A stretch of DNA of 64,000 nt, taken from positions 1 to 64,000 of the forward strand of contig NZ_RDQE01000010.1 of the NCBI RefSeq assembly GCF_003697845.1, given 5' to 3'. Of this stretch, positions 1-64,000 are shown piece after piece. Positions within the stretch are counted from its first letter, which is position 1. Each line of letters begins with the position of its first letter. The DNA is from Halobellus captivus. Its GTDB lineage: Archaea > Halobacteriota > Halobacteria > Halobacteriales > Haloferacaceae. A program made the position numbers and the translations under genes. Below the pieces are notes generated by a model. It saw only the letters and a program-made list of their open reading frames with translations, was not told the DNA's origin and searched no databases.

Positions 1-87
1 TTCTCAAACTGTTTCAGCAACGCCGAAGCAGAAACAGCAAACGAGTGGCTGAGATCGTTCGCATTCGCATGGAATCAGCTTATCTGA
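1..87 (+). CDS. Transposase C-terminus, IS6-like (partial, cut by window edge)
   Basis: An open frame enters from the left edge in frame 1 and ends at TGA 85-87, giving 28 residues. The pattern F-S-N-x-F-S...E-T-A-x-x-W-L-x-x-F-A-x-x-x-N resembles the C-terminal end of haloarchaeal IS6-family DDE transposases as I remember them. The stretch is clearly AT-richer than the genes to its right, consistent with a mobile element. The sequence around the stop (cttatctgaacac) may be part of the element's terminal repeat, but the other end lies outside the window. The element would end shortly before the DUF368 gene. The catalytic part is not visible, so the family call is moderate. Confidence 0.5.
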   Translation, partial: FSNCFSNAEAETANEWLRSFAFAWNQLI

Positions 88-163
88 ACACTACCCAGCC
101 GTGGCGATCGCTCCGCCGTGTGTACCTTCCTTCCGCCGCGTGTCCCTACTCTCCGCCGATCAC

Positions 164-1108
164 CTAGTACTCGAGGACGCCGGCGTACCGATCGAGCGCG
201 ATCACCGTTCCCGCGCCGACGATCGCGGCGACCGCGAACCGCGGGAACGCGCTGGTCCACGCCTCGCCGGAGTCGGCGAGCCGGACGGAGACCTCGAGCA
301 CCGGGGCCCGGAGCGCGCCGACGATCAGGCTCACGAGGAACGCGAGCGTCGCGGCGCGGGCGGTCTCGAGCGCACGCCGCACCGCGTGTGCGATCGTGAA
401 CAGTCCGACGACTCCGCCGGCGAGGAACGCGACGATCGGCGGGGCGGTCCCGACGGCTGCGGCGAGCCCGTCGCCCGAGACTGCCGCGGCGAGCCCGTCG
501 AGGAACGCGCTCAACGTTCCGGCCATGAACTCGTACTGGCCGAGGACGATCAACAGGAGCGACCCCGAGAGCCCGGGAAGCACCATCGCGCTGACCGCGA
601 TCGCTCCCGAGAGGAACACGACCGGGAGCGCGTGACCGAGGGCGGTCGCGCCGTACCCCGACGCGAGGAAGGCCGCGAGGAAGCCACAGACCGCCGCGAC
701 CTTCCGGCCGGACGTTCCGAGGTCGACCGCGCCGAGGAGCACGACCGCGGAGGCGGCGATCAGCCCGAAAAAGAACCCGTACGTCGCGACGGGAGCCGTC
801 GCGAGGAGCGTATCGACGAGGCTCAACACGAGGACGACGGCCGTGCCGATGCCCGCGCCGAGCACGGCGAGAAAGCCGCCGTCGACCTCCCGGAACGCCG
901 CTCGCGCGTCCGATCCGTCGGCCGCTCGGATCCCTGCCACCACGCGCGCTATCCGGCCGGGCTCGATCGCGGTCACCGCCGCGATCAGGCGCTCGTAGAT
1001 CCCGACGACGAGCGCGATGGTCCCGCCCGAGACGCCCGGGACCGCGTCGGCGGTCCCCATCGCGAGCCCCTTCAGGTACACCGCGAGCCAGTCGCGGGCG
1101 TCCGCCAT
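164..1108 (-). CDS. DUF368 polytopic membrane protein, candidate polyprenyl-phosphate translocase
   Basis: 314 residues, almost entirely hydrophobic helices. It shows the DUF368 N-terminal signature (KGLAMGTADAVPGVSGGTIA, residues about 13-32) and a second internal P-G-x-S-G-S motif (VLPGLSGSLLLI), the duplicated re-entrant-type motifs of this family. Bacterial DUF368 proteins (PopT) were shown in 2022 to return undecaprenyl phosphate across the membrane. Here the gene starts 5 nt after the aglB stop, so the two are almost certainly co-transcribed. Inference: it recycles dolichyl phosphate released by AglB on the outer face. ATG at 1106-1108 gives full family length. Confidence 0.9.
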   Translation of the reverse strand: MADARDWLAVYLKGLAMGTADAVPGVSGGTIALVVGIYERLIAAVTAIEPGRIARVVAGIRAADGSDARAAFREVDGGFLAVLGAGIGTAVVLVLSLVDTLLATAPVATYGFFFGLIAASAVVLLGAVDLGTSGRKVAAVCGFLAAFLASGYGATALGHALPVVFLSGAIAVSAMVLPGLSGSLLLIVLGQYEFMAGTLSAFLDGLAAAVSGDGLAAAVGTAPPIVAFLAGGVVGLFTIAHAVRRALETARAATLAFLVSLIVGALRAPVLEVSVRLADSGEAWTSAFPRFAVAAIVGAGTVIALDRYAGVLEY

Positions 1109-1113
1109 CTCGG

Positions 1114-4100
1114 TCAGGCCGCCGTGGACGCGTACTCGGGAGCGACGAGCGAGGCGCTGGTGTCGTTGCCGCCGTCGCCGGCGGCGTCGTTGCCGCTTCC
1201 GTCGCCGGAGCCGCCGTCACCGACCGGGCACTCGGGGTCGCCGGAGGGACAGTCGACGATCTCCTCCTCGAGTTCGACGGTCGCGGCGGCGTCGTCCTCG
1301 CCGATGACCTGGCCCTCGGTGACCTCGACCTGTCCGACGCTCCGGGTCGTGTACAGGTCGTCGTCGGTCGTCGTCCCCGTGGTGACCTCGTACGGGCCGG
1401 TGGCCCGAACGCTCGTGTTCGTGTACCCCTCCTCGGGGCCGAACTCGTCGTACCCGGTCGTCGAGTACGGTACCGTGAACTCGAAGCTCCCGTCGTCGTC
1501 GGCGGTCGCGTACTGGGTGTACTCGAACGTCTGGCCGGACGGCTTCTCCATCTCGACGGTCGCTTCGACCTCCTCGCCCGGCTCCGCGCCGCTGCCCTCG
1601 ATCGTCGCGCCCGGAACGCGCTCGAACGTCTTCACCCAGTCGTCCTGGAACGCGGCGAGGGCGGACTCGCCGAGGACCGCCTCGAAGTCCACGCCGAGCT
1701 GCTGGAGGACGCCGATCTGACCCGCGGAGGCTGACCTCCCCTGCGACTCCGTCGCGTGGACGAGCCGGTGGTGTTCGAGCGCCTCGACGCGCTCGGAGGG
1801 GAGCCCGCCGACGCCGCCGACCTGGGCGCTCCCGTCCTCCTCGACGTACTCGCGCGCCGCGGAGACGTTGTCGAACTGCCGGACCATGGTCTGTGGGTCC
1901 TCCGGCAGTACGGCGAGTTCGACCTGCTCGCCGTCCGCCGTCCGTGCCGTCTGGACGTCCCAGTCCACGACGACCGGCGCGGGCTCGACCGCGCTCCCGT
2001 GGTGTTCGTACAGCCGGATCATCTGGCTCTCGTGGTAGCGCTGGGTGTTCACCTGCATCACCGTCTGGAACCCGCCCTGCTGGGTCTGCTGGTAGACCAC
2101 GCGGTTGAAGTCGTCCCGACTCACGTTCCCCTCGTCGTAGAACGTGACGGGCGCGCCGAACTTGGAGTTCGGCGAGGCCATCTGCCGGTCGACCATCACG
2201 TACCGGGTGTTCTCTCCCTCGTCGCTCTGGCCCGCGAGCACGCCCCGCGCGGCCTCCTCGCTCGGTGCGAGCAGGTAGTTCGCGGCCTCGGCCGCGTTCT
2301 GTTGGAACGGGTTCGCGTTCGGGATCCGCTCCGCGCGGGTGGTGATCCAGTGGCCGTAGTCCCACCACGACTGGACGCCGTAGGCCCCCTCCGGGTAGTC
2401 GAAGTCGCCGTCGGCGGGACGCTCGTACGTCGCGTACGGGTCCATCGCGTTGTCCGCGCCCTCGAGCTCGCCCGGCTGGGGCGTCTCGTCGTTCATCCAC
2501 TGGAGGCTCTCGTCCCACTCGACGACGCTCCCGGGACCGGTGTTCGCGCCGGCGGTCCAGACCGGCGTCGCGACCGCCACGAGCGGGACGATCAGGACCA
2601 CGATCACGGCCGCGGCCGTCAGCACCTGCCAGCCCTCGATCTCCCGGACGGAGTCGAGCGACCGGAGGTCGATCGCGTCGAACGCGAGCTGGAGGAAGTA
2701 CGCCGCGCCGACCGCGACCACCACCGCGAGGTAGTAGTTGAACCGGCCCTGGGTGAACGCGGCGCTCCCGATGAACGCCGCCCACACGACGAAGTAGAGC
2801 TCCTCGGCGTCGTACTCGACGAGGAACGTCGCGCCGACGAGGAATCCCGCGGCGACCACGAGCCCGACCACCTGCCAGCTCACGCCGGCGAGGCCGCCGA
2901 TCGTGTCGTACACGCCGGGCAGCGCGTAGACGGACCCGACGACCGCGAGCGCGGCGGGGATGTAGAGGGTGTGGTTCGGGTCGTCGGAGCGATAGAGGGG
3001 TCGCGCGACGACGTAGAGGACGGCGGCGAGCGCGAGGAAGAACGCGAGCCCGTACTGGCCGAGGACGAAGTCGGCGAAGGAGGCCTCCTGGAGGGGCGGC
3101 TGTCCCTCGCCGATGGTGCGGAAGCTGGCACTCGCGCTGAAGCCGACGAAGTTCAGGAGGTTGCTCGTCAGCGTCGACCACAGGGAGGGGAGCGCGAGCC
3201 ACAGGAATCCGGCGGAGACGGCGATCAGCCCGCCGACGGCCGGCGGGTAGGTGTCGGGGTCCAACCCGTCGCGCGCTTCCCACTGGCGGGCGAGCCACGC
3301 GAGGAAGACCGCGCCGACCGCGACGCCGAGCGGGAGGGCGACCTGGAGGAGCGAGTAGGCGGTCGTGGCGAACGAGAAGTCGTTGAGCGGGATCAGCTGC
3401 ATCACCGCCGTGACGGTCATCGCGACCGCGCCCGCGAACGCGACCGGTTCGGGGCTCCGGTCGTGGTAGACGTCGCTCGTGATCTTCACCGCGAGGTAGA
3501 CGCCAGTGATCCCGACGAGGAGGATGCCCGGCTGCCACGTCCAGATGTAGAGGCCGAGCGCGACGCCGGCGGCGGTCGCGAAGGCGACGGGGCGGCGGAG
3601 GGCGTCCCGATCGCGGTCGACGACGAGTTCCCACACCGGTTTCTCGCGTTCGGCGACGCCGAAGGCGACGAGGAAGGCGAGGACGGCGAGGCTCTGGAAG
3701 AGCACCTCGGCCGCGCTGTGGTCGGGGAAGCCGACGAGAGAGTAGCTGAAGAACGTTCCGGGGAGGAGGGCTAAGACGACCGCGCCCGTGACCGCGGCGT
3801 ATCGGTCGACGAACCGGCGGGCGATGAGGTACGTGGGGATCGCGACGAGCGAGCCGGCGATCGGGGCCATGACGAGCATGACTTCCTCGGTGCTCCCCAT
3901 GATCGGCCGGGCGATCCAGACGCTGACCGCCATGATGTGGTCCCAGAGGGTGCCGAACTGGCCGGCTTGGTTGCCGAAGGGGAAGCCAGTCCATACGTCG
4001 AATGGCATCGTGTTCGGCCAGTTCTCGAGGAGGTAGTTCGTCTCTCGGAGGTGGTACCACGGGTCGTTGCCGCGGAAGTAGACTTCGCCGTTCTGTATGA

Positions 4101-4236
4101 AGTTGCCGTACGAGCGGGTCCGCGTCCAGAGCATGAGGGCGAGAATACCGACGAGTGCCGGGACGTGGTACCAGCGTTCGAGGAGATCGAGCGGGGACGA
4201 ACCCGACTCCTCGGACGAGTCCTGTTGCTGGCTCAT
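1114..4236 (-). CDS. aglB: Dolichyl-phosphooligosaccharide-protein glycotransferase AglB
   Basis: 1040 residues, normal for haloarchaeal AglB. It transfers the lipid-linked glycan to Asn in N-x-S/T sequons of S-layer proteins and archaellins on the outer face of the membrane. Visible features: an N-terminal helix, the first-loop metal motif G-N-D-P-W-Y-H (D58), about a dozen further helices to residue ~570, then the hallmark WWDYGHW motif at about 624-630 that binds the sequon hydroxyl residue, and a long acidic soluble C-terminus. It heads an operon with the DUF368 gene. The flippase gene ends 71 nt upstream. A TATA element at 4274-4279 implies its own promoter. Confidence 0.97.
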   Translation of the reverse strand: MSQQQDSSEESGSSPLDLLERWYHVPALVGILALMLWTRTRSYGNFIQNGEVYFRGNDPWYHLRETNYLLENWPNTMPFDVWTGFPFGNQAGQFGTLWDHIMAVSVWIARPIMGSTEEVMLVMAPIAGSLVAIPTYLIARRFVDRYAAVTGAVVLALLPGTFFSYSLVGFPDHSAAEVLFQSLAVLAFLVAFGVAEREKPVWELVVDRDRDALRRPVAFATAAGVALGLYIWTWQPGILLVGITGVYLAVKITSDVYHDRSPEPVAFAGAVAMTVTAVMQLIPLNDFSFATTAYSLLQVALPLGVAVGAVFLAWLARQWEARDGLDPDTYPPAVGGLIAVSAGFLWLALPSLWSTLTSNLLNFVGFSASASFRTIGEGQPPLQEASFADFVLGQYGLAFFLALAAVLYVVARPLYRSDDPNHTLYIPAALAVVGSVYALPGVYDTIGGLAGVSWQVVGLVVAAGFLVGATFLVEYDAEELYFVVWAAFIGSAAFTQGRFNYYLAVVVAVGAAYFLQLAFDAIDLRSLDSVREIEGWQVLTAAAVIVVLIVPLVAVATPVWTAGANTGPGSVVEWDESLQWMNDETPQPGELEGADNAMDPYATYERPADGDFDYPEGAYGVQSWWDYGHWITTRAERIPNANPFQQNAAEAANYLLAPSEEAARGVLAGQSDEGENTRYVMVDRQMASPNSKFGAPVTFYDEGNVSRDDFNRVVYQQTQQGGFQTVMQVNTQRYHESQMIRLYEHHGSAVEPAPVVVDWDVQTARTADGEQVELAVLPEDPQTMVRQFDNVSAAREYVEEDGSAQVGGVGGLPSERVEALEHHRLVHATESQGRSASAGQIGVLQQLGVDFEAVLGESALAAFQDDWVKTFERVPGATIEGSGAEPGEEVEATVEMEKPSGQTFEYTQYATADDDGSFEFTVPYSTTGYDEFGPEEGYTNTSVRATGPYEVTTGTTTDDDLYTTRSVGQVEVTEGQVIGEDDAAATVELEEEIVDCPSGDPECPVGDGGSGDGSGNDAAGDGGNDTSASLVAPEYASTAA

Positions 4237-4273
4237 TGTAGGTAGGGATTCGGAAAACGTGCTTAAGACTTGT

Positions 4274-4279
4274 TATATA
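4274..4279 (-). promoter_or_regulatory. TATA box of aglB-DUF368 operon
   Basis: A TATATA element centred about 40 nt before the aglB ATG predicts a start near 4250 and a leader of roughly 14 nt. This suggests that aglB can be transcribed independently of the upstream flippase gene. Confidence 0.5.
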
Positions 4280-4307
4280 CTAATCAGGCGTGTCGCCCGA
4301 TTATGAT

Positions 4308-5768
4308 TCAGCCGATCCGTTCGAATAGCGGTCGCTTCGGTAAGTTGTCGAGGATCGTCCCTCGAAATCGCGTGGAAATCGTGAAGAGTACGAAGAAGTA
4401 TGTCCCTGCACCTACCGCAACTAGTATTATGACCATGACGAAATTCGATTCGGCGATTCGATACGTGCTCTCGACGCGAAGGCTCACGGAAATGACGACA
4501 CCCATCACGCCCGCAGAGATCCACTGTCGAGCGATCTCCCCGAGAGGAATCGAAAATTCTAGCAGTGATGAGAGGGTCAGGTAAGCGACGGCGAGGCTGA
4601 CGGCAACCGATGCGGCTGTCGCAACGGCCGCGCCGACGACGCCGTAGAACGGAATCAAGGAGATGTTCAGTAAAACGTTGATGATGATGAACACCATGTT
4701 AATACGGAACGCCATCTCGGGACGGTCGACGGCGTTGAGCGTTGCCGTGAATTGTCGCTGATATCCCTGTATCAGGGTGGCAAGGATCAGAATCGAGAGA
4801 ACTGTTGCCCCCTGCGTGAATTCCTCACCGTAAACCCGGAGTAGACGCTCCCCGAGCAATGTTCCGCCGACTAAGCCTGGAATCAGTATCAGACCAGCGT
4901 ACGTCAGCGCCGTCTCGAACAAGTCGCGAACCGACTCCGTCCCCTCCTCGGATGACAGTGCACTCATTTCTGGGAACAGGGTTTCGCTTAGCGATCCGCC
5001 GAAAAGGATCAGAAACACCGCAATGTTCCATGCTGCCGTGTAAATTCCGACGAGCGAGGAAGATACGAAGAATCCGAGAACCGCCACATCGACCCAGTTG
5101 AACGCCTGAGTCCGGAGTGATCCCAGCCATGAGAATTTCGCATACTCGACGATCCGTCGATAGTGATCCCGAGTTGGAAACCGGATCCGGCTGAAGTTCC
5201 GGACGGCGATCACGGCGCCGGCGACCGCGACGAACAAGTAGCCGACAGCGTACCCAACGAACAACGCTCCGATTCCGTATCCAACAAGGATCGCGCCGAT
5301 CTGGACGAGGCTTCGGGTACCGGTACGAATCGGCTTGAACGCTCCCGAGACGTGGACGAGCCGCTGACCGTTCAGGACCGAGCTCACGGTCGACTGTGCG
5401 AGGTTGACGAACAAGAACATGATGACGACACCGGCCGCAGGGTAACCGATGTACTCGTTCACCCGTCGGTCGAACGAGAGGATGAGGACCCCGATCGCGA
5501 GGAGAAGCACGAAGCCGAGCGTGACGCCGGCGATGGCATAGGCGGACTGATCGCCGCCGTCGCTCTCGCTTACACGTTTGGTGATGGATTCCGGGATCCC
5601 CATGGTGACGACGATCCCGAGCCAAGAGACGGTCGAGAGTACGAGGTAGTAGGTTCCGAGAGTTCCGGATCCGAGGAATCGAGCGATAAATACGGTCGCC
5701 GCAAACCCGAGCGCAGATGCGAGAAACCGGGACCCGAAGTGAACGGCGGACGTTTGTCCCAGTCGCAT
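4308..5768 (-). CDS. Oligosaccharide flippase (Wzx/MATE-like, AglR-type)
   Basis: 486 residues from ATG 5766-5768; an upstream in-frame start would add 16 non-hydrophobic residues and is unlikely. Polytopic, about 12-14 helices, with the N-terminal pattern of polysaccharide transport proteins (FGSRFLASALGFAATVFIAR, then L-G-x-x-x-L-G-x-Y). The family moves lipid-linked oligosaccharides across the membrane. In Haloferax volcanii the related AglR takes part in delivering dolichol-phosphate-mannose to the outer face. Its position between aglB and sulfatase-like and glycosyltransferase genes fits N-glycan export. Codon use is AT-richer than in aglB, so this may be a transferred segment. The exact substrate cannot be read from sequence. 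Confidence 0.88.
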   Translation of the reverse strand: MRLGQTSAVHFGSRFLASALGFAATVFIARFLGSGTLGTYYLVLSTVSWLGIVVTMGIPESITKRVSESDGGDQSAYAIAGVTLGFVLLLAIGVLILSFDRRVNEYIGYPAAGVVIMFLFVNLAQSTVSSVLNGQRLVHVSGAFKPIRTGTRSLVQIGAILVGYGIGALFVGYAVGYLFVAVAGAVIAVRNFSRIRFPTRDHYRRIVEYAKFSWLGSLRTQAFNWVDVAVLGFFVSSSLVGIYTAAWNIAVFLILFGGSLSETLFPEMSALSSEEGTESVRDLFETALTYAGLILIPGLVGGTLLGERLLRVYGEEFTQGATVLSILILATLIQGYQRQFTATLNAVDRPEMAFRINMVFIIINVLLNISLIPFYGVVGAAVATAASVAVSLAVAYLTLSSLLEFSIPLGEIARQWISAGVMGVVISVSLRVESTYRIAESNFVMVIILVAVGAGTYFFVLFTISTRFRGTILDNLPKRPLFERIG

Positions 5769-5834
5769 ACATTCACGAGTGTTGGTCAGACCATTAAGAC
5801 CGCTGTTTGCGAGCACACGACACGAGTAAATACG

Positions 5835-7253
5835 TCACGTCATGTAGCCAAGCTCGTGGAGACGGCGTTCGACCGTCCCCTGAGGCTCGTTTCCGTCCGT
5901 GGCGACGCCAACAGGAGAGAGCTCGTCAACGACATCATCGACATAGGTTCTGTTTATGCCCGTATCAGGAGGAGTACGGCGTGGTGACGGCTCGTACCGA
6001 ATCCCATCGTTACGTCGAATGGCATCGACGACGACGTGATCGTCCTGTTCATGACAGACCGCGTGCCACGGACCGAAGTACGGCTCCCGCTCTACAGCGG
6101 GGAGTGGAAGTTCGTCTCCCGGCTCTTCGACACGGTAAGAGGTAGTTATCGCGTCACCACTCGGCGGAACGAAATCGGGATTCTCCCCGGCACGGGCGGC
6201 GGCAACCGCGGTTGGGAACCGAGTGAGAGTCGCGGGCGTGTGAACGACCTCGTCTCGACTTCGACCAGGAGGTTTGACCACCAGCGGTACGTGCGCCAAT
6301 TCGTCGCCGATCCCCCAGCTGTGATCGATCAATTGGACCGAATCGTTCAGCACGCTGTACTCGCCGAATCCCTCTCCGTGATCGCTTGTCACGACGACGA
6401 GCGTGTCGTCGAGAACGCCCGCATCCGCGAGTTCATCGAGCAACCGCCCCAGATAGGCGTCTGCCTGGCGGACGCAGTCGTCGTAGAGGCTTTCACTCGC
6501 GGCCAGTTCCCAGAACGGTCGATCCCCGAGGTAGCGTGTCGTGAGCGGACCTCCCATCGCCTCACGGTGGAGATCCCGGAGTGTAGCACCCCCCCACCGG
6601 TCGAACTCGTCAAGCGGCAGATACGGATAGTGGGCGTCCATGAGATTGAGACAGGCCGCCCACGGCCCCTCTCCTCTCTGTCGCCACTCCGAGAACTCGG
6701 AGACGTATTCACCGCCGTGTTCGATCCGTGGATCATACACCCCGCTCGTCGTTCCGATCTCCCTCGAAACGCCGTTAATAACTGAACGGAGCGGCGCGTC
6801 GCTACCGAGGCACGCACGGAGATACGCGACGTATCCCGGATCGCCGGGAACCGCCTCCGGCCCCAACGCGTCCGGGAAGACGAGTTCGTCACGTTTCGGT
6901 CCTGCCACGTGATCGAAAAAAGACGCGAGATTGGACGATTCGGCAACGATTGCGTTCGGAGTGAACAGTCCGGTCCGATATCCTTCCGCCGAGAGTGTCT
7001 CCCAGACCGTATGTCCCGGCCGTAGCTCGGATCCATGAGACGTAACCCGATGCTCTGCGACGTGGTACCCCGTAAAGAGGCTCGCATGACTCGACACACT
7101 GTGGATTCCGGGGGCCCGCGCGTTCGTGTACGTCGTCGCTCCGTCCGCGAACTCATCCAGGCGGGGTGTCGTCTCTCGAGGGTAGCCGAGATGACTGACG
7201 TTCCGTGCCCGAACGCTGTCGAGGACCACGAGGAGAACGTTGGGATCGGCCAT
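5835..7253 (-). CDS. Sulfatase-like hydrolase/transferase 1 (alkaline-phosphatase superfamily)
   Basis: 472 residues from ATG 7251-7253. This start is aligned with the paralogue at 9093, since both begin M-A-x-P-N-V-L-L-V-V-L-D-S. Superfamily features: the N-terminal metal strand VVLDSVRARN, an S-x-x-S-H-A-S-L-F-T-G segment where sulfatases place the nucleophile, and the C-terminal metal motif TSDHGEGFGE. The usual D-D pair is L-D and the classic C/S-x-P-x-R formylglycine motif is absent, so it may not be a true arylsulfatase. No signal peptide is evident, suggesting cytoplasmic action. It probably removes or transfers a sulfate or phosphate group during N-glycan building. Sulfated glycans are known in halophiles. 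Confidence 0.82.
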   Translation of the reverse strand: MADPNVLLVVLDSVRARNVSHLGYPRETTPRLDEFADGATTYTNARAPGIHSVSSHASLFTGYHVAEHRVTSHGSELRPGHTVWETLSAEGYRTGLFTPNAIVAESSNLASFFDHVAGPKRDELVFPDALGPEAVPGDPGYVAYLRACLGSDAPLRSVINGVSREIGTTSGVYDPRIEHGGEYVSEFSEWRQRGEGPWAACLNLMDAHYPYLPLDEFDRWGGATLRDLHREAMGGPLTTRYLGDRPFWELAASESLYDDCVRQADAYLGRLLDELADAGVLDDTLVVVTSDHGEGFGEYSVLNDSVQLIDHSWGIGDELAHVPLVVKPPGRSRDEVVHTPATLTRFPTAVAAARAGENPDFVPPSGDAITTSYRVEEPGDELPLPAVEREPYFGPWHAVCHEQDDHVVVDAIRRNDGIRYEPSPRRTPPDTGINRTYVDDVVDELSPVGVATDGNEPQGTVERRLHELGYMT

Positions 7254-7525
7254 AGCGGGATGTCCGGGTGTCCACATATGTAGACTTCGGTCAGCAGCGT
7301 CGGATCTAGGCCATGTTTTCCTTCCAGTAGAAGGATAGGTATTTCGCCGTCTATCCGTAAGCGAAAACTCATCTGGGACGAACCGACTCGATCAGATACT
7401 GTAGTGACGGTGAGCTTCAATGAATGGGCCTCTGAGAGTCTCTCACGCCTCCAGGCGGAGAAAAATCGTTACCGAGCCGAAGCGCACGTCCCCTCTACTA
7501 CGTCTAGGTCGGTACGCTGCTAAGG

Positions 7526-7752
7526 GTGACCAAGCACCACCGCTGGGGGACGAACGTCTTCGATCGTGATTGGGACGTACTTATGGTTCTTGACGCCTGT
7601 CGGGTCGTCGCGTTGCGCGCAGTCGTCAACGAGTACGACTTCCTCGGAGAGATCGATGCGATGAATTCGGTCGGCAGCACGTCCTTCGAGTTGCCCGAAA
7701 CGGAGCAGCTAGAACCGCCCGGTTACCTGCAGTGGGTCCGCTATCACCCACG
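7526..7752 (+). pseudogene. Remnant of a sulfatase-like gene (N-terminal part only)
   Basis: GTG at 7526 opens a frame beginning K-H-H-R-W-G-T-N-V-F-D-R-D-W-D-V-L-x-V-L-D-A-C-R, followed by E-Y-D-F-L-G and S-V-G-S-T-S. As I recall, this is the typical start of a haloarchaeal alkaline-phosphatase-superfamily protein of about 300 residues. After residue ~60 the similarity fades, and the frame runs into serine-rich nonsense antisense to the 3' end of the GT61 gene. The remaining two thirds, including the second metal site, are absent. Most likely it was truncated when the neighbouring cassette was inserted or exchanged. A short functional product cannot be excluded. Confidence 0.65.
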
Positions 7753-8943
7753 TTACTCGTCCAGTACTTCCGCGACCACTTCGTCAAGTTCGTCGGCATC
7801 GACCCGGATATCGACACCAACCTGTTCACCGTTGATGGGAATGTATCCGTGTTCGAGCGCCGTCGCGAGACGATCGAACGTCGCGATTCGCTTGTCTCCG
7901 AACAGTTCGACGAGCGTCAGATCGTCGCCGAAGACAACGTTCGTCAGTCCCGCACCGTGTGGACCAACGATGAGCTCGGCCCGCGAGAATAGCTCGATCT
8001 GTTCTCGGACGCTTAGGTTACTGAGCAGATACGTATCGATGTCATATCGGTTAAGGACTCGTTGGAGTTCGTCACGGTTCGCGACGCGCCGGACGGTCGC
8101 GTCGCCGCGACCAACGTAGATCCGCTCGGAACCGTCACCGTCCAGTGACGAGACGGATCGTCGCATCCGATCCCGGAGCCACGTACACTCCACAGACGTC
8201 GGGTCGGGGAAGGTCGGGACGACGAGCGTCGCCACGGCCGCGATACCCCCTTCCCACCGGCGGATCTCACCATCGTAATCGACTATCGAGAGCGATTCAT
8301 CGACCCATCCGGGAGGATCAGGGGGAATCAATACCGTTGGATATCGACCGGTTTCTTCGGCGTAAGCCTCGATCAGGCGGATTCGAACGAGACCCTCCGC
8401 CGTCCAGTGGTAGTAGTTGATCCACGGAGGGATCGCCAGTGTGACGAGATCGAGGCGGTCGTCCGGATCCACGTCGCCCGAGAGTGCTTCGAGCGTTCGT
8501 CGGATCCCGTTCTCTCGCATCGACTGCGCGATGGAAACGCCGGTTCGTCTCGTCTCGAGTGGCGGGGTGGCGACCGTGTCCGCGACGACCGTACCGTCGG
8601 CGGTAACCCCCGGACCTGTGGGCCCTAAAATCGTCGCATTAGGAATCTCACAGACGAATCGATCTCCCGGATCATATTGCTTGGGAGTCTCGCGGTTCCG
8701 GAATCCGGCTGCTCCCTTGATCCGCATCGATCCCTCGTGGGAGTCGGTGACGACTGGTTCGAACAGGGACGGAAGCGACGAACGCGACAGTATGTCGACA
8801 TGGTCGTGGAGGTATCGACGGTACACGAGCCGGTAGAGCAAAACGTCCTCAACGACGAGATCTGTCCCTGCGCGAACGAGTTCCCAAGGACCGTCCTGAC
8901 GATATTTCCGGATTGCGCGGCCCGGGACGTGTCCGAGTTTCAT
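7753..8943 (-). CDS. Glycosyltransferase family 61 (DUF563) protein
   Basis: 396 residues. The C-terminal half carries the GT61 signature: Y-V-G-R-G-D-A-x-x-R-R-V-A-N-R-D-E-L (around 275-292), the N-L-S-V-R-E-Q-I-E-L-F block, and G-P-H-G-A-G-L-T-N-V-V-F, the family's most conserved motif. Residues around 185-195 hold the N-Y-Y-H-W-T segment also typical of this fold. No clear signal peptide, so probably cytosolic or peripheral. It probably adds a pentose or hexose to the lipid-linked glycan. The gene is divergent from the sulfatase-like gene at 9093 and likely belongs to the same variable glycan cassette. Donor and acceptor are unknown. Confidence 0.85.
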   Translation of the reverse strand: MKLGHVPGRAIRKYRQDGPWELVRAGTDLVVEDVLLYRLVYRRYLHDHVDILSRSSLPSLFEPVVTDSHEGSMRIKGAAGFRNRETPKQYDPGDRFVCEIPNATILGPTGPGVTADGTVVADTVATPPLETRRTGVSIAQSMRENGIRRTLEALSGDVDPDDRLDLVTLAIPPWINYYHWTAEGLVRIRLIEAYAEETGRYPTVLIPPDPPGWVDESLSIVDYDGEIRRWEGGIAAVATLVVPTFPDPTSVECTWLRDRMRRSVSSLDGDGSERIYVGRGDATVRRVANRDELQRVLNRYDIDTYLLSNLSVREQIELFSRAELIVGPHGAGLTNVVFGDDLTLVELFGDKRIATFDRLATALEHGYIPINGEQVGVDIRVDADELDEVVAEVLDE

Positions 8944-8970
8944 CCGTATCGAAGAGTTTCATGTGGAAGA

Positions 8971-8976
8971 TATAAT
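8971..8976 (-). promoter_or_regulatory. TATA box of GT61 gene
   Basis: TATAAT on the plus strand (ATTATA on the coding strand) is centred 30 nt before the GT61 ATG at 8943, the spacing expected for a leaderless transcript. Confidence 0.5.
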
Positions 8977-9092
8977 GGTATCGAGACAATGGTCTTATTG
9001 TAGACCACAACCGGATACCGATTACTGGTAACTCTGGGGCGGATCGACGGATCCGAACCGATAAGCAGGGAGCGGACTGTGAATGTATGTGG

Positions 9093-10526
9093 ATGGCCCT
9101 CCCCAACGTTCTACTCGTCGTACTTGACAGCGTTCGTGCGAGAAACGTCGGATTGTACGGATACCATCGGGAGACGACACCGTTTCTGTCGACATACAGC
9201 GATCGTGCGACCGTCTATCGACAAGCCAGATCACCCGGGATACACAGTGTTGCCAGTCATGCCAGCCTCTGGACCGGTGCGGAAGTCGTTGAACACCAGG
9301 CTACCCGCCACACGGACGGGATACAGCCCGAAAAGACGATCTGGGGAGAACTGGCCGAGAACGGTTATCGGACGGGGATCTTCACCGTAAACTCGGTCGT
9401 CGCACATGCTTCGAACTTGGTTGAACCCTTCCACCTGGTAGAAACAGACGACTTCTCCGACAGCGCCGGGAAGCCGTTTCCCGACGCCCATGGTCCGACG
9501 GATGTCGCCGCTCACGAAGGGGTCGCGGGAAATCTGGCCAGGTCACTCCAGGACGATGCCCCGGTCAGGTCATTTCTCAACGCTGTGGACCATCTGTACC
9601 GGAAACAACGTGGACGACTCGAAACAAACCTCGATTCCGAGACACTGATCGAGCGGTTTCTTGAGTGGGAGGCTGACGTGGACGGCCCATGGGCAGCGTG
9701 TCTCAATCTGATGGATTCGCATTTCCCGTATGAACCCGCCGAGGAACACGATAAGTGGAGTGACGACACACTCGGATCGCTCCATGATGGGTTCGAGAAG
9801 CCACCCGCTAACGAGTTTGTTCAGGGGCGTCCTTGGTGGCAACTGGAGGCGTTCAAGAGCTTGTATGATGGGACGATACGGGAACTCGACGCCCATCTCG
9901 AACGGATCGTGACGGGACTTAAGCGGGCGGATGTCCACGACGAGACGCTCGTCGTGATCACGAGCGACCACGGCGAGGGGTTCGGCGAGATCAGCCGTCT
10001 CACAGGACGGACACGCCTGGTCGATCATAGTTGGGGGATTCACGAGGTCGTGACTCATGTTCCGCTTGTAGTCAAGTATCCCAGACAGACCGACCCGACC
10101 ACCATCAAGGAACCAGCTACAATTACTGGATTCCCAGACAGTGTCAGGGCAACACTGGAAGGGTCTTGCCCACGTGACTCGTTTGTTCCGGATGGACCAG
10201 TGATCGCCTACACAGAGCGACTCCTCGCCGATCACGCCGATGTTTTCGATGACAGCGATGAACCAGTGACTGCATACTACGGTCCGTGGCGGGCGGTATA
10301 CGAATCCTCGGATAACGGTGATGTCGTCAAGTACGCGGGCCATGGAAATAACGCACTGACGCTCCGCGTAAGGAACGCACAGGACGCGATACTGGTTGAT
10401 AGAACCGGTTCGGAGATGATAGATCGCGTATTCGATACGTTTGAGCCGGTAGATATACGACAAGAACCGGGAGATATATCGGAGAAGACGGAGGAACGTC
10501 TATCGGATTTGGGATATATACGATGA
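9093..10526 (+). CDS. Sulfatase-like hydrolase/transferase 2 (paralogue)
   Basis: 477 residues from ATG 9093; an ATG two codons earlier is possible, but this start matches the paralogue at 5835-7253. The motifs are the same: N-V-L-L-V-V-L-D-S-V-R-A-R-N-V, G-I-H-S-V-A-S-H-A-S-L-W-T-G, C-L-N-L-M-D-S-H-F-P-Y, and T-S-D-H-G-E-G-F-G-E near residue 290. As in the paralogue, the classical D-D and C/S-x-P-x-R motifs are altered, so the reaction (sulfate or phosphate ester cleavage or transfer) is uncertain. It overlaps the following GT2 gene by 4 nt (ATGA), which indicates translational coupling. The gene is strikingly AT-rich for this genome, a sign of transfer. Confidence 0.82.
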   Translation: MALPNVLLVVLDSVRARNVGLYGYHRETTPFLSTYSDRATVYRQARSPGIHSVASHASLWTGAEVVEHQATRHTDGIQPEKTIWGELAENGYRTGIFTVNSVVAHASNLVEPFHLVETDDFSDSAGKPFPDAHGPTDVAAHEGVAGNLARSLQDDAPVRSFLNAVDHLYRKQRGRLETNLDSETLIERFLEWEADVDGPWAACLNLMDSHFPYEPAEEHDKWSDDTLGSLHDGFEKPPANEFVQGRPWWQLEAFKSLYDGTIRELDAHLERIVTGLKRADVHDETLVVITSDHGEGFGEISRLTGRTRLVDHSWGIHEVVTHVPLVVKYPRQTDPTTIKEPATITGFPDSVRATLEGSCPRDSFVPDGPVIAYTERLLADHADVFDDSDEPVTAYYGPWRAVYESSDNGDVVKYAGHGNNALTLRVRNAQDAILVDRTGSEMIDRVFDTFEPVDIRQEPGDISEKTEERLSDLGYIR

Positions 10527-11440
10527 GCGAGATGGATAGTCTATGGACGTCGGATCCATGCGAAACGTCTGTTATTGTTCCCGTCTATGAGGACCCAGAT
10601 GGGATCCGAACAACGTTAGAATCGCTTACCATACAGTCTTGTGAACAGAAACATCACTACGTCGTTGATAACGGTTCGACGGATGAAACTCGTACGGTCA
10701 TACGATCGTATACACAGGCTCACGACTCGGTGACGTTGTTACTGGAAAACGAGATCGAAGGGTCCTACGCCGCCCGAAACAAGGGAATCCAGCACGCTGA
10801 TGGCCACGTGCTCGCTTTTCTCGATGCCGACGAAACTGTCGATGACGACTGGCTGGAAACCGCTCTCAACGCGATGAACGAACGGAAAATCGACTACCTC
10901 GGCTGTAACGTCGAACTCACGCTCCCCGAAGACAGTCTCGTCGGCCGATACAACGCCAGAACTGGCTTTCCAGTCGAACGATACCTCGAAGAAGAGCACT
11001 ATGCGCCCACCTGCGCACTGCTCGTTCGACGGGAGGTGTTCGAGGACATCGGGCTCTTCGACGCCAGATTGATCTCCGGTGGCGATCGTGAGTTCGGTGA
11101 ACGCGTCTATGAGGCAGGGTACGACCAGGGCTACGCCGAGGATGCGGTCGTCTTCCATCCGGCTAGAACGTCTTTCGGATCCCTCGCGAAGAAGAACTTC
11201 CGAGTGGGGCGCGGATTCTGTCAGAAGCAACGATACTATCCTGAGCGCTACGGGAAACCTGGAATCCCGCCGACACCAAGCGACCCAAGTGATGGTAACG
11301 ATGAGGGCGAACCAAACTCGCTGTACATACGACTCGCGTTCACGATCCTCTCGATAACGATGCTCGCCTGTCGCGGCCTCGGCTATTACTACGAGTTCCT
11401 CTTCGGTGAGGAGCACGACCTCGAAGCGCCTACGCGTTAG
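10523..11440 (+). CDS. Family 2 glycosyltransferase
   Basis: 305 residues with a GT-A fold: V-I-V-P-V-Y-E at the first strand, the nucleotide-binding region V-V-D-N-G-S-T-D-E-T, A-A-R-N-K-G, the metal-binding L-D-A-D (around 95-98), then G-G-D-R-E-F-G acceptor-site residues. A weak hydrophobic stretch near the C-terminus (YIRLAFTILSITMLACRGLG) may anchor it to the membrane. It is coupled to the upstream sulfatase-like gene by an ATGA overlap, so both probably act on the same sugar of the lipid-linked glycan. Its 3' end overlaps the convergent AglG-like gene by 11 nt. Sugar specificity is unknown. Confidence 0.88.
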   Translation: MSEMDSLWTSDPCETSVIVPVYEDPDGIRTTLESLTIQSCEQKHHYVVDNGSTDETRTVIRSYTQAHDSVTLLLENEIEGSYAARNKGIQHADGHVLAFLDADETVDDDWLETALNAMNERKIDYLGCNVELTLPEDSLVGRYNARTGFPVERYLEEEHYAPTCALLVRREVFEDIGLFDARLISGGDREFGERVYEAGYDQGYAEDAVVFHPARTSFGSLAKKNFRVGRGFCQKQRYYPERYGKPGIPPTPSDPSDGNDEGEPNSLYIRLAFTILSITMLACRGLGYYYEFLFGEEHDLEAPTR

Positions 11441-12368
11441 CCTTCTCCACGACGTTCGGCGTCACGATCGCGTACAGATACCCCAGACCTACGGCCCCAG
11501 TGAACGCGAAGATCGCGATCAGCTGTTTCACCTCCGGTACCGACGGGGACCGAACCAACCCCCTCACACGCCCGGGAACGAAGTGCGTCAACAGCTGGTT
11601 CAGGTACTCGCCCTTGTCGTCGGGGGCGTCGGGATAGAGGAGATCCATCACTCGCTTGGAGTACCCCTGCCAGAACGAGCGGAACAGTAACCACCGGAAC
11701 TCGCCTCGATAGTCGAACAGCGTGTGGTGGACCACGGCGTCCTCGGTGAACACCATCCCCTTCCCGTACTCATTTAACAATCGAATCCCGACCGGGGCCT
11801 CGTGCGCCTGGAGATGCTTGTCCCCCTTCCGGCCGGTGTTCGGGTCGTATCCACCGACCGCGAGGAAGGCCTCGCGCCGGTAGGAGATGTTCGATCCGTA
11901 CGTGTTCCGAACCTCCTCGCCGTCCTCGGCGAATCCCGGTTCCACACATCCCACCAGCCAGTAGAACTCCTCCGGGAAGAAATCCGGCTTCTTCGTCTGC
12001 CAGTCCGGACGGACATCGCCGCCGACCGCGATCGCGTCGGTTTCCTCGTACACGTCCACCAGCCCACGGACCCAGTCCGGTTCCGCGGTCGCGTCGTCGT
12101 CGATGAACGCCACGATTTCTCCGGAGGCCAGTTCGGCTCCTCGCGTCCGGCTGTAGGAGATCCCGCGGTTCTCCGCGTTGTTGTGAACGACGAGGTCCTC
12201 CTCGCATCCGAAGTCGTCTTGAACACGATCGTGGACCTCCTCGTTCCCGTCGACGACGAGCACGACCTCCAGCGGTTCGTACGTCTGTGCGAGCACGCTC
12301 TCGACGCACTCGGAGAACGGTCCGTATCGATCCATCGAGTACGTACAGACGACGACGGAGACCTTCAT
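11430..12368 (-). CDS. aglG: AglG-like GT2 glycosyltransferase (probable glucuronosyltransferase)
   Basis: 312 residues beginning MKVSVVVCTYSMDRYGPF, as in Haloferax AglG, which adds glucuronic acid as the second sugar of the N-glycan. Visible: V-V-D-G-N-E nucleotide pocket, N-R-G-I-S-Y-S-R-T-R-G, the metal motif F-I-D-D-D-A (around 92-97), and a C-terminal hydrophobic segment near 285-303 suggesting membrane attachment. Downstream of aglM (UDP-glucose dehydrogenase) on the same strand, it fits a pairing in which AglM makes UDP-glucuronate and this enzyme uses it. GC content is back to the genome norm here. The family call is firm; the exact step is inferred. Confidence 0.8.
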   Translation of the reverse strand: MKVSVVVCTYSMDRYGPFSECVESVLAQTYEPLEVVLVVDGNEEVHDRVQDDFGCEEDLVVHNNAENRGISYSRTRGAELASGEIVAFIDDDATAEPDWVRGLVDVYEETDAIAVGGDVRPDWQTKKPDFFPEEFYWLVGCVEPGFAEDGEEVRNTYGSNISYRREAFLAVGGYDPNTGRKGDKHLQAHEAPVGIRLLNEYGKGMVFTEDAVVHHTLFDYRGEFRWLLFRSFWQGYSKRVMDLLYPDAPDDKGEYLNQLLTHFVPGRVRGLVRSPSVPEVKQLIAIFAFTGAVGLGYLYAIVTPNVVEKANA

Positions 12369-12450
12369 TCACCGAAGATTCGACGAATCCTCGAATAAGG
12401 ATTGTGCTTCCGAAACGGAGGTCCACGTACGATCCTCCGTCGTCGGACAT

Positions 12451-12540
12451 TCATCGTTCGGTGGGTCGGATCATCTCGAACTCGCGAACTGCCCCGCCAC
12501 GGACGACGACGACGCCATCGCGGTCGACGTCCCACTCCAT
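12451..12540 (-). CDS. Possible 29-residue small protein between aglM and aglG
   Basis: In the 194-nt gap between aglM and the AglG-like gene, an ATG at 12538-12540 opens a 29-codon frame on the same strand. It starts MEWDVDRDGVVVVRGG and ends in a charged E-M-I-R-P-T-E-R tail. Purine-rich GGAGAGGAG lies about 15-20 nt before the ATG. Composition (acidic, Val-rich, GC-rich third positions) looks like haloarchaeal coding sequence, not noise. I do not recognise a family. It could be a genuine small protein or the last piece of a decayed gene. Confidence 0.35.
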   Translation of the reverse strand: MEWDVDRDGVVVVRGGAVREFEMIRPTER

Positions 12541-12562
12541 GCCGACGGTCCAACTCCTCTCC

Positions 12563-13894
12563 TCACCACGTCAACCCTTCATACGTAATCTCATCGCGCC
12601 GCTCGATTATCCGTCGGCCGTCGATCACGACCCGCTCAGCCATGGCGTCGAACTCGTCGTCCAGCGCCGCGAACTCGTCCCAGTCGGTGACCACGAGCGC
12701 GCCGCTTGCCCCCTCGAGTGCGGCCGCCGCCGAGTCCGCGTACTCTATGTCGGGGAAGCGCTCGCGCATCGTCTCGGTCGCGACGGGGTCGTAGCCGACG
12801 ACCTCGGCCCCACGCTCCTCGAGTCCCTCGATGACGGGGATCGCCCGGGAGTTACGCGTGTCGTCGGTGCCCGGTTTGAACGCTAATCCCAGAACCGCAA
12901 CGCGCTCGCCCGCGACGTCGACGTGGCCGTCCAGCAACTCGAGCATGCGTTCGGGCTGGCCGTCGTTCACCGCGACCGCGGCGTCGAGCATCGCGGGCTC
13001 GTACTCTCGCTCGCGGGCGACCGCGCGGAGCGCGTCGACGTCCTTGGGGAAACATGATCCACCCCACCCTACCCCCGATCGCAGGAACTGCGCGCCGATC
13101 CGGTCGTCGAGACCGACCGCGTCCATCACCTCGTAGGCGTCGATCCCGAACCTCTTACAGATGTTTCCGAGGTCGTTCGCGAGCGAGACCTTCGACGCGA
13201 GGAAGGCGTTGTTGGCGTACTTGATCGTCACGGCCGTCTCGGGGTCGGTCCGGACGACCGGGGCGTCGGCGGCGGTGCTCTCCAGGAGCGGCTCGTAGAG
13301 GGATTCGAGCCGGTCCGCGGCCCACGTCGACTCCGTGCCGAAGACGACCTTGTCCGGATCCCGGAAGTCCGCGACTGCGGTCCCCTCGCGGAGGAACTCC
13401 GGGTTCGTCGCGACCTCGACGCGGTCGGCGACCGTTCCCGCACCGCGACGGACCGCGTCGCGGATCGTCGCCACGCCGTCCGGCGTGACCGTGCTCTTGA
13501 CCACGACGAGGTGCCGGTCGTCCCCGGTCCCCGCGGGCGTCTCGCCGGTCGTCCCCGCCAGCGCCTCGCCGGTCGTCTCCGCGGCCGCGGAGAGCCCGGC
13601 GAGGTCGATGCTTCCGTCGGGGTTCGACGGGGTGCCGACCGCGAGGAACGTCACGTCCGAGTCGGGGACGGCGTCGTAGGAGGTCGTCGCCCGCAGTCGA
13701 CCGGATCCCCCGTTGCCGGCGTGTTCGGCCAGCAGGTCGTCGAGTCCCGGCTCGTGGATCGCCGCGTGCCCGTCGTTTATCGCCGCCACCACGTCGGGGT
13801 CGATGTCGATGGCGGTCACGTCGTGGCCCGCGTCCGCGAGGCAGGCCGCGAGGGTCGTTCCGACGTAGCCGCTGCCGACGACGCTCACTCTCAT
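12563..13894 (-). CDS. aglM: UDP-glucose 6-dehydrogenase AglM
   Basis: 443 residues from ATG 13892-13894, starting [18 protein letters not shown] with the Rossmann G-x-G-x-x-G; the frame upstream is low-quality sequence and is rejected. Catalytic region [12 protein letters not shown] holds the nucleophilic Cys and the conserved Lys/Asp. The substrate-binding F-L-R-E-G and the C-terminal domain [14 protein letters not shown] are also present. It oxidises UDP-glucose to UDP-glucuronate with two NAD+ in the cytosol, supplying hexuronic acid for the N-glycan. A 20-30 residue insertion after about residue 95 (G-E-T-P-A-G-T-G region) lengthens it slightly relative to Haloferax AglM. Confidence 0.94.
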
Positions 13895-14012
13895 GGCTGT
13901 GAGACCGCGTCCCGGACGCAAGAACGTTCCGCGTCTCGACCGGTCGGACATCGGGTCGGCCTCTTCCTCCGCCGTCGACCGGCTTAACCCGCCCGCCGCC
14001 GAAGCCGCTCGT

Positions 14013-14528
14013 ATGTCGACCGACGGGACGGGCTCCGCCGTCAGCACGCGGTGGGAACTGTTCGTCGTCGCCGCGTTGCTCGCGCTCCCCGTCGCCGTCG
14101 CTCCGGGTACGGGCGTGAATCCGACACTCGTGAGCCTCTGGGGGCTCGTCAACGTGGGCGCGCCCGGCTCGTCGCTCGGGATCGATATCTATCCGGTCTG
14201 GACCTACTTCGCGACCCAACCGAGGTCGTTCGGGTCGCTCCCGGCGTCTATCCGCGTCTGGCCGCTCGCGACCGCCTTCCACCTCGTCGCGACGATCAGC
14301 GCGGGGAGCGGCGTCGCGGTCGGCCGCGAGGACCGACGCGTGACGGGCGGCCTCCTGGTACTCGCTGCGCTCGCGAGCCTGTGGGTGGCGGTCGGCGTGG
14401 CGGGACGGTTCGGCGCCGGGACCGCTTCGGGGTGGCCCGCCGTCCTCCCGGTCGGCGCGGTGGCGACCCTCTCGGTCGCGGCGAGCGCGTACCGGCACGA
14501 CCTCCGTGCCGTCGTGATTCGCGGCTGA
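14013..14528 (+). CDS. Haloarchaeal membrane protein, TIGR04206-like
   Basis: 171 residues from ATG 14013, about four hydrophobic helices. It shows the sequence pattern [13 protein letters not shown], then a residue-80 [14 protein letters not shown] block and [15 protein letters not shown]. From memory this is the conserved haloarchaeal family TIGR04206, of unknown function. It is divergent from aglM with a 118-nt gap. No enzyme motif or ligand site is visible. The longer upstream frame overlaps aglM and is not used. Confidence 0.7.
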
Positions 14529-14600
14529 CCACGAGATCCGCGCGACCGCGGAGCGTCGTACTCGACCACGACGGGGAGAGCGCCTTTCGGGACGGCCGGC

Positions 14601-15464
14601 TCACCGGCCGTCGTCGTCGAGAAACACCCGGGCTCGGTCGATGAGTTCCGAGCGGACCGCTTCTCCGGTCGACCCCTCCCCGTCTCGGGAGACGGCCTGG
14701 TGGCGCTCCCGAAGGAACGCCTCGAACGCCCGCTCCGCGAGCGCGCCGACCGTGACCGGGTGGCCGTGGTCTTCGATCCGGGTCGCGATCCGTCGAAGGC
14801 GTTCGTCACTTCCGTAGGTCACGGCGGCGTCCGCGGGCGAAACGTCGTTCGTGACGTTGTCACGGTGAACGCCGGTGTCGCTACCGCCTCGCACGTCGGA
14901 CTCGGTTCGGATCACTCCCCGGCCGTCAGTCTTGTTCCGGACGACGACGCCCGCGGCGGGGCCGTCGTACCACGCCGACGACGGGACCGTGTACGCCTCG
15001 GGATCGAAGTCCCGGGCGCGGCGCTCTCGCTCGACGGCGTTCACCGCGTCGAGGCCGAGCCGCTCGAAGATCGCCTCGGCGGCGTCCGGCGGACGAAACG
15101 CGCCCGCGTCAGCCGACCACACGTCGTGTCCGAGAAACGACGGAGTCCGATCCCAGTCGTACTCGGTTCCGCGCCGACTGGTGGCCACGCCGAAGAAGAC
15201 GACGTCCGCCACGTCCTCGACCGCGTTCCGGAGTGCCTCCCGATCGAACCGCTGCCGGACGTGTCTGGCCGCGTGGCGGTACGCGGCCGGCAACTCGTCG
15301 GGGTCGTCGTAGACCGCGTCGCGGTCGCCGAACCGGATGAGTCCGGACTCGTCCATCCGGAACCGGAGGTGCGGGCCGTCGATCAGTTCGAGGAGCCAGA
15401 GGTGGCCGGTGAGGAGGTCGTCCGGCGCGCCGGCTACGGTCGGGATCGGTGGGTAGCGTTTCAT
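14601..15464 (-). CDS. Conserved haloarchaeal protein resembling RNA ligase, without catalytic lysine
   Basis: 287 residues, soluble. The N-terminal block H-L-W-L-L-E-L-I-D-G-P-H-L-R-F-R aligns with motif I of covalent nucleotidyltransferases (K-x-D-G), but the lysine position holds Leu. V-V-F-F-G-V-A resembles motif III and A-G-V-V-V-R-N-K resembles motif IV/V (E-G-x-V-V-x-x-K). The C-terminal third is a charged helical region. Similar haloarchaeal proteins are sometimes annotated as RNA ligase family. If the alignment holds, the enzyme cannot form the usual lysyl-AMP, so it may be a non-catalytic nucleotide or RNA binder. No operon partner is evident. Confidence 0.5.
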   Translation of the reverse strand: MKRYPPIPTVAGAPDDLLTGHLWLLELIDGPHLRFRMDESGLIRFGDRDAVYDDPDELPAAYRHAARHVRQRFDREALRNAVEDVADVVFFGVATSRRGTEYDWDRTPSFLGHDVWSADAGAFRPPDAAEAIFERLGLDAVNAVERERRARDFDPEAYTVPSSAWYDGPAAGVVVRNKTDGRGVIRTESDVRGGSDTGVHRDNVTNDVSPADAAVTYGSDERLRRIATRIEDHGHPVTVGALAERAFEAFLRERHQAVSRDGEGSTGEAVRSELIDRARVFLDDDGR

Positions 15465-15660
15465 GTCGTGTGGACGTGAGCGACGTCGGCCGGAGCCGAT
15501 CGATCGTCGGTATCGTCTCCGGGGCGGACCCCGATGGTTCTTGTGGCGGCACGACGGGTCGCACTCCGGTGACGGATCGGCGACCTGAAAGGCTCCACGG
15601 CATCACGGCATCACGGCGACCCCGGCCGATGAGGAAACACTCATGGCATCGGTCTGACTA

Positions 15661-18360
15661 GTGTTCGACATGACGGGAGCCGGCGGATCGGGGGCGAGTC
15701 GCGATCGGAACGATGCCGGGACGGAGACGAACCGGTGTCGGCCCGCCAGGCGGTCCGTGCTCCGCGGGACGGCCGGCGTGTTGTCGGCGGCCGGCGTCTC
15801 GACGTGGGGGCTCACCGAGGGACCGACGACCGCGGCGGCGACGAACCACGTCCCGGACCGGGCGGTCTACGTCGGCTCCGACGACGGGTCGCTGTACGCG
15901 GTCGACGCCGAGACCGGCGAGGCGGTCTGGCGCTTCGACGATCCGAGCGACGCGGTCTCCTCCTCGCCGACGGTCGTCGACGGAACCGTCTACGTCGGGT
16001 CGATCGACGGGACGCTGTACGCGGTGGACGCGACCGACGGGTCGTCCGTGTGGTCGTTCGAGATCGGTGACGGCGAGGACGGGGGGATCGTCTCCTCGCC
16101 GACCGTGGTCAACGACAGGGCGTTCGTCGGAGCCAGCTCCGGTTCGATCGTCGCGCTCGATCGCACGGAGGGAACCGAGGCGTGGCGCGTCGAGGAGTCC
16201 GTGAGCGCCGTCGTCTCCTCGCCCGCCGTGGACGGCGAGACGCTCTACGTCGGGACCGAGGGCGGCGACGTCCTCGCGCTCTCGACGGACGACGGGACCG
16301 AGCGGTGGCGCGCGTCGGCCCCCGAGGACGGGATCTCCTCGTCGCCGGCGGTCGTCGACGGGACGCTCTACGTCGGCTCGTTCGACAACCGGGTGTACGC
16401 GTTCGACGCCGTGGACGGGGAGCCGGCGTGGAACGCGGACCTCGGGGACATCGTCTTCTCCTCGCCGACGGTCGTCGACGGGACCGTCCACGTCGGCAGC
16501 GTCGGGGCCACCGTCGGGCTCCACGCGCTCGACGCGGGGACGGGCGACCGGCAGTGGGTCACCGACGGGACCCCCGGCGTGGTCTCCTCGCCGACGGTCG
16601 TCGACGGAACCGTCTACGCCGGCAGCGTCGACGGGACGCTGTACGCGGTCGACGCCGAGACCGGCGACGTGGAGTGGACCGCGGAGTCGGGAGACCAGAT
16701 GAACTCCTCGCCGACCGTCTCCGACGGGACGGCCTTCGTGGGGGACGCCGCCGGCACGCTGTACGGGTTCGACGTCGAGAACGGCGAGGAACGGTGGCGA
16801 TTCGACGATCCCGGGGACGCGATCTTCTCCTCGCCGACCGTCGTCGACCTCGCGGGAGAGGGACACGGCGTCGGCTCGCGGACGACGCTCGGGACGCTCG
16901 GGCACCATCACTCGGCTGCGGGCGTCGAGTTCGAGGGCGGAAGCGGCTCGACCGGTTCGGACGACTCGACCGATTCGACCGGTTCGGACGACTCATCCGT
17001 CGACGGGTCCACGGAGGGCGACGCGGACGGCGACGGGCCCGGATCGTCGGACGGCGGTGCTGACGAGTCGGGAGCCGGCTCGATCGACGGCTCCACGGTC
17101 GGTTCGGGCTCGTCGGGATGGGCGAGTCGAGTTCCGGCGATCGGGCTTCTCGGCGCGGCGGGCGGACTCACGGTCGGCGCGCTCGCGGCGTATCGGTTCC
17201 TCGGCGGGGACTCGGACGACGCGTCCTCGGGAGCGGGATCGGAGGCCGGCTCCCCGGCGGGACGGCCGTCGACGACGGACGCGGCGAGTTCGGCGACTGC
17301 GGCGGAAGCCACCGGAATCGACGAACCGGATACGGGCACCGCCGGGACTGACTCCGCGCAGGCCACCGTCGACGAGGGTACGGCGTCGTCGGCATCGCCG
17401 GCGTCGACGAACGACACCTCGGCTGCATCGACGATCGACTCCTCGGGCGCGTCATCCGGGAGTTCTTCGACCGACTCGACCGACTCGACTGACTCGACGG
17501 CTGATCCGGAAACGGCTCAACTCGACGAGGACGCGCCTCGATCCGACGTCGAGACTGCCGACTCGATCGGCGGCCCGGACGAGGGCGCGTTGCTCGCGGC
17601 GGTGGACGAACTCACGTCGGTCGAGACGGTCGGTTCCGTCGGCCCGATCGTCACGTACGCGGTCACGGACGAGCGGATCGACGGGAGCGACGGACGAGTT
17701 CTCGCGCTACCGGACGCGGAGTCGGCGGTCGCCGACCGGTTCGAATCGGTCGCGACCGACTGGGGCAGCGTCAGCCACTACGACGGGATCGCCACGGTGT
17801 ACGGATCGGGTACCGAGCCGTACCCGTGGATGCTCACCGACCCGGTCCAGGCGGTCCCGACGCTCGCGGCGCATCTCGACGACCTGCCCGAGAACCCCGC
17901 GGCCCGGCTCTCGCCCGTCGTCGACGCCGCCGAGGCGTTGTCACAGGCCAGCCGGTACACGGTCAGACACTACTACCTCTCGCCGGAGACGGTCCGCGTC
18001 GTCGGTTCGAGGACGGAGCCGACCGGGATCGTCGACGATTGGGGGATCGGATCGGTGACAGAAACGCCCGAACACGGAACGCGCGCGTCCTCGCCGTACA
18101 CCGCGCCGGAACAGCTCCCCGACTCCGACGAGCCCCTCTGGCGGGGAAAACCCGACACGTACGCGCTCGGGGCACTCGCGTATCACGCCGCGACGGGGAG
18201 TCCGCCCGCGGACGGCCGTCCCGCGAAGCCGAGCGAACACGCCGGCGTCCCCTCCGAACTCGACCGACCGATAACCCGCGCCATCGACCCGGACCCGGAC
18301 GAACGGTACGACTCGATCGGCGAGTTCGCGCGAGTGCTCAGGTTGGCCGCCTTCGATTGA
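15661..18360 (+). CDS. Tat-exported PQQ-like propeller / membrane helix / pseudokinase fusion
   Basis: 899 residues from GTG 15661 (ATG 15670 is an alternative). Order: Tat signal R-R-S-V-L-R-G (30-36) with hydrophobic core; eight PQQ/BamB-type blades (about 65-415), each with S-S-P-T-V-V-D-G-T and L-Y-A-V-D-A-x-T-G-x-x-x-W; a Ser/Asp/Thr-rich linker; one helix (~490-515); a low-complexity cytoplasmic linker; then a kinase-like domain (~640-899). The kinase part keeps D-W-G (793-795), A-P-E (815-817) and D-T-Y-A-L-G-A-L-A-Y. The catalytic loop reads H770-Y-Y-L-S-P-E instead of H-R-D-x-K-P-E-N, so phosphotransfer is unlikely. Topology implies an outside sensor and an inside scaffold. It converges on the tubulin-like operon. 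Confidence 0.88.
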   Translation: MFDMTGAGGSGASRDRNDAGTETNRCRPARRSVLRGTAGVLSAAGVSTWGLTEGPTTAAATNHVPDRAVYVGSDDGSLYAVDAETGEAVWRFDDPSDAVSSSPTVVDGTVYVGSIDGTLYAVDATDGSSVWSFEIGDGEDGGIVSSPTVVNDRAFVGASSGSIVALDRTEGTEAWRVEESVSAVVSSPAVDGETLYVGTEGGDVLALSTDDGTERWRASAPEDGISSSPAVVDGTLYVGSFDNRVYAFDAVDGEPAWNADLGDIVFSSPTVVDGTVHVGSVGATVGLHALDAGTGDRQWVTDGTPGVVSSPTVVDGTVYAGSVDGTLYAVDAETGDVEWTAESGDQMNSSPTVSDGTAFVGDAAGTLYGFDVENGEERWRFDDPGDAIFSSPTVVDLAGEGHGVGSRTTLGTLGHHHSAAGVEFEGGSGSTGSDDSTDSTGSDDSSVDGSTEGDADGDGPGSSDGGADESGAGSIDGSTVGSGSSGWASRVPAIGLLGAAGGLTVGALAAYRFLGGDSDDASSGAGSEAGSPAGRPSTTDAASSATAAEATGIDEPDTGTAGTDSAQATVDEGTASSASPASTNDTSAASTIDSSGASSGSSSTDSTDSTDSTADPETAQLDEDAPRSDVETADSIGGPDEGALLAAVDELTSVETVGSVGPIVTYAVTDERIDGSDGRVLALPDAESAVADRFESVATDWGSVSHYDGIATVYGSGTEPYPWMLTDPVQAVPTLAAHLDDLPENPAARLSPVVDAAEALSQASRYTVRHYYLSPETVRVVGSRTEPTGIVDDWGIGSVTETPEHGTRASSPYTAPEQLPDSDEPLWRGKPDTYALGALAYHAATGSPPADGRPAKPSEHAGVPSELDRPITRAIDPDPDERYDSIGEFARVLRLAAFD

Positions 18361-18457
18361 ACCCGTCGACTGTGCGACCGTCGGACGTCGGCGGATCGGG
18401 ACCCGCTCGGCGCCGGTTCGACGTCGATACTGGCTCGATCCCGATCCGACATTGATA

Positions 18458-18471
18458 CGATCTCGAGATCG
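18458..18471. repeat. 14-bp perfect palindrome, possible operator
   Basis: CGATCTCGAGATCG reads the same on both strands. It lies 50-63 nt before the lipoprotein gene start, near where its promoter should be, and after the propeller-pseudokinase gene. It could be a regulator site or chance. Confidence 0.35.
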
Positions 18472-18520
18472 AGAATACATGGACAAGTGATATGTCTGGC
18501 GACGAAGAACGTGTCAGCGT

Positions 18521-19198
18521 ATGCCATCACGTCGTCGATTCCTGGTTGCGGGGGCCACGGCGGGAACGATCGCCCTCAGCGGGTGTACTGACGCCGTCGA
18601 GATCGCCACACAGGAGGAGATCGAGCGATCGGCCGAACCAGCGGAGCCGGACGAGGAGAGCGTCGAGGAGACCGGTTTCGAGCAGGTTCGAAGCGAGACC
18701 GTCGTCGTCGAGGAGGAGTTCGAGGAGTTCGGCCAGCGCCGGGAGTTCACGGCCCGGACGGAGGTCCGTGCGTACATCCGGGAGATCGAGTCGGAGCTCA
18801 CCGGCCAGGAGGAGTCGGTGTTCGCCGTCGTGAGCACGCCCGGCGTCGACGCCGCCGGCCAGCAGCTGAGCCCGCTCGCGAACATGGACGAGGAGGAGCT
18901 GATCGAGGAGGCGCGCGGCGAGATAAGCGGGGAGTTCGACGGGGAGATCGAGGACCCGGAGCTCGACGAGACGATCGAACAGGAGATATACGGCGAGACG
19001 AGGGAGGTGAGCGTCTACGAGGTGACCGTGATCCTGCCCGACGGCACCGAAGAGCAGGGATACCTCCACCTCACGATCGTCGAACACGGCGAGGACGTCG
19101 TGCTCGTCGCCGGCGCGTACCCCGCGGGCGTCGAGGGCGAACGCGAGCGCATCGAGCGGCTGTTCGAATCGTTAGAGACGGAGGATTCGGAGTCGTAG
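18521..19198 (+). CDS. Haloarchaeal Tat lipoprotein, DUF6517-like
   Basis: 225 residues. The N-terminus MPSRRRFLVAGATAGTIALSGC has a twin-arginine motif and a lipobox (L-S-G-C, Cys22), so the mature protein should be lipid-anchored on the outer face. The remainder is acidic and matches the haloarchaeal pattern E-T-G-F-E-x-V-x-x-E-T-V-V-V-x-E-E-F-E, V-F-A-V-V-S-T-P, V-V-L-V-A-G-A-Y-P, which I associate with DUF6517; function unknown. It lies 160 nt after the propeller-pseudokinase gene on the same strand and could form an export-side partner, though this is inference. It converges with the CarboxypepD-repeat gene. Confidence 0.75.
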   Translation: MPSRRRFLVAGATAGTIALSGCTDAVEIATQEEIERSAEPAEPDEESVEETGFEQVRSETVVVEEEFEEFGQRREFTARTEVRAYIREIESELTGQEESVFAVVSTPGVDAAGQQLSPLANMDEEELIEEARGEISGEFDGEIEDPELDETIEQEIYGETREVSVYEVTVILPDGTEEQGYLHLTIVEHGEDVVLVAGAYPAGVEGERERIERLFESLETEDSES

Positions 19199-19263
19199 AC
19201 CCGGCGGGTTTTACAACGAACACGAAAGTGGTGAGACTGGGTCGATCGAGTGGAAAAGACCGA

Positions 19264-21201
19264 TCAGAAGTCGATGTTGAAGTCCTGTGTCGTCGTCTCT
19301 CCCGAGTCGACCTGAACGGTCGCTTCTTGCTCCTCACCGCTCCGTGAAGCGATCAGCGTGTACTCGCCAGATCCGACGTCCTCGATCAGGAAATCCCCGG
19401 TATCCGAGTCAGAACTGGTCTCCCGAACCGTCTCTCCGTCCTGACGGAGTTCGAGTTCGTAGAGGGCCGGGTTGCCGTTCGCCGTGGTCGTCCCGTTGAT
19501 CGCTCCGTTCTCCTCGAGCTCGAAGTTCTGAGTGACGTCGTCGTTGCCGGTAACGCTGGCCGTATCCGTGGTGTATCCGTCGAGGCTCGCTTCGATCTCG
19601 TACTCGCCTGCCGGGATGTCCTCGATCTCGTAGGCTCCTCCGGCGGGAGTCGTATCGGAGAACTCGTCCTCGCCCACTACCGTGACCGTCGCACCATCGA
19701 GTCCTTCACCGTTCGAGTCAGTAACCGATCCGGAGAGGGTGAACGTACTCTCCTCGAGCTCGATCGGATCCTGTTCACCGAACGACTCGACCGGTCGTTC
19801 GACCGATTCGTAGCCGTCCTCTTCCGGCACCACGTTCAGCGTGTAGCTTCCGGAGAGGTCATCGACGGAGAACTCGTAGCTCTCGCCGGTCGTGCTGGTG
19901 ACGGTCTCGTCGTTTCCGTCGACGAGTTCGATCGACGCGTTGAGTCCGTCCCCGTTCGCGTCGACGACGGTTCCGCTCACGGTCGCGCTCGTCGGAGCGA
20001 TCTCGACGCCGTCGGTTCCGTTTTCGCCGACGTCGACCTCCTGGGTACCGTACTCGAAGACGTCCGTCGAGCCGGCGGAGACCTCGTAGGTCCCGGCCGA
20101 GACGTTCTCGAAGGTGAACGCTCCCCCTTCGGCCGTCGTCGTGCTCGTGTTGCCATCGACCTCCGTGCCGTTCCCGTCCGCTATCCGTTCCGCGGTCACT
20201 TCCACGTCCGTCCCGATCGCCTCGCCGTCGGCGTCGACGACGGTCCCGCTCATCGAGGCGAGAGCGGCGTCCGTGCCGTTCGCGGCTCCGCCGTCGTCGC
20301 CGCCACCGCCGCCGATCAGCCCGAACGCGGAGGCACCGAAGAAGGCCGCGATCAACACGATCAACACGATCGCGCCGATGGCGACGTACTTGCCGATCTC
20401 CGCCATGTCGAACCGGCTCGAGGAGCCCGCACTCGAGAGCCGGTCGGTCGTCGACCCGCCGGAACTCGGCGCGCTCAACGCCGGGACGCGCTGGCTGACC
20501 CGTCTCCGTATCTCCGAACTCGAGAGACCGTGCTCGCGTGAAAGCGTCTGGACCGACTCGTTGATCGAGGCGATCTCCTCGTCGATGAGCCGGCTCCGGA
20601 TCGACTCCTTTGTCGACTCCCACCGCGCTTCGGTGTCGCCGACCGGAACGATGCCGCTCGACCCGTTCGGGGCGACGACCAGGTCGAAGTCCGACAGCGC
20701 GTTCGACTCCGGCGAGTCGGCGACGGCGGCGCGGTTGTACGTGCCCATGAACTCGTTGACGAGTCCGAGCGCGCTCTCGGCGTCGCGCACGCCGACGGTC
20801 CCGCCCTGCCGCGAGCCGATCAGCTCCTCCAGTATCGCGCGGTCCTGAGTGCTTCCCGGAAGCGAGGTTTGGCCGGCGTCGAGCGCCCGGAAGACGCTCA
20901 TGTCGTCGGCGGAGTCGTCTATCGTGTACCCCCACTCGCTTTCGATCCGGTCGCGAAGCGCGTCGATGAACTCCCGCATCGAGCCGTCCCGCGTGTCGTA
21001 CACCGCGTAGAACTGTTCGGTGCGTGCGTTTCGAGTCTCCCGTGCCCGGAAGAACATCGTGAACTTTCGCTCACGCCCCGTCTCGATCGCGAGTCTGACC
21101 CCGTCGTAAAACAGGTCCTTCACCCGCTCGTTCGACCGCCCGGCCTCGCCCGTCGGCGAGTGTTCGTTCCCTTTCGTGTCGTATACGCGTAGTGATGGCA
21201 T
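19264..21201 (-). CDS. Membrane protein with novel N-terminal domain and carboxypeptidase-regulatory-like repeats
   Basis: 645 residues, third gene of the tubulin-like operon, starting 6 nt after the GTPase stop. The cytoplasmic part (1-265) opens with MPSLRVYDTKG and has a basic patch E-T-G-R-E-R-K-F-T-M-F-F-R; it matches nothing I recognise. One strong helix (~268-290) follows, then a Gly/Asp linker and four beta-sandwich repeats of carboxypeptidase-regulatory-like type (S-G-T-V-V-D-A-x-G, ...F-x-x-E-x-V-x-A-G-x-Y-x-V...) to the C-terminus, presumably outside the cell. It could link an inner tubulin/GTPase assembly to the S-layer or outer surface. No catalytic residues are visible. Confidence 0.85.
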   Translation of the reverse strand: MPSLRVYDTKGNEHSPTGEAGRSNERVKDLFYDGVRLAIETGRERKFTMFFRARETRNARTEQFYAVYDTRDGSMREFIDALRDRIESEWGYTIDDSADDMSVFRALDAGQTSLPGSTQDRAILEELIGSRQGGTVGVRDAESALGLVNEFMGTYNRAAVADSPESNALSDFDLVVAPNGSSGIVPVGDTEARWESTKESIRSRLIDEEIASINESVQTLSREHGLSSSEIRRRVSQRVPALSAPSSGGSTTDRLSSAGSSSRFDMAEIGKYVAIGAIVLIVLIAAFFGASAFGLIGGGGGDDGGAANGTDAALASMSGTVVDADGEAIGTDVEVTAERIADGNGTEVDGNTSTTTAEGGAFTFENVSAGTYEVSAGSTDVFEYGTQEVDVGENGTDGVEIAPTSATVSGTVVDANGDGLNASIELVDGNDETVTSTTGESYEFSVDDLSGSYTLNVVPEEDGYESVERPVESFGEQDPIELEESTFTLSGSVTDSNGEGLDGATVTVVGEDEFSDTTPAGGAYEIEDIPAGEYEIEASLDGYTTDTASVTGNDDVTQNFELEENGAINGTTTANGNPALYELELRQDGETVRETSSDSDTGDFLIEDVGSGEYTLIASRSGEEQEATVQVDSGETTTQDFNIDF

Positions 21202-21207
21202 CCGTGT

Positions 21208-22650
21208 TCACCCCATCTTCTCGAGGAGTTCGTCGAATCCGACGGTCATCACGTTCCCGTTGCGGTCGCGCATCGGGACGCGTTCCCCGTTCTCGTCGGT
21301 CGTCGTCTGGTAGTACACCGGGTGGATGTTCGACCCGGAGGTGTCCTGTACGAGCGTCCGAACCGTCTGGTTGTTCTCGATCAGCGTCTCGCTGACGAAC
21401 TCCCGGAACTCGTCGAAGTACTGGTGTGCCTCGAGCGCCTGCTTGTCGCGGAACTCCTCGGCGAGGATGTCACACTTCGTCGCGACGAGCAGCACGTCCT
21501 TGTTCGAGGCGACGTCCAGGATGTCGAAGTACGGCTCTATCTCCAGCGGCTCGTTGTTGTGGTATCGTTCGACGTCGATGATCAGGATCAGCGTGTTGGC
21601 GTCGCGAACCCGCTGGGCGAGCAGCCGGAGCGTCGAGTTGTCGATCTCGTCGTCCGGACTCATCAACGCGTTCGGCAGGCGTTCGAGGTACTCGCCCGCG
21701 TAGTCGAGGCTCGACAGCTGGATGTTCTTCGGGAACACCCGGCCGTCGACGAAGTTGAAGTTCAGGTCCTCGACGTCGGTCTGGCCGGTCGCGTCGAGCT
21801 TCCAGCCGGTGTCCTTCGACGCCGCGTCGAGGGACCCGACGAGCTCCATGAGGTCGCTGCTCGGGTTCAGCGGCGTGTCGGCCTCGCGGCCGACCGCGTC
21901 GTCGAGCGCGGCCAGGTACTTGCCGACGAGGAAGAGCGACTTCCCCGATCCCTGCGGACCCAACACGAAGAAGTTCTCGGAGGCGTCGTACGTCACGAAG
22001 CGGCGCAGCGTGACCACGAACACCGCCGCCATGAGCGTGTTCACGCCGATGCCGGACCACTCGACGCTCACCTCCGGAGTCGGCGGCACGATCCGGACCG
22101 TCTCGGCGGAGACCTGGAGTATCTGCGGCAGGTTGAGGTGGAACTCGACCAACCCGCCGACGACGATCGCGCTTATCAGATAGAACAGCAGCGTCGCGGA
22201 CCGCCGGAACTCGAGGGCGCTCGCGGTCCGAACCTCGAGGAGCTTGGGACCGCCGCCGACGAGCCCGCCGCCGACGAAGCCGCCGAGGACCCACACGATG
22301 TTGGCCCCGAAGTCGATGTTGGGGATGAAAAGCCCGATCGACAGCAGGGCGACGAGCGCGGAGACGGTACCCAGACACAACAGGATCCCCTGGACTCGTT
22401 TCTTCGGATCGAGGGTCACGAGGACCAACAACCCGAGATAGAGCCCGAACATCAGCGCGGAGAACTGTTCGAGGGTGACGCCCAGAAGCGGGTTCAACGC
22501 GAGGATCGCCGGCCGGACGATGTCCGACGCCTGCCACGCCTCCCCGAGCGAGAGGAAGAGCGGGCCGGCGACGATCACCATCACGGCGAAGTACACGACG
22601 AGAAAGACCTTCTCGCCGTTGTCCTCGAGGAACTCACCGATCGTCGTCAT
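21208..22650 (-). CDS. Multi-pass membrane GTPase of tubulin-like operon
   Basis: 480 residues. Five to six hydrophobic helices fill residues ~15-215. They are followed by a P-loop domain with G1 G-P-Q-G-S-G-K-S (231-238), a G3-like D-Y-A-G-E (316-320), and G4 T-K-C-D (391-394). The G4 motif and the D-x-x-G variant indicate a GTPase, not an ATPase. It starts 5 nt after the tubulin-like gene stop. A distinct GTPase was reported as a constant neighbour of FtsZl1-type tubulin homologues, so it probably controls or powers assembly at the membrane. It ends with an acidic Met-Gly tail that has no recognised role. Confidence 0.85.
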   Translation of the reverse strand: MTTIGEFLEDNGEKVFLVVYFAVMVIVAGPLFLSLGEAWQASDIVRPAILALNPLLGVTLEQFSALMFGLYLGLLVLVTLDPKKRVQGILLCLGTVSALVALLSIGLFIPNIDFGANIVWVLGGFVGGGLVGGGPKLLEVRTASALEFRRSATLLFYLISAIVVGGLVEFHLNLPQILQVSAETVRIVPPTPEVSVEWSGIGVNTLMAAVFVVTLRRFVTYDASENFFVLGPQGSGKSLFLVGKYLAALDDAVGREADTPLNPSSDLMELVGSLDAASKDTGWKLDATGQTDVEDLNFNFVDGRVFPKNIQLSSLDYAGEYLERLPNALMSPDDEIDNSTLRLLAQRVRDANTLILIIDVERYHNNEPLEIEPYFDILDVASNKDVLLVATKCDILAEEFRDKQALEAHQYFDEFREFVSETLIENNQTVRTLVQDTSGSNIHPVYYQTTTDENGERVPMRDRNGNVMTVGFDELLEKMG

Positions 22651-22655
22651 CTATG

Positions 22656-25600
22656 TCACTCCCCCCCGTCGAGCGTTTCGGAGGGCGCGTCCGCCTGCTT
22701 CGCCCCGTCCGTGAACGGGACGCGCTCGATGTGTTCCTCCAGGAGGTCGCGTTTGATCTCCCCCTCGTTCCGGAGGAAGAACTGGGTGTCGTTGGGGTTC
22801 TCGAGGTTCAACACCTCGTTCCGCCGGACGTAGTACCCCTCGTCGAGGCCGTGGGTGTGGTGAACCAGGATGTCGGTGTCGTCGGACGCCTCCTTGGCCT
22901 GGTACCCGGTCTGGTAGCCGTCGGCTTCGACCTCCGCCCGGAGGTTGTCCAGGAAGATCCCGTCGATGAAGATCCCGAGCCCGATGTCCCAGCTTCCGCC
23001 GGCCTCGACCGGGAACGAGGCGAAGTTCTCGCTGCCGGCACCCAGGTTGTACGCGCCCTGGAAGACGGGTTTGAGGTCGGCCACGTCGCCGATCTGGTTT
23101 ATCGCCCGGCTCATCACGCCGACGACGATGTTCATGTCGTTGTATCGGGAGCGGTCGCCGCTGATCCGGCGTTTCCGGATCCCGGTGTACTTGGGGTTGT
23201 GTGCGTTCTTCGCGAGCTCCTCTAAGGAGCCGCGGAGCCGCTGTTTCTCCGTCTCGTCGTCGAACAGCTTGCTCTCGGCGATGTCGGCGTCGTCGCGGAG
23301 CTGGAGGATGTCATGGGGTTTGACCGTCTTGACGTAGTGGTACTCCTCATCCTCGGTCGAGACGGACGTCTCCCGGCTCTCGTTGTAGTTCTCCCGGAGG
23401 TTGCGGTACTTCCCCTGGGAGTTGATGAACGCGTCGCGCGGGCCGTTGAGCTCCTCGAAGAGGCTGACCGTCCCCTCGTACAGCTCTGCTTTGTGTTCCG
23501 CGTCCTCGAGCTCCGACTGGAGCTCGTCGCGGCGACGCTCGATGTCGTCGGTCTCGACGACCTCGTCCTTGATCAGCTCCTCGAACTCGTGTGCGAGCTC
23601 GGAGAAGCTCGCGCCCGAGTCGAGCTGGCGTTCGATCTCGTCGAGCGCCCGCGGACTGTCGGTCTCGAGTTCGGCGCGGGTCTCGGTGACGATGTCCCGG
23701 CGGCGGTCCTCGAGTTCCTCCTCTATCGTCCGCTGGAGGCTGTCGACGGAGAAATCCAGCTCGATCGACAGCGAGTCCCCGGCACGGGAGATCGCGAAGA
23801 CCTCGTTGTCGTCGAGCTGGTTGCGTTTCATCCGGTAGTTCTTCTGTGCCTGCTTGCGCTCCTCCTCGCCGGAGGTGTCCCACGGGAGGATGGACTCGAT
23901 GGTTCCCTCCTCCTGGTTCATCAGGAGGAACGCCTCCTTCGCGTCCGCCAGGTCGGCGAGCGAGCCGTTTATTCGCCGCTCGGTGTCGGAGACGTTGATC
24001 CCGACGCGGTCGAACTCCTCGGAGAGCTCGTTGAGCGTGCTCCGCACCTGTCCGTCGCTCACCGCCTCGAGCTGGTCCTCGGTCTCCGCGTTCTTCACCT
24101 CGCGGGCGTACGCCTCGAGCGCCATCTCGAGCTCGTCGCCCATCCGCTCGGCGTCGATCGACCGGCAGTCCTCGTACTCCTCGTAGATGGGCTGAACCGA
24201 CCGCTCCCACTCGTCGACGCGACGGTCGACCTCGTCCTGTTGGGATCGCCGTCGCTCCTCGAGCTCCTCGTCCGCGTCCTCGAGGTCCGCCTGGAGCCGG
24301 TCGCGGCGATCGGCCGCCTCCTCGAGTTTGGCCTCGAGCTGGTTGAGCCGGACGCCGGCGTTTATCGCCTCGTCCTCCAGCGCGAGGAGGTAGCTGATCG
24401 TGCTCTCGACGCGGTTGTCGTCGACGGCGCGAAGCCGGACGAGCAGGTCCTTCCGGTGTGCGAGGCGGTTCAGCTCGTCGCGGATCACGTCGCCGAGCTG
24501 TTTGTCGATGCTGTCGACGAACTGCTCGCCGTCGGTGCTCACCTCGGCGGTCCCGGCACGGATGGAGCCGCCGATCACCTCGATGAGCTCGACGATGTCG
24601 TCCGTCTCCATCTCCGCCTCCGAGACGATCTCGCGGTAGATCGAGACCGACTCGTAGTCGAGCTCGGTGAAGAGATCGAGGTCGAGAAGCGACTTCACGT
24701 TGTTGAGCCGCGTCTCGAGGTCGGTCCGGTCGGAGTCGTGGAGCTCGCCGTTCATGCCGTCGGGGCTCCACTCGCGCGAGAGGAACCGGTCGACGCCCGC
24801 GTAGATGTCCGCCTCCGCCTCGAGGGCGTCCTGTTTGGCGTTCAGGATGTCCTTCGTGACGGTTTTCGCGTCCTGGATCGCGTCGACGTTGTACCGGAGT
24901 ACCTGCGGGATCCCGATGATGAACGGCGCGTGGGAGGGCGTGTCCGCGAACGGGTCCTCCATGTCCATCATGTTGTAGTAGGTCGCGATGAGGTAGATCG
25001 CGGCCCGGTCGAACTCCAGGAGCGCGTCGGAGCTCTGGAGGATGTTCGCCTTCTTCCCGCCGAACCCGGTTGGGTCGATAGGGATGAGGATCCGGTCCTT
25101 GAACAGGTCCTCGTCCTGAAGGCTCAGGTACTCGAGCTCGGAGAGCGCGGCGTGTGCGTTCGCGTTCTCCGCGTCGCCCTCGTCGTCGTTCGGCAACACG
25201 CCGAACAGGGTGATCTCCGCGGTCCGCTGCGTGCGCTTGAGGTGTTTGACGAGGTCGATGAAGATCCCCGACCCGGAGCCGCCGCCGAGTCCGGCGATGA
25301 CCGCGACCTTCCCGCGGCCCGGGAGGTCGATGGCCGTCCGGACGTCGTCGTCCTCGGCGTACGCCTTGTAGTAGAGCCCCTTCCCCAGACCGCGCTTCCG
25401 GACGACGCCGGTGGCGAAGTCGAGGTTCTCGTTGATGAACTCCGGCTGGAGCCACCAGTTCTCCTCCTCCATCCCGACGCCCGAGGCGATCCGCGGCACC
25501 GCCTCCTCGCCGATGAGGTCGTTCTGGTCGTGGAGCTGGATGTTCCGGGTGAGCGGGAGGTACTCGATGGTGATCTCTCCCGGTCGGCCGGTGTGTTCCG

Positions 25601-25826
25601 AACGGAGCCGGTCTTTGGTCTCCTGGATCTGCTGTTCGATCTCCTTGATTCGTTCGAGGTCACGGTTCTCCTCCTCCTCCGCCGTGTCGATCACGGTCAC
25701 GGTCAACGTCTCGGGGTTCGGGCGGGGCCGCAGGACCGCCTCCTGGACCCAATCGGCTTTCAGAAGTTCGTACGTAATGGCCTTCCCAGCACCCCCGATC
25801 GCAAATATCCTGCTTGGGAGATTCAT
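22656..25826 (-). CDS. Large tubulin/FtsZ-superfamily protein with coiled coils (Tubulin_2 / FtsZl1-like)
   Basis: 1056 residues from ATG 25824-25826; a TTG four codons earlier is rejected because a TATA box lies 32 nt before this ATG. N-terminal Rossmann motif A-I-G-G-A-G-K-A (residues 9-16), tubulin signature A-G-L-G-G-G-S-G-S-G (G181-G187), and a candidate T7 loop R-Y-N-V-D-A-I (N313, D315). Long charged coiled coils around 490-570 and 755-790, then a C-terminal globular domain (~870-1040). FtsZ is about 380 residues, so this is a different class. It matches the predicted membrane-remodelling tubulins (Makarova and Koonin FtsZl1). First gene of an operon with the GTPase and the CarboxypepD-repeat protein. 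Confidence 0.9.
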   Translation of the reverse strand: MNLPSRIFAIGGAGKAITYELLKADWVQEAVLRPRPNPETLTVTVIDTAEEEENRDLERIKEIEQQIQETKDRLRSEHTGRPGEITIEYLPLTRNIQLHDQNDLIGEEAVPRIASGVGMEEENWWLQPEFINENLDFATGVVRKRGLGKGLYYKAYAEDDDVRTAIDLPGRGKVAVIAGLGGGSGSGIFIDLVKHLKRTQRTAEITLFGVLPNDDEGDAENANAHAALSELEYLSLQDEDLFKDRILIPIDPTGFGGKKANILQSSDALLEFDRAAIYLIATYYNMMDMEDPFADTPSHAPFIIGIPQVLRYNVDAIQDAKTVTKDILNAKQDALEAEADIYAGVDRFLSREWSPDGMNGELHDSDRTDLETRLNNVKSLLDLDLFTELDYESVSIYREIVSEAEMETDDIVELIEVIGGSIRAGTAEVSTDGEQFVDSIDKQLGDVIRDELNRLAHRKDLLVRLRAVDDNRVESTISYLLALEDEAINAGVRLNQLEAKLEEAADRRDRLQADLEDADEELEERRRSQQDEVDRRVDEWERSVQPIYEEYEDCRSIDAERMGDELEMALEAYAREVKNAETEDQLEAVSDGQVRSTLNELSEEFDRVGINVSDTERRINGSLADLADAKEAFLLMNQEEGTIESILPWDTSGEEERKQAQKNYRMKRNQLDDNEVFAISRAGDSLSIELDFSVDSLQRTIEEELEDRRRDIVTETRAELETDSPRALDEIERQLDSGASFSELAHEFEELIKDEVVETDDIERRRDELQSELEDAEHKAELYEGTVSLFEELNGPRDAFINSQGKYRNLRENYNESRETSVSTEDEEYHYVKTVKPHDILQLRDDADIAESKLFDDETEKQRLRGSLEELAKNAHNPKYTGIRKRRISGDRSRYNDMNIVVGVMSRAINQIGDVADLKPVFQGAYNLGAGSENFASFPVEAGGSWDIGLGIFIDGIFLDNLRAEVEADGYQTGYQAKEASDDTDILVHHTHGLDEGYYVRRNEVLNLENPNDTQFFLRNEGEIKRDLLEEHIERVPFTDGAKQADAPSETLDGGE

Positions 25827-25855
25827 GCTGACATCCAACGATCCTTACAACTATC

Positions 25856-25861
25856 TATAAA
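25856..25861 (-). promoter_or_regulatory. TATA box of tubulin-like operon
   Basis: On the minus strand TTTATA sits in an AT-rich patch (25846-25868), centred 32 nt before ATG 25826. The predicted transcript start lies about 5 nt before the ATG, so the operon is nearly leaderless. This decides the start codon. Confidence 0.6.
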
Positions 25862-26009
25862 TTATTCGATGGCTGGACGTTTTGTTGACAGATCTCGGAA
25901 ACGAACGCGGGCGGATCGGCGGTTCTCGATCACGCGCCCGGATGGTTCCCCATCGATACAAACGTTCGTTCCCCACAGCTACAAACCGGCCCGCGTGGTA
26001 CGGGTGAGC

Positions 26010-27209
26010 ATGTTGCCGATCGCGGACCGATTCGACTCGGCGTACGACGGCTGTGACGTGTTGTACGGACGCGGACGTACCGCCGACCTCGGAGACTACC
26101 TCGCCGATCGAGGGGTCGACGGCGCGCTCGTCGTCTGTGGTCCGAACGTCGGGACGAACGACGCCCTCATGGAACCCATCCGGGCGGGCCTCGGCGACCG
26201 ACACGCGAGGACCTTCGACGGAACGACTCCCGAGAAGCGGGCCGAGACCGCCTTCGATCTGCTCGAGGCGGCGGCGACGGCGGACGCCGACGCCCTCGTC
26301 GCGGTCGGCGGCGGGAGCAGCCTCGACGTCGCGAGACAGGCGTCCGTCATCGCGGCCGACGGGCGCGACCTCGCCGCCCTCGAGTCGGAGGCCCGCGGGG
26401 GATCGATCGACTCGCCGATCGCGGACCCGGCGTTTCCGGTGGTCGCGATCCCGACCACGTTCGCGGGGGCGGACCTCTCGGCCGGCGGGTCGCTCGAAGT
26501 GCTCTCCGCCGACGCGTCGCCGACGGGCCAGCCGCTGACGGTGAGCGGCTCCGCCATGCCGGTCGCCGACCTGCTCGACCCGGACCTCTTCGAGACGACG
26601 CCGCGGTCCGTCCTCGCCGGCTCGGCGATGAACGGGTTCGATAAGGGGATCGAGACGGTGTACGCCCGCGACGCCTCGCCCGTCAGCGACGCGACCGCAG
26701 TCCACGGGATCCGGCTCCTCTCCGGGTCGCTCCCGGTCGTCGCGGGCGACCGCGCCGGCGACGCGGCGGCCGCGATGGACCGGGCGGTCGCCGGGACGCT
26801 GCTCGTCCAGATCGACCGGAAGATCAGCGTCGTCCACGCGTTCGGCCACGGGTTCGCCCGCCGGTACGACGTCCAGCAGGGCGCGATCCACGCGGTCGTC
26901 GTTCCACACGTCCTCGCGTACCTCTTCGAGGAGGTCGACGCCGGCCGTCGGGCGCTCGCCGCCGGGCTCGGGATCGACGCCGAGGGCCGCGACGACGACG
27001 CGGTCGCCGAGGCGGTCGTCGACGCGGTCGCGAGCGTCCGCGACGCGCTTCCGGTTCCGAACCGTCTCCGCGACGTCGACGTCGTCCGCGAGGACGACCT
27101 CCCCGCGATCGCCGAGTTCATCGCCGAGGACCCGCCGATGGAGCGCGCGCCCGCCGGGATCGACGCCTCGCCGGAGCGGATCGAGGGCGTGCTCCGCGGG
27201 GCGTGGTAG
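26010..27209 (+). CDS. Iron-containing alcohol dehydrogenase family protein
   Basis: 399 residues from ATG 26010 (GTG 26004 also possible); the much longer open frame upstream is antisense to the tubulin-like gene. Group III dehydrogenase features: L-Y-G-R-G-R, the nucleotide motif V-G-G-G-S-S-L-D-V-A-R, I-P-T-T-F-A-G-A-D, and the metal-site histidines H-A-F-G-H-G-F-A-R-R-Y and G-A-I-H-A-V-V-V-P-H-V-L. It would oxidise an alcohol or reduce an aldehyde with NAD(P). Divergent from the tubulin-like operon across 183 nt. It is not glycerol-1-phosphate dehydrogenase by its motifs, as far as I can judge. Substrate unknown. Confidence 0.85.
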   Translation: MLPIADRFDSAYDGCDVLYGRGRTADLGDYLADRGVDGALVVCGPNVGTNDALMEPIRAGLGDRHARTFDGTTPEKRAETAFDLLEAAATADADALVAVGGGSSLDVARQASVIAADGRDLAALESEARGGSIDSPIADPAFPVVAIPTTFAGADLSAGGSLEVLSADASPTGQPLTVSGSAMPVADLLDPDLFETTPRSVLAGSAMNGFDKGIETVYARDASPVSDATAVHGIRLLSGSLPVVAGDRAGDAAAAMDRAVAGTLLVQIDRKISVVHAFGHGFARRYDVQQGAIHAVVVPHVLAYLFEEVDAGRRALAAGLGIDAEGRDDDAVAEAVVDAVASVRDALPVPNRLRDVDVVREDDLPAIAEFIAEDPPMERAPAGIDASPERIEGVLRGAW

Positions 27210-27240
27210 GACGGTCCCCGTCGACCACGTCGGGACGGGG

Positions 27241-28686
27241 TCAGTCGTCCGCGACGGCCGCGTCGGGGCGGTACGCCTGGCTGATGGCCTTCCACTTGCC
27301 CGAGCGGAACCGCCAGTAGTTGATCGCCGCGGGTATCGTCGTCTCGGCGAGGAACGCCAGGTAAAGCCCCCACAGGCCGAGTTGGGTGGTCGCCCCGACG
27401 TACGCCAGCGGGATCGACACGAGGAACATCCCGACGAACTGGCTGGCGAACGGTACCTTCGTGTCGCCGGCGGCGTCGAGCGGGCCCGCCGCCCCACCCG
27501 AGATCCCCTGGAAGACGACCGCGACACAGGCGGCGTACACCAGGTTCACCGCGATGGGTACCTCCGGACTGTCCGCGCTGTCGGCGAAGAGGACCACGAT
27601 GTCGCCCGCGAACGTCGCGATGAGCGCCGCGCTCACGAGGTACGCCCCCACGGAAAAACGGATGATGTCGCGGGCGTACGCCTCCGCCTCCGCGGGGTCG
27701 TCACCGCCGAGCTCCTGCCCGACGAGGCTGGAGGAGGCGAGCCCGAAGCCCCACCCGGGCGTGTTCATGATCCCCCAGATCCGGCGGGCGATCACGAACG
27801 CTGCCACCGTGCTCTCGCCGAAGATGTCGAGCACGAAGAGCATGGGGAACTCCGCGGAGGTCCAAACGAGGTTCCGGGCGCCCACGGGGAGGCCGATCTC
27901 GACGAGGTCGTGGAGCATGTCCGGGTTGAGATACGACCCGAACGGGTCGATCGCGACCGGGAACGCGCCGAGAACCGGGAGCCGACCGCGCGCGATCCCG
28001 GCCGCGAACGCCGACGTGACGACGACGTTCGAGAGGACGGTCCCGAGCGCGGCGCCCTCCACGCCCCAGCCGAGTCCGAAGATGAACCACGCGTTCAACA
28101 CGACGTTCACGATCGCCCCGCCGGCGCGGAGCTGCATCGCGGTGTAGGAGTCGTCACAGCCGACGAGCGCCCGCCCTCCGACCAGGTTCAAGCCCGCGAA
28201 CGGCACGCCGATCCCGACGATCCGCAGGTAGTCCGAGCCGTACGCGATCGCCGTCTGGTTGCTACTGATGAGCGAGATGAGTTCGGTCGGGTACGTCCAG
28301 AAGACGAGCGTGACGGGGATGCTTATCATCACCACGAGCAGGGTGCTGGCGCGGATCGCGTCCCCGAGCTCCCGGAACGCCTCGGCCCCGTAGCGCTGTG
28401 AGACCAACGCGATCGTCCCGCCGGCGACGCCGCCGCCGATGGCGAACGCGAGCCCCCAGAAGGGGCCGGCGAAGCCGACGCCGGCGACCGCGCTGGTGCC
28501 GAGTGCGGCACCGACCATCGCCACGTCGACCGCGTTCTTCGACATGCGGGCGATCCCCGTGACGATCCGCGGCCACGCCAGGTCGGTCGTCCGGACCACG
28601 CGGTGGCGGTCGATGAGCCCCAGACGCGCGAGCGCGAAGCCGATGTAGAGGATGACGAGCCGGAACGGGTTCGGAATGGAGGACAC
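27241..28686 (-). CDS. MATE family efflux transporter
   Basis: 481 residues from GTG 28684-28686, with about 12 helices in two homologous halves. Conserved MATE segments: D-V-A-M-V-G-A-A-L-G-T-S-A-V-A-G-V-G in the first half, G-G-R-A-L-V-G-C-D-D-S-Y-T-A-M and R-A-G-G-A-I-V-N-V-V-L-N-A-W-F-I-F in the middle, and a second-half S-S-L-V-G-Q-E-L-G. These transporters export cationic drugs or metabolites using a Na+ or H+ gradient; Na+ is likely in a halophile, by inference. It converges on the alcohol dehydrogenase gene, with a 31-nt gap. Family certain, substrate not. Confidence 0.92.
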   Translation of the reverse strand: MSSIPNPFRLVILYIGFALARLGLIDRHRVVRTTDLAWPRIVTGIARMSKNAVDVAMVGAALGTSAVAGVGFAGPFWGLAFAIGGGVAGGTIALVSQRYGAEAFRELGDAIRASTLLVVMISIPVTLVFWTYPTELISLISSNQTAIAYGSDYLRIVGIGVPFAGLNLVGGRALVGCDDSYTAMQLRAGGAIVNVVLNAWFIFGLGWGVEGAALGTVLSNVVVTSAFAAGIARGRLPVLGAFPVAIDPFGSYLNPDMLHDLVEIGLPVGARNLVWTSAEFPMLFVLDIFGESTVAAFVIARRIWGIMNTPGWGFGLASSSLVGQELGGDDPAEAEAYARDIIRFSVGAYLVSAALIATFAGDIVVLFADSADSPEVPIAVNLVYAACVAVVFQGISGGAAGPLDAAGDTKVPFASQFVGMFLVSIPLAYVGATTQLGLWGLYLAFLAETTIPAAINYWRFRSGKWKAISQAYRPDAAVADD

Positions 28687-28711
28687 TGAGTACGGTTCCT
28701 TTCTCGGGGAT

Positions 28712-28718
28712 TAATAAA
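28712..28718 (-). promoter_or_regulatory. TATA box of MATE gene
   Basis: TTTATTA on the coding strand is centred 29 nt before the GTG start. The spacing suggests leaderless transcription and supports GTG 28686 as the true start. Confidence 0.55.
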
Positions 28719-28772
28719 GGGGTTTCCTCACGCGGCGGGCGTTTCCGGATCGTCGTCGGCCGCGTGCGGCTC

Positions 28773-29204
28773 TCAGGCACCCGAGACGAGGTAGACGGCG
28801 GCCGCCGCGAAGGCGATCCCGAGCGCCTTGCGCGCCGAGAACGACTCGCCGAGGAGGAGCACGCCGATCAGCGAGGAGAACACGAGGAACATGGCGAATA
28901 TCGGCGTCACGACGCTGACCGGGCCGAGCGAGAGCGCCCGATACAGTGCGAGGATGCCGATACCGAGGAAGACGCCGGCGCCGAGCACGTGGAGCAGTTT
29001 GGGAGAGGCGAGATGCGACGAGAACCCCTGTCCGGTGTACCAGACGATGCCGGCCGCCATCGAGACCAAAAGGACGTTCGAGACGATGACGGCGACGTCG
29101 CTGGGGATCGCGTCGGGTCCGGTGGTCGCGACCCGCATGAGCGGCGAGACGAACGTGTACGCGCCCATCGCGAGGAGCGCGTAGGGGAGGTAGGTTGCGT
29201 CCAT
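28773..29204 (-). CDS. EamA/DMT-type half-size transporter
   Basis: 143 residues from ATG 29202-29204, five hydrophobic helices. It is a single EamA repeat, half the length of ordinary drug/metabolite transporters. Family landmarks: A-L-L-A-M-G-A-Y-T-F-V at the N-terminus, the central A-L-Y-R-A-L-S-L-G-P-V-S-V-V-T-P-I and the last loop L-L-G-E-S-F-S-A-R-K-A-L-G-I. Single-repeat members work as dimers. No paired partner gene of the same type is adjacent. The upstream frame to 29609 is low quality and not included. Substrate unknown. Confidence 0.85.
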   Translation of the reverse strand: MDATYLPYALLAMGAYTFVSPLMRVATTGPDAIPSDVAVIVSNVLLVSMAAGIVWYTGQGFSSHLASPKLLHVLGAGVFLGIGILALYRALSLGPVSVVTPIFAMFLVFSSLIGVLLLGESFSARKALGIAFAAAAVYLVSGA

Positions 29205-29290
29205 ACGCTCCTCGTCGAAGGCGACCGGCAAGTCCCTGCCGACTCGTGGCGGGGCACCGTCCCGTGATCCACCGTCACCGGTCCCGGCAG

Positions 29291-29578
29291 TCACTCGTCC
29301 CGGACGCCCCGACTCTCCGACTCGTCCCGGGTCCGCCGCTCGCTCCGGTCGGGCTCGTACGCGTGTCCGACGAGCAGAACGACGGCGTTGGCGACGAGGA
29401 GGGCGAGGACCGCCGCACCGAACGCGGGGATCCGGTCGCGGAGGACCGCGAGACCGACGTAGACGACGGGAAACGCGACCGCCGTCCAGAACGCGAGACG
29501 CTCCGCGGCCGCCGAGACGCCGGCGGAGCCGGAGCGAGCGAGCGTCCGAACGCGTGCGGATTCCGTATCGCGACTCAT
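29291..29578 (-). CDS. Small two-helix membrane protein, hypothetical
   Basis: 95 residues with two hydrophobic segments (about 28-45 and 50-70, LAFWTAVAFPVVYVGLAVL and AVLALLVANAVVLLVGHAY) between charged tails, the C-terminal one very rich in Arg, Glu and Asp. The start follows a plausible intergenic region and the gene lies 86 nt upstream of the EamA gene on the same strand, so they may be co-transcribed. I recognise no family. Hydrophobic layout and codon quality argue that it is real. Confidence 0.6.
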   Translation of the reverse strand: MSRDTESARVRTLARSGSAGVSAAAERLAFWTAVAFPVVYVGLAVLRDRIPAFGAAVLALLVANAVVLLVGHAYEPDRSERRTRDESESRGVRDE

Positions 29579-29758
29579 CCCGTGTTCGGATCACGGGGGA
29601 AGACGGCAAATACGAAACGAAGGCACAAACGGCGTTTTTCGTTACCTCTCCCGGACCGAGAGGGCGGTCTCCGATCGAATCCCGAGAGCGGTCCCTGATC
29701 GCTTCCCGCGAGTTATCGGTTCAGTACGTTTTTGCACCGAGCGGCCGAACGGTCGGGT

Positions 29759-30526
29759 ATGGAGTCCACGTTCGACCACGTGATGATCCGCGTCGAGGAC
29801 TTAGAGGAGAGCCTCGACTGGTATCAAACGCACCTGAACTACGAGGAGAAGGGTCGCTGGGAGGCGGACACGTTCACGAACGTGTTCCTCGGCCCCGAGG
29901 ACGTCCACGAGTCGGGCGCGCTCTTGGAGCTCACCTACAACCACGACGACCGCACCTACGAGATTGGCGACGGGTGGGGCCACATCGCGGTGCGCGTGCC
30001 CGAGGACGCCCTCCAGGAGTCGTACGACGAGCTGATCGAGGCCGGCGTCGAGGACTACCGCGACCCCGAGTCCTGCGGGAACCGCTACGCGTTCGTGAAG
30101 GACCCGGACGGCCACGAGGTCGAGATCGTCAAGCGCGACTACGGCGCGAAGTGGAGCCTCGACCACACGATGATCCGCGTCGAGGACGCCGACGCGGCGC
30201 TCGGCTACTGGACGCGAAAGTTCGAGTTCGGTGAGGCCCGCGACCGCTGGGAGGCCGACACGTTCGCGAACTACTTCGTCGCGCCCGAGGACGCCCCGAA
30301 GGAGGCGATGACGCTCGAACTCACCTACAACTACGACGGCCGGAGCTACACGATGGGCGACGCGTGGGGTCACCTCGCGATCGAGGTCGACGACCTCGAC
30401 GACGCCTGGGAACGGTTGATGGTTCGCGAGTCCGCCGACTACCGCGATCCCGAGTCGTGTGACAACCGCTACGCGTTCACGAAGGACCAGGACGGCCACG
30501 AGGTCGAACTGGTCACCGAGGACTGA
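29759..30526 (+). CDS. Tandem VOC (glyoxalase/bleomycin-resistance fold) protein
   Basis: 255 residues from ATG 29759, made of two similar VOC modules (about 1-130 and 131-255). Both contain D-H-x-M-I-R-V-E-D, R-W-E-A-D-T-F, L-E-L-T-Y-N, G-D-x-W-G-H-x-A, and N-R-Y-A-F-x-K-D-x-D-G-H-E-V-E. The H/E residues in each half fit a metal site of glyoxalase I, and the overall pattern resembles lactoylglutathione lyase. Haloarchaea lack glutathione, so the thiol cofactor would have to be another one (gamma-glutamylcysteine is the usual haloarchaeal thiol). A methylglyoxal synthase gene lies 20 kb away, which makes methylglyoxal removal plausible, not shown. Confidence 0.85.
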   Translation: MESTFDHVMIRVEDLEESLDWYQTHLNYEEKGRWEADTFTNVFLGPEDVHESGALLELTYNHDDRTYEIGDGWGHIAVRVPEDALQESYDELIEAGVEDYRDPESCGNRYAFVKDPDGHEVEIVKRDYGAKWSLDHTMIRVEDADAALGYWTRKFEFGEARDRWEADTFANYFVAPEDAPKEAMTLELTYNYDGRSYTMGDAWGHLAIEVDDLDDAWERLMVRESADYRDPESCDNRYAFTKDQDGHEVELVTED

Positions 30527-30583
30527 CGCACTGAAAGCGGTCCGAACCGCCGGAATGACCGCCTCACCGCTACGACGCCCGTT

Positions 30584-30660
30584 TTCGACGTGCCGACGTC
30601 CGCCTTCGACGTGCCGACGTCCGCCTTCGACGTGCCGACGTCCGCCTTCGACGCGCCGAT
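30584..30660. repeat. 21-bp tandem repeat, three full copies and a partial one
   Basis: The unit ttcgacgtgccgacgtccgc(c) occurs at 30584-30604, 30605-30625 and 30626-30646, then partially to 30660. It sits in the intergenic space between the convergent VOC and OB-fold genes and stops just before the latter's stop codon. Probably replication-slippage DNA without a product. Confidence 0.8.
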
Positions 30661-30663
30661 TGC

Positions 30664-31134
30664 CTACTCCTCGACCGGCCGGAAGACGACGACCCGCCCG
30701 CCGTCGGTCTCGCGCTCTCCCACCGTGACCTCGACCGCGGTACCGACCTCGACCGCGTCGTCGACGGCGTCCGCGTTATCACCGTCCCCCGTGTCTCCGT
30801 TCCCGTCGTTCACGGGATCGACGCCACGGACGACCCCCGTCAGCCGGACCGGTCCGAACCGGGCGACCGCGGTGACGTACGGGGCGTCGTCGGCGAACCG
30901 CGGCGAGGGGACGTGGACGACGGTGTAGGTCTCTATCTCCCCCCGCTCCGGGAGCGCCTCCTCCGAGAGCGACGACGACCCGCACTCCGGACACACCCGC
31001 CGCGGCGGCAGCGAGCCGTGTCCGTCCGGACAGACGAGCGCGTAGCCGGCACCCTCCGCGAGCGCGTCGATCCACTCGTCGTAGCCGGCGTTCACGGTCG
31101 CCGAGGCGCCGTTCCCCGCGGTCTCGTCGCTCAT
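30664..31134 (-). CDS. DUF35-type Zn-ribbon/OB-fold protein, thiolase partner
   Basis: 156 residues from ATG 31132-31134, overlapping the thiolase stop by 4 nt (ATGA). The rubredoxin-like Zn ribbon has C-P-D-G-H and C-P-E-C-G (about residues 35-56), followed by an OB fold (E-I-E-T-Y-T-V-V-H-V, V-R-L-T-G-V-V-R-G-V). In archaea DUF35 proteins sit between thiolase and HMG-CoA synthase and channel acetoacetyl-CoA. A Gly/Asp/Asn-rich insertion near residue 115 is low complexity. Translational coupling strongly supports a complex with the adjacent thiolase. Confidence 0.88.
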   Translation of the reverse strand: MSDETAGNGASATVNAGYDEWIDALAEGAGYALVCPDGHGSLPPRRVCPECGSSSLSEEALPERGEIETYTVVHVPSPRFADDAPYVTAVARFGPVRLTGVVRGVDPVNDGNGDTGDGDNADAVDDAVEVGTAVEVTVGERETDGGRVVVFRPVEE

Positions 31135-32297
31135 TCCGCCACCTCCAGGACGTGGACGACGGCGCTCGCCACCGTCCCGCCCGCGTTGTGCGCGACGCCC
31201 ACCTCGGCGTCGGCGACGTGGTCGCTGTTCGGGTGATCGCCGCGCAACAGACGCGTCACCTCGGCTATCTGCGAGCCGCCGGTCGCGCCGACGGGATGGC
31301 CCTTCGCCTTGAGGCCGCCGGAGAGGTTCACCGGGAGGTCGCCGTCGGCGGTCGTGTGTCCGTCGCGGGCGGCGGCGATCCCCTCGCCCGGCTCGGCGAA
31401 CCCGAGCGACTCGATCGCGAGCACCTCCGCGATCGTGAAGCAGTCGTGGACCTCCGCGAGGTCGACGTCGTCGGGGCCGATCCCGGCGTCGTCGTAGGCG
31501 GCGGCCGCGGCGTCGTCGGCCGCGGGCGTCGACGCGAGGTCCGCCCGGTCGGCGAGGGCCATCCGGTCCGTCCCCTGGCCCGTCCCGGTCACGGCGACGG
31601 GCGCGTCGAGGTCGTTGTCCGCGGCGTACTCCTCGGAGACGAACACGAGCGCGCTCGCGCCGTCGGTGATCGGACAGGCGTCGTAGAGGTGGAGCGGCTC
31701 CGCGACCGGCGGGGCGGCGAGCGCCTCCTCGACGGAGACCGCCTTCCGGAACTGTGCGTACTCGTTCGGGAGGGCGTTCTCGTGGTTCTTCGAGGCGACG
31801 TGTGCGAGTTCCTCCCGCCCTCCGCCGTGAGCCTCGAAGTAGGCGTTCGCCATCAGCGCGTACGCGCCGGGGAACGTGACCCCCGCCCCCACCTCGAAGA
31901 GGTCGTCCGCGGCGATCGCCAACCCCTCCGTCGCCCCCTCGGTGTCGAGGTTCGTCATGCGCTCCATCCCGCCGGCGAGGACGACGTCGGCGTCGCCCGC
32001 CGCCACCGTGCGGACCGCCTCGCGGACCGCGACGCCCGCCGACGCACACGCGGACTCGTAGCGGGTGGCCGGACAGCGGACCCCGGCCGCCTCCGCCATC
32101 AGCGGCGCCTGGTGGCCCTGGTGCTCCGCGAGCGCGCCCATGAAGTTGCCGTAGTTCAGTTCCTCGACGGCGTCCCGGTCGACGCCGGCGTCCGTGAACG
32201 CTCGGTCAGCAGCCTCCGCGAACAGGTCCCGACCCGTTCGCTCGGGCTGGCTCCCGAACTGCGTGAGTCCGACGCCGGCGACGCGTACCCCAGTCAT
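31131..32297 (-). CDS. Thiolase (acetyl-CoA acetyltransferase / SCP-x type)
   Basis: 388 residues. Catalytic Cys in Y-E-S-A-C-A-S-A-G (around 88-96), conserved G-G-M-E-R-M, E-V-H-D-C-F-T, and G-G-L-K-A-K-G-H-P-V-G-A-T-G with the active-site His. This is the archaeal/SCP-x subgroup that lacks the C-terminal C-x-G-x-G. It would join two acetyl-CoA to acetoacetyl-CoA for the mevalonate pathway, or cleave 3-ketoacyl-CoA. Coupled to the DUF35 protein downstream. No HMG-CoA synthase is next to it, so a role in fatty-acid or ketone metabolism remains open. Confidence 0.92.
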   Translation of the reverse strand: MTGVRVAGVGLTQFGSQPERTGRDLFAEAADRAFTDAGVDRDAVEELNYGNFMGALAEHQGHQAPLMAEAAGVRCPATRYESACASAGVAVREAVRTVAAGDADVVLAGGMERMTNLDTEGATEGLAIAADDLFEVGAGVTFPGAYALMANAYFEAHGGGREELAHVASKNHENALPNEYAQFRKAVSVEEALAAPPVAEPLHLYDACPITDGASALVFVSEEYAADNDLDAPVAVTGTGQGTDRMALADRADLASTPAADDAAAAAYDDAGIGPDDVDLAEVHDCFTIAEVLAIESLGFAEPGEGIAAARDGHTTADGDLPVNLSGGLKAKGHPVGATGGSQIAEVTRLLRGDHPNSDHVADAEVGVAHNAGGTVASAVVHVLEVAE

Positions 32298-32398
32298 ACA
32301 CGATCGATGGTCCCGGACCGCGTTTAGCTCTGCCGGAACGGGGGATCGGATCCGGAACGGGAGGAGAGAGACGACGCCGGGAGGAGGGAATCGACGGT

Positions 32399-33154
32399 CT
32401 ACCCGATGTAGCGAAGGTCGTCGTCGGGGACGGCCGGTCCCTCCTGCATCTCGCGGATCTTGCCGACGACCTCCTCCATCTCCTCGGCGCGGTCCTCGAG
32501 GGAGTCGTAGGCGAGCTCGAAGTCGAGCAGCTCCTCGAGGACCTCCAGGACCGCCCGCGCGCTCTTCGGGTCGACGAGGTAGCCGCTGGTCTCGCCCATC
32601 AGACAGGCCGCCTCCAGCCCGCGGCGACCGCCGAGACCGAGCACGAGCCCGGACACCCCGACGATCCCGCCCGCCGGCTCGTCCGGCCGGAACTCCACGC
32701 CGGCCTCGCGAAGGCCGTCCGAGAGCGTCGCCTCCGAGACCGCGCCGAGCACCGTGTACTCCTCGACGAGCTCGCCCGTGGGCACGCCCCCCAGCGCGAA
32801 CGCGCGCTCCGCGCCGAACGACTCGGCGACGTCGAGGAACGTCGAGGTGAGCGAGTAGTGGCCCGCGTTCGATCCCGCCTGGTGGTCGCCGGTCAACACG
32901 AGCAGGTCGGCACCGTCGGTCTCGACGGCGTGGAACTCCGCACAGGTGAGCTCCGCCACTCCGTCCTCGCCGTCGACGCTCACCTGTGGCGGGAACTCCG
33001 TCGCGTACACCCGCCGGACGAGTTCGCCGTCGAACTCCTCGAGGAGGTGTTCGGCCGCGAGCTTTCCCACGTGGCCGACGCCGGGAAGCCCCTCGATCAG
33101 CACCGGCTCGTCGAGCTCCGGCGTCGCCACCTCGTCGATCTCGATGTCGTCCAT
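32399..33154 (-). CDS. PAC2 family proteasome assembly chaperone homologue
   Basis: 251 residues. PAC2-type N-terminal strand-loop E-G-L-P-G-V-G-H-V-G-K-L-A-A, then F-P-P-Q-V-x-V, L-V-L-T-G-D-H-Q, G-G-V-P-T-G, and G-L-V-L-G-L-G-G-R-R-G-L-E-A-A-C-L-M-G-E-T-S-G-Y. The C-terminal coiled helix runs from ~215. The family includes eukaryotic PAC2 and archaeal PbaA/PbaB-like proteins that bind proteasome alpha subunits. The gene follows nop10 on the same strand after 114 nt. psmA is 12 kb away in this window. Confidence 0.9.
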   Translation of the reverse strand: MDDIEIDEVATPELDEPVLIEGLPGVGHVGKLAAEHLLEEFDGELVRRVYATEFPPQVSVDGEDGVAELTCAEFHAVETDGADLLVLTGDHQAGSNAGHYSLTSTFLDVAESFGAERAFALGGVPTGELVEEYTVLGAVSEATLSDGLREAGVEFRPDEPAGGIVGVSGLVLGLGGRRGLEAACLMGETSGYLVDPKSARAVLEVLEELLDFELAYDSLEDRAEEMEEVVGKIREMQEGPAVPDDDLRYIG

Positions 33155-33268
33155 GTCGTGTCCGTCCGGGCGGCGGTCACAAGAGGGTGGCTATTCCGCG
33201 GGCAGCGATCGGAGGCTCCGGGGCGGTTCCGTCGGGGGCGCTCAGTTAGGACGTGCCGTCGGGATGGC

Positions 33269-33448
33269 TCAGGGCCGGTCCCGCCGCGCACGCCGGCGGT
33301 ACTCGCCGTACCGGTCCGTCGGGTCGAACGGGGCCGGCGCGCTGTTCTCCGTCGGCGCGTCACAGACCGGACAGCTGTCGCCGAGCGTGTACACCGGACG
33401 GTCGTGAACGTTCTCCGGATCCGAACAGACGTGAATATCGGAGCGCAC
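33269..33448 (-). CDS. nop10: H/ACA RNP protein Nop10
   Basis: 59 residues from GTG 33446-33448, too short to stand out from the antisense shadows. Features: R-S-D-I-H-V-C at the start, V-H-D-R-P-V-Y-T-L-G-D-S-C-P-V-C-D (zinc/turn region) and the conserved tail P-F-D-P-T-D-R-Y-G-E-Y-R-R. Nop10 bridges Cbf5 and L7Ae in the box H/ACA particle for rRNA pseudouridylation. The first zinc-type Cys pair is only partly retained, as in other archaeal Nop10. It follows aIF2-alpha with a 32-nt gap, the usual haloarchaeal order L44e-S27e-aIF2a-Nop10-PAC2. Confidence 0.95.
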   Translation of the reverse strand: MRSDIHVCSDPENVHDRPVYTLGDSCPVCDAPTENSAPAPFDPTDRYGEYRRRARRDRP

Positions 33449-33480
33449 GGGGGGTGAAGATGAAACGTAGGGGGTCGCGA

Positions 33481-34281
33481 TTACTCGTCGTCCTCGCGTC
33501 GTTCGCGGTGGAACGACCCGACGCCGCCGGCCGACTCGATCGCCACGCGGGCGCGCTCCGCGGCGGCCTCGAGCTGGTCCTCCGCGGTCTTGTAGTCGGG
33601 CGCGCGCACCTTGATCCGGTACTCGGGCGAGCCGACGTAGCCCACGTCGAGCTCGACGCCGTCCGGGACCTCGCCGTTCCCCTCGGCGGCCTCCAGTGCG
33701 CTCTTGACGTCGTCGACGCCGTCGGACGCGGTCGACTCGAGGTCGACGTAGCCGGTCACGTCGACGTACGGGACCGAGACGTTCTCCCGGGCCGCGTCGA
33801 CGATCGCTTCGGCCGACTCGTCGTCGACCTCCACGTCCTCGAGCGCCTCGAGCCCGCGGATCGCCGACGCCTCGAAGGCGTCGTACAGCGAGTCGTACTC
33901 GCGGAGGAGCGCGTTGGCGACCGAGGTGTAGCGGTCGTCGCCGACGTCCTCGCCGAGCGCGATGAGCATCCAGTTGTCGGCCTTGCGCTCGTTCTTCCAG
34001 TCCTGTATCGTCTCCTTTCGCTGGTGTTCGTTGACGTCCTTGATCGAGAGGTCGATCTGGTTGGAGGACGTATCGACCTCGAGCACCTTCGCGACGACCG
34101 TCTGCCCCTCGCGGACGTGGTCGCGGACGTTCTTGATCCAGCCGGAGGCGACCTCGCTGATGTGACACAGGCCGCGCTTCCCCTCGTACTGGTCGAGATC
34201 GACGAAGACGCCGAAGTCGGCGATCTCGTCGATCTCGCCGACGACGAGCTCACCGGGTTCGGGCCAGCCGCTGTACTTCAT
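33481..34281 (-). CDS. eif2a: Translation initiation factor aIF2 alpha subunit
   Basis: 266 residues, full family length. The S1-type OB domain comes first ([34 protein letters not shown]), with the archaeal I-K-N-V-R-D-H-V motif and [12 protein letters not shown] helical middle domain and a C-terminal alpha-beta domain that contacts the gamma subunit follow. Unlike in eukaryotes, the position of the regulatory serine is not preserved. It delivers initiator tRNA with the beta and gamma subunits. 17 nt separate it from the S27e stop, so it is co-transcribed with the ribosomal proteins. Confidence 0.96.
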
Positions 34282-34298
34282 GATGGGGGGTGAGGCGG

Positions 34299-34472
34299 TT
34301 ACCGCGCCTCAACGGTTTCCACGACGTCGCCGTACAGCTCGGCCTCCCCGCCGGTCGGGGTCGCGAGCGTGGTGCCGCAGACGGCACACGACACGACCGA
34401 GGAGGCCTTGCCGAAGACGACCTGTTCGTTCTCACAGTCCGCACAGACCACGCGGTGGAAGCTTCCCGCCAT
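34299..34472 (-). CDS. rps27e: Ribosomal protein S27e
   Basis: 57 residues from ATG 34470-34472; the longer frame upstream overlaps L44e and is rejected. C4 zinc ribbon: V-V-C-A-D-C-E-N at 9-16 and V-S-C-A-V-C-G-T at about 27-34, followed by the A-T-P-T-G-G-E-A strand. Small-subunit zinc protein of archaea and eukaryotes. It begins 2 nt after the L44e stop, a tightly coupled pair. Confidence 0.96.
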
Positions 34473-34474
34473 GG

Positions 34475-34750
34475 TTACTCCTGGAACGTGAGTCGGCCCG
34501 CGCGCCATCCCTCGCGCATGTGGGCCTTCCCGCAGTCGCTGCAGCGGTACTTCAGGTGGGTCTTCTTGGTGGGCTTGTCGCCACCGGGCACCTTCGAGTA
34601 TCCGCCGGCGTTGCCGATCGTCGCGAGCGCGCGGCGTCGCTGACGCGCGTCGCGTTTCATGCCGGTCGCACGGCCCGATCGGACCTTCTCTACCTCGTGC
34701 TCCTGATGGGAGTCACAGTGAGGGCAGTACGTATTGAAGCGGCGTGGCAT
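34475..34750 (-). CDS. rpl44e: Ribosomal protein L44e
   Basis: 91 residues from ATG 34748-34750 ([12 protein letters not shown]). Zinc-binding Cys pairs lie at C-P-H-C and, near the C-terminus, Y-R-C-S-D-C. The central basic region [18 protein letters not shown] is the conserved rRNA-binding stretch. It is part of the tRNA exit region of the large subunit. First gene of a housekeeping operon L44e-S27e-aIF2a-Nop10. An ATG two codons upstream would add M-E and is less likely. Confidence 0.96.
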
Positions 34751-34791
34751 TTCCATGGATATCTACCTTGGAAGCCGGTTCGACGCCGACG

Positions 34792-34799
34792 CTTAAAAC
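34792..34799 (-). promoter_or_regulatory. TATA box of L44e operon
   Basis: GTTTTAAG on the coding strand is centred about 45 nt before the L44e start, predicting a short leader of roughly 18 nt for this translation operon. Confidence 0.5.
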
Positions 34800-34867
34800 G
34801 GGTTTGGTCTGGCGTGGACGGCGGACGCGGCGTCCGTCGGGGGCGAATCGCGCCCTCGGACCGCGGC

Positions 34868-35971
34868 CTACAGCGTGTAGTCGTGCTTGCCCGTCTCCGA
34901 CTCCAGGAAAGCCGTCAGCAGGTCGATCGTCGCCGCGACGTCCCGCACGTCCGCGGTCTCGGTCACCGTGTGGAGGTACCGCGTGGGGATCGAGATCGCG
35001 CCGACCGGCTTCGCGCCGCCCGGAGTCTGGAAGCCGGCGGTGTCGGTGCCGCCCGCCGGCAACACCTCGTGTTGGTGGTCGATGTCGTTCGACTCGGCGA
35101 CCGCCGTCAGCCGCCGGTGGACCTTCGGACTCGTGATCACCGAGGAGTCCTTGAGCTTGATCGCCGCCCCCTCGCCGAGGCTCGTCACCGCGTCGGCCGC
35201 CTCGCCGATCTGCGGGACGTCGTTCGCGACGGTGACGTCGAGCGCGATCGCGAGGTCCGGATCGACGTCGACGCCGAGCGCGTGCGCGCCGCGGAGCCCG
35301 ACCTCCTCCTGGACCGTCGCGGCGAAGTGGATCGTGGCGTCGGGGTCGTCGATCCGCCGGGCGGCCTCGAGCATCGCGAACAGGCAGACCCGGTCGTCGA
35401 GCGCCTTCCCGGTCACGCAGTCGCCCATCCGCGTCGTCGTCTGGTCGAGCGTGACGAGGTCGCCGACGCTCACCAGTTCCTCGACCGCGTCGGCGTCACG
35501 GCCGAGGTCGATGAAGACGTCCGAGACCTCGTCGTCGGCCTCCCTCTGCTCGTCGGTGAGCGTGTGTGGCGGGACGGAGCCGATGACGCCGGTGAGGTCC
35601 TCCTCGCCGTGGACGGTCACGCGCTGGGCCCGGAGCACGCGCGGGTCGAACCCGCCGAGGGCGTCGACCTGGACGAACCCCTCGTCGTCGACGTAACGGA
35701 CCATGAACCCGATCTCGTCCATGTGGGCCGCCACCGCGACGGCGTAGTCGGACCCGCCCTCGATCGTCCCGACCACGTTCCCCATCGCGTCGGTGCGGAC
35801 GCGGTCGACGGCGTCGGCGAACTCCCGTCGAACGATCTCCCGGACGCGGTCCTCGTACCCCGGAACCCCCCGGGCCTCCGTCAGCTCGTACAGCAGGTCT
35901 TCGTCGAGCGGATCGGCGCCGCCGAACGGGTGGTCACCGTCGATCGGGTCGTCGTCGGACGTGGCGGTCAT
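34868..35971 (-). CDS. M42 family metallo-aminopeptidase
   Basis: 367 residues from ATG 35969-35971; the open frame upstream is antisense shadow. TET/M42 motifs with binuclear metal ligands: A-A-H-M-D-E-I-G-F-M-V, K-A-L-D-D-R-V-C, Q-E-E-V-G-L-R-G-A (catalytic Glu), A-L-D-V-T, and the C-terminal R-Y-L-H-T-V-T-E. Family members form large self-compartmentalised tetrahedral particles that trim peptides released by the proteasome. The PAC2 and psmA genes in the same window fit this role. An acidic N-terminal extension of about 25 residues is typical of halophiles. Monocistronic by spacing. Confidence 0.93.
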   Translation of the reverse strand: MTATSDDDPIDGDHPFGGADPLDEDLLYELTEARGVPGYEDRVREIVRREFADAVDRVRTDAMGNVVGTIEGGSDYAVAVAAHMDEIGFMVRYVDDEGFVQVDALGGFDPRVLRAQRVTVHGEEDLTGVIGSVPPHTLTDEQREADDEVSDVFIDLGRDADAVEELVSVGDLVTLDQTTTRMGDCVTGKALDDRVCLFAMLEAARRIDDPDATIHFAATVQEEVGLRGAHALGVDVDPDLAIALDVTVANDVPQIGEAADAVTSLGEGAAIKLKDSSVITSPKVHRRLTAVAESNDIDHQHEVLPAGGTDTAGFQTPGGAKPVGAISIPTRYLHTVTETADVRDVAATIDLLTAFLESETGKHDYTL

Positions 35972-36085
35972 GCGCGGATCCAATGCCCCCACGGTCAAAG
36001 TACCGTGGGGTCCAACGCAGAGAACGGTAAACTGATTCATCGTGGTTCCACAACGCTTTTGCGGTCCCTCCGGAGAGGTGGGTGC

Positions 36086-36343
36086 ATGACGGACGTCAAA
36101 GCGGAACTCCGCGAACAGTTCATGGACGCGTTCGGCGGCGCGGACTTCCCCGTCAAGAACCAGATGGACCTCGTCCCGGCGCTGCCGAACGGCCCGGCGA
36201 CGAAGTTCGAGGCGGGCGACGTGAGCTTCACCGCGATGGAGCTCGCCGCCAAGCTCGGCAGCGACCAGGACTTCCCCTACGACAGCGCCGAGGAGCTCGT
36301 CGACGACGTCCTCGAGGCGCTCGAATCGAAGGACCTGATCTGA
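36086..36343 (+). CDS. MTH865-like small protein
   Basis: 85 residues from ATG 36086, preceded by a box GCTTTTGC at 36055-36062, about 28 nt before the start (leaderless pattern). It is an EF-hand-like helical protein of the MTH865 family: D-V-K-A-E-L-R-E-Q-F, A-D-F-P-V-K-N-Q-M-D-L-V-P-A-L-P, F-T-A-M-E-L-A-A-K-L, F-P-Y-D-S-A-E-E-L-V-D. Known structurally but of unknown function. The gene stands alone between the divergent M42 gene and a J-domain gene. Confidence 0.85.
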   Translation: MTDVKAELREQFMDAFGGADFPVKNQMDLVPALPNGPATKFEAGDVSFTAMELAAKLGSDQDFPYDSAEELVDDVLEALESKDLI

Positions 36344-36427
36344 ACCCGCCCGTCGACGAGGGTCGGCGAGGATCCGCGAGACGTCCGCCGGCGAGAGGTT
36401 GATAGGCACGCAACCGTTAGGTCGCCC

Positions 36428-37120
36428 GTGACCGTGGCCGCTACCGGCGTCGTCCCGCCGTGGGTGCTTGCGGGGGTCGCACTCGGCGTCGCAGCCTCCG
36501 TCGTCGTCGCCGTCGTCTTCTACCTCGGTCAGCGACTGTTCCCGGAAGAAGCGTCCTCCGTCGAGGGGGCTCCGAACGGCGACGCCCGCCGTCGCGGGGA
36601 GATCCGCGCGTATCTCACGGCGATCGGCGAGCGCTTCCTCGAGGACCACGCGGTCGGCGGCGTCGTCGTTCCCTTCTACCTCCCGGCACGCGGGGTCGCC
36701 GTGACCTTCGACGCGCACGACTACTTCCGGCTCGAGGGCGAGAACGTTCACGCCGTGTTGTGCGAACACGAGATGCCCGGACGCGGGCTGGGTCGGCGGC
36801 TCCCGTTCGACGTGACCGAACCCGACTGGGGAGTCGGTCCCGAACGGCCGCGACGAAACGACCGCGTCGCGGACGCCTTCGCGGAGCTCGGGCTCGCGAC
36901 CGGCGCCGACGCCGACGAGGTGAAGCGGGCCTACCGCGAACGGGTGAAGGAGACCCATCCTGACCACGGCGGCGACGAGGCGGCGTTCCGCCGGGTCCAG
37001 GAGGCGTACGCGACCGCCAGCGACCACGCCGACGAGAACACGGCCGTATCCGACCGGGCAGGTCGGGGTGGCCGATCCGGGCGGGACGGCCGCCGGAGCG
37101 GACACGGATTCGGGCGCTGA
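36428..37120 (+). CDS. Membrane-anchored J-domain protein
   Basis: 230 residues. One N-terminal helix (residues ~10-33, VLAGVALGVAASVVVAVVFYLGQ). A middle domain (about 50-140) contains F-L-E-D-H-A-V-G-G-V-V-V-P-F-Y-L and F-D-V-T-E-P-D-W. A J domain (about 145-200) has K-R-A-Y-R-E-R-V-K-E-T-H-P-D-H-G-G-D, preserving the H-P-D needed to stimulate Hsp70 ATPase. The Gly/Arg/Ser-rich tail is disordered. It probably recruits DnaK to the inner membrane face. The middle domain is a haloarchaeal type that I cannot name. dnaK is not in the window. Confidence 0.87.
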   Translation: MTVAATGVVPPWVLAGVALGVAASVVVAVVFYLGQRLFPEEASSVEGAPNGDARRRGEIRAYLTAIGERFLEDHAVGGVVVPFYLPARGVAVTFDAHDYFRLEGENVHAVLCEHEMPGRGLGRRLPFDVTEPDWGVGPERPRRNDRVADAFAELGLATGADADEVKRAYRERVKETHPDHGGDEAAFRRVQEAYATASDHADENTAVSDRAGRGGRSGRDGRRSGHGFGR

Positions 37121-37182
37121 CACGACCACTCCGTCCGTATCCACCCGTTCTTTCGGACCCGCCGATCCGTTCCGAACGAACG

Positions 37183-37189
37183 TTTATAT
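37183..37189 (+). promoter_or_regulatory. TATA box of zinc alcohol dehydrogenase gene
   Basis: TTTATAT is centred 29 nt before ATG 37215 inside an AT-rich pocket. It predicts a leaderless transcript and fixes the start, since the open frame continues far upstream. Confidence 0.65.
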
Positions 37190-37214
37190 CGATAGACACG
37201 TCATCACGTGTCAC

Positions 37215-38255
37215 ATGCGCGCAGCCAGACTTCACGAGTACACGGACGACATGACCGAGGGGCTCACGATCGACGAGGTCGACCGTCCGGAGGCGACGGG
37301 CGCGAGCGACGTGATCGTCGAGGTCGAGGGGGCGGGGTGGTGTCAGACCGACAACCACATCATCGAGGGGATGTGGGAGGAGTACGTCCCCCAGGATCTC
37401 CCGATGACGCTCGGCCACGAGAACGCCGGGACGGTCGTCGAGACGGGCGAGGACGTCGGGATCGTCTCCGAGGGTGACCCGGTCATCTGTCATCCGGTCC
37501 AGACCTGTGGCACCTGCCGACCCTGCCGGCTCGGCGAGACGATGTACTGCGAGAACGACGCGTTCAACGGGCTCACCACCGACGGCGGCTTCGCCGACTA
37601 CCTCCACACGAGCGAGCGCTCGGTGATCCCGCTTCCGACGGGCGTCGAGCCGGTCGACATCGCCCCGCACGCCGACGCGGGGATCACGGCGTACCACGCC
37701 GCGAAGAAGGCGGTGGCCGACCTGGTCCCCGGCGACCACGCGGTCGTCATCGGCGTCGGCGGGCTGGGCCACATCGGCCTCCAGTGTCTCGACGCGATGA
37801 GCGCGGCCCGGATCACCGCGGTCGACCTCAAGGAGTCCGCGCTCGACCTCGCGGAGGGGTACGGTGCCGACCACGTCGTCAACCCGAGCGAGGCGGACGT
37901 CCGCGAGGAGCTCGACGGGATCACCGACGGGAAGGGCGCGACGCAGGTCCTCGACTTCGTCGGCGAGGACGTGACGACGGCGTACGCCCCGGACATCACC
38001 GCCGCCGGCGGCGACCACCATATCATCGGCTACGGCGGCCACGTCCACGAGCCGGCCCAGGCGCTCGTGAACGGCGAGTTCTCGTTCGTCGGCAACATCG
38101 TCGGACGCTACGCCGAGCTCCAGGAACTCGTCGCGCTCGTCGAACAGGGCGACGTCGACCTCCACACCAGTCGCTACGACCTCGGCGAGGTCAACGCGGT
38201 CGCCGAGAGGCTCGAGCACGGCGAGATCGACGGCCGCGCCGTGATCACGCCCTGA
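37215..38255 (+). CDS. NAD-dependent zinc alcohol dehydrogenase
   Basis: 346 residues. Catalytic zinc ligands in G-W-C-Q-T-D (Cys39) and G-H-E-N-A-G. Structural zinc loop C-G-T-C-R-P-C-R-L-G-E-T-M-Y-C. Rossmann motif G-V-G-G-L-G-H-I-G, with an Asp closing the second strand (A-V-D-L-K), favouring NAD+. Medium-chain dehydrogenase, cytosolic, and full length. Substrate could be ethanol, a longer alcohol or a diol; nothing nearby tells which. It is transcribed alone from its own strong TATA box. Confidence 0.93.
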   Translation: MRAARLHEYTDDMTEGLTIDEVDRPEATGASDVIVEVEGAGWCQTDNHIIEGMWEEYVPQDLPMTLGHENAGTVVETGEDVGIVSEGDPVICHPVQTCGTCRPCRLGETMYCENDAFNGLTTDGGFADYLHTSERSVIPLPTGVEPVDIAPHADAGITAYHAAKKAVADLVPGDHAVVIGVGGLGHIGLQCLDAMSAARITAVDLKESALDLAEGYGADHVVNPSEADVREELDGITDGKGATQVLDFVGEDVTTAYAPDITAAGGDHHIIGYGGHVHEPAQALVNGEFSFVGNIVGRYAELQELVALVEQGDVDLHTSRYDLGEVNAVAERLEHGEIDGRAVITP

Positions 38256-38334
38256 CGGGAGCGAGCCGGACGGAGACTCAAGTCGGCGTTTCACCCTCGA
38301 GAAGAGATATACGGTGCGTCGTTCACCGTCGAAC

Positions 38335-38816
38335 ATGAACACGATCCTCGCTCGTTGGTCCGACCTCTCGCCGTCCCGTCGGTGGTCGCTCCTCGCGGGG
38401 ATCTACGCGTTCGGCTGTGCGGCGGTGACGGCGGTCCTGCTCTCCGACATGCTCGGGCTCTTCGCCGAAGTGATCGGCCTTCCCCCCACGATCTCGATGC
38501 TCCTCCTCGCGAGCCCGGCGCTCGTCGCCGGCGCGGCGATCTGGTGGGCGGTCGTCGAACGATCGGGGACCTACGCGTACCATCGTGGAGCCGCGTTCGG
38601 GCTGCTCACCGCGCTCGTCACCGGAGCCGCGTGGACCGGCCGATTCGTGGCCGTCTGGGGCGTCGAGATGCTCACGGCGGGCCCGTCCCGCTGCTGGTCG
38701 GCTTCACGCTCGGGGCGACCGCCGTCGCGGGAGCCCTCGTCGGCCTCCCGATAACCTACGCCCGCCGCCGGAGCGGGGCACGCCCCGACGCCGCCGCGAC
38801 CGCTAACTCCTTGTGA
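38335..38816 (+). pseudogene. Frameshifted four-helix membrane protein
   Basis: From ATG 38335 the frame codes three hydrophobic helices (T-I-L-A-R-W-S-D-L-S-P-S-R-R-W, then V-L-L-S-D-M-L-G-L-F-A-E-V and A-A-F-G-L-L-T-A-L-V-T-G). At about 38683 it turns into serine/arginine nonsense ending at 38754. The correct continuation, L-L-V-G-F-T-L-G-A-T-A-V-A-G-A-L-V-G-L-P then a basic tail ending at 38816, lies in the next frame. Adding one base within 38683-38685 restores a 160-residue protein. Either a recent one-base deletion or a sequencing error in a GC run. Family not recognised; hypothetical haloarchaeal membrane protein. Confidence 0.8.
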
Positions 38817-38838
38817 CTGCGGACCACACCGAGGGCGC

Positions 38839-39987
38839 ATGGACGAGACCGGCGACGATCCCCTCGCCGACGAGGACGTCTACCGCGTGCTCGGACCGGA
38901 CGGGGTCCCGCTTCCGGACGCGGCCGTTCCGGACCTGTCGGACGAGACGTTTCTGGCGATCTACCGCGACATGGTCACCACCCGTCGGTTCGACGAGCGC
39001 GCAGTCAGCCTCCAGCGGCAGGGGCGGATGGGGACGTACGCGCCGTGTGCGGGCCAGGAGGGGTCGGCGGTCGGGTCGACGCACGCGCTCCGCGACCGCG
39101 ACCTGATAAGCTACCAGTACCGCGAGCACGGGGCGATCGTCGTCCGCGACCTCCTCGCGGAGTACCTCCCCTACTGGATGGGCCACGAGTCCGGGACGGC
39201 GGCGATCGCCGAAGGGAACGTCTTCCCGCTGAACATCGGGATCGCGGCGCACCTCCCGCACGCGGTCGGGGCGTCGTGGGCGTTCGACTACCGCGACGAG
39301 GACCGGGTGGTCGCCTGCCACTTCGGCGACGGCGCGACGAGCGAGGGGGACTTCCACGAGGCGATGAACTTCGCCGGCGTCTTCGACACGCCGACCCTGT
39401 TCTGTTGTCACAACAACGGCTGGGCGATCTCGGTCCCGCGCGAGCGCCAGACCGCGAGCGCGACGTTCGCCGCGAAGGCGAGCGCCTACGGCTTCGACGG
39501 CGTCCGCGTCGACGGGATGGATCCCCTCGCGAGCTACGCCGTCACTCGGGCGGCGGCCGAACGCGCACGGAACGCGGACGGGGAGGGGGACGGAGGGGAG
39601 ACACCCTCCGACGGCCCGCCGACCCGTCCCACGCTCGTCGAGTTCGTCGAGTACCGGTACGGCGCACACACCACCGCCGACGACCCCACCGCCTACCGCG
39701 CCGACGACGCGGTCGAGCCCTGGCGGGCGATCGACCCGATCGACCGCATGGAGGCGTTCCTCCGGGAGACCGGACGGATCGACGACGAGGGCGTCGCGGC
39801 GGCCCGCGACCGCGCCGACGACGTCGTCGCCGACGCGATCGACGCGGCGGAGGCGGTCGAGCCCGACCCGGCCGCGATGTTCGATCACGCGTACGCCGAC
39901 CTCCCGCCCGAGCTCCGTCGCCAGCGCGACGAACTGCTCGCGGCGGTCGAGGAACACGGCGAGGAGGCGTTCGACCTCGGGGAGTAG
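38839..39987 (+). CDS. Thiamine-diphosphate dehydrogenase E1 component alpha subunit, orphan
   Basis: 382 residues. Complete E1-alpha: R-R-F-D-E-R-A, Y-R-E-H-G, G-H-E-S-G-T, the TPP motif G-D-G-A-T-S-E-G-D-F-H-E-A-M-N-F-A (around 160-176) ending C-C-H-N-N, and Y-R-Y-G-A-H-T-T-A-D-D-P-T. It would oxidatively decarboxylate pyruvate, acetoin or a branched-chain oxoacid, passing the acyl group to E2. No E1-beta, E2 or E3 gene is adjacent on either side, so the partner genes are elsewhere. An insertion rich in Gly/Asp/Pro near residue 250 is a halophilic loop. Substrate uncertain. Confidence 0.92.
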   Translation: MDETGDDPLADEDVYRVLGPDGVPLPDAAVPDLSDETFLAIYRDMVTTRRFDERAVSLQRQGRMGTYAPCAGQEGSAVGSTHALRDRDLISYQYREHGAIVVRDLLAEYLPYWMGHESGTAAIAEGNVFPLNIGIAAHLPHAVGASWAFDYRDEDRVVACHFGDGATSEGDFHEAMNFAGVFDTPTLFCCHNNGWAISVPRERQTASATFAAKASAYGFDGVRVDGMDPLASYAVTRAAAERARNADGEGDGGETPSDGPPTRPTLVEFVEYRYGAHTTADDPTAYRADDAVEPWRAIDPIDRMEAFLRETGRIDDEGVAAARDRADDVVADAIDAAEAVEPDPAAMFDHAYADLPPELRRQRDELLAAVEEHGEEAFDLGE

Positions 39988-40081
39988 CTTCCGGGAACTC
40001 CGCCACCGACCCGGCCGCCACCCGGTATCGATTCGCCCGCCTCCCGCGGGGTTTTTGCCCGCCGGTCTCCCGGTAGCGGAC

Positions 40082-40849
40082 ATGCGCATCGAGAACAGCT
40101 TCATCCCGGTCGAGGGGGTCGGCGAGACGACGGAGCGCCGGCTCTGGGAGCGGGGCGTCCACACGTGGGAGGAGTTCGACCCCGCCGTCGACGTCGCGGG
40201 CGTCGGCTCGACCACCGCCGACCGGATCGAGTCGTTCATCGCGGAGGCGCGGACCCGCCTCGACGACGGCGACGCGGCGTACTTCGACCGGCGGTTCCCG
40301 AGCGGCGAGCGCTGGCGGCTCTACGAGGACTTCCGGGAGGGTACCTGCTTCTTCGACATCGAGACGACCGGCCTCGACGAGCACCGCGACCGGGTCACGA
40401 CCGTCAGCTTCCATCAGGACGGCGAGACGACGACACTCGTGGCCGGCGACGACCTCACCGCCGCCCGGCTCCGCGAGCGGTTCCGCGAGGCCGACCTCCT
40501 GGCGACGTTCAACGGGGCGCGCTTCGACGTGCCGTTCCTCGAGACCTCCTTCGGGATCGAGGTCGACACGCCGCACCTGGACCTGATGTACCCCTGTAAG
40601 CGGATCGGGCTATCGGGCGGGCTGAAGCCGATCGAAAGGCAGCTCGGCATCGACCGCGACCGCCCGGACCTCTCCGGCCGCGACGCGGTCCGGCTGTGGC
40701 ACGAGTACGAACGCGGCGACGACGGGGCCCTCGAGACGCTGGTGTCGTACAACCGCGAGGACACGGAGAACCTCCGGACGCTCGCCGACACCGTCTGTGA
40801 GTCGCTTCACCGCGACGTGTTCGCCCCCGTCGTCGGCGGGAGCGACTGA
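40082..40849 (+). CDS. RNase H-fold (DEDD) exonuclease-like protein with N-terminal HhH
   Basis: 255 residues from ATG 40082, after a T-rich box (GGTTTTTG at 40050-40057). The N-terminal helix-hairpin-helix (I-P-V-E-G-V-G-E-T-T-E-R-R-L-W, V-A-G-V-G-S-T-T-A-D-R-I) precedes an RNase_H_2/YprB-like domain: F-F-D-I-E-T-T-G-L-D (DxE site around 97-99), L-L-A-T-F-N-G-A-R-F-D-V-P-F-L-E-T, H-L-D-L-M-Y-P-C-K-R, and Y-N-R-E-D-T-E-N-L. All four acidic metal ligands appear present. Probably a 3'-5' exonuclease in DNA repair or RNA turnover. Not linked to neighbours. Confidence 0.88.
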   Translation: MRIENSFIPVEGVGETTERRLWERGVHTWEEFDPAVDVAGVGSTTADRIESFIAEARTRLDDGDAAYFDRRFPSGERWRLYEDFREGTCFFDIETTGLDEHRDRVTTVSFHQDGETTTLVAGDDLTAARLRERFREADLLATFNGARFDVPFLETSFGIEVDTPHLDLMYPCKRIGLSGGLKPIERQLGIDRDRPDLSGRDAVRLWHEYERGDDGALETLVSYNREDTENLRTLADTVCESLHRDVFAPVVGGSD

Positions 40850-40906
40850 ACGCGGCGTCGACGCCGTCATGTTTTTCAGTTGTCATCGGGAACGACGAAC
40901 GGGCCC

Positions 40907-41404
40907 ATGTACCGGAACATCCTGTACCCCACGGACGGGAGCGCCGGGTCGGAAGCGGCGGCCGAGCACGTCCGAACGCTCGCGTCGGCGTTCGACGCGA
41001 CTGTTCACGTGTTACACGTGATCGACGCACGCCACGCCGGGCTCGGGGCGAGTGGGGCGTTCCTCGCCGACGAACCGTCGGCGATGGGCGATCAGAGCGC
41101 CGAAACCGGCTACGAGGGAATGGGGACGGCGGAGGTCGACGACGCGGTCACGGAGCGGGCGGAGGCGGTCGTCGAGGAGGCGGCCGCGGCGCTCGGCGAC
41201 GTCGAGACGGCGACCGCCATCGAGGTCGGGACCCCGCACTCGGCAGTCCTGCGGTACGCGGACGACCGCGAGGTCGACGCCATCGTGATGGGGACACACG
41301 GCCGCACGGGCGTCGAACGGTACCTCCTGGGGAGCGTCACGGAGAAGGTCGTGCGGATGGCGGACGTCCCCGTGTTGACGATCCGCCGCGACGGGGTCGA
41401 GTAG
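40907..41404 (+). CDS. Universal stress protein (UspA family)
   Basis: 165 residues from ATG 40907, downstream of a GTTTTTC box at 40871. Full Usp fold: N-I-L-Y-P-T-D-G-S at the first strand, H-V-L-H-V-I-D, and the nucleotide-binding M-G-T-H-G-R-T-G-V-E-R-Y-L-L-G-S-V-T-E-K (G-2x-G-9x-G-S/T), so it should bind ATP. A 35-residue loop between strands 2 and 3 is typical of halophilic members. Role in stress signalling is general to the family; the actual trigger is unknown. Converges with the bactofilin-like gene, 3-nt gap. Confidence 0.93.
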   Translation: MYRNILYPTDGSAGSEAAAEHVRTLASAFDATVHVLHVIDARHAGLGASGAFLADEPSAMGDQSAETGYEGMGTAEVDDAVTERAEAVVEEAAAALGDVETATAIEVGTPHSAVLRYADDREVDAIVMGTHGRTGVERYLLGSVTEKVVRMADVPVLTIRRDGVE

Positions 41405-41407
41405 CGC

Positions 41408-42664
41408 TCACTCTCGATCCGTCCCCTCGCCGTCCGTTTCGGTTGACGCGGCCGTCTCGGGGGAGCCGTCCCGGTCGGTCGCTTCAGCCTCCGCGAGCGT
41501 CGCCCGGAGCGGTCGCGAGGTCAGGTGAGAGCCGCGATCGACGTCTTCGTTCTCGTTCGTGTCTGCGTCTTCGTCGCTATCGGCGTCCTCGTCCGGGTCC
41601 GTGTCGGCGTCTTCCTCCCCGTCCGTGTCGACCTCCTCGTCGCCGTCGACCTCCCCGTCCGTGTCGACCTCCTCGTCGCCGTCGACCTCCCCGTCCGTGT
41701 CGACCTCCTCGTCGCCGTCGACCTCCTCGTCGCGGTCCGTTCCCGCGTCCGTGGGTTCCGTCGACTCGTTTTCCGCCCCCGCCCCGTCGTCGTCGGTCCG
41801 GACGGACTGGATCAGCTTCATCTCGCCGCGGGCGCGCAGCGAGCCGTCGATCTCCGCCCCGTCGTGGATCACGAGGTCGCCGGCGGAGACGTCGCCGCGG
41901 ACGTGCGCGCCCGCCTCGATGGTAACGGTTCCGCCCCGAGTAGTCACGTCGCCGTGGATCGTCGTGTCGGCATCGACCGCGACGTCCCCGCGGGCGCGAA
42001 GCGAGCCGAACACCTCGTTGCGCTCGCCGACCGCGATCGATTCGGCCCGCAGGTTGCCGTGGAGCCGGCAGTCGTCGCCGACCACGGCGGGCGTGGAGAC
42101 GCGCCAAGCGTCGTCGGACACCTCGGCTCCGCGGGGGACGAGGAGCGGGTCGCGTACGTCGTCGCCGTCCGCGAGCGCCTCGGCCAGTTCGTCCGCGGCG
42201 TCGGTCTCGCCGACCCGGAACAGCTGTGAGAGCACGATGAAGTAGAAGACGAGCGCGGGGACGGGGTTCCGGATGACGATCCAGCCGTTGGCCTCGAACC
42301 CCTCCTCGATGTCCACGTCGTCGCCGATGTCGAGGTCGCCGGAGACCATGAGCCGGCCGGTGACGGTCACGCGCTCGCCGAGGTAGGCGTCCTCGCCCAC
42401 GAGGACGTTGCCGTCGACGGAACACCAGGTGTCGAGCCGGCAGTCGCCGTCGGCCTCGATGTCGTCGCCGACGTCGACGCGCTCGCCGACCGCGACGTTG
42501 CGGCCGCGGATCCCGAACTCGACGGTCGACTGGCCGCCCACGAGCACGTCGCCGTCGACCACCACGTCGTGCTCCTCGACGGTGGTTCCGGACGGAACCG
42601 AGAGCTCGTCTATCGGACCGTTCCCCCTCAGTGACACACCCGTGGGAAGTCCCCCGGGAGACAT
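41408..42664 (-). CDS. Polymer-forming (bactofilin-like) protein with membrane segment and acidic repeat tail
   Basis: 418 residues. Two right-handed beta-helix stretches of short repeats (D-V-V-V-D-G-D-V-L-V-G-G, G-R-L-M-V-S-G-D-L-D-I-G-D-D-V; and L-R-A-R-G-D-V-A-V-D-A, I-H-G-D-V-T-T-R-G-G, V-R-G-D-V-S-A-G-D-L) are typical of polymer-forming cytoskeletal proteins. Between them lies a hydrophobic stretch, V-P-A-L-V-F-Y-F-I-V-L-S-Q-L-F (about 133-148), that could touch or enter the membrane. The C-terminal ~140 residues are nearly all Asp/Glu/Thr, built partly from three 12-residue repeats. Probably a structural surface or cytoskeletal element; no direct evidence. Confidence 0.82.
   Translation of the reverse strand: MSPGGLPTGVSLRGNGPIDELSVPSGTTVEEHDVVVDGDVLVGGQSTVEFGIRGRNVAVGERVDVGDDIEADGDCRLDTWCSVDGNVLVGEDAYLGERVTVTGRLMVSGDLDIGDDVDIEEGFEANGWIVIRNPVPALVFYFIVLSQLFRVGETDAADELAEALADGDDVRDPLLVPRGAEVSDDAWRVSTPAVVGDDCRLHGNLRAESIAVGERNEVFGSLRARGDVAVDADTTIHGDVTTRGGTVTIEAGAHVRGDVSAGDLVIHDGAEIDGSLRARGEMKLIQSVRTDDDGAGAENESTEPTDAGTDRDEEVDGDEEVDTDGEVDGDEEVDTDGEVDGDEEVDTDGEEDADTDPDEDADSDEDADTNENEDVDRGSHLTSRPLRATLAEAEATDRDGSPETAASTETDGEGTDRE
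41621..41728. repeat. 36-bp tandem repeat, three copies, inside bactofilin-like gene
   Basis: Three nearly identical 36-bp units (41621-41656, 41657-41692, 41693-41728) encode three copies of the twelve-residue unit E-V-D-G-D-E-E-V-D-T-D-G. The length is a multiple of three, so copy changes keep the frame. Likely to vary between strains. Confidence 0.9.
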
Positions 42665-42813
42665 AAACGATAGGGGGGCGTCGGACGCTCGTCGGACGGA
42701 AATCGGTCCCTCCCGGACGGAGAGCCCCTCGAACTCGAACCGATGCGTGTGGATCGCTCCCGATGCGACCCACGGTCACCGACCTTTTCAACGCCGGCCC
42801 CGAACCCGGCGCT

Positions 42814-42990
42814 ATGGGATTCGGATCGTACGACGAGAGCGAACAGGGGAGCCAGGACGTCGACACGGACGAGGACGGGGCGGTGAACGTCCACGAGCAC
42901 GACCACGACGGCGACGTCTCCGTGGAGGGCGACGCCGACACCGACGAACTGGTCGACCGGCTCGGCGCGATGAAGAACGACGAGGAGTGA
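42814..42990 (+). CDS. DUF5786 family small acidic protein
   Basis: 58 residues from ATG 42814, with a CCTTTTCAA box at 42783-42791 giving a leaderless layout. The sequence starts MGFGSYDESEQ and carries V-N-V-H-E-H-D-H-D-G-D-V-S and T-D-E-L-V-D-R-L-G-A-M-K, the family pattern conserved across haloarchaea. Function unknown. Very acidic, probably cytosolic. Divergent from the bactofilin-like gene. Confidence 0.9.
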   Translation: MGFGSYDESEQGSQDVDTDEDGAVNVHEHDHDGDVSVEGDADTDELVDRLGAMKNDEE

Positions 42991-43087
42991 CGAGGACGGG
43001 GACGCGGAGTACGGGGACGATCAGTGACGAGGGCGGCGTTGCGGTGCGGGTCACGCCCCTTTTATCGGTCGACGGGCTACACCGACC

Positions 43088-43285
43088 ATGAGCACGGAGC
43101 TGAGGTTCAACGAGGACGGCGTCGACGTCGTCTACGAGGGGACCGAGTTCGAACTCGAGAAGACGCTGATAGAGGAGGCCACGGGGAAGGGGTACCGCGA
43201 CGTGACCGACCACGAGGTCCTCCAGATCGTCGCCGAGGAGCCGGACATCGACGGCGAGCCGGTCCGGATCGGCGACGTACTGTAG
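43088..43285 (+). CDS. DUF5800 family small protein
   Basis: 65 residues from ATG 43088, preceded by CCTTTTATC at 43057-43065 (about 27 nt before the start). Pattern L-R-F-N-E-D-G-V-D-V-V-Y-E-G-T-E-F-E-L-E-K and V-T-D-H-E-V-L-Q-I-V is that of haloarchaeal DUF5800. Function unknown. It precedes rnp3 by 47 nt on the same strand and may be co-transcribed with the RNase P cluster. Confidence 0.9.
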   Translation: MSTELRFNEDGVDVVYEGTEFELEKTLIEEATGKGYRDVTDHEVLQIVAEEPDIDGEPVRIGDVL

Positions 43286-43332
43286 CCGTCCAAAGCGCAA
43301 CGCCGATACCGCGGGCCCCCGAACCGCGGGGC

Positions 43333-44073
43333 ATGTACGAGGCGGTCCACGCGTATCCCGACGGCGACGCCACCGTCGCGAGACAGGCCATGACCGCGGC
43401 GCGATACGGCTACGACGGGATCGTCGTCCGGACGCGGGCCGCGCTGGAGTCGGGCGGTGGGGATGAAACTGGAGGCGAAAACGCCCCGGCGACCGATCCC
43501 GCCGCGATCGCCGACGAGCACGGGGTCGACGTCGTCGACGCGGTCGAGATCGACGCCGACGGACCGACCGCCGCGTCGGGGGCCGTCGGGAACCGTCGCG
43601 CCGACCACGCCGTCGTCTGCGTCGTCGGGGGCGACGATCGCCTGAACCGGTACGCGGTCGAGGAGCCGCGCGTCGACGTGCTCGCGCGACCGAACGCCGG
43701 CGGCGGCGGGTTCAACCACGTCCTCGCGAGGGCCGCCCGCGACAACGAGGTCCACGTCGAGTTCGACCTCGGGCCGGTCCTCCGGGAGACGGGGGGAGAC
43801 CGCGTCCGGGCGCTCGCCGACCTCCGGAAGCTCCGCGAGATCGTGACCTACTACGACGCCCCACACGTCGTCAGCGCGAACGCGAGCTCCCACCTCGAAC
43901 TGCGCGCGCCCCGCGAGTTGGTCGCCGTCGCCGCGGAGGCGGGGTTCGACGGCGAATGGATCCGCGAGGGACTTCGCGCGTGGGGATCGATCGCGGCGCG
44001 GAACCGCGAGCGGCTCTCCGGGGACTTCATAGAGCCGGGGGTTCGACGTGGACGGTATGAAACGCAGCGTTGA
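43333..44073 (+). CDS. rnp3: RNase P protein component 3 (Rpp30 homologue)
   Basis: 246 residues from ATG 43333. PHP-like TIM barrel of Rpp30: M-Y-E-A-V-H-A-Y-P-D-G at the start, Y-D-G-I-V-V-R-T, V-D-V-L-A-R-P-N, F-N-H-V-L-A-R-A-A-R-D-N-E-V-H-V-E-F-D-L, L-R-K-L-R-E-I-V-T-Y-Y-D-A-P-H-V-V-S-A-N-A. It forms the specificity-side heterodimer partner of Rnp2 (Pop5) in tRNA 5' processing. Its 3' end overlaps the methyltransferase gene by 17 nt, and rnp2 and psmA follow. A Gly/Glu-rich loop near residue 45 is a haloarchaeal insert. Confidence 0.94.
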   Translation: MYEAVHAYPDGDATVARQAMTAARYGYDGIVVRTRAALESGGGDETGGENAPATDPAAIADEHGVDVVDAVEIDADGPTAASGAVGNRRADHAVVCVVGGDDRLNRYAVEEPRVDVLARPNAGGGGFNHVLARAARDNEVHVEFDLGPVLRETGGDRVRALADLRKLREIVTYYDAPHVVSANASSHLELRAPRELVAVAAEAGFDGEWIREGLRAWGSIAARNRERLSGDFIEPGVRRGRYETQR

Positions 44074-44701
44074 GGATCACGCGGCCCGCTTCTCGGAGAA
44101 GGCCGCGGAGTACGACGACTCGAAGAGCGACGAGTACCACGCCTGTGCGGACCTCGTCGTCGACTACGCCGACCCCGGCCCCGACGACGTGGTGGCGGAC
44201 CTCGGCGCGGGGACGGGGGCCATCGCGCTCGCGCTCGCGCCGGACGCGAAGTACGTCCTCGCCCGCGACATCAGCGAGGGGATGATGGAGGAGGCCCGTC
44301 GCAAGGCCTCGGAGGCCCGGATCACGAACGTCGAGTTCGCCTACGGCGAGTTCCGCGATCCCAACCTGAACGGCTCGGACCGGCCATCGGTCGACGTCGT
44401 CACCTCGAACTTCGCGCTCCACCACCTCGCCGACGACGAGAAACGCGAGGCGATCCGGGTCATGGCCGACACGGGCGCGCGCCGGATCGTCCTCGGCGAC
44501 GTGATGTTCTTCGAGGAGCCGGACCCCGACGAGCCGTTCTACAGCCCCGAGGTCGACGACCCGGCGACGGTCGGCACCCTCGTCGAGGCGTTCACGTCCG
44601 TGGGATTTGCAGTCGTCGCGGTCGAGCGCATCCACGACCAGGTCGGCGTGATCGTCGCCGAGCGCATCGGCTCCGGCGACGAGGTGTCCGGTGCCGAGTG
44701 A
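44057..44701 (+). CDS. SAM-dependent class I methyltransferase
   Basis: 214 residues from ATG 44057, overlapping rnp3 by 17 nt. Motif I V-A-D-L-G-A-G-T-G-A-I-A-L-A, motif II A-R-D-I-S, and a later V-T-S-N-F-A-L-H-H-L-A-D-D-E-K, the small-molecule (UbiE/COG2226-like) methyltransferase pattern. It has no RNA-binding extension. Embedded between the two RNase P subunit genes, which is seen in other haloarchaea and may mean a link to tRNA or simply shared expression. Substrate unknown. Confidence 0.88.
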   Translation: MKRSVEDHAARFSEKAAEYDDSKSDEYHACADLVVDYADPGPDDVVADLGAGTGAIALALAPDAKYVLARDISEGMMEEARRKASEARITNVEFAYGEFRDPNLNGSDRPSVDVVTSNFALHHLADDEKREAIRVMADTGARRIVLGDVMFFEEPDPDEPFYSPEVDDPATVGTLVEAFTSVGFAVVAVERIHDQVGVIVAERIGSGDEVSGAE

Positions 44702-44713
44702 GGGGGACGGACC

Positions 44714-45193
44714 GTGAAACACCTCCCGAAACACCTCCGGCCGCGATGGCGGTACCTCGCCGTGGGGATCGAGACGTGGCCGGACGCCGAGGTCGGTCGC
44801 CGGGCGTTCCAGCGCGCGCTCTGGTACGGCGCCGGCAACCTCCTCGGCGACGCGGGCAGCGCCGACGCCGGTCTGAAACTGCTCTCCTTCTCGTGTTCGG
44901 GTGGTTCGGGCGAGGCGGTGGTCCGGGTTCGTCGCGGCCACGTCGAGGAGGCGCGGGCCGCGGTCGCCTGCGTGAGCGAGGTCGGCGGCGATCCCGTCGG
45001 GATCCGCGTCCGGGGGATCTCCGGGACGGTGCGTGCCTGTGAGGAAAGATATATGCGTCGCGCGGCCGCCAGTTCGACACAGCGAGACGTCGCGTTCGGG
45101 GACGCCGAGCGGTCTGCCGTCGTGTGCGGTGACGCGTACGACGTGCGGACCGAGTCGGGGTACGTCGGCGCGGCGGCGTTCGACATCGAGTGA
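44714..45193 (+). CDS. rnp2: RNase P protein component 2 (Pop5 homologue)
   Basis: 159 residues from GTG 44714, 12 nt after the methyltransferase stop. Pop5 pattern: P-K-H-L-R-P-R-W-R-Y-L-A-V-G-I-E, A-L-W-Y-G-A-G-N-L-L-G-D, L-K-L-L-S-F and V-R-V-R-R-G-H-V-E-E-A-R-A-A-V, then G-I-S-G-T-V-R-A-C-E. It binds the catalytic domain of RNase P RNA with Rnp3. The C-terminal 45 residues after C-E-E-R-Y are an extension longer than most archaeal Pop5. psmA starts 4 nt downstream. Confidence 0.93.
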   Translation: MKHLPKHLRPRWRYLAVGIETWPDAEVGRRAFQRALWYGAGNLLGDAGSADAGLKLLSFSCSGGSGEAVVRVRRGHVEEARAAVACVSEVGGDPVGIRVRGISGTVRACEERYMRRAAASSTQRDVAFGDAERSAVVCGDAYDVRTESGYVGAAAFDIE

Positions 45194-45197
45194 TATC

Positions 45198-45971
45198 ATG
45201 CAGGGCCAATCCCAACAACAGGCGTACGACCGAGGAATCACCATCTTCTCCCCCGACGGCAGACTCTACCAGGTCGAGTACGCGCGGGAGGCGGTCAAAC
45301 GCGGCACGGCGAGCGTCGGCATCCGCGCCGAGGACGGGGTCGTCCTCGCGGCCGACAAGCGCGCTCGCTCCCCGCTCATGGAGCCGGCGAGCATCGAGAA
45401 GCTCCACAAGGCCGACGACCACGTCGGCGTCGCCAGCGCGGGCCACGTCGCCGACGCCCGCCAGCTCATCGACTTCGCGCGCCGGCAGGCGCAGGTAAAC
45501 CGGCTGCGCTACGGCGAGGCGATGGGGATCGAGACGCTGACGAAGACGATCACCGACCACATCCAGCAGTACACCCAGATCGGCGGCGCGCGCCCCTTCG
45601 GCGTCGCGCTCATCGTCGGCGGGATCGAGAACGGCGAGCCCCGCCTCTTCGAGACCGACCCCTCGGGGACGCCCTACGAGTGGCAGGCGCTCTCCATCGG
45701 ATCCGACCGGAGCGACCTCCGTGACTACCTCGAGGCCGAGTACGAGGAGGGTATTTCCACCGACGAGGCGGTCGGACTCGCGCTCGACACCCTCGCACGG
45801 ACCAACGACGACGGGCTCACGCCCGAGGGCGTCGGCGTCGCCACGATCACCGTCGACGACGAGCAGTACGCCGAGGTCTCCGCCGAGGAGCTCGAGGCGA
45901 CCCTCGCCGAGCGCGACCTCCTCGCGAGCGACGACGAGGACGACGAATCGGCGGACGCGGACGAGGAGTAA
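45198..45971 (+). CDS. psmA: Proteasome alpha subunit
   Basis: 257 residues from ATG 45198. Archaeal alpha subunit: gate region Y-D-R-G-I-T-I-F-S-P-D-G-R-L-Y-Q-V-E-Y-A-R-E-A-V-K-R-G within the first 40 residues, then G-V-V-L-A-A-D-K-R, K-L-H-K-A-D-D-H-V, and I-G-S-D-R-S-D-L-R-D-Y-L-E. It lacks the N-terminal Thr of beta subunits. It forms the outer rings of the 20S particle and docks PAN ATPases. The last ~20 residues are nearly all Asp/Glu/Ser, a haloarchaeal tail that can be modified. Co-transcribed with rnp3-methyltransferase-rnp2. Confidence 0.97.
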   Translation: MQGQSQQQAYDRGITIFSPDGRLYQVEYAREAVKRGTASVGIRAEDGVVLAADKRARSPLMEPASIEKLHKADDHVGVASAGHVADARQLIDFARRQAQVNRLRYGEAMGIETLTKTITDHIQQYTQIGGARPFGVALIVGGIENGEPRLFETDPSGTPYEWQALSIGSDRSDLRDYLEAEYEEGISTDEAVGLALDTLARTNDDGLTPEGVGVATITVDDEQYAEVSAEELEATLAERDLLASDDEDDESADADEE

Positions 45972-46051
45972 CGTCGGGCCGACGCGGACGGCGAGTGGTG
46001 CGGGTCGGACCCGGCCGAAACGACCATTCTTCGGGGTGTGAAAGGGGACGC

Positions 46052-46513
46052 ATGAGCGACGACGAGGCCGAACGAGACCGTGGTGGATCGGGGCTTCCGA
46101 CCGGATACGAACTGCGGGAGACGACGCCGTCGGTCGACGATTTCCTCCGGCTCCGTCGGGAGGCAGACATGAGCGATCGCTCGCGCGAGGCGATCGAGCG
46201 GGGCCTTCCGAACACGACCTACGGCGTTCACGCCGTCGAGACCGGGAGCGGAGCGGCGGTCGGGATGGCACGGATCGTCGGCGACGGCGGCTCGGTCTTC
46301 CACGTCTCGGACATGGCCGTCGCGGAACCGCATCAGGGGCGAGGGATCGGGACGGCGATGATGGACGCGCTCGTCGCCTGGCTCCGTGGGAACGCGCCCG
46401 ACGGGACGTACGTCGACCTCCTCGCGGACGTCGACGGCTTCTACGAGCGCTGGGGGTTCGAGCCGACCGCGCCCGCGTCCAGGGCGATGGAGGTTCGCAC
46501 CGAGGAGCTGTGA
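46052..46513 (+). CDS. GNAT family N-acetyltransferase
   Basis: 153 residues from ATG 46052. GNAT core with acetyl-CoA loop H-V-S-D-M-A-V-A-E-P-H-Q-G-R-G-I-G-T-A-M-M-D (Q/R-x-x-G-x-G/A) at about 92-112 and the last strand G-F-Y-E-R-W-G-F-E-P. Resembles small-molecule acetyltransferases of the YjaB/Rv type. It has its own gap of 80 nt after psmA. Substrate unknown. Confidence 0.88.
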   Translation: MSDDEAERDRGGSGLPTGYELRETTPSVDDFLRLRREADMSDRSREAIERGLPNTTYGVHAVETGSGAAVGMARIVGDGGSVFHVSDMAVAEPHQGRGIGTAMMDALVAWLRGNAPDGTYVDLLADVDGFYERWGFEPTAPASRAMEVRTEEL

Positions 46514-46620
46514 CCGACGTCCGACCCGAGGAGCGGTGACGAGGGTTCGAACCGGAACCCCGTGAGACCGTCCGCGCTCGGGTCGGGAGAGTTATGCCGG
46601 CGGGGGCCGACCGACGACGC

Positions 46621-47460
46621 GTGCAGAAGACGGTACTCATCACCGGGTGTTCCTCGGGCATCGGTCGCGCGACGGCACACGCGTTCAACGACGAAGGGTG
46701 GACCGTGTACGCCACCGCACGGAACCCCGCGGACGTCGAGACGCTCGGCGAGGCGGGTTGCGAGCTGGCGACGCTCGACGTCACCGACGAGGACGACGTC
46801 GAGCGCGTCGTCGACCGGATCCTCGACGAGGAGGGCGCGCTCGACGCCCTGGTCAACAACGCCGGATACGGCCAGTTCGGGCCGATGGAGGACGTCACGA
46901 CCGACACGGTCCACGAGCAGTTCGACGTCAACGTGTACGGCCCCCACCGTCTGACACGGGCCGTGTTGCCGGCGATGCGCCGCGAGCGCGACGGGACGAT
47001 AGTCAACGTCTCCTCGGTCGCGGGACGGGTGTCCTTTCCCGGCGGCGGCGTCTACGCCGGCTCGAAGTTCGCGCTCGAGGCGATGTCCGACGCCCTCCGC
47101 AACGAGGTCCGCGAGTTCGGCGTCGACGTCGTCCTGGTCGAGCCCGGTCCGGTCCGGACGGGCTTCTCCGACCGCGTCGCGCGCGAGGCCGACCCCGAGG
47201 AGGCCGACGGGATCGAGCGATCGGGCGCGTACGACGACTTCTACGCGCTGTTCGAGGACGCGAAGCTGGTCGGCGGGGACGGCCCGGGCGCGGTCGAGCC
47301 GGAACTCGTCGCCGCGGAGATATTCGACGCCGCGAGCGCGACGAGACCCCCTGCCCGGGTCCAGCCCGGAACGCCGGCGCGCGTCGGCGTGCTCGCCCGC
47401 TTCCTCCCCGACGCGCTTCGTGACAAGGGGTTCGAGCTGCTCCGGAAGTTCACGTCGTAG
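46621..47460 (+). CDS. Short-chain dehydrogenase/reductase
   Basis: 279 residues from GTG 46621, which puts the Rossmann strand K-T-V-L-I-T-G-C-S-S-G-I-G-R-A (T-G-x-x-x-G-x-G) at residue 3; an in-frame ATG at 46594 would add nine basic residues. N-N-A-G, catalytic Ser in I-V-N-V-S-S-V-A-G-R, Y-A-G-S-K (Y-x-x-x-K). Classical SDR of the 17beta-HSD-like group, with a C-terminal extension containing P-A-R-V. Likely NADP-preferring from R-N after the second strand (A-T-A-R-N-P). Substrate unknown. Confidence 0.9.
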   Translation: MQKTVLITGCSSGIGRATAHAFNDEGWTVYATARNPADVETLGEAGCELATLDVTDEDDVERVVDRILDEEGALDALVNNAGYGQFGPMEDVTTDTVHEQFDVNVYGPHRLTRAVLPAMRRERDGTIVNVSSVAGRVSFPGGGVYAGSKFALEAMSDALRNEVREFGVDVVLVEPGPVRTGFSDRVAREADPEEADGIERSGAYDDFYALFEDAKLVGGDGPGAVEPELVAAEIFDAASATRPPARVQPGTPARVGVLARFLPDALRDKGFELLRKFTS

Positions 47461-47517
47461 GTGCGGACCGGGGACCGACGGTTCCCCTCCGGTCCGAACG
47501 AGCCGGCATCGTCTCTG

Positions 47518-48033
47518 TCATCCGTCGAAATCGACCGCGAACCGGTTCTCCCCCTCGCGCCACTCCCAGCCGGGGAGCCGCGTCTGGAAGCCCGCGGCGA
47601 GTGCGGCGTCGAGGTCGTCCGCGCCCGCGGTCCCGGCACCCGCCTCGTCCGGGTCGGCGGTCGCGTCGCGGTCGACGTGGACGTCCGCGAAGTGGAACGT
47701 CGCCTGGGCGAGAAGCGAGAGCGGCTGACCGCCGGCGATCGTCGCCGCGAGCTCCCGGCCGAGGACCTCGTCGACGACGAAGCCGGGGTAGTCGTCGGCG
47801 ACGTCGAGGTCGCGAAGGACGGCCGCGTAGCCGGCCACGTTGACGCCGACCTCCCCGTCCGCGAAGACGGCGTCGACCTCGCGTCGGTAGGTCCCCTCGT
47901 CGACGCCGTCGACCTCGGTGCCGAACAGCTCCCCCAGCCGGTCGCGGGTGTCGTTGAGGATCGGGACGACGACGGGGGCACGTTCGCGGATGCGGGCGTG
48001 CTCGTCGCGGACGGTCTCGGGGGTGACGCGCAT
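47518..48033 (-). CDS. Conserved hypothetical soluble protein
   Basis: 171 residues from ATG 48031-48033, with a TATA-like TTATAAAA on its strand about 45 nt upstream. Acidic throughout. Helical N-terminal half (T-P-E-T-V-R-D-E-H-A-R-I-R-E-R-A-P-V-V-V-P-I-L-N-D), then V-N-V-A-G-Y-A-A-V-L-R-D-L and a Gly/Asp-rich C-terminal linker ending in P-G-W-E-W. No signal peptide, no membrane helix, no motif I can name. Divergent from aCPSF1, 222-nt gap. Confidence 0.7.
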   Translation of the reverse strand: MRVTPETVRDEHARIRERAPVVVPILNDTRDRLGELFGTEVDGVDEGTYRREVDAVFADGEVGVNVAGYAAVLRDLDVADDYPGFVVDEVLGRELAATIAGGQPLSLLAQATFHFADVHVDRDATADPDEAGAGTAGADDLDAALAAGFQTRLPGWEWREGENRFAVDFDG

Positions 48034-48255
48034 GGGCGGACCACGGCGGCAAACGGTATCGGTTTTGCGAAGTCTTTTATAACGAAGGGGGTCTACTTCG
48101 AGACAAGCGGGTTTTCGCTGGCTGTTCCCGCAACGGTACATACGGACAGTACTTCCACTATGCCTACCCCGTCACGGTCGAGCACTCGGCGACACGTCGC
48201 GTATCGGTGCCCGTCCGTCCCGACGGCGGCGGCGATCTACGGCCCGCGGTGAGCT

Positions 48256-50181
48256 ATGAGCCAAGTCGATAAGCAACTCGAGAACCTGAAGTCGACGATA
48301 GAACAGGAGGTCCCGAACGACGTGAGCGTCACGGACGTCAAATACGAGGGACCGGAGCTAGTCGTGTACACCCGAGACCCCAAGCGGTTCGCGGGCGACG
48401 GAGACCTGATCCGGCGACTCGCCTCGAAGCTCCGAAAGCGTATCACGGTCCGTCCGGACCCGTCGGTGTTGTCCCCCCCGGAACGGGCCGAAGGGGAGAT
48501 CAGAGACGTCATTCCCGAGGACGCGGGAGTGACGTCCCTCGACTTCCACGAGGACACCGGAGAGGTGATGATCGAGGCCGAGAAACCCGGGATGGTGATC
48601 GGCCGGCGGGGCTCCACGCTCCGGGAGATCACCCAGGAGATCGGCTGGACCCCCGAGGTCGTCCGGACGCCGCCGATCGAGTCCTCGACCGTCTCGAACG
48701 TCCGGAACTTCCTGAAGAACGAACGCGAGGAGCGTCGAGACATCCTCGAACGCGTCGGTCGGCAGATCCACCGCGAGGAGATGGCGGACGACGAGTGGGT
48801 CCGGATCACGACGCTCGGCTGCTGTCGCGAGGTCGGCCGCGCCGCGTTCGTGCTCTCGACGCCCGAGACCCGGATCCTGATAGACTGTGGGGACAAACCC
48901 GGCGCGGAAGGCGAGGTCCCCTACCTCCAGGTTCCGGAGGCGCTCGGCGCGGGCGCGGCGACGATCGACGCGGTCGTGTTGACCCACGCCCACCTCGACC
49001 ACTCCGCGCTCCTGCCGCTCCTCTTCAAGTACGGCTACGACGGTCCGGTGTACACCACCGAACCGACCCGGGACCTGATGGGGCTGCTCCAGCTCGATTA
49101 CCTCGACGTGGCGGCCAAGGAGGGGCGGACCCCGCCGTACGAGTCCGCACAGGTCCGCGAGACGATCAAGCACACGATCCCGCTGGAGTTCGGCGACGTG
49201 ACGGACATCGCGCCCGACGTCAAGCTCACCTTCCACAACGCGGGTCACATCCTCGGCAGCGCGGTGACGCACTTCCACATCGGCGACGGCCTCTACAACG
49301 TCGCCTTCTCCGGGGACATCCACTACGAGGACACCCGCCTGTTCAACGGTGCGGTCAACGACTTCCCCCGGGTCGAGACGCTCGTGCTGGAGTCGACCTA
49401 CGGCGGCCGAAACGACTACCAGACCGACCAGGCGGACTCCGAGGAGGCGCTCAAACGCGTCATCAACGAGACGTACGAGGAGGGCGGCAAGGTCGTCATC
49501 CCGGCGTTCGCGGTCGGCCGTTCCCAGGAGATCATGCTCGTCCTGGAGGAGGCGATGCGCGAGGGGGACATCCCCTCGATGCCGGTCCACCTCGACGGGA
49601 TGATCTGGGAGGCGACCGCCATCCACACCACCTACCCCGAGTACCTCCGCGACGACCTCCGGAACCGGATCTTCCACGAGGACGAGAACCCGTTCCTCGC
49701 CGAGGAGTTCAACCACATCGACGGCGGCGAGGACGAGCGCCAGGACGTCGCCGACGGCGAGGAGTGTATCATCCTCTCGACGTCGGGGATGATCGAGGGC
49801 GGACCGATCATGTCGTGGCTCCGTCACATCGGCCCCGAACCGGACTCGAACCTCGTGTTCGTCGGCTACCAGGCACAGGGGACGCTGGGCCGTCGGATCC
49901 AGAACGGCTGGGACGAGATCCCCGTCTCCGACTGGGGCAACGGCGGCCGCGGCGACACCCTCTCCCTCGAGATGGGCGTCGAGACCGTCGACGGCTTCTC
50001 GGGACACGCCGACCGGCAGGGGTTGGAGAACTTCGTGAAGACGATGAACCCCCGCCCCGAGAAGGTGCTCTGCGTCCACGGCGACGAACGCTCCGTCCAG
50101 GACCTCTCGTCGGCGCTGTATCACGACTACAACATGCGGACGTTCGCGCCGAAGAACCTGGAGACGTTCCGGTTCAAGTAG
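48256..50181 (+). CDS. aCPSF1: aCPSF1 / FttA beta-CASP transcription-termination ribonuclease
   Basis: 641 residues. Two N-terminal KH domains (1-~160) with G-M-V-I-G-R-R-G-S-T-L-R-E-I. Then a metallo-beta-lactamase domain with V-L-T-H-A-H-L-D-H-S (H244, H246, D248, H249) and a beta-CASP domain with E-S-T-Y-G, P-A-F-A-V-G-R-S-Q-E, S-T-S-G-M-I-E-G-G and the C-terminal S-G-H-A-D-R and C-V-H-G-D-E. It cleaves pre-mRNA 3' ends and terminates RNA polymerase in archaea. Essential in species tested. Start ATG follows a GTGAGCT context. Confidence 0.96.
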   Translation: MSQVDKQLENLKSTIEQEVPNDVSVTDVKYEGPELVVYTRDPKRFAGDGDLIRRLASKLRKRITVRPDPSVLSPPERAEGEIRDVIPEDAGVTSLDFHEDTGEVMIEAEKPGMVIGRRGSTLREITQEIGWTPEVVRTPPIESSTVSNVRNFLKNEREERRDILERVGRQIHREEMADDEWVRITTLGCCREVGRAAFVLSTPETRILIDCGDKPGAEGEVPYLQVPEALGAGAATIDAVVLTHAHLDHSALLPLLFKYGYDGPVYTTEPTRDLMGLLQLDYLDVAAKEGRTPPYESAQVRETIKHTIPLEFGDVTDIAPDVKLTFHNAGHILGSAVTHFHIGDGLYNVAFSGDIHYEDTRLFNGAVNDFPRVETLVLESTYGGRNDYQTDQADSEEALKRVINETYEEGGKVVIPAFAVGRSQEIMLVLEEAMREGDIPSMPVHLDGMIWEATAIHTTYPEYLRDDLRNRIFHEDENPFLAEEFNHIDGGEDERQDVADGEECIILSTSGMIEGGPIMSWLRHIGPEPDSNLVFVGYQAQGTLGRRIQNGWDEIPVSDWGNGGRGDTLSLEMGVETVDGFSGHADRQGLENFVKTMNPRPEKVLCVHGDERSVQDLSSALYHDYNMRTFAPKNLETFRFK

Positions 50182-50252
50182 GCGTCCGGACGTTCGACGA
50201 TCCGAACCGGACCGTCGCGGCCGATGTTTCGAGCCCCACCCCGGCTGATCCT

Positions 50253-50258
50253 TTAAGC
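50253..50258 (+). promoter_or_regulatory. TATA-like box of mgsA
   Basis: The core element TTTAAG, within CCTTTAAGC, is centred about 26 nt before the mgsA ATG, again predicting a leaderless transcript. Confidence 0.45.
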
Positions 50259-50280
50259 CCCGCCGCGGCGATGCCGATCC

Positions 50281-50706
50281 ATGCGCATCGCGCTCATCGC
50301 TCACGACGAACTGAAAGACGAGATGGTGGCGTTCGCGGAGGCCCATGCGGACGCCCTCGGCGAGTGCGAGCTGGTGACGACCGGAACGACGGGGAAACGC
50401 ATCTCCGAGGAGACCGGACTGGCGGTGAACCGACAGGCCTCGGGGCCGCTCGGCGGCGACCTCCAGATCGGTGCGATGGTCGCGAACGGCGGGATAGACG
50501 GACTGGTCTTCCTCCGTGACCCCCTCACCGCACAGCCGCACGAGCCCGACATCTCCGCGCTGTTGCGCGTCTGTGACGTGAAGGACGTCCCGGTGGCCAC
50601 CAACCTCGCGTCGGCGGAGCTGCTCGTTCGAGGCCTGCTCGGCACGGAGGGGCCGATCGCCGATGAACTCCTCGACGAGCGGTCGCCGCTCCGCGACGAC
50701 GACTGA
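50281..50706 (+). CDS. mgsA: Methylglyoxal synthase
   Basis: 141 residues. Family signatures: [13 protein letters not shown] (start), T-T-G-T-T-G-K-R-I (phosphate loop), [14 protein letters not shown] and [15 protein letters not shown] with the catalytic Asp/His. It converts dihydroxyacetone phosphate to methylglyoxal plus phosphate, a bypass releasing phosphate when glycolytic intermediates pile up. Followed after 59 nt by the secreted hypothetical gene, possibly co-transcribed. Confidence 0.95.
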
Positions 50707-50765
50707 TCTCAGCGTCGATAATCGGCTCGACGGGGTTTATGTCCGGGTCGTCGTAGGCCGACCCG

Positions 50766-51305
50766 ATGGGGAGAGAAACGGGACTGAGGCGGACGGACGA
50801 GGGGTCGACGAGTGCGACCACGATAGGTCGATCCCTCGGATCCGTCTGTCTCTGTCTCGGTCTTCTCGTCACGGCCGCGATCGTTCCCGGCGTCGCGGTC
50901 GGAGCCCCGGCGGAGCCGCACGAGGGCGCGGGGGCCACGGACCGCGAGGTCGGACCGCTGACCGAGTGTTTCGCCGGCGAGGGATACCCGCTGGCGATCG
51001 GCGACCCGCCGGCGACGATCGACGCGCTGGTCCACGTCTCGGTGCTCACCGATCCCGCCGCCGGCGACGAGTTCGGCGTCGAACTCGCGGGGACGCTCGA
51101 CGGCGAGGCGATCGTCACGCTCGCGGCGGGCGTCCGGTTGGACGCGCCCGGGCTCGTCGCCACCGGGATCGACCCTTTCGCGGCGTTCGACCTGTTGTAC
51201 GCCTACGAGCTCCGGCTCCCGATGTTCGACGGCACGATCGGCGAGACGACCTACGAGGAGGACCGGCCGCCGGTCGGGTCGGCCGCCGGTGCGGTTCCCT
51301 GCTGA
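50766..51305 (+). CDS. Secreted hypothetical protein
   Basis: 179 residues with an N-terminal signal (helix S-L-G-S-V-C-L-C-L-G-L-L-V-T-A-A-I-V-P-G-V-A-V-G, cleavage likely after A-P-A or V-G-A). The mature domain is acidic and beta-rich (P-L-A-I-G-D-P-P-A-T-I-D-A-L-V-H-V-S, G-V-E-L-A-G-T). Cysteines remain only in C-F-A-G and at the very C-terminus (V-P-C), so one disulphide is possible. Family not recognised. Conserved-looking codon use supports a real gene. Confidence 0.7.
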   Translation: MGRETGLRRTDEGSTSATTIGRSLGSVCLCLGLLVTAAIVPGVAVGAPAEPHEGAGATDREVGPLTECFAGEGYPLAIGDPPATIDALVHVSVLTDPAAGDEFGVELAGTLDGEAIVTLAAGVRLDAPGLVATGIDPFAAFDLLYAYELRLPMFDGTIGETTYEEDRPPVGSAAGAVPC

Positions 51306-51374
51306 CGACTGGCGGCTCGACCCCGAGCCGTCGGTGACCTTATCCCCGTGGCTCCGGGAACGTGCGGACGAAGC

Positions 51375-51674
51375 ATGTCCGATGGAGAGCTGGAGGACTT
51401 CACGATCCTGCGCGAGTTGGACGAACCGATCTCCGAGGACGAACTGGACGCCGCGGGCGAGCAGTCGGGGGAGGTCCTCGAACGGCTCCGCGAGGAGGGC
51501 GTCGGCATCGAGTGGGTCGACTCCGAGGTCATGACCGACGAGGACGGCGACGTGACCGGAACGTTCTGTCACTATCGCGCCGAGGACGAGGAGGCGATCC
51601 GTGAACACGCCGAACGGGCCGGACTCCCGGCGACGCGTATCGACCGACGCGGGGACCCGCTCGAGGGCGAGTGA
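51375..51674 (+). CDS. DUF4242 small alpha-beta protein
   Basis: 99 residues from ATG 51375, with CCTTATCC about 32 nt upstream. Ferredoxin-like DUF4242 pattern: T-I-L-R-E-L-D-E-P-I-S-E-D-E-L-D-A-A, V-G-I-E-W-V-D-S-E-V, T-G-T-F-C-H-Y-R-A-E-D-E-E-A-I-R-E-H-A-E-R-A-G-L-P. Some bacterial members bind nickel; the cluster of acidic residues and His fits metal binding but is not proof. Convergent with the next gene. Confidence 0.85.
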   Translation: MSDGELEDFTILRELDEPISEDELDAAGEQSGEVLERLREEGVGIEWVDSEVMTDEDGDVTGTFCHYRAEDEEAIREHAERAGLPATRIDRRGDPLEGE

Positions 51675-51728
51675 GGACCCGACGGTCGCCTCGGCCTCCC
51701 GACCGCGACCGGCGGTTCCGCTCGGCCG

Positions 51729-52241
51729 TCACTCGGGACGTACCGCGCGAACGAGCGAGAGCAGCTCCCGTCGCGCGTCGTTCGCCCCGCCGTCGAGCCG
51801 GTACGCGCCGCCCGCGAGCAGGTACTGATCGGCCTCCCACACCGCGAGCATCGCCTCGACCGGGACCTCCTCGCCGTCGAGCGTACACCGACCACGAAAG
51901 GTGGCGAGCGTCGCCTCGGTGGCGTCGGGGTCGTCGACCGCGATCGTCCGCTCGCCGCGGGGCTCGATCCCGCCGATGTCGCGCTCCGCGAGCCGGTCGC
52001 GAAACCCCGAACGCGCCCGATTCTCGACGAGGCGGGCGAGCGCCGCGTTCGGCGGCGTTTCGGGCCGTATCCGGAGCCGGCTCGCGAAGAAGAAGGGGCG
52101 AGGATCCGGGCGGTCGGCCCGCTCGTATCGGGCCGTGCTCGCGGTCACCGAGACGGGGCCGGCGGCGAACGGGCGGTCGACCGTGTCGTCGACGTGCCGC
52201 CAGCCGTCGAGACGCTCGGCGGGGACGACCGGGGGATCCAT
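51729..52241 (-). CDS. Conserved haloarchaeal hypothetical protein
   Basis: 170 residues from ATG 52239-52241. Begins M-D-P-P-V-V-P-A-E-R-L-D-G-W-R and has F-F-F-A-S-R-L-R-I-R-P-E-T, R-C-T-L-D-G-E-E-V-P-V-E-A-M-L-A-V-W and Y-L-L-A-G-G-A-Y-R as apparent beta strands. The layout (long-chain residues, V-W-E-A-D, A-G-G-A-Y) recalls the DUF6517-like lipoprotein at 18521, but without signal or lipobox. Soluble. Ends close to the convergent DUF4242 gene. Confidence 0.7.
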   Translation of the reverse strand: MDPPVVPAERLDGWRHVDDTVDRPFAAGPVSVTASTARYERADRPDPRPFFFASRLRIRPETPPNAALARLVENRARSGFRDRLAERDIGGIEPRGERTIAVDDPDATEATLATFRGRCTLDGEEVPVEAMLAVWEADQYLLAGGAYRLDGGANDARRELLSLVRAVRPE

Positions 52242-52293
52242 GCCGGTCCCTTCGACCGGAACGCAAGTAAACGACGGGGGTGGCTCGGGCCGG

Positions 52294-52617
52294 TCAGTGG
52301 TCGTCCTCGCGCCACTTGTGTTCACACTCGGTACAGACGAAGAAGCGCGTCTCGGACTCGTCCGCGGAGCGGATCTGTTGCATGTACCAGTACGCGCGGC
52401 CGTTTCCACACTCCGGACAGTGGGCGTTCGTCTCCGGGAGCCCCTTGTCCTCGGCGTCGCTGACGTCGACGATCTCCGACTCCACCTGGGACTGGGTCGT
52501 CCAGGCGTCCTCCTCGTCCTCGTCACGGCCGACCTCGTAGCCGCAGGCGTCACAGACCCAGTGGTCCTCTCCCTCGCCCGACTTCATCATCGAGCCGCAC
52601 TCGTCGCAGAACTTCAT
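52294..52617 (-). CDS. tfs: Transcription factor S (TFIIS/RPB9-like)
   Basis: 107 residues. N-terminal zinc ribbon M-K-F-C-D-E-C-G-S-M-M...W-V-C-D-A-C-G-Y and a C-terminal ribbon H-C-P-E-C-G-N...F-F-V-C-T-E-C with the R-S-A-D-E-S-E-T loop. Its adjacent Asp-Glu enters the RNA polymerase active site to trigger RNA cleavage. So it should be a cleavage-active TFS. An acidic linker joins the ribbons. Alone in its transcription unit by spacing. Confidence 0.95.
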   Translation of the reverse strand: MKFCDECGSMMKSGEGEDHWVCDACGYEVGRDEDEEDAWTTQSQVESEIVDVSDAEDKGLPETNAHCPECGNGRAYWYMQQIRSADESETRFFVCTECEHKWREDDH

Positions 52618-52702
52618 GCACGAACCAACGAGGGGTCACACATAAGCGGCGGGATCCCGCGCCGGAGACCGCTCGATCTGACGGGACGGCGGCCGTCGGA
52701 TC

Positions 52703-53566
52703 TCACGCGACGTGGTCGGCGAGGACGAACCGGATCCGCTCCTCCTCGCTCCCCTTCGTCTCGCGGCCGGTGACGACGACCTCGCCGATTTCACCCGTGG
52801 ATCCGACATGGGTCCCCGCACAGGCCGTGCGGTCGTAGGGTTCGGAGCCGGGTTTGGGGTCGGATTCGGAGCCGGGTTTGGGGTCGGATTCGGACCGATC
52901 GCCGTCGCGGTCGAGCCCGCCGACCTCGACGATCCGCAACTCGGTGATCGAGTCGGGAAGGAGGTCGATCCGGGTCCGATCGGTGTCGAGGGTCGCCTCC
53001 GCGTCCGCGCGGTCCATCATGTAACTCGTGACCGGGCGGTCGTCCGCGACGAGCTCGTTGAGCCGCGTCTCGATCCGCGCAAGGTCGTCGGCATCGAACC
53101 GGTCGTAGGCCGCGTCGAGGTGGGCGTGGTCGGCGTACAGCTGGTTGCCCGTCGTGCGGGCGTCGAACTCCTCGAGGAGCAGCGCCGACAGCAGGTGCTG
53201 TGCGGTGTGGTACCGCGCGTGTGCCCGGCGTCGGTCCCAGTCGACCTCGCCGACCACGGCGGTTCCGGGTTCGGGAAGTGGGGTGAGGGGACGGTCCGCG
53301 TCGGGAGTGGCGGGACCGTTCCCGTCGTCGTCCCCGACGGCGGGCGCGAGCGTGTGGTAGACCGTGTCCGTCTTCTCGACGTCGACGACGCGCCAGCAGC
53401 GGTCGGGATCGTCGGCGACGCGGAGGACGCCGGTGTCGTGTGGCTGGCCGCCGCCGGTCGGATAGAAGTGCGTGCCGTCGAGGACGACACGGTCATCGAG
53501 GGTTCGCTCGACGGTCGCCTCGAACCGTCGGACCGTGTCGTCGGCGAGGTAGCGTTGCTCGGTCAC
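52703..53566 (-). CDS. alaX: Alanyl-tRNA editing protein AlaX
   Basis: 287 residues from GTG 53564-53566. Class II AlaX (includes the second additional-domain region): F-Y-P-T-G-G-G-Q-P, Y-H-T-A-Q-H-L-L-S-A-L (H-x-x-x-H) and, after the insert, C-A-G-T-H (zinc/His-Cys) near residue 248. It hydrolyses mischarged Ser-tRNA(Ala) (and Gly-tRNA(Ala)). Between strands, just before C-A-G-T-H, lies a repeated linker S-E-S-D-P-K-P-G twice, encoded by a 24-bp tandem duplication. The metal and substrate residues are intact. Confidence 0.93.
   Translation of the reverse strand: MTEQRYLADDTVRRFEATVERTLDDRVVLDGTHFYPTGGGQPHDTGVLRVADDPDRCWRVVDVEKTDTVYHTLAPAVGDDDGNGPATPDADRPLTPLPEPGTAVVGEVDWDRRRAHARYHTAQHLLSALLLEEFDARTTGNQLYADHAHLDAAYDRFDADDLARIETRLNELVADDRPVTSYMMDRADAEATLDTDRTRIDLLPDSITELRIVEVGGLDRDGDRSESDPKPGSESDPKPGSEPYDRTACAGTHVGSTGEIGEVVVTGRETKGSEEERIRFVLADHVA
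52841..52888. repeat. 24-bp tandem duplication inside alaX
   Basis: Two perfect 24-bp copies (52841-52864 and 52865-52888), multiple of three. They double an eight-residue linker ahead of the zinc-binding C-A-G-T-H motif without changing frame. Confidence 0.9.
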
Positions 53567-53765
53567 GTGATCCGAGAGCGGTCGGCGCTACATAAAGTCC
53601 CGCGAGCGCGACGGACGCCGGGACGACGACGCGTACGATGACGGAAACCATCGGATCGGACTCGGTAGCCGTCGAGGGGATAGCCGTCGAGGAGGTCGCT
53701 AAAGATCCAGTCGCTCGATCCCGCGAAGCGGGGAGCACGGTCGTAGACCACGGGTCCAAAGCCCC

Positions 53766-53857
53766 AGCCGGGAGGCGCGTACGCTCGCTGTGGTCCTCAG
53801 TCGCTCGCGTTGCTCGCTCCTCGTGGTCCTTGCGTCGCCTACGCCCGCCTCCCGGCT
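53766..53857. repeat. Imperfect inverted repeat with 12-bp perfect arms
   Basis: Arms at 53766-53777 and 53846-53857 pair perfectly. Flanking AAAG/CTTT and G/C-rich tracts extend the pairing imperfectly, giving a potential ~105-nt hairpin. The loop is full of the motif GCTCGC in both orientations. Confidence 0.75.
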
Positions 53858-53934
53858 GCCCCTTTGAGTCCCGCCCCGCACGGTACCACCCCCACACCGC
53901 ACGGTACCGCACCTCACGCCTCCCCAGCCTCGGC

Positions 53935-53977
53935 GGCGGGCCGGCGCGGGACCGCACCACGCTCGCGCCGGCCCGCC
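53935..53977. repeat. 14-bp perfect stem-loop
   Basis: GGCGGGCCGGCGCG at 53935-53948 is the exact reverse complement of 53964-53977, separated by 15 nt. It would be a very stable hairpin; no U-tract follows, so it is not an obvious terminator. Confidence 0.85.
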
Positions 53978-54259
53978 ACCTCCCTCGCGAGCTCCTCGCG
54001 CCCGACCGGGCGCTCGGAGGCGCGCCGGGGCACCGCGAGCCGAGGCACCGCGCGCCTCCGGCGGCCGTCGGCCGTCGGCCGTGCGCGGCGTTGCCGCTGA
54101 CCACGGACGGCGGGTCGGTCGTTCCGTCCCCGTCGTGGGCGTCGTACGCGTCGCGTGGCGGGGCAGGACCCGTTCTGCGCCCCTCGTCGTAACGACTAAG
54201 AACGGAACGCCCCTCGGTTACGCCAATGAATCACGAGTTTTTCGCCCGAGGTGGTCCCC

Positions 54260-54952
54260 GTGGGCGTCGAGATTAAGGAGACGGAGGTGGACGAGGCGGA
54301 CTTCGAGGAGATGAAGCGGTTCGTGCGGGACTACCTCGCGGCCAGCGTCGAGAGCGAGGAGGACGGCGGCCGGATGCGGTGGTACCCCTGGCATTCGGCG
54401 GAGTACCGCTTCAACCACATCCTCAACGTGGTCGACCTCGCCGAGGAGATCGCCGAGGCGGAGGGTGCGGACGTCGACGTGGTCCGCGTGGCGGCGGTCT
54501 TCCACGACGTGGCCAAACTCGAGGTCGACCAGGACGTCCACGCCGAGGCCGGCGCACGCGTCGCCCGCGAGTACCTCCGGAGCCGCGGCAACTACCCCGA
54601 GTCGTTCATCGAGGAGGTGTGCGGGGCGGTCGTCGACCACTCCTACACCGGCGATCTCGCGGACGTTCCCCTCGAGAGCCGGTGTCTGATCGAGGCCGAC
54701 GTGCTCGACAAGGTCGGCGCGAACGGCGCGGTGTTGATGCTGTTGCGGATGGGATACGAGTCCCGCACCCACATGGACGCCGCGAAGATGGTCGACCGGG
54801 TCCTCGACCGCGGCCGCGACCACACCGACCGCGTCGTCTCCGACACCGCGGAGAGCATCGCCCACCAACGGATCAAACGGGTCCAGTGGATCCGCGAGTG
54901 GCTCGAGGAGGAGGTCAGCCGAATGGACGCCGGCGGCGTCGTCGAACGGTAG
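54260..54952 (+). CDS. HD-domain phosphohydrolase
   Basis: 230 residues from GTG 54260 (V-G-V-E-I-K-E-T); a GTG three codons upstream is possible. HD signature R-F-N-H-I-L-N-V-V-D-L-A, then V-F-H-D-V-A-K-L-E (H-D) and D-H-S-Y, D-V-L-D-K-V-G, so all metal ligands of the HD superfamily appear. Resembles uncharacterised HDIG-like metal-dependent phosphohydrolases. Substrate (nucleotide, phosphate ester) unknown. It is not linked to a cyclase or kinase here. Confidence 0.88.
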   Translation: MGVEIKETEVDEADFEEMKRFVRDYLAASVESEEDGGRMRWYPWHSAEYRFNHILNVVDLAEEIAEAEGADVDVVRVAAVFHDVAKLEVDQDVHAEAGARVAREYLRSRGNYPESFIEEVCGAVVDHSYTGDLADVPLESRCLIEADVLDKVGANGAVLMLLRMGYESRTHMDAAKMVDRVLDRGRDHTDRVVSDTAESIAHQRIKRVQWIREWLEEEVSRMDAGGVVER

Positions 54953-54991
54953 CGCGTCGGTCGCGTCCAGCTACGCCTCCGCGGCGTCCAG

Positions 54992-55645
54992 CTACGCGTC
55001 CGGATCCACCGCGGGAAGGGTCCGCGAGAGGTATCGGCTCGCCTCCTCGCGGACCGCCACGGTCCACTCGCGGTCGGTCGTCGTCGCCCAGCGCAACATC
55101 GCGCCGGTCGCGAGCGTCTGGAGCGTCGCCGCGACCGCCGCCGGGTCGACGTCGTCGTTCCGCTCCGGCGAGGTCTCCGCGTTCGCGACCGGCTCGGCGG
55201 CCGCCTCCCGGACCGATCGCTCCAGAAACCGCCGGAACACCCGGTCGCTCCGGTCGAAGTGCTCGCGGTACGCCTCGTCGGTCGCCGCCTGTGCGCGGAG
55301 CTCGACCATCGCGACGAGGAACCGACCGTCCGGTGCGTACTCGTCGTCGACGCCGCCCGGATCGGTCATCGCGGCCACGTAGGCGTCGAGCCGTGCCCGC
55401 GGCGGGAGGTCGAAGGCGTCCTCCGAGACGGCCGTCTCGAAGCGCTCGAGCAGGTACTCGAGGAGATCGACCAACAACCCGTCCTTTCCGTCGTAGTGGT
55501 GGTACACGAGCGAGGGGCTCTTCTCGAACGCCTCGCCGATCCGCTTTATCGTGAGGTCCGCGTACCCGTGTTCACAGAGGGCACGGAACGCCGCGCCGAG
55601 GATGGCCTCGCGGGTGTCCGCCGGCTCCGTGAACGGGTCGTCCAT
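54992..55645 (-). CDS. TetR/AcrR family transcriptional regulator
   Basis: 217 residues from ATG 55643-55645. N-terminal TetR helix-turn-helix: R-E-A-I-L-G-A-A-F-R-A-L-C-E-H-G-Y-A-D-L-T then I-G-E-A-F-E-K-S-P-S-L-V-Y-H-H-Y-D-G-K-D-G. The C-terminal part is an all-helical ligand pocket. It is divergent from a secreted-protein/RND-exporter gene pair and its own promoter sits beside a 16-bp inverted repeat, so autoregulation and control of the exporter are likely. Ligand unknown. Confidence 0.9.
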   Translation of the reverse strand: MDDPFTEPADTREAILGAAFRALCEHGYADLTIKRIGEAFEKSPSLVYHHYDGKDGLLVDLLEYLLERFETAVSEDAFDLPPRARLDAYVAAMTDPGGVDDEYAPDGRFLVAMVELRAQAATDEAYREHFDRSDRVFRRFLERSVREAAAEPVANAETSPERNDDVDPAAVAATLQTLATGAMLRWATTTDREWTVAVREEASRYLSRTLPAVDPDA

Positions 55646-55666
55646 ACGGTGTGTACCCGACAGGGG

Positions 55667-55673
55667 TATATAT
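55667..55673 (-). promoter_or_regulatory. TATA box of tetR gene
   Basis: ATATATA centred 25 nt before the tetR ATG, consistent with a leaderless transcript. The operator candidate is 10 nt upstream of this box, where a bound repressor could exclude TBP or TFB. Confidence 0.55.
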
Positions 55674-55682
55674 CGATCCTGA

Positions 55683-55698
55683 TTGAACGTTCATTCAA
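55683..55698. promoter_or_regulatory. Candidate TetR operator
   Basis: TTGAACGTTCATTCAA contains the perfect 10-bp palindrome TGAACGTTCA (55684-55693) and outer arms TTGAA and TTCAA. This resembles the T-G-A-A-T-G-A-A-C-G-T-T-C-A sites of AcrR-type repressors. It lies between the divergent tetR and exporter operon promoters. Confidence 0.65.
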
Positions 55699-55731
55699 CA
55701 CGCTTATGCCGCGGGGGGGAGAGACGAATCC

Positions 55732-55905
55732 ATGACTCGACCACCGGCGCTCGGAGGGTCGCCCCTCCGGAGTCGCGACGTCACGCTGGCGGTTCCCGCT
55801 TCCGGCCCCGCTCTCCCACTCCGGCCGCGTACGACTCTCACGTTTCGGGACTTCGTTCTCCGGAGCTCTTCTCATCGATATTCCGACGTCGGAGGTGAGC
55901 GGTGA
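55732..55905 (+). CDS. Possible 57-residue leader ORF coupled to the exporter operon
   Basis: ATG 55732 starts a 57-codon frame whose TGA (55903-55905) overlaps the GTG of the next gene by four nt (GTGA). A GCTTATG box at 55702-55708 is centred about 27 nt upstream, so a leaderless transcript would begin at this ATG. The product (start MTRPPALGGSPLRSRD) is Arg/Ser/Pro-rich and matches no family I know. Translation of it could couple to the exporter gene; composition alone does not prove coding. Confidence 0.35.
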   Translation: MTRPPALGGSPLRSRDVTLAVPASGPALPLRPRTTLTFRDFVLRSSSHRYSDVGGER

Positions 55906-57953
55906 CGCCGCCGAGCGGGCGAACGGCCGTCGCCGTCGTCGTTTCCGTCGCACTCCTCGTCGCCGCCGGGAGCTTCGCCGGCGTCGCCGCGGAGACGGCG
56001 ACCACGGACACGGCCTCCGTCGATCGTCCGGACGCGCCGAGCGCGCTCTCGGTCGAGGCCTCCGGCGGCGACGCGGGCGGCGGCGACGCGATCCGACAGG
56101 CGGGCGGTCAGGTCCGCGGCGAACCCGACCTCGAGACGTACCTCTCACAGCCGACGGTTCCGACCGGCGGCGAGTCGACGATCACCGTCGACCTCCTCAA
56201 CACCGGCGAGATGGACATCGGCAGCGACCTCGACCCGCGCGTGACGACCGCGCGGAGCCTCCGGCTCGAGGCGGAAGCCGAGGACGAGGACGACCCGATC
56301 GAGGTGACGACCGGCGAGGTCGCCGTCGGCGACGTGCCGACCGGGACGCCCACCTCGGTCCCGATCGACGTCGCCGTGCCCGACGACGCGGCGGACGGCG
56401 AGTACGAACTCGACGTGACGGTCCGCTACCGGTACACCCGGACGATCGTTCCCAACGGGAGCAACCACTACGACTCCTCCCGGACCGAGGAGTTCGACGT
56501 CACCGTCGTGGTCGACGACGGGGCACGGTTCGCGATCGTCGACGCCGACACCGACGCGCAGGTCGGGGGGACCGGTACGGTGAACGCGACGCTGCGGAAC
56601 GTCGGCGACGAGACCGCCCGTGACGCGGTCGTCACCGGGAGCGCCTCCGGAAGCGGCGTCGCGCTGGGCGCGAACGGCCCGCCGGACGTGTTCGTCGGCG
56701 ACTGGGAACCCGGCGAGAACCGGACCGTGGCGTTCGACTCGTCGGTCGCGTCCGACTTCGTCGGCGGGACCTACGTCCTCCGCTCGAACGTCGAGTACCG
56801 CGACGGCGACGGGGCGGAGGTCACTTCCCCGTCCTCGCGGGTCGGCGTCACGCCGACCCCCGAACAGCGGTTCGCGGTCGACGGCGTCGCCGGCAGCCTG
56901 GAGGTGGGTCACTCGGGGAACGTCACCGGAACGGTGGCCAACGACGGGCCGCTTTCGGTCGACGACGCCGTCCTCGTCGCCGAGTCGACGAGCCCCGGCG
57001 TGACGTTCCCCGAGAGCCGGTACGCGCTCCCGGACCTCGAACCCGGCGAGTCGACGGACTTCGCCTTCGACGCCGACGTGACCCCCGAGGCCGACTCCGG
57101 CCCGCGACAGGTCCGGTTCACCGTCGAACACGGGAGCGGGGACCGCACGGCGACCGACGAGTCGACCGCCCGGATCGAGGTGGGTCCCGGACAGTCGTTC
57201 GCGGTCGACGGCGTCGACTCGACCCTCGAGGTTGGATACGCCGGATCGATAGACGGGACGCTCACCAACGACGGTCCGCGGACCGTTGACGAGGCGGTGA
57301 TCGTGGCCGAACCGCAGAGCACCCGGGTGACGCTCGGCGAGAACCGATACGCGCTCCCGGAACTCGCACCCGGGGAGTCCACGGACTTCTCGTTCGACGC
57401 CGACGTGAGCGGGCAGGCCGACCCCGGCCCCCGACAGGTCCGGTTCACCGTGGAGTACGCGGGCGACGACGCGACGCTGACCGACGAGTCGACCGCACGG
57501 ATCGAGGTGGCTCCGCGTCGACCGGAGTTCGCCATCGAGGCGGACGACCCGACGATCCCCGCCGGCGAGACGCGACGGATCACCTTCGAGATCACCAACC
57601 AGCGTCCCGAGACGCTCTCGTCGATCAACGCCGGGTTGTACGCCGACGATCCGATCTCGACCGTCGAGGACGAGGCGTTCGTCGACGAGCTCGAGCCCGG
57701 CGACTCGACCGAGATATGGTTCGAGGTGTCGGCCGCCGGAAGCGCGGGCGCCCGGACGTATCCGGTCGAGTTGGACTTCCGGTACGACGACGAGCGCGGG
57801 AACGACCGGATCTCCGACGTGACGCAGTACCCGGTCGACGTGTCCGAACCCGTCGACGACGGCGGGGGCCCCTCGATCGCCACGATCGTTCTCGGGGTCC
57901 TGGTCCTCGTCGTGCTCGTCGGGGGGGCGGTCTGGTATCGCGGGCGACAGTGA
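55902..57953 (+). CDS. Secreted NEW3/CARDB-type beta-sandwich protein, membrane-anchored, exporter partner
   Basis: 683 residues from GTG 55902. N-terminal signal helix (V-A-V-V-V-S-V-A-L-L-V-A-A-G-S-F-A-G), then repeated immunoglobulin-like NEW3/S-layer-associated domains (G-G-E-S-T-I-T-V-D-L-L-N-T-G; V-G-H-S-G-N-V-T-G-T-V-A-N-D-G; V-G-Y-A-G-S-I-D-G-T-L-T-N-D-G with L-E-P-G-E-S-T-D-F). A C-terminal helix I-A-T-I-V-L-G-V-L-V-L-V-V-L-V-G-G-A-V-W-Y ends in R-G-R-Q. It belongs to the COG1361-like proteins often next to MMPL transporters. Likely an extracellular adaptor for the RND protein. Confidence 0.85.
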   Translation: MTPPSGRTAVAVVVSVALLVAAGSFAGVAAETATTDTASVDRPDAPSALSVEASGGDAGGGDAIRQAGGQVRGEPDLETYLSQPTVPTGGESTITVDLLNTGEMDIGSDLDPRVTTARSLRLEAEAEDEDDPIEVTTGEVAVGDVPTGTPTSVPIDVAVPDDAADGEYELDVTVRYRYTRTIVPNGSNHYDSSRTEEFDVTVVVDDGARFAIVDADTDAQVGGTGTVNATLRNVGDETARDAVVTGSASGSGVALGANGPPDVFVGDWEPGENRTVAFDSSVASDFVGGTYVLRSNVEYRDGDGAEVTSPSSRVGVTPTPEQRFAVDGVAGSLEVGHSGNVTGTVANDGPLSVDDAVLVAESTSPGVTFPESRYALPDLEPGESTDFAFDADVTPEADSGPRQVRFTVEHGSGDRTATDESTARIEVGPGQSFAVDGVDSTLEVGYAGSIDGTLTNDGPRTVDEAVIVAEPQSTRVTLGENRYALPELAPGESTDFSFDADVSGQADPGPRQVRFTVEYAGDDATLTDESTARIEVAPRRPEFAIEADDPTIPAGETRRITFEITNQRPETLSSINAGLYADDPISTVEDEAFVDELEPGDSTEIWFEVSAAGSAGARTYPVELDFRYDDERGNDRISDVTQYPVDVSEPVDDGGGPSIATIVLGVLVLVVLVGGAVWYRGRQ

Positions 57954-58085
57954 CGCGATGGCCGGACTCGACCTGCACTCGATGACCGGGCCCGACTCGC
58001 ATCCGACGACCGGACTCGACCCGCATCGGGCTCCGCGGAGGCGGCGACAGCGACGACCACGACCGCGACGACCGCGGGGGCGACC

Positions 58086-60581
58086 GTGACCGCCGCCGAT
58101 CGGGTCGTCGAGCGCGTCGACGAACTCGCGACGAACCGCCCGGTGGCCGTCATCGCCGCGTTCCTGCTCGTGAGCGTCGTCGCGCTCGGCGGCGTCACGG
58201 CGATCTCGACGTCCGCGGGGGCCGACCAGTTCACCCAGGACATCCCGGCCCAGCAGGCGCTCGACGAGATCGACGAGGAGTTCGAGTCCTCGATCGGCGG
58301 CTCGGCCACCTCGGCGCAGGTGATCGTCACCGGGGACGACGTCCTCTCGCGGGACGCGCTCGTGCGGATCCTCGAGACGCAGGACAGGCTGGAGTCGCGC
58401 TCGACGTTACGGATCGCGTCGACGACGAGCCACGCGAACGCGATCGCGAGACGGCTCGACCCGTCGGCCGAGACGCCCGGCGAACAGCGCGACGCGGTCG
58501 CGGAGGCGACGCCGGGGGAGCTGGCGGCGGCGATCGAGGCCGCGGACGAGTCCGGCGCGGTGGCCGCGCAGGTGTCGACGGACTACAACCCGACCGCACA
58601 GCGGGCGGGGGCCGCGATCGTCGGCGTCACCTACGACGTGCCCGACGCGGCGACGACCGCCCGGGTCGAGACCCTCCAGGTCCGAAGCGTCGAGGTCGTC
58701 GACTCCGTTCCCGGCATGGAGGCCGGCGAGAACGCGATCCTGTTCGGCGACGGGATCCTCCAGAGCGAGATCAACGCGCTGTTGACCGACACCGCGATCA
58801 TCGTCTTCCCCGCGGCGCTCGTGTTGATCCTGCTGTTCCTGCTCTTCGCCTACCGCGACCCGATCGACATGACGCTCGGGCTCTCCGCGCTCGGGATATC
58901 CGTCCTCTGGACGTTCGGGTTCATGGGATACGCCGGGATCCCCTTCTCCGACTCGCTCATCACCGTCTTCCCGCTTCTCGTCGCGGTCGGGATCGACTTC
59001 GGGATACACATCATCAACCGGTACCGCGAGGAGCGGCTCGACGGCGGAGGCATCGGCGACGCGATGCGGACGACGACCGACCAGCTGTTCATCGCGTTCC
59101 TGCTCGTGACGATCACGACCGTCGTGAGCCTGATCGCCAACGTCGTGAGCCCGTTCGATCCGAACCGTGACTTCGGGATCGTCGCCGCCGTAGGGATGGT
59201 CTTCACCCTCCTGGTCTTCGGCGTCTACCTCCCCGCAGCGAAGGTGCTCGTCGACCGGGCGCGCGACCGGCTCCCGATCCCCGAGTTCGGGTCCACGCCG
59301 CTCGGGACAGGCGGATCGCGGCTCGGGGCCGTCCTCCACGTCGGCGTCGACCTCTCCCGGATCGCGCCGGTCCTCGTTGTGGTCGTCGTGCTCCTCGGCG
59401 GGGCACTCGGCGGCGCGTACGGGACGGGCGTCGACACCGAGTTCTCCGAGGAGGCGTTCTTCCCGGACGAAGGGCGCCTGGAGACGTACAGCCAGCTCCC
59501 CGAGCCGCTCGCGCCGACCGACTACACGTTCCTCGACGTGCTCACCCTCTTCGAGGAGGAGTTCGACCAGAGCTTCGTGGGGTCGGTGACGCTGTACGTC
59601 GACCAGTCGGTCCGTGACGACGACTCGCTCGAACTCATCGATCGGACCACGCGGAACCCGCCCGACACCTTCGAGACGACCGACGAGCGGCGGGCCCGAA
59701 GTACGAGCATCGTCACCGTGATCGAGGATCGCGCCGAGAGCGACCCCGAGTTCCGCCGGCTGGTCGAGCGCAACGACCGGCTCGGCACGGGCGTCCCGGA
59801 CCGCAACGTCGACGAGGTGTACGACGCGCTGCTCGACTCCTCGGCGGAGGGGCAGGCGCGCGGGTACATCGCCGCCGACCGCGGCAGCGCCCGGATCGAC
59901 TACACGATCCGGCCGGGGGTTGACGACGCGGAGGCGGTCGCTGACGTCCGCGAGCTCGCCGAGCGTACCCCGCTCACGGCGGTCGCGACGGGGCAGCTCG
60001 TCGTCAACGAGGCCGTGATCGACCTGCTCCTCGACTCGGCGGTTCGGAGCCTGATCGCCGCGTTCGTCCTCACCGCGGCGTTCCTGATGCTCTCGTACCG
60101 GTATCTGGAGGGGAAGGCGGTGTACGGCGCGCTCAACCTGGTCCCCGTGCTGGCGACCGTCGGGCTGTTGGCCGGGTCGATGTACGTCCTCGACATCCCG
60201 CTGACGCCGATCAACGCGCCGATCCTCTCCGTCTCCATCGGGCTCGGGGTCGACTACACCGTCCACTTCGTCCACCGCTTCGTCGACGAGTACAAGGCCG
60301 GAATGCCGCTCCAGGAGGCGCTCGACGTCACCATCGGCGGGACCGGCGGCGCGCTCACCGGGAGCATGCTCACCACCGTCACCGGCCTCGGCGTCCTCTG
60401 GCTCGCCGTGATCCCGCTGATCCAGGAGTTCGGGGCGCTCCTCGCGCTCGGCGTGTTCTACGCGTACCTCTGTTCCATCGTGTTGGTGCCGTCGCTGGTG
60501 GTCGTCTGGGACCGCTACGGATCCCGCGTCGGGCTCGGGCTGGAGGCGACGCTCGGGGAGGAGGAAGGCGACGGGAGGTAG
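58086..60581 (+). CDS. RND superfamily (MMPL-type) exporter
   Basis: 831 residues from GTG 58086, 132 nt after the CARDB-type gene. Two halves, each an N-terminal helix, a large outer loop and a five-helix bundle: I-A-A-F-L-L-V-S-V-V-A-L-G-G, V-A-V-G-I-D-F-G-I-H-I-I-N-R-Y-R-E-E with the proton-relay Asp in helix 4, and S-I-G-L-G-V-D-Y-T-V-H-F-V-H-R-F-V-D-E-Y in the second half. Twelve helices in all. Probably exports lipids or hydrophobic compounds. TetR control is inferred from the upstream operator. Confidence 0.93.
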   Translation: MTAADRVVERVDELATNRPVAVIAAFLLVSVVALGGVTAISTSAGADQFTQDIPAQQALDEIDEEFESSIGGSATSAQVIVTGDDVLSRDALVRILETQDRLESRSTLRIASTTSHANAIARRLDPSAETPGEQRDAVAEATPGELAAAIEAADESGAVAAQVSTDYNPTAQRAGAAIVGVTYDVPDAATTARVETLQVRSVEVVDSVPGMEAGENAILFGDGILQSEINALLTDTAIIVFPAALVLILLFLLFAYRDPIDMTLGLSALGISVLWTFGFMGYAGIPFSDSLITVFPLLVAVGIDFGIHIINRYREERLDGGGIGDAMRTTTDQLFIAFLLVTITTVVSLIANVVSPFDPNRDFGIVAAVGMVFTLLVFGVYLPAAKVLVDRARDRLPIPEFGSTPLGTGGSRLGAVLHVGVDLSRIAPVLVVVVVLLGGALGGAYGTGVDTEFSEEAFFPDEGRLETYSQLPEPLAPTDYTFLDVLTLFEEEFDQSFVGSVTLYVDQSVRDDDSLELIDRTTRNPPDTFETTDERRARSTSIVTVIEDRAESDPEFRRLVERNDRLGTGVPDRNVDEVYDALLDSSAEGQARGYIAADRGSARIDYTIRPGVDDAEAVADVRELAERTPLTAVATGQLVVNEAVIDLLLDSAVRSLIAAFVLTAAFLMLSYRYLEGKAVYGALNLVPVLATVGLLAGSMYVLDIPLTPINAPILSVSIGLGVDYTVHFVHRFVDEYKAGMPLQEALDVTIGGTGGALTGSMLTTVTGLGVLWLAVIPLIQEFGALLALGVFYAYLCSIVLVPSLVVVWDRYGSRVGLGLEATLGEEEGDGR

Positions 60582-60595
60582 GACCCGGTCTCCGC

Positions 60596-61627
60596 TCAGT
60601 CGTCGGCGCGGGGCGTCGGCGGCGATCCGGCGAGCCGGTCACGATCGTGCGGGGCCTCCCAGTCGAGGTCGGGGCCGCGAGCGATGATCCCGCTCGGAGT
60701 GACGTCCGGATGGGTCGTGTAGTAGTGCTCCTTGATGTGGGCCATGTTCACCGTGTCGGCGACGCCCGGGGTGGTGTACAGGTCGCGCAGGTACGGCCAG
60801 AGGTGGTCGTACTGGTGGACGTACTGCCGATTACACATGAAGTGCGTGTGATACACCTGGTCGAAGCGGATCAGGGTGGTGAACAGACAGAGGTCTGCCT
60901 CCGTCAGGGAGTCGCCGACGAGATACCGGTTCTCAGCGAGGTGCTCGTCCCACCGGTCGAGTGCGCCGAACAGGTCGTCGACGGCGTCGTCGTAGGCCGC
61001 CTGCGAGGTCGCGAAGCCGGCGCGGTAGACGCCGTTGTTGACCGGCTCGTAGATCTCGGTGACCGTCTCGTCGACGTCCGCGACGGTCGCGTCGTCGTCG
61101 GGGCCGGGCAACAGCGAGACGTCGTTGCCGAGGTCGTCGAAGGCGGTGGTCAACGTCCGCAGGACCTCCCGGGACTCGTTGTTGACGATCGTGTCCTCCT
61201 CCGTGTCCCAGAGGACGGGGACGGTCACCCGGCAGGTCGCGTCGGGGTCGGCCGCGACGTACAGCTCGCGGAGGTAGTCGCTCCCGTGGATCCGGTCGGG
61301 GGTACACCCCTCCTTCTCCGGGGAGAACTGCCACCCGTCCTCGCCGCGCCACGGGTCGACGACGCTGACGCCGATGGCGTCCTCCAAGCCGAGCAGCGAC
61401 CGCGCCAGCAACGTACGATGGGCCCACGGGCAGGCGTACGAGACGTAGAGGTGGTACCGGCCCGCCTCCGGCTGGAACCGCTCGTCGGGCTCGGCGTCGA
61501 CGTGGTCGGGCACGTCGCTGCCGGCGATCCAGTTCCGGAAGGTGGTCTCCCCGCGCTGGAACGCACCCTCCTCGTCGGTCGATTCGTACGCGCCGGTCCG
61601 CCACTCGCCGTCGACGAGTTGGTTCAT
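60596..61627 (-). CDS. Xi-class glutathione S-transferase / glutathionyl-hydroquinone reductase-like
   Basis: 343 residues. The thioredoxin fold carries Y-A-C-P-W-A-H-R (Cys around 69) and the following V-P-V-L-W-D; the helical C-terminus has V-N-N-G-V-Y-R-A-G-F-A, L-T-E-A-D-L-C-L-F-T-T-L-I-R-F-D. These match Xi-class GSTs that reduce glutathionyl-hydroquinones. Halophilic archaea generally lack glutathione, so the physiological thiol may be gamma-glutamylcysteine. It is a stand-alone gene. Confidence 0.92.
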   Translation of the reverse strand: MNQLVDGEWRTGAYESTDEEGAFQRGETTFRNWIAGSDVPDHVDAEPDERFQPEAGRYHLYVSYACPWAHRTLLARSLLGLEDAIGVSVVDPWRGEDGWQFSPEKEGCTPDRIHGSDYLRELYVAADPDATCRVTVPVLWDTEEDTIVNNESREVLRTLTTAFDDLGNDVSLLPGPDDDATVADVDETVTEIYEPVNNGVYRAGFATSQAAYDDAVDDLFGALDRWDEHLAENRYLVGDSLTEADLCLFTTLIRFDQVYHTHFMCNRQYVHQYDHLWPYLRDLYTTPGVADTVNMAHIKEHYYTTHPDVTPSGIIARGPDLDWEAPHDRDRLAGSPPTPRADD

Positions 61628-61877
61628 GGGCGTACAACGGTCTCGAGACGGATAACCGGGCCGGGGACACGGGCGTCACCGGGTCGAGCCCTCCGATCCT
61701 CGAGTGCGATCGTTGCCGCATGCCGACGGCTTTAACTCGGCCGACGCGGTACGTGTCTCCGTCATGGCCGCACAGGCGATGGATCGCGTTCCGCGATCGT
61801 AACGAGGAGTTCTACGTGAGCACGGACAGGACAGCGCGGGCGACGGTCGCTCGCCGATCGACGTGGGGTGTAACGGG

Positions 61878-62741
61878 ATGTTGACCGGTAGCGAGAGCGA
61901 GGCCACCGGGGAGGACCACGGGACGTCCGACCGGGAGGTCCCGGAGGACGCGGGCCCGATGGTTCGCGCCGGGATCGACGCGGCCGCGTTGAAGCCGGCC
62001 GAGTGCGACGTCTCCCGGGCGGTCGACCTCCCGGTCGACCGCGTGGCGATCGACTACGAGGGTCGAGAGCACTTCCCGGACGCCGCGACGCTCGAGGCGA
62101 TCGCCGACGCGAAGTCGCTGTACGTCACCACGCCGGTCCGCGCCGACGGCTTCGACCCGCTCGGCGACGACTCGCTGCTCGACCGCATCCCGGACCGAGC
62201 CCGACGGCTGCTCGTCGCCGGTCACGGCGCGTACCTCGACGAGTCGGAGGCGTCCCGCGCGATCGCCCCGCGGTTCGGGGCCGCCCGGGAGGCCGCCCCG
62301 GACGCCTGGGTCGGGACCGAGGGCGTCGAACGGCTCGCGCTCGCGGCCGGCGGGACGCAGTACGAACTGCTCTCGCGGTCGACCGACCGGGACGCTCGCG
62401 CGCTCCGTGCCGCCGGGTTCGACGGCGAGATAGCCGTCTACGCGCCGACCGTGCTGACCGACGACGAGGACGCGGTCCTCGACGGCGTCGGCGCGTACGT
62501 CTCCCGGCGGCGACCGGTCGCCCGCGCGCTCCCCGACGGGGGCGACGCGAACGGCGGGACACCCCCGACGGACGCGACAGCCACGGGACGGACCCGCGAG
62601 GTCCTCTCGGCTGCCGCACGCGACTTCGCGCTCGTCGGGTCGCCGGAGACCGTCCGCGAGCGCGTCGCGGAGCTCCGGGAGGCGGGCGTCGACCGCGTCG
62701 TCGGCTACCCCGCCCGCGGGATCGACGAGTTCCTGTCGTAG
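61878..62741 (+). CDS. Haloarchaeal TIM-barrel protein, luciferase-like C-terminus
   Basis: 287 residues from ATG 61878; GTG 61863 is an alternative. The opening 30 residues are acidic and low complexity. The remainder is alternating alpha-beta (G-I-D-A-A-A-L-K-P-A, L-Y-V-T-T-P-V-R-A-D-G-F-D, L-V-A-G-H-G-A-Y-L, Q-Y-E-L-L-S-R-S). It ends in L-V-G-S-P-E-T-V-R-E-R-V-A-E-L-R-E-A-G-V-D-R-V-V-G-Y-P, a segment of F420/flavin luciferase-like monooxygenases. May be a shortened or degenerate member, since no cofactor residues can be assigned. Function unknown. Confidence 0.7.
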   Translation: MLTGSESEATGEDHGTSDREVPEDAGPMVRAGIDAAALKPAECDVSRAVDLPVDRVAIDYEGREHFPDAATLEAIADAKSLYVTTPVRADGFDPLGDDSLLDRIPDRARRLLVAGHGAYLDESEASRAIAPRFGAAREAAPDAWVGTEGVERLALAAGGTQYELLSRSTDRDARALRAAGFDGEIAVYAPTVLTDDEDAVLDGVGAYVSRRRPVARALPDGGDANGGTPPTDATATGRTREVLSAAARDFALVGSPETVRERVAELREAGVDRVVGYPARGIDEFLS

Positions 62742-62769
62742 GAACCTCGTTCCCGCAGCCGCCGGACCG

Positions 62770-62777
62770 TTTTTATC
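62770..62777 (+). promoter_or_regulatory. TATA-like box of DAO-family gene
   Basis: A TTTTTATC element is centred 27 nt before ATG 62800, the leaderless layout seen throughout the window. Confidence 0.5.
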
Positions 62778-62799
62778 GACGCTTCGAGAAGGGTCGTCG

Positions 62800-63984
62800 A
62801 TGACGGACTCGAACCCTTCGGACGGCGCGGAGCCCTCGGATCCCGCGGTGGCGGTCGTCGGCGGCGGTGCGGTCGGCGTCACCGCCGCTCACGACCTCGC
62901 CGCGCGCGGCGCGACGGTGACGCTCTTCGAACGTAACGATCTCGCGAGCGGCGCGTCCGGACGGGCGGCAGGCGTCCTCTACGACGCCTACGCCGAGGAC
63001 GTCGACGCGGCGATCGGCGCGCGCGCGATGGAGCGGTTCCGCGGGTTCGATCGGACGCTGCCCGGCTTCGAGTTCACCCCGTGTCCGTACGTCATCGCGG
63101 TTCGCGAGGGCGACGAGGACGCCGGGGCGGTGCCGGAGATGGTCGACCGAATGCGCGAGCACGGCCGGGACGTCTCGGTCGTCGAGCCCGACGCGCTCGG
63201 CGAGCGGTTCCCGCTCTCGACGGACGACCTCGCGGTCGCCGCGGTCGGCGAGGGGGCGGGGTGGGCCGACCCGGGAAGCTACGTCGTCGCGCTCGGCGAG
63301 CGCGCGGCCCGCGAGGGGGTGACGATCGAGACCGAAAGCGAGGTGGAACCCGTCGCTGACGCGGGCGCGACGCTCCGCGTCGACGGCGCGGAGCGCGCGT
63401 ACGACGCGGTCGTCGTCGCGGTCGGCGCACACACCGAGCGCTTCCTCGGAGCCGCCGGGATCGCGGTGCCGGTGAAGCCGTACCGCGTCCAGGCGCTGAC
63501 GAGCCGCGTCGCATACGACGGGCCGATGACGTACGACGCGACCGCCGGCGTCTACTTCCGTCCGCACCCGACCGGACTGTTGGCGGGCGACGGCACCGAG
63601 CCGTTCGAGGCCGACCCCGACGCGTACGACCGCGAGGGCGACGACTGGTTCGTCGAGAACGTCTCGGCGGCGCTCCGCGAGCGCGCCGCCTACGACCCCG
63701 AGGTGGAGCGCGCGTGGGCCGGCCTCTGTACGGCGACGCCCGACGGCGACCCGCTTCTCGGCCCCGTCGCCGACGGCGTCTTCGTCGCCGCCGGCTGGCA
63801 GGGGCACGGGTTCATGCGCGCGCCGGCGACCGGGGAGGTCCTCGCCGAGGGCGTCCTCGCCTCGCTGTCGGGCGCGGCGGTCGGCGACGACGGCTCGCCG
63901 TGGGTCGAGGCCTTCGATCCGGACCGGTTCGAGGGCGACGAGACGTTCGAGATCGAGGAAGGGATGTCGGTACGGAACCGCTGA
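62800..63984 (+). CDS. FAD-dependent oxidoreductase (DAO family)
   Basis: 394 residues. N-terminal FAD site V-A-V-V-G-G-G-A-V-G-V-T-A-A-H-D-L-A followed by F-E-R-N at the second strand, then S-G-A-S-G-R-A-A-G-V, Y-D-A-V-V-V-A-V-G-A-H-T, V-K-P-Y-R-V-Q, and the C-terminal G-W-Q-G-H-G-F-M-R-A-P-A-T-G. Amino-acid or glycine/sarcosine oxidase-like dehydrogenase; the substrate cannot be read. It ends just before the window edge and is complete. Confidence 0.9.
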   Translation: MTDSNPSDGAEPSDPAVAVVGGGAVGVTAAHDLAARGATVTLFERNDLASGASGRAAGVLYDAYAEDVDAAIGARAMERFRGFDRTLPGFEFTPCPYVIAVREGDEDAGAVPEMVDRMREHGRDVSVVEPDALGERFPLSTDDLAVAAVGEGAGWADPGSYVVALGERAAREGVTIETESEVEPVADAGATLRVDGAERAYDAVVVAVGAHTERFLGAAGIAVPVKPYRVQALTSRVAYDGPMTYDATAGVYFRPHPTGLLAGDGTEPFEADPDAYDREGDDWFVENVSAALRERAAYDPEVERAWAGLCTATPDGDPLLGPVADGVFVAAGWQGHGFMRAPATGEVLAEGVLASLSGAAVGDDGSPWVEAFDPDRFEGDETFEIEEGMSVRNR

Positions 63985-64000
63985 TATCGAGAGGGGGGCC

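Follow-up and report, generated by a model that had tools for sequence, protein, structure and literature searches.

The window, by which we mean the whole stretch of 64,000 nucleotides that was analysed, carries a set of predicted glycan genes between aglB and aglM. The genes and features of this interval are as follows.

1114-4236, minus strand: aglB, predicted oligosaccharyltransferase, conserved left flank (NCBIfam TIGR04154, 928 bits against a cut-off of 450)
4237-4281: aglB-side half of the divergent promoter region ancestrally shared by aglB and aglG (aligned pairwise with five relatives)
4282-4307: left junction, a short imperfect palindrome lying between the aglB promoter and the flippase stop (sequence)
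4308-5816, minus strand: predicted flippase, polysaccharide/MurJ type, start codon uncertain (Pfam PF01943, PF03023)
5835-7277, minus strand: sulfatase-like A (sulfA), alkaline-phosphatase superfamily, probable glycan sulfotransferase (Pfam PF00884)
7448-7694, plus strand: remnant of a sulfatase-like gene, now a pseudogene of which the 5' part is left (79% nucleotide identity to locus L180; frames)
7753-8943, minus strand: predicted GT61-family glycosyltransferase (Pfam PF04577)
9087-10526, plus strand: sulfatase-like B (sulfB), probable glycan sulfotransferase (Pfam PF00884; alignment; AlphaFold model)
10523-11440, plus strand: predicted GT2 glycosyltransferase, likely chimeric, break at ~10748-10799 (maximum chi-square; sliding identity)
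11430-12368, minus strand: aglG, predicted glucosyl-dolichyl phosphate glucuronosyltransferase (NCBIfam NF041394, 509.5 bits against a cut-off of 440)
12369-12408: aglG-side half of that ancestrally shared promoter region (alignments; L180 matches up to 12406)
12409-12562: spacer at the right junction (the H. rubrum match starts only at 12565)
12563-13852, minus strand: aglM, predicted UDP-glucose 6-dehydrogenase, conserved right flank (NCBIfam NF041297, 682.8 bits against a cut-off of 670)

The names AglB, AglG and AglM each exceed curated NCBIfam cut-offs. At the nucleotide level aglB is 88% identical to that of Halorubrum sp. 48-1-W, and positions 12565-15465 are 82% identical to a like-oriented stretch of H. 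rubrum. AglG shares 83% of its amino acids with a Halolamina protein and 76-80% with the nearest Halorubrum copies. The flippase is 79% identical to that of H. aquaticum and 65-66% to those of 48-1-W and H. rubrum; the GT61 protein is 77% identical to its H. aquaticum counterpart, 68-69% to those of genomes G098 and G113, and 55% to that of H. rubrum. GT61 was the sole protein searched in a phage collection, where its relatives were absent.

A truncated gene had been noted at 7526 in the initial annotation, and we could confirm it as a pseudogene remnant. Positions ~7448-7694 correspond, at 79% nucleotide identity, to the first third of a 334-codon open frame in G098, a genome of another family; no match to the remaining two thirds was found. 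The upstream frame of the remnant is interrupted, and residues 1-55 of its open part match genes at the corresponding place in 48-1-W, H. rubrum and Halorubrum sp. Hd13. The listed open reading frame at 7526-8119 continues antisense into GT61.

Base composition of the aglB-aglM interval

Measured in 200-bp bins, GC content fell from ~0.70 to 0.48-0.67 between ~4.0 and 12.6 kb, and the lowest-GC 7-kb stretch of the window started at 4251 (0.578, the mean being 0.678). The cassette is indeed AT-rich: GC3 of its five genes was 0.61-0.69 versus 0.90-0.95 in the flanking aglB and aglM. Specifically, GC and GC3 were 0.695 and 0.945 for aglB and 0.703 and 0.900 for aglM, compared with 0.572 and 0.692 for the flippase, 0.617 and 0.661 for sulfA, 0.601 and 0.668 for GT61, 0.565 and 0.608 for sulfB, and 0.553 and 0.634 for GT2. 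With the window genes outside the block as the reference set, the codon-adaptation index was 0.30-0.40 for these five genes and 0.57 for aglG, and the 12 other genes tested reached 0.61-0.78. GC, GC3 and codon adaptation thus agreed with the initial description of the five genes as poorer in GC than aglB and aglM, and sliding profiles showed that composition across the region is non-uniform. That description had also placed aglG in the GC-rich flank and the edges at 4270-10530, and here it had to be revised. The GC content of aglG was merely 0.623 (GC3 0.834), level with sulfA, and since the AT-richness extends to ~12.6 kb, aglG belongs within the AT-richer block, which measures ~4282-12562 and is bordered by aglB and aglM.

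An AT-rich interval lies upstream of aglB in 43 of 45 Halorubrum loci (window included). Low GC as a sign of recent import was therefore ruled out; composition by itself is no proof of transfer, and this locus warns that low GC alone is uninformative on recency here.

The sulfatase-like pair

The two sulfatase-like proteins are 43% identical to each other at the amino acid level, and their genes lie 1.6 kb (sulfA) and 4.9 kb (sulfB) from aglB. SulfA is 78% identical to its H. aquaticum counterpart and SulfB 76%, and none of the genus's other aglB loci encodes a SulfB relative above 50%. Among 392 sampled genomes of the order, the nearest SulfB relatives after H. aquaticum came from other families (53-68%). 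Plasmids were rejected as recent donors of sulfB, the best matches being 34%, on Haloarcula replicons.

Canonical FGly sulfatases carry the activation motif C/S-x-P-x-R. At the aligned site SulfB has S-V-A-S-H and SulfA has S-V-S-S-H, and the proline and arginine are missing in 18 of 18 aligned sequences, unlike in a canonical FGly sulfatase. The AlphaFold model of SulfB (pLDDT 79.8) gave Z scores of 30.3 to 6hr5, 27.3 to 6hhm and 26.5 to 5g2u in a fold search (VIA), so that 5G2U and 6HHM were matched among many sulfatases. According to the available part of one study, these two structures come nearest to Agl30 and Agl31 of Halobacterium salinarum, proven sulfotransferases that likewise have an alkaline-phosphatase/sulfatase fold and occur as two per aglB cluster (PMC11980604). 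The likeness is one of fold and gene context as given there. The pair are more likely Agl30/Agl31-like sulfotransferases than sulfatases.

As an inverted pair, sulfA and sulfB share 89 nt at 76% and 69 nt at 80% identity. Recombination between them would flip the GT61 stretch only, which has the window's sense in H. aquaticum as well; there is thus no sign of an inversion driven by this pair, and this route was rejected.

Recombination within GT2 and aglG

For the window GT2, maximum chi-square analysis was run with four parent pairs and each time gave 0 of 5000 permutations. Of three relatives that served as controls, one was also positive (H. amylolyticum, 0 of 5000; 48-1-W, 2025; H. rubrum, 225), indicating that GT2 recombines or evolves unevenly elsewhere as well. 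In the aglG set, H. aquaticum gave a signal (0 of 5000), as did H. tebenquichense (4 of 5000) and H. vacuolatum (26 of 5000), and the window's own aglG gave none (1086 of 5000). Given these further signals, uneven evolution may be an alternative to chimerism. As judged from the sequences, crossovers likely occurred inside conserved GT2 genes, namely the window GT2 at 10523 and the aglG of H. aquaticum.

Orientation of the block and the split promoter region

The immediate neighbour of aglB is a divergent aglG-like gene in 31 of 45 genus loci, which rules out aglG as a conserved right border. The same arrangement was found in 7 of 22 loci examined from other genera, including Halolamina, Haloferax larsenii and Halopenitus malekzadehii, and the order in the window is therefore probably derived. 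In the window aglG lies at the far end of the block and shares its strand with aglB; the block therefore appears inverted. The two halves of the aglB-aglG promoter region are now 8 kb apart, with ~45 and 40 of 98 bp surviving, and clear similarity to relatives in the aglB half stops about the TTGTTATATAC element. Gene order in relatives agrees: H. rubrum (L034), 48-1-W (L031) and sp. Hd13 (L042) read aglB(-), aglG(+), GT2(-) and, further along, GT61(+), a remnant-type gene(-), sulfA(+) and flippase(+), with aglM(-) next after the flippase in H. rubrum. The window series is the reverse of this, with nucleotide matches in the inverted sense; L034 and L031 have extra sequence between GT2 and GT61, and the GT61 of 48-1-W is just 35% identical. 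Among the strains compared, none had identical genes in both orientations, and the inversion was not directly observed.

We think it fairly probable that a module exchange joined in GT2 was followed by a single inversion of the block from aglG to the flippase. The aglB-aglM interval would serve in Halorubrum as an exchange site for N-glycan genes. An incoming module, comprising the flippase, two sulfotransferase-like enzymes, a third since decayed, and GT61, would have been joined to a GT2-aglG pair through recombination within the GT2 gene. Later the entire block would have inverted in one event, with breaks between the back-to-back aglB and aglG promoters and between the flippase and aglM. 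The predicted products suggest a pathway in which AglM would supply UDP-GlcA, AglG would contribute an early GlcA, GT2 and GT61 would lengthen the chain, and sulfation by the two sulfatase-fold enzymes would take place on the cytosolic side; turning the glycan over would fall to the flippase, and attaching it to the S-layer protein to AglB.

In H. aquaticum (L038) the layout is aglB, aglG', flippase(-), sulfA(-), GT61(-), sulfB(+), GT2'(+), where primes mark that genome's own copies. Since its inner module has the window's sense, with aglG kept at aglB, the orientation may partly stem from the donor's layout. A course without any inversion would have an H. aquaticum-like ancestor lose aglG' beside aglB and gain GT2-aglG at the right end via a crossover in GT2. 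This would account for the inner module shared in identical sense at 76-79% amino acid identity, and for a chimera break in GT2, where such a swap is expected; the H. aquaticum aglG is itself chimera-positive, and in G098 aglG adjoins the flippase, so that such a layout does occur without inversion. However, by our count this course takes three events, two of them without homology, versus one recombination and one inversion. The 26 bp of the left junction offer space for a trace of aglG' at most, and the promoter halves are nearly complete, as after one clean break, although selection could also preserve them. We consider this course unlikely, if a serious candidate, and prefer exchange followed by inversion.

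Replacement of glycan genes at the locus

Gene content around aglB varied widely. The 401 predicted genes lying up to 13 kb upstream of aglB in 47 genus loci (window included) fell, at 50% identity, into 255 clusters, of which 200 were singletons; identical gene content was not found. The rpoB clade of the window, itself weakly supported, has six other members (92-96% nucleotide identity to the window), and these differed in cassette gene content; the window's inner gene set occurred, among 47 other genus loci, only in H. aquaticum, with a different aglG and GT2 there. In G098 a related module is unlinked to aglB, 1.19 Mb away, its flippase being 52-53% and its aglG 66-68% identical to the window copies. 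The Halolamina AglB is 44-49% identical to that of the window, versus 83% for AglG. Identity of aglB to six relatives was 78-83% at 4000-4149 and 62-70% at 4150-4299, the latter bin being partly non-coding; the far end of aglB was also variable (71-89% at 1150).

The trees conflicted. The window pairs with 48-1-W for aglB and with H. aquaticum for the flippase, the latter tree containing very long rows (G004, H. tebenquichense). AU tests rejected the swapped pairings (p 7e-48 and 6e-9), with groups picked after the identities were known and a quick aglB tree, and rpoB weakly rejected a pairing of the window with H. aquaticum (p 0.017). The interval upstream of aglB is hypervariable in content, and the sequence comparisons strongly support glycan-gene replacement at this locus. 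Of the replacement at conserved flanks that had been proposed initially, the exchange of variable genes is upheld by the variability, the tree conflict and the crossovers, and the role of aglG as conserved right flank is not.

Vertical descent under relaxed codon selection, with an ancestral and simply AT-rich cassette, would fit the low GC upstream of aglB across the genus. But rejection of a common history of aglB and flippase already refutes it for the flippase, the SulfB relatives beyond H. aquaticum lie in other families, and cassette content differs within the rpoB clade; we hold it to be very improbable.

A reversible phase-variable switch, in which the block flips within the population and alters expression of aglB or aglG, seems as improbable as vertical descent. 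The break does lie between two divergent promoters, and when gene pairs of one cluster were compared across the genus loci, 160 of 877 were opposite in sense, so that orientation changes are common at the locus. However, the junctions carry no inverted repeat (the best local inverted match is 9 nt), aglB and aglG each retain their own promoter-like elements, and the Pfam matches of the six intact block proteins and the remnant ORF include no integrase, transposase or recombinase. Six genes at 14.6-25.8 kb were likewise scanned against Pfam; two gave no match at all, and the matches of the others included no recombinase. A mis-joined contig seems the least credible explanation: the genome is a draft of 37 contigs and a contig start is no more than 14 kb away from the block, but comparison of the junctions showed no repeat of the kind that misleads assemblers, genes and promoter-like elements are intact at both junctions, and the independent H. 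aquaticum assembly has the inner module in the window's sense.

Comparison with known systems

The locus is a replacement genomic island of an already-known kind, to which an unusual inversion appears to have been added. Like replacement flexible genomic islands (Lopez-Perez et al. 2014, PMC4033161; Haloquadratum GI1, PMC4535781), it has different genes with the same surface role in the same place, conserved flanks whose phylogeny differs from that of the content, signs of recombination, and proteins free of mobile-element hallmarks. Unlike them, it was compared between species, one genome each, rather than between strains, and its breaks appear to lie inside GT2 genes and between two promoters. 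As far as the available part of that paper states, its authors saw no inversions among the Clade I islands of Haloquadratum (PMC4535781), whereas the window block appears inverted. A search of titles and abstract openings, with subscription journals mostly uncovered, found no description of an inverted aglB block in Halorubrum. The available portions of three studies describe aglB-anchored N-glycosylation clusters of Haloferax and Halorubrum that similarly have variable neighbouring glycosyltransferases, flippase or sulfatase-like genes, with H. lacusprofundi strains differing over a 37-kb region holding aglB and Haloferax strains in aglB-proximal genes (PMC5867893, PMC6137143, PMC6011602); unlike in those clusters, the window aglG is displaced and the promoter region split.

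We tentatively suggest, with more doubt than confidence, that in Halorubrum the two conserved GT2 genes close to aglB, aglG and its convergent partner, act as recombination anchors, crossovers in which would plug whole glycan modules in behind aglB either way round; in the window the socket itself would have turned, uncoupling the aglB and aglG promoters. If so, glycan type, including sulfation, would switch like bacterial capsule type, and some of the modules would reside far from aglB in other families. Deletion of aglB in H. lacusprofundi left the HRTV-DL1 life cycle unchanged and raised HFPV-1 titres, according to the accessible part of the report (PMC10384203). The locus offers a readable example of haloarchaeal surface-glycan change, with module exchange, a likely in-gene crossover, paralogue decay and a probable inversion in 8 kb. 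Since the genus comparison provides candidate anchors (aglG, its GT2 partner and aglM) and the strains H. aquaticum, H. rubrum and 48-1-W, a possible effect of N-glycan switching on virus or mating recognition could be addressed by defined module swaps.

Gene content of the aglB-aglM locus

The block between aglB and aglM (about 4282-12562) and its surroundings contain the genes below, with enzyme roles within the block predicted from protein families.

Genes of the locus (coordinates, strand, identity)
164-1108, minus, DUF368 gene, the first gene of the window
1114-4236, minus, aglB (AglB NCBIfam score 928, cut-off 450)
4308-5816, minus, flippase
5835-7277, minus, sulfatase-like A
about 7448-7694, plus, gene remnant
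7753-8943, minus, GT61
9087-10526, plus, sulfatase-like B
10523-11440, plus, GT2
11430-12368, minus, aglG (AglG NCBIfam score 509.5, cut-off 440)
12563-13852, minus, aglM (AglM NCBIfam score 682.8, cut-off 670)
15661-25838, downstream genes: PQQ-repeat protein; DUF6517 gene; carboxypeptidase-regulatory repeat protein; 480-aa protein without Pfam match; 1060-aa Tubulin_2-like protein

A short imperfect palindrome, possibly a terminator or scar, occupies the left junction (4282-4307) in the gap separating the flippase stop codon from the aglB promoter. The truncated gene that the initial annotation placed inside the cassette was borne out: at 79% identity, positions 7448-7694 match the opening third of an open frame of 334 codons in G098, a genome of another family. 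In the window copy the upstream frame is interrupted, and no match to the remainder of the G098 frame was found. No match to the remnant was found at the corresponding place in H. aquaticum, as if decay there were more advanced than in the window.

Base composition and codon use

GC3 was 0.93 for DUF368, 0.945 for aglB, 0.61-0.69 for the five cassette genes (flippase, both sulfatase-like genes, GT61 and GT2), 0.83 for aglG and 0.90 for aglM. The codon-adaptation index, computed against 12 genes of the window lying outside the block (with leave-one-out scoring within this set), was lowest in the cassette (0.30-0.40), intermediate in aglG (0.57) and highest in the reference genes (0.61-0.78). 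The AT-richer cassette described initially at 4270-10530 was thus confirmed by both measures, but aglG, taken as its GC-rich boundary, is intermediate, and the AT-rich stretch extends to about 12.6 kb.

We collected aglB neighborhoods from 47 other genomes of the genus which, with the window, gave 48 loci. With a threshold of 0.05 and N excluded, a GC drop over the 8 kb upstream of aglB was seen at 43 of 45 loci, window included; L040, L057 and L079 were dropped as too short, and the window's drop of 0.115 ranks 11th smallest. Low GC therefore characterizes the locus itself and does not mark recent arrival. GC is also lowered at about 18-26 kb of the window (mostly 0.62-0.68).

Replacement of glycan genes

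The initial annotation's proposal that variable glycan genes were replaced was upheld by conflicting trees and by the high variety of upstream genes among genus loci, and we consider replacement here nearly certain. In the aglB tree (18 rows, quick method) the window groups with 48-1-W (98% SH-aLRT), and a window-H. aquaticum constraint was rejected (p 7e-48). In the flippase tree (17 rows) it groups with H. aquaticum (100/100), and a window-48-1-W constraint was rejected (p 6e-9). For both tests the constrained groups were named after identities were known, and both trees contain long rows flagged by the program. rpoB places the window among H. halodurans, G019, H. rubrum, H. cibi, H. aquaticum and 48-1-W with weak support (83/70); grouping with H. 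aquaticum was weakly rejected (p 0.017).

Gene content within 13 kb upstream of aglB is extremely varied across the genus: 401 genes predicted at 47 loci by a simple gene finder, which can be expected to overlook some, grouped at 50% identity into 255 clusters, of which 200 had a single member. Among genus aglB loci, H. aquaticum is the single one to share the window's GT61 and sulfatase-like B at 70% identity or higher; the next GT61s of the genus reach 55% and 52%. Halolamina salifodinae AglB is just 44-49% identical, yet its AglG reaches 83% and its GT2 72-74%. In G098, counterparts of GT2 (57%), sulfatase-like B (68%), GT61 (68%), flippase (53%) and aglG (68%) are clustered at 2.49 Mb with an unbroken remnant-type gene, while aglB lies at 1.30 Mb on the same contig; modules of this sort thus need not sit beside aglB.

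Counting the window's own, 48 of 52 genus genomes carry aglB. An aglB match was absent from G001, G002, G049 and G058, three of which are 92-95% complete; these could reflect gaps or true aglB loss.

Orientation of the block

In H. rubrum, 48-1-W and sp. Hd13 the order is aglB(-), aglG(+), GT2(-), GT61(+), remnant-type gene(-), sulfatase-like A(+), flippase(+), followed in H. rubrum by aglM(-). Extra sequence separates GT2 from GT61 in H. rubrum and 48-1-W, and the 48-1-W GT61 is only 35% identical to the window's. The window has this series in the opposite order, enclosed by the same flanks, and carries sulfatase-like B in addition. Against H. rubrum DNA, aglB and window 12565-15465 match in the same sense; aglG-GT2, part of GT61, sulfatase-like A and the flippase match in inverted sense. 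In relatives, promoter-like elements of both genes occupy the intergenic region of about 98 bp that separates aglB from aglG. This region is split in the window: the part next to aglB (4237-4281) has stayed with that gene, and the part next to aglG (12369-12408) is found 8 kb off.

An aglG-like gene (49-80% identity) is divergent from aglB within 600 bp at 31 of the 45 genus loci scored (three of the 48 were too short to judge), with a gap of 96-103 bp in 20 of these pairs. It is divergent but farther away at four, was not found at E 1e-15 at eight, and lies on aglB's own strand at two, the window and L061 (from genome G050). At L061 the aglG-like gene (49% identity), 11 kb off, adjoins an aglM-like gene of opposite sense; this is possibly another rearranged locus. 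The divergent pair within 600 bp also occurs at 7 of 22 inspected loci of other genera (including Halolamina, Haloferax larsenii and Halopenitus malekzadehii), which argues that the window's order is probably derived, not ancestral.

Inversion of the block in one event is the reading we moderately favor. Its main rival, in which genes were gained and lost step by step starting from a layout like that of H. aquaticum, appears possible but rather doubtful. At the corresponding place in H. aquaticum (11686-11808 of locus L038) we observed 123 bp matching the 3' end of aglM; the remainder of aglM was not found there, nor was aglM seen at the corresponding place in 48-1-W.

Likely crossovers within GT2 genes

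By maximum chi-square, the window GT2 breaks at nt 226-277 of 915 (0/5000 permutations with each of four partners), being H. aquaticum-like before the break and of Halorubrum/Halolamina type after it. Among control GT2 genes the signal was weaker in 48-1-W (2025/5000) and H. rubrum (225/5000), and equal in H. amylolyticum (0/5000). H. aquaticum aglG breaks at nt 231-421 of a 1032-nt stretch (0/5000 in six of six comparisons), with lesser signals in H. tebenquichense (4/5000) and H. vacuolatum (26/5000); the same test gave no break signal for the window's own aglG (1086/5000). The breaks in the window GT2 and H. aquaticum aglG are consistent with homologous crossing-over within GT2 genes that are conserved; uneven evolution is another possible source.

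Putative sulfotransferases

Sulfatase-like A and B share 43% identity. The sulfatase motif is C-x-P-x-R; at this site 18 aligned relatives have S-x-(A/S)-S-H, in which both P and R are missing. D14, D294-H295 and H324, which we take to be metal-site residues of the family, are invariant in these 18. The predicted fold of sulfatase-like B (pLDDT 79.8) matched many sulfatases (486 chains at Z of at least 8; best 6hr5, Z 30.3), including 6hhm (Z 27.3, rmsd 3.8, 368 aligned) and 5g2u (Z 26.5, rmsd 3.2, 341 aligned). Zaretsky and colleagues give these two as the structures closest to Agl31 and Agl30, aglB-cluster proteins they report as proven to sulfate the Halobacterium salinarum N-glycan (PMC11980604); the likeness to sulfatase-like B is one of fold, through these shared structure matches. 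For Halorubrum sp. PV6, a sulfatase gene is likewise reported close to aglB, and the glycan is described as bearing a hexuronic acid that is sulfated or phosphorylated (PMC6137143). From these shared fold matches and the PV6 gene and glycan, our best guess is that A and B are putative sulfotransferases.

Relation to known replacement islands

Surface-glycan replacement islands exchanged by homologous recombination are described as established, one archaeon among them (PMC4033161), and the window is a further example of this type. Haloquadratum GI1 is a close parallel as described (PMC4535781). The unusual part is the inversion: the block appears inverted, whereas the same authors report seeing no inversions in Haloquadratum Clade I. 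A 37-kb difference region between H. lacusprofundi strains is reported to contain aglB (PMC6011602), and aglB-proximal clusters are reported as variable in Haloferax (PMC5867893). On the initial annotation's suggestion of perhaps altered virus or mating recognition, deletion of aglB in H. lacusprofundi reportedly left HRTV-DL1 unaffected but raised HFPV-1 titres (PMC10384203).
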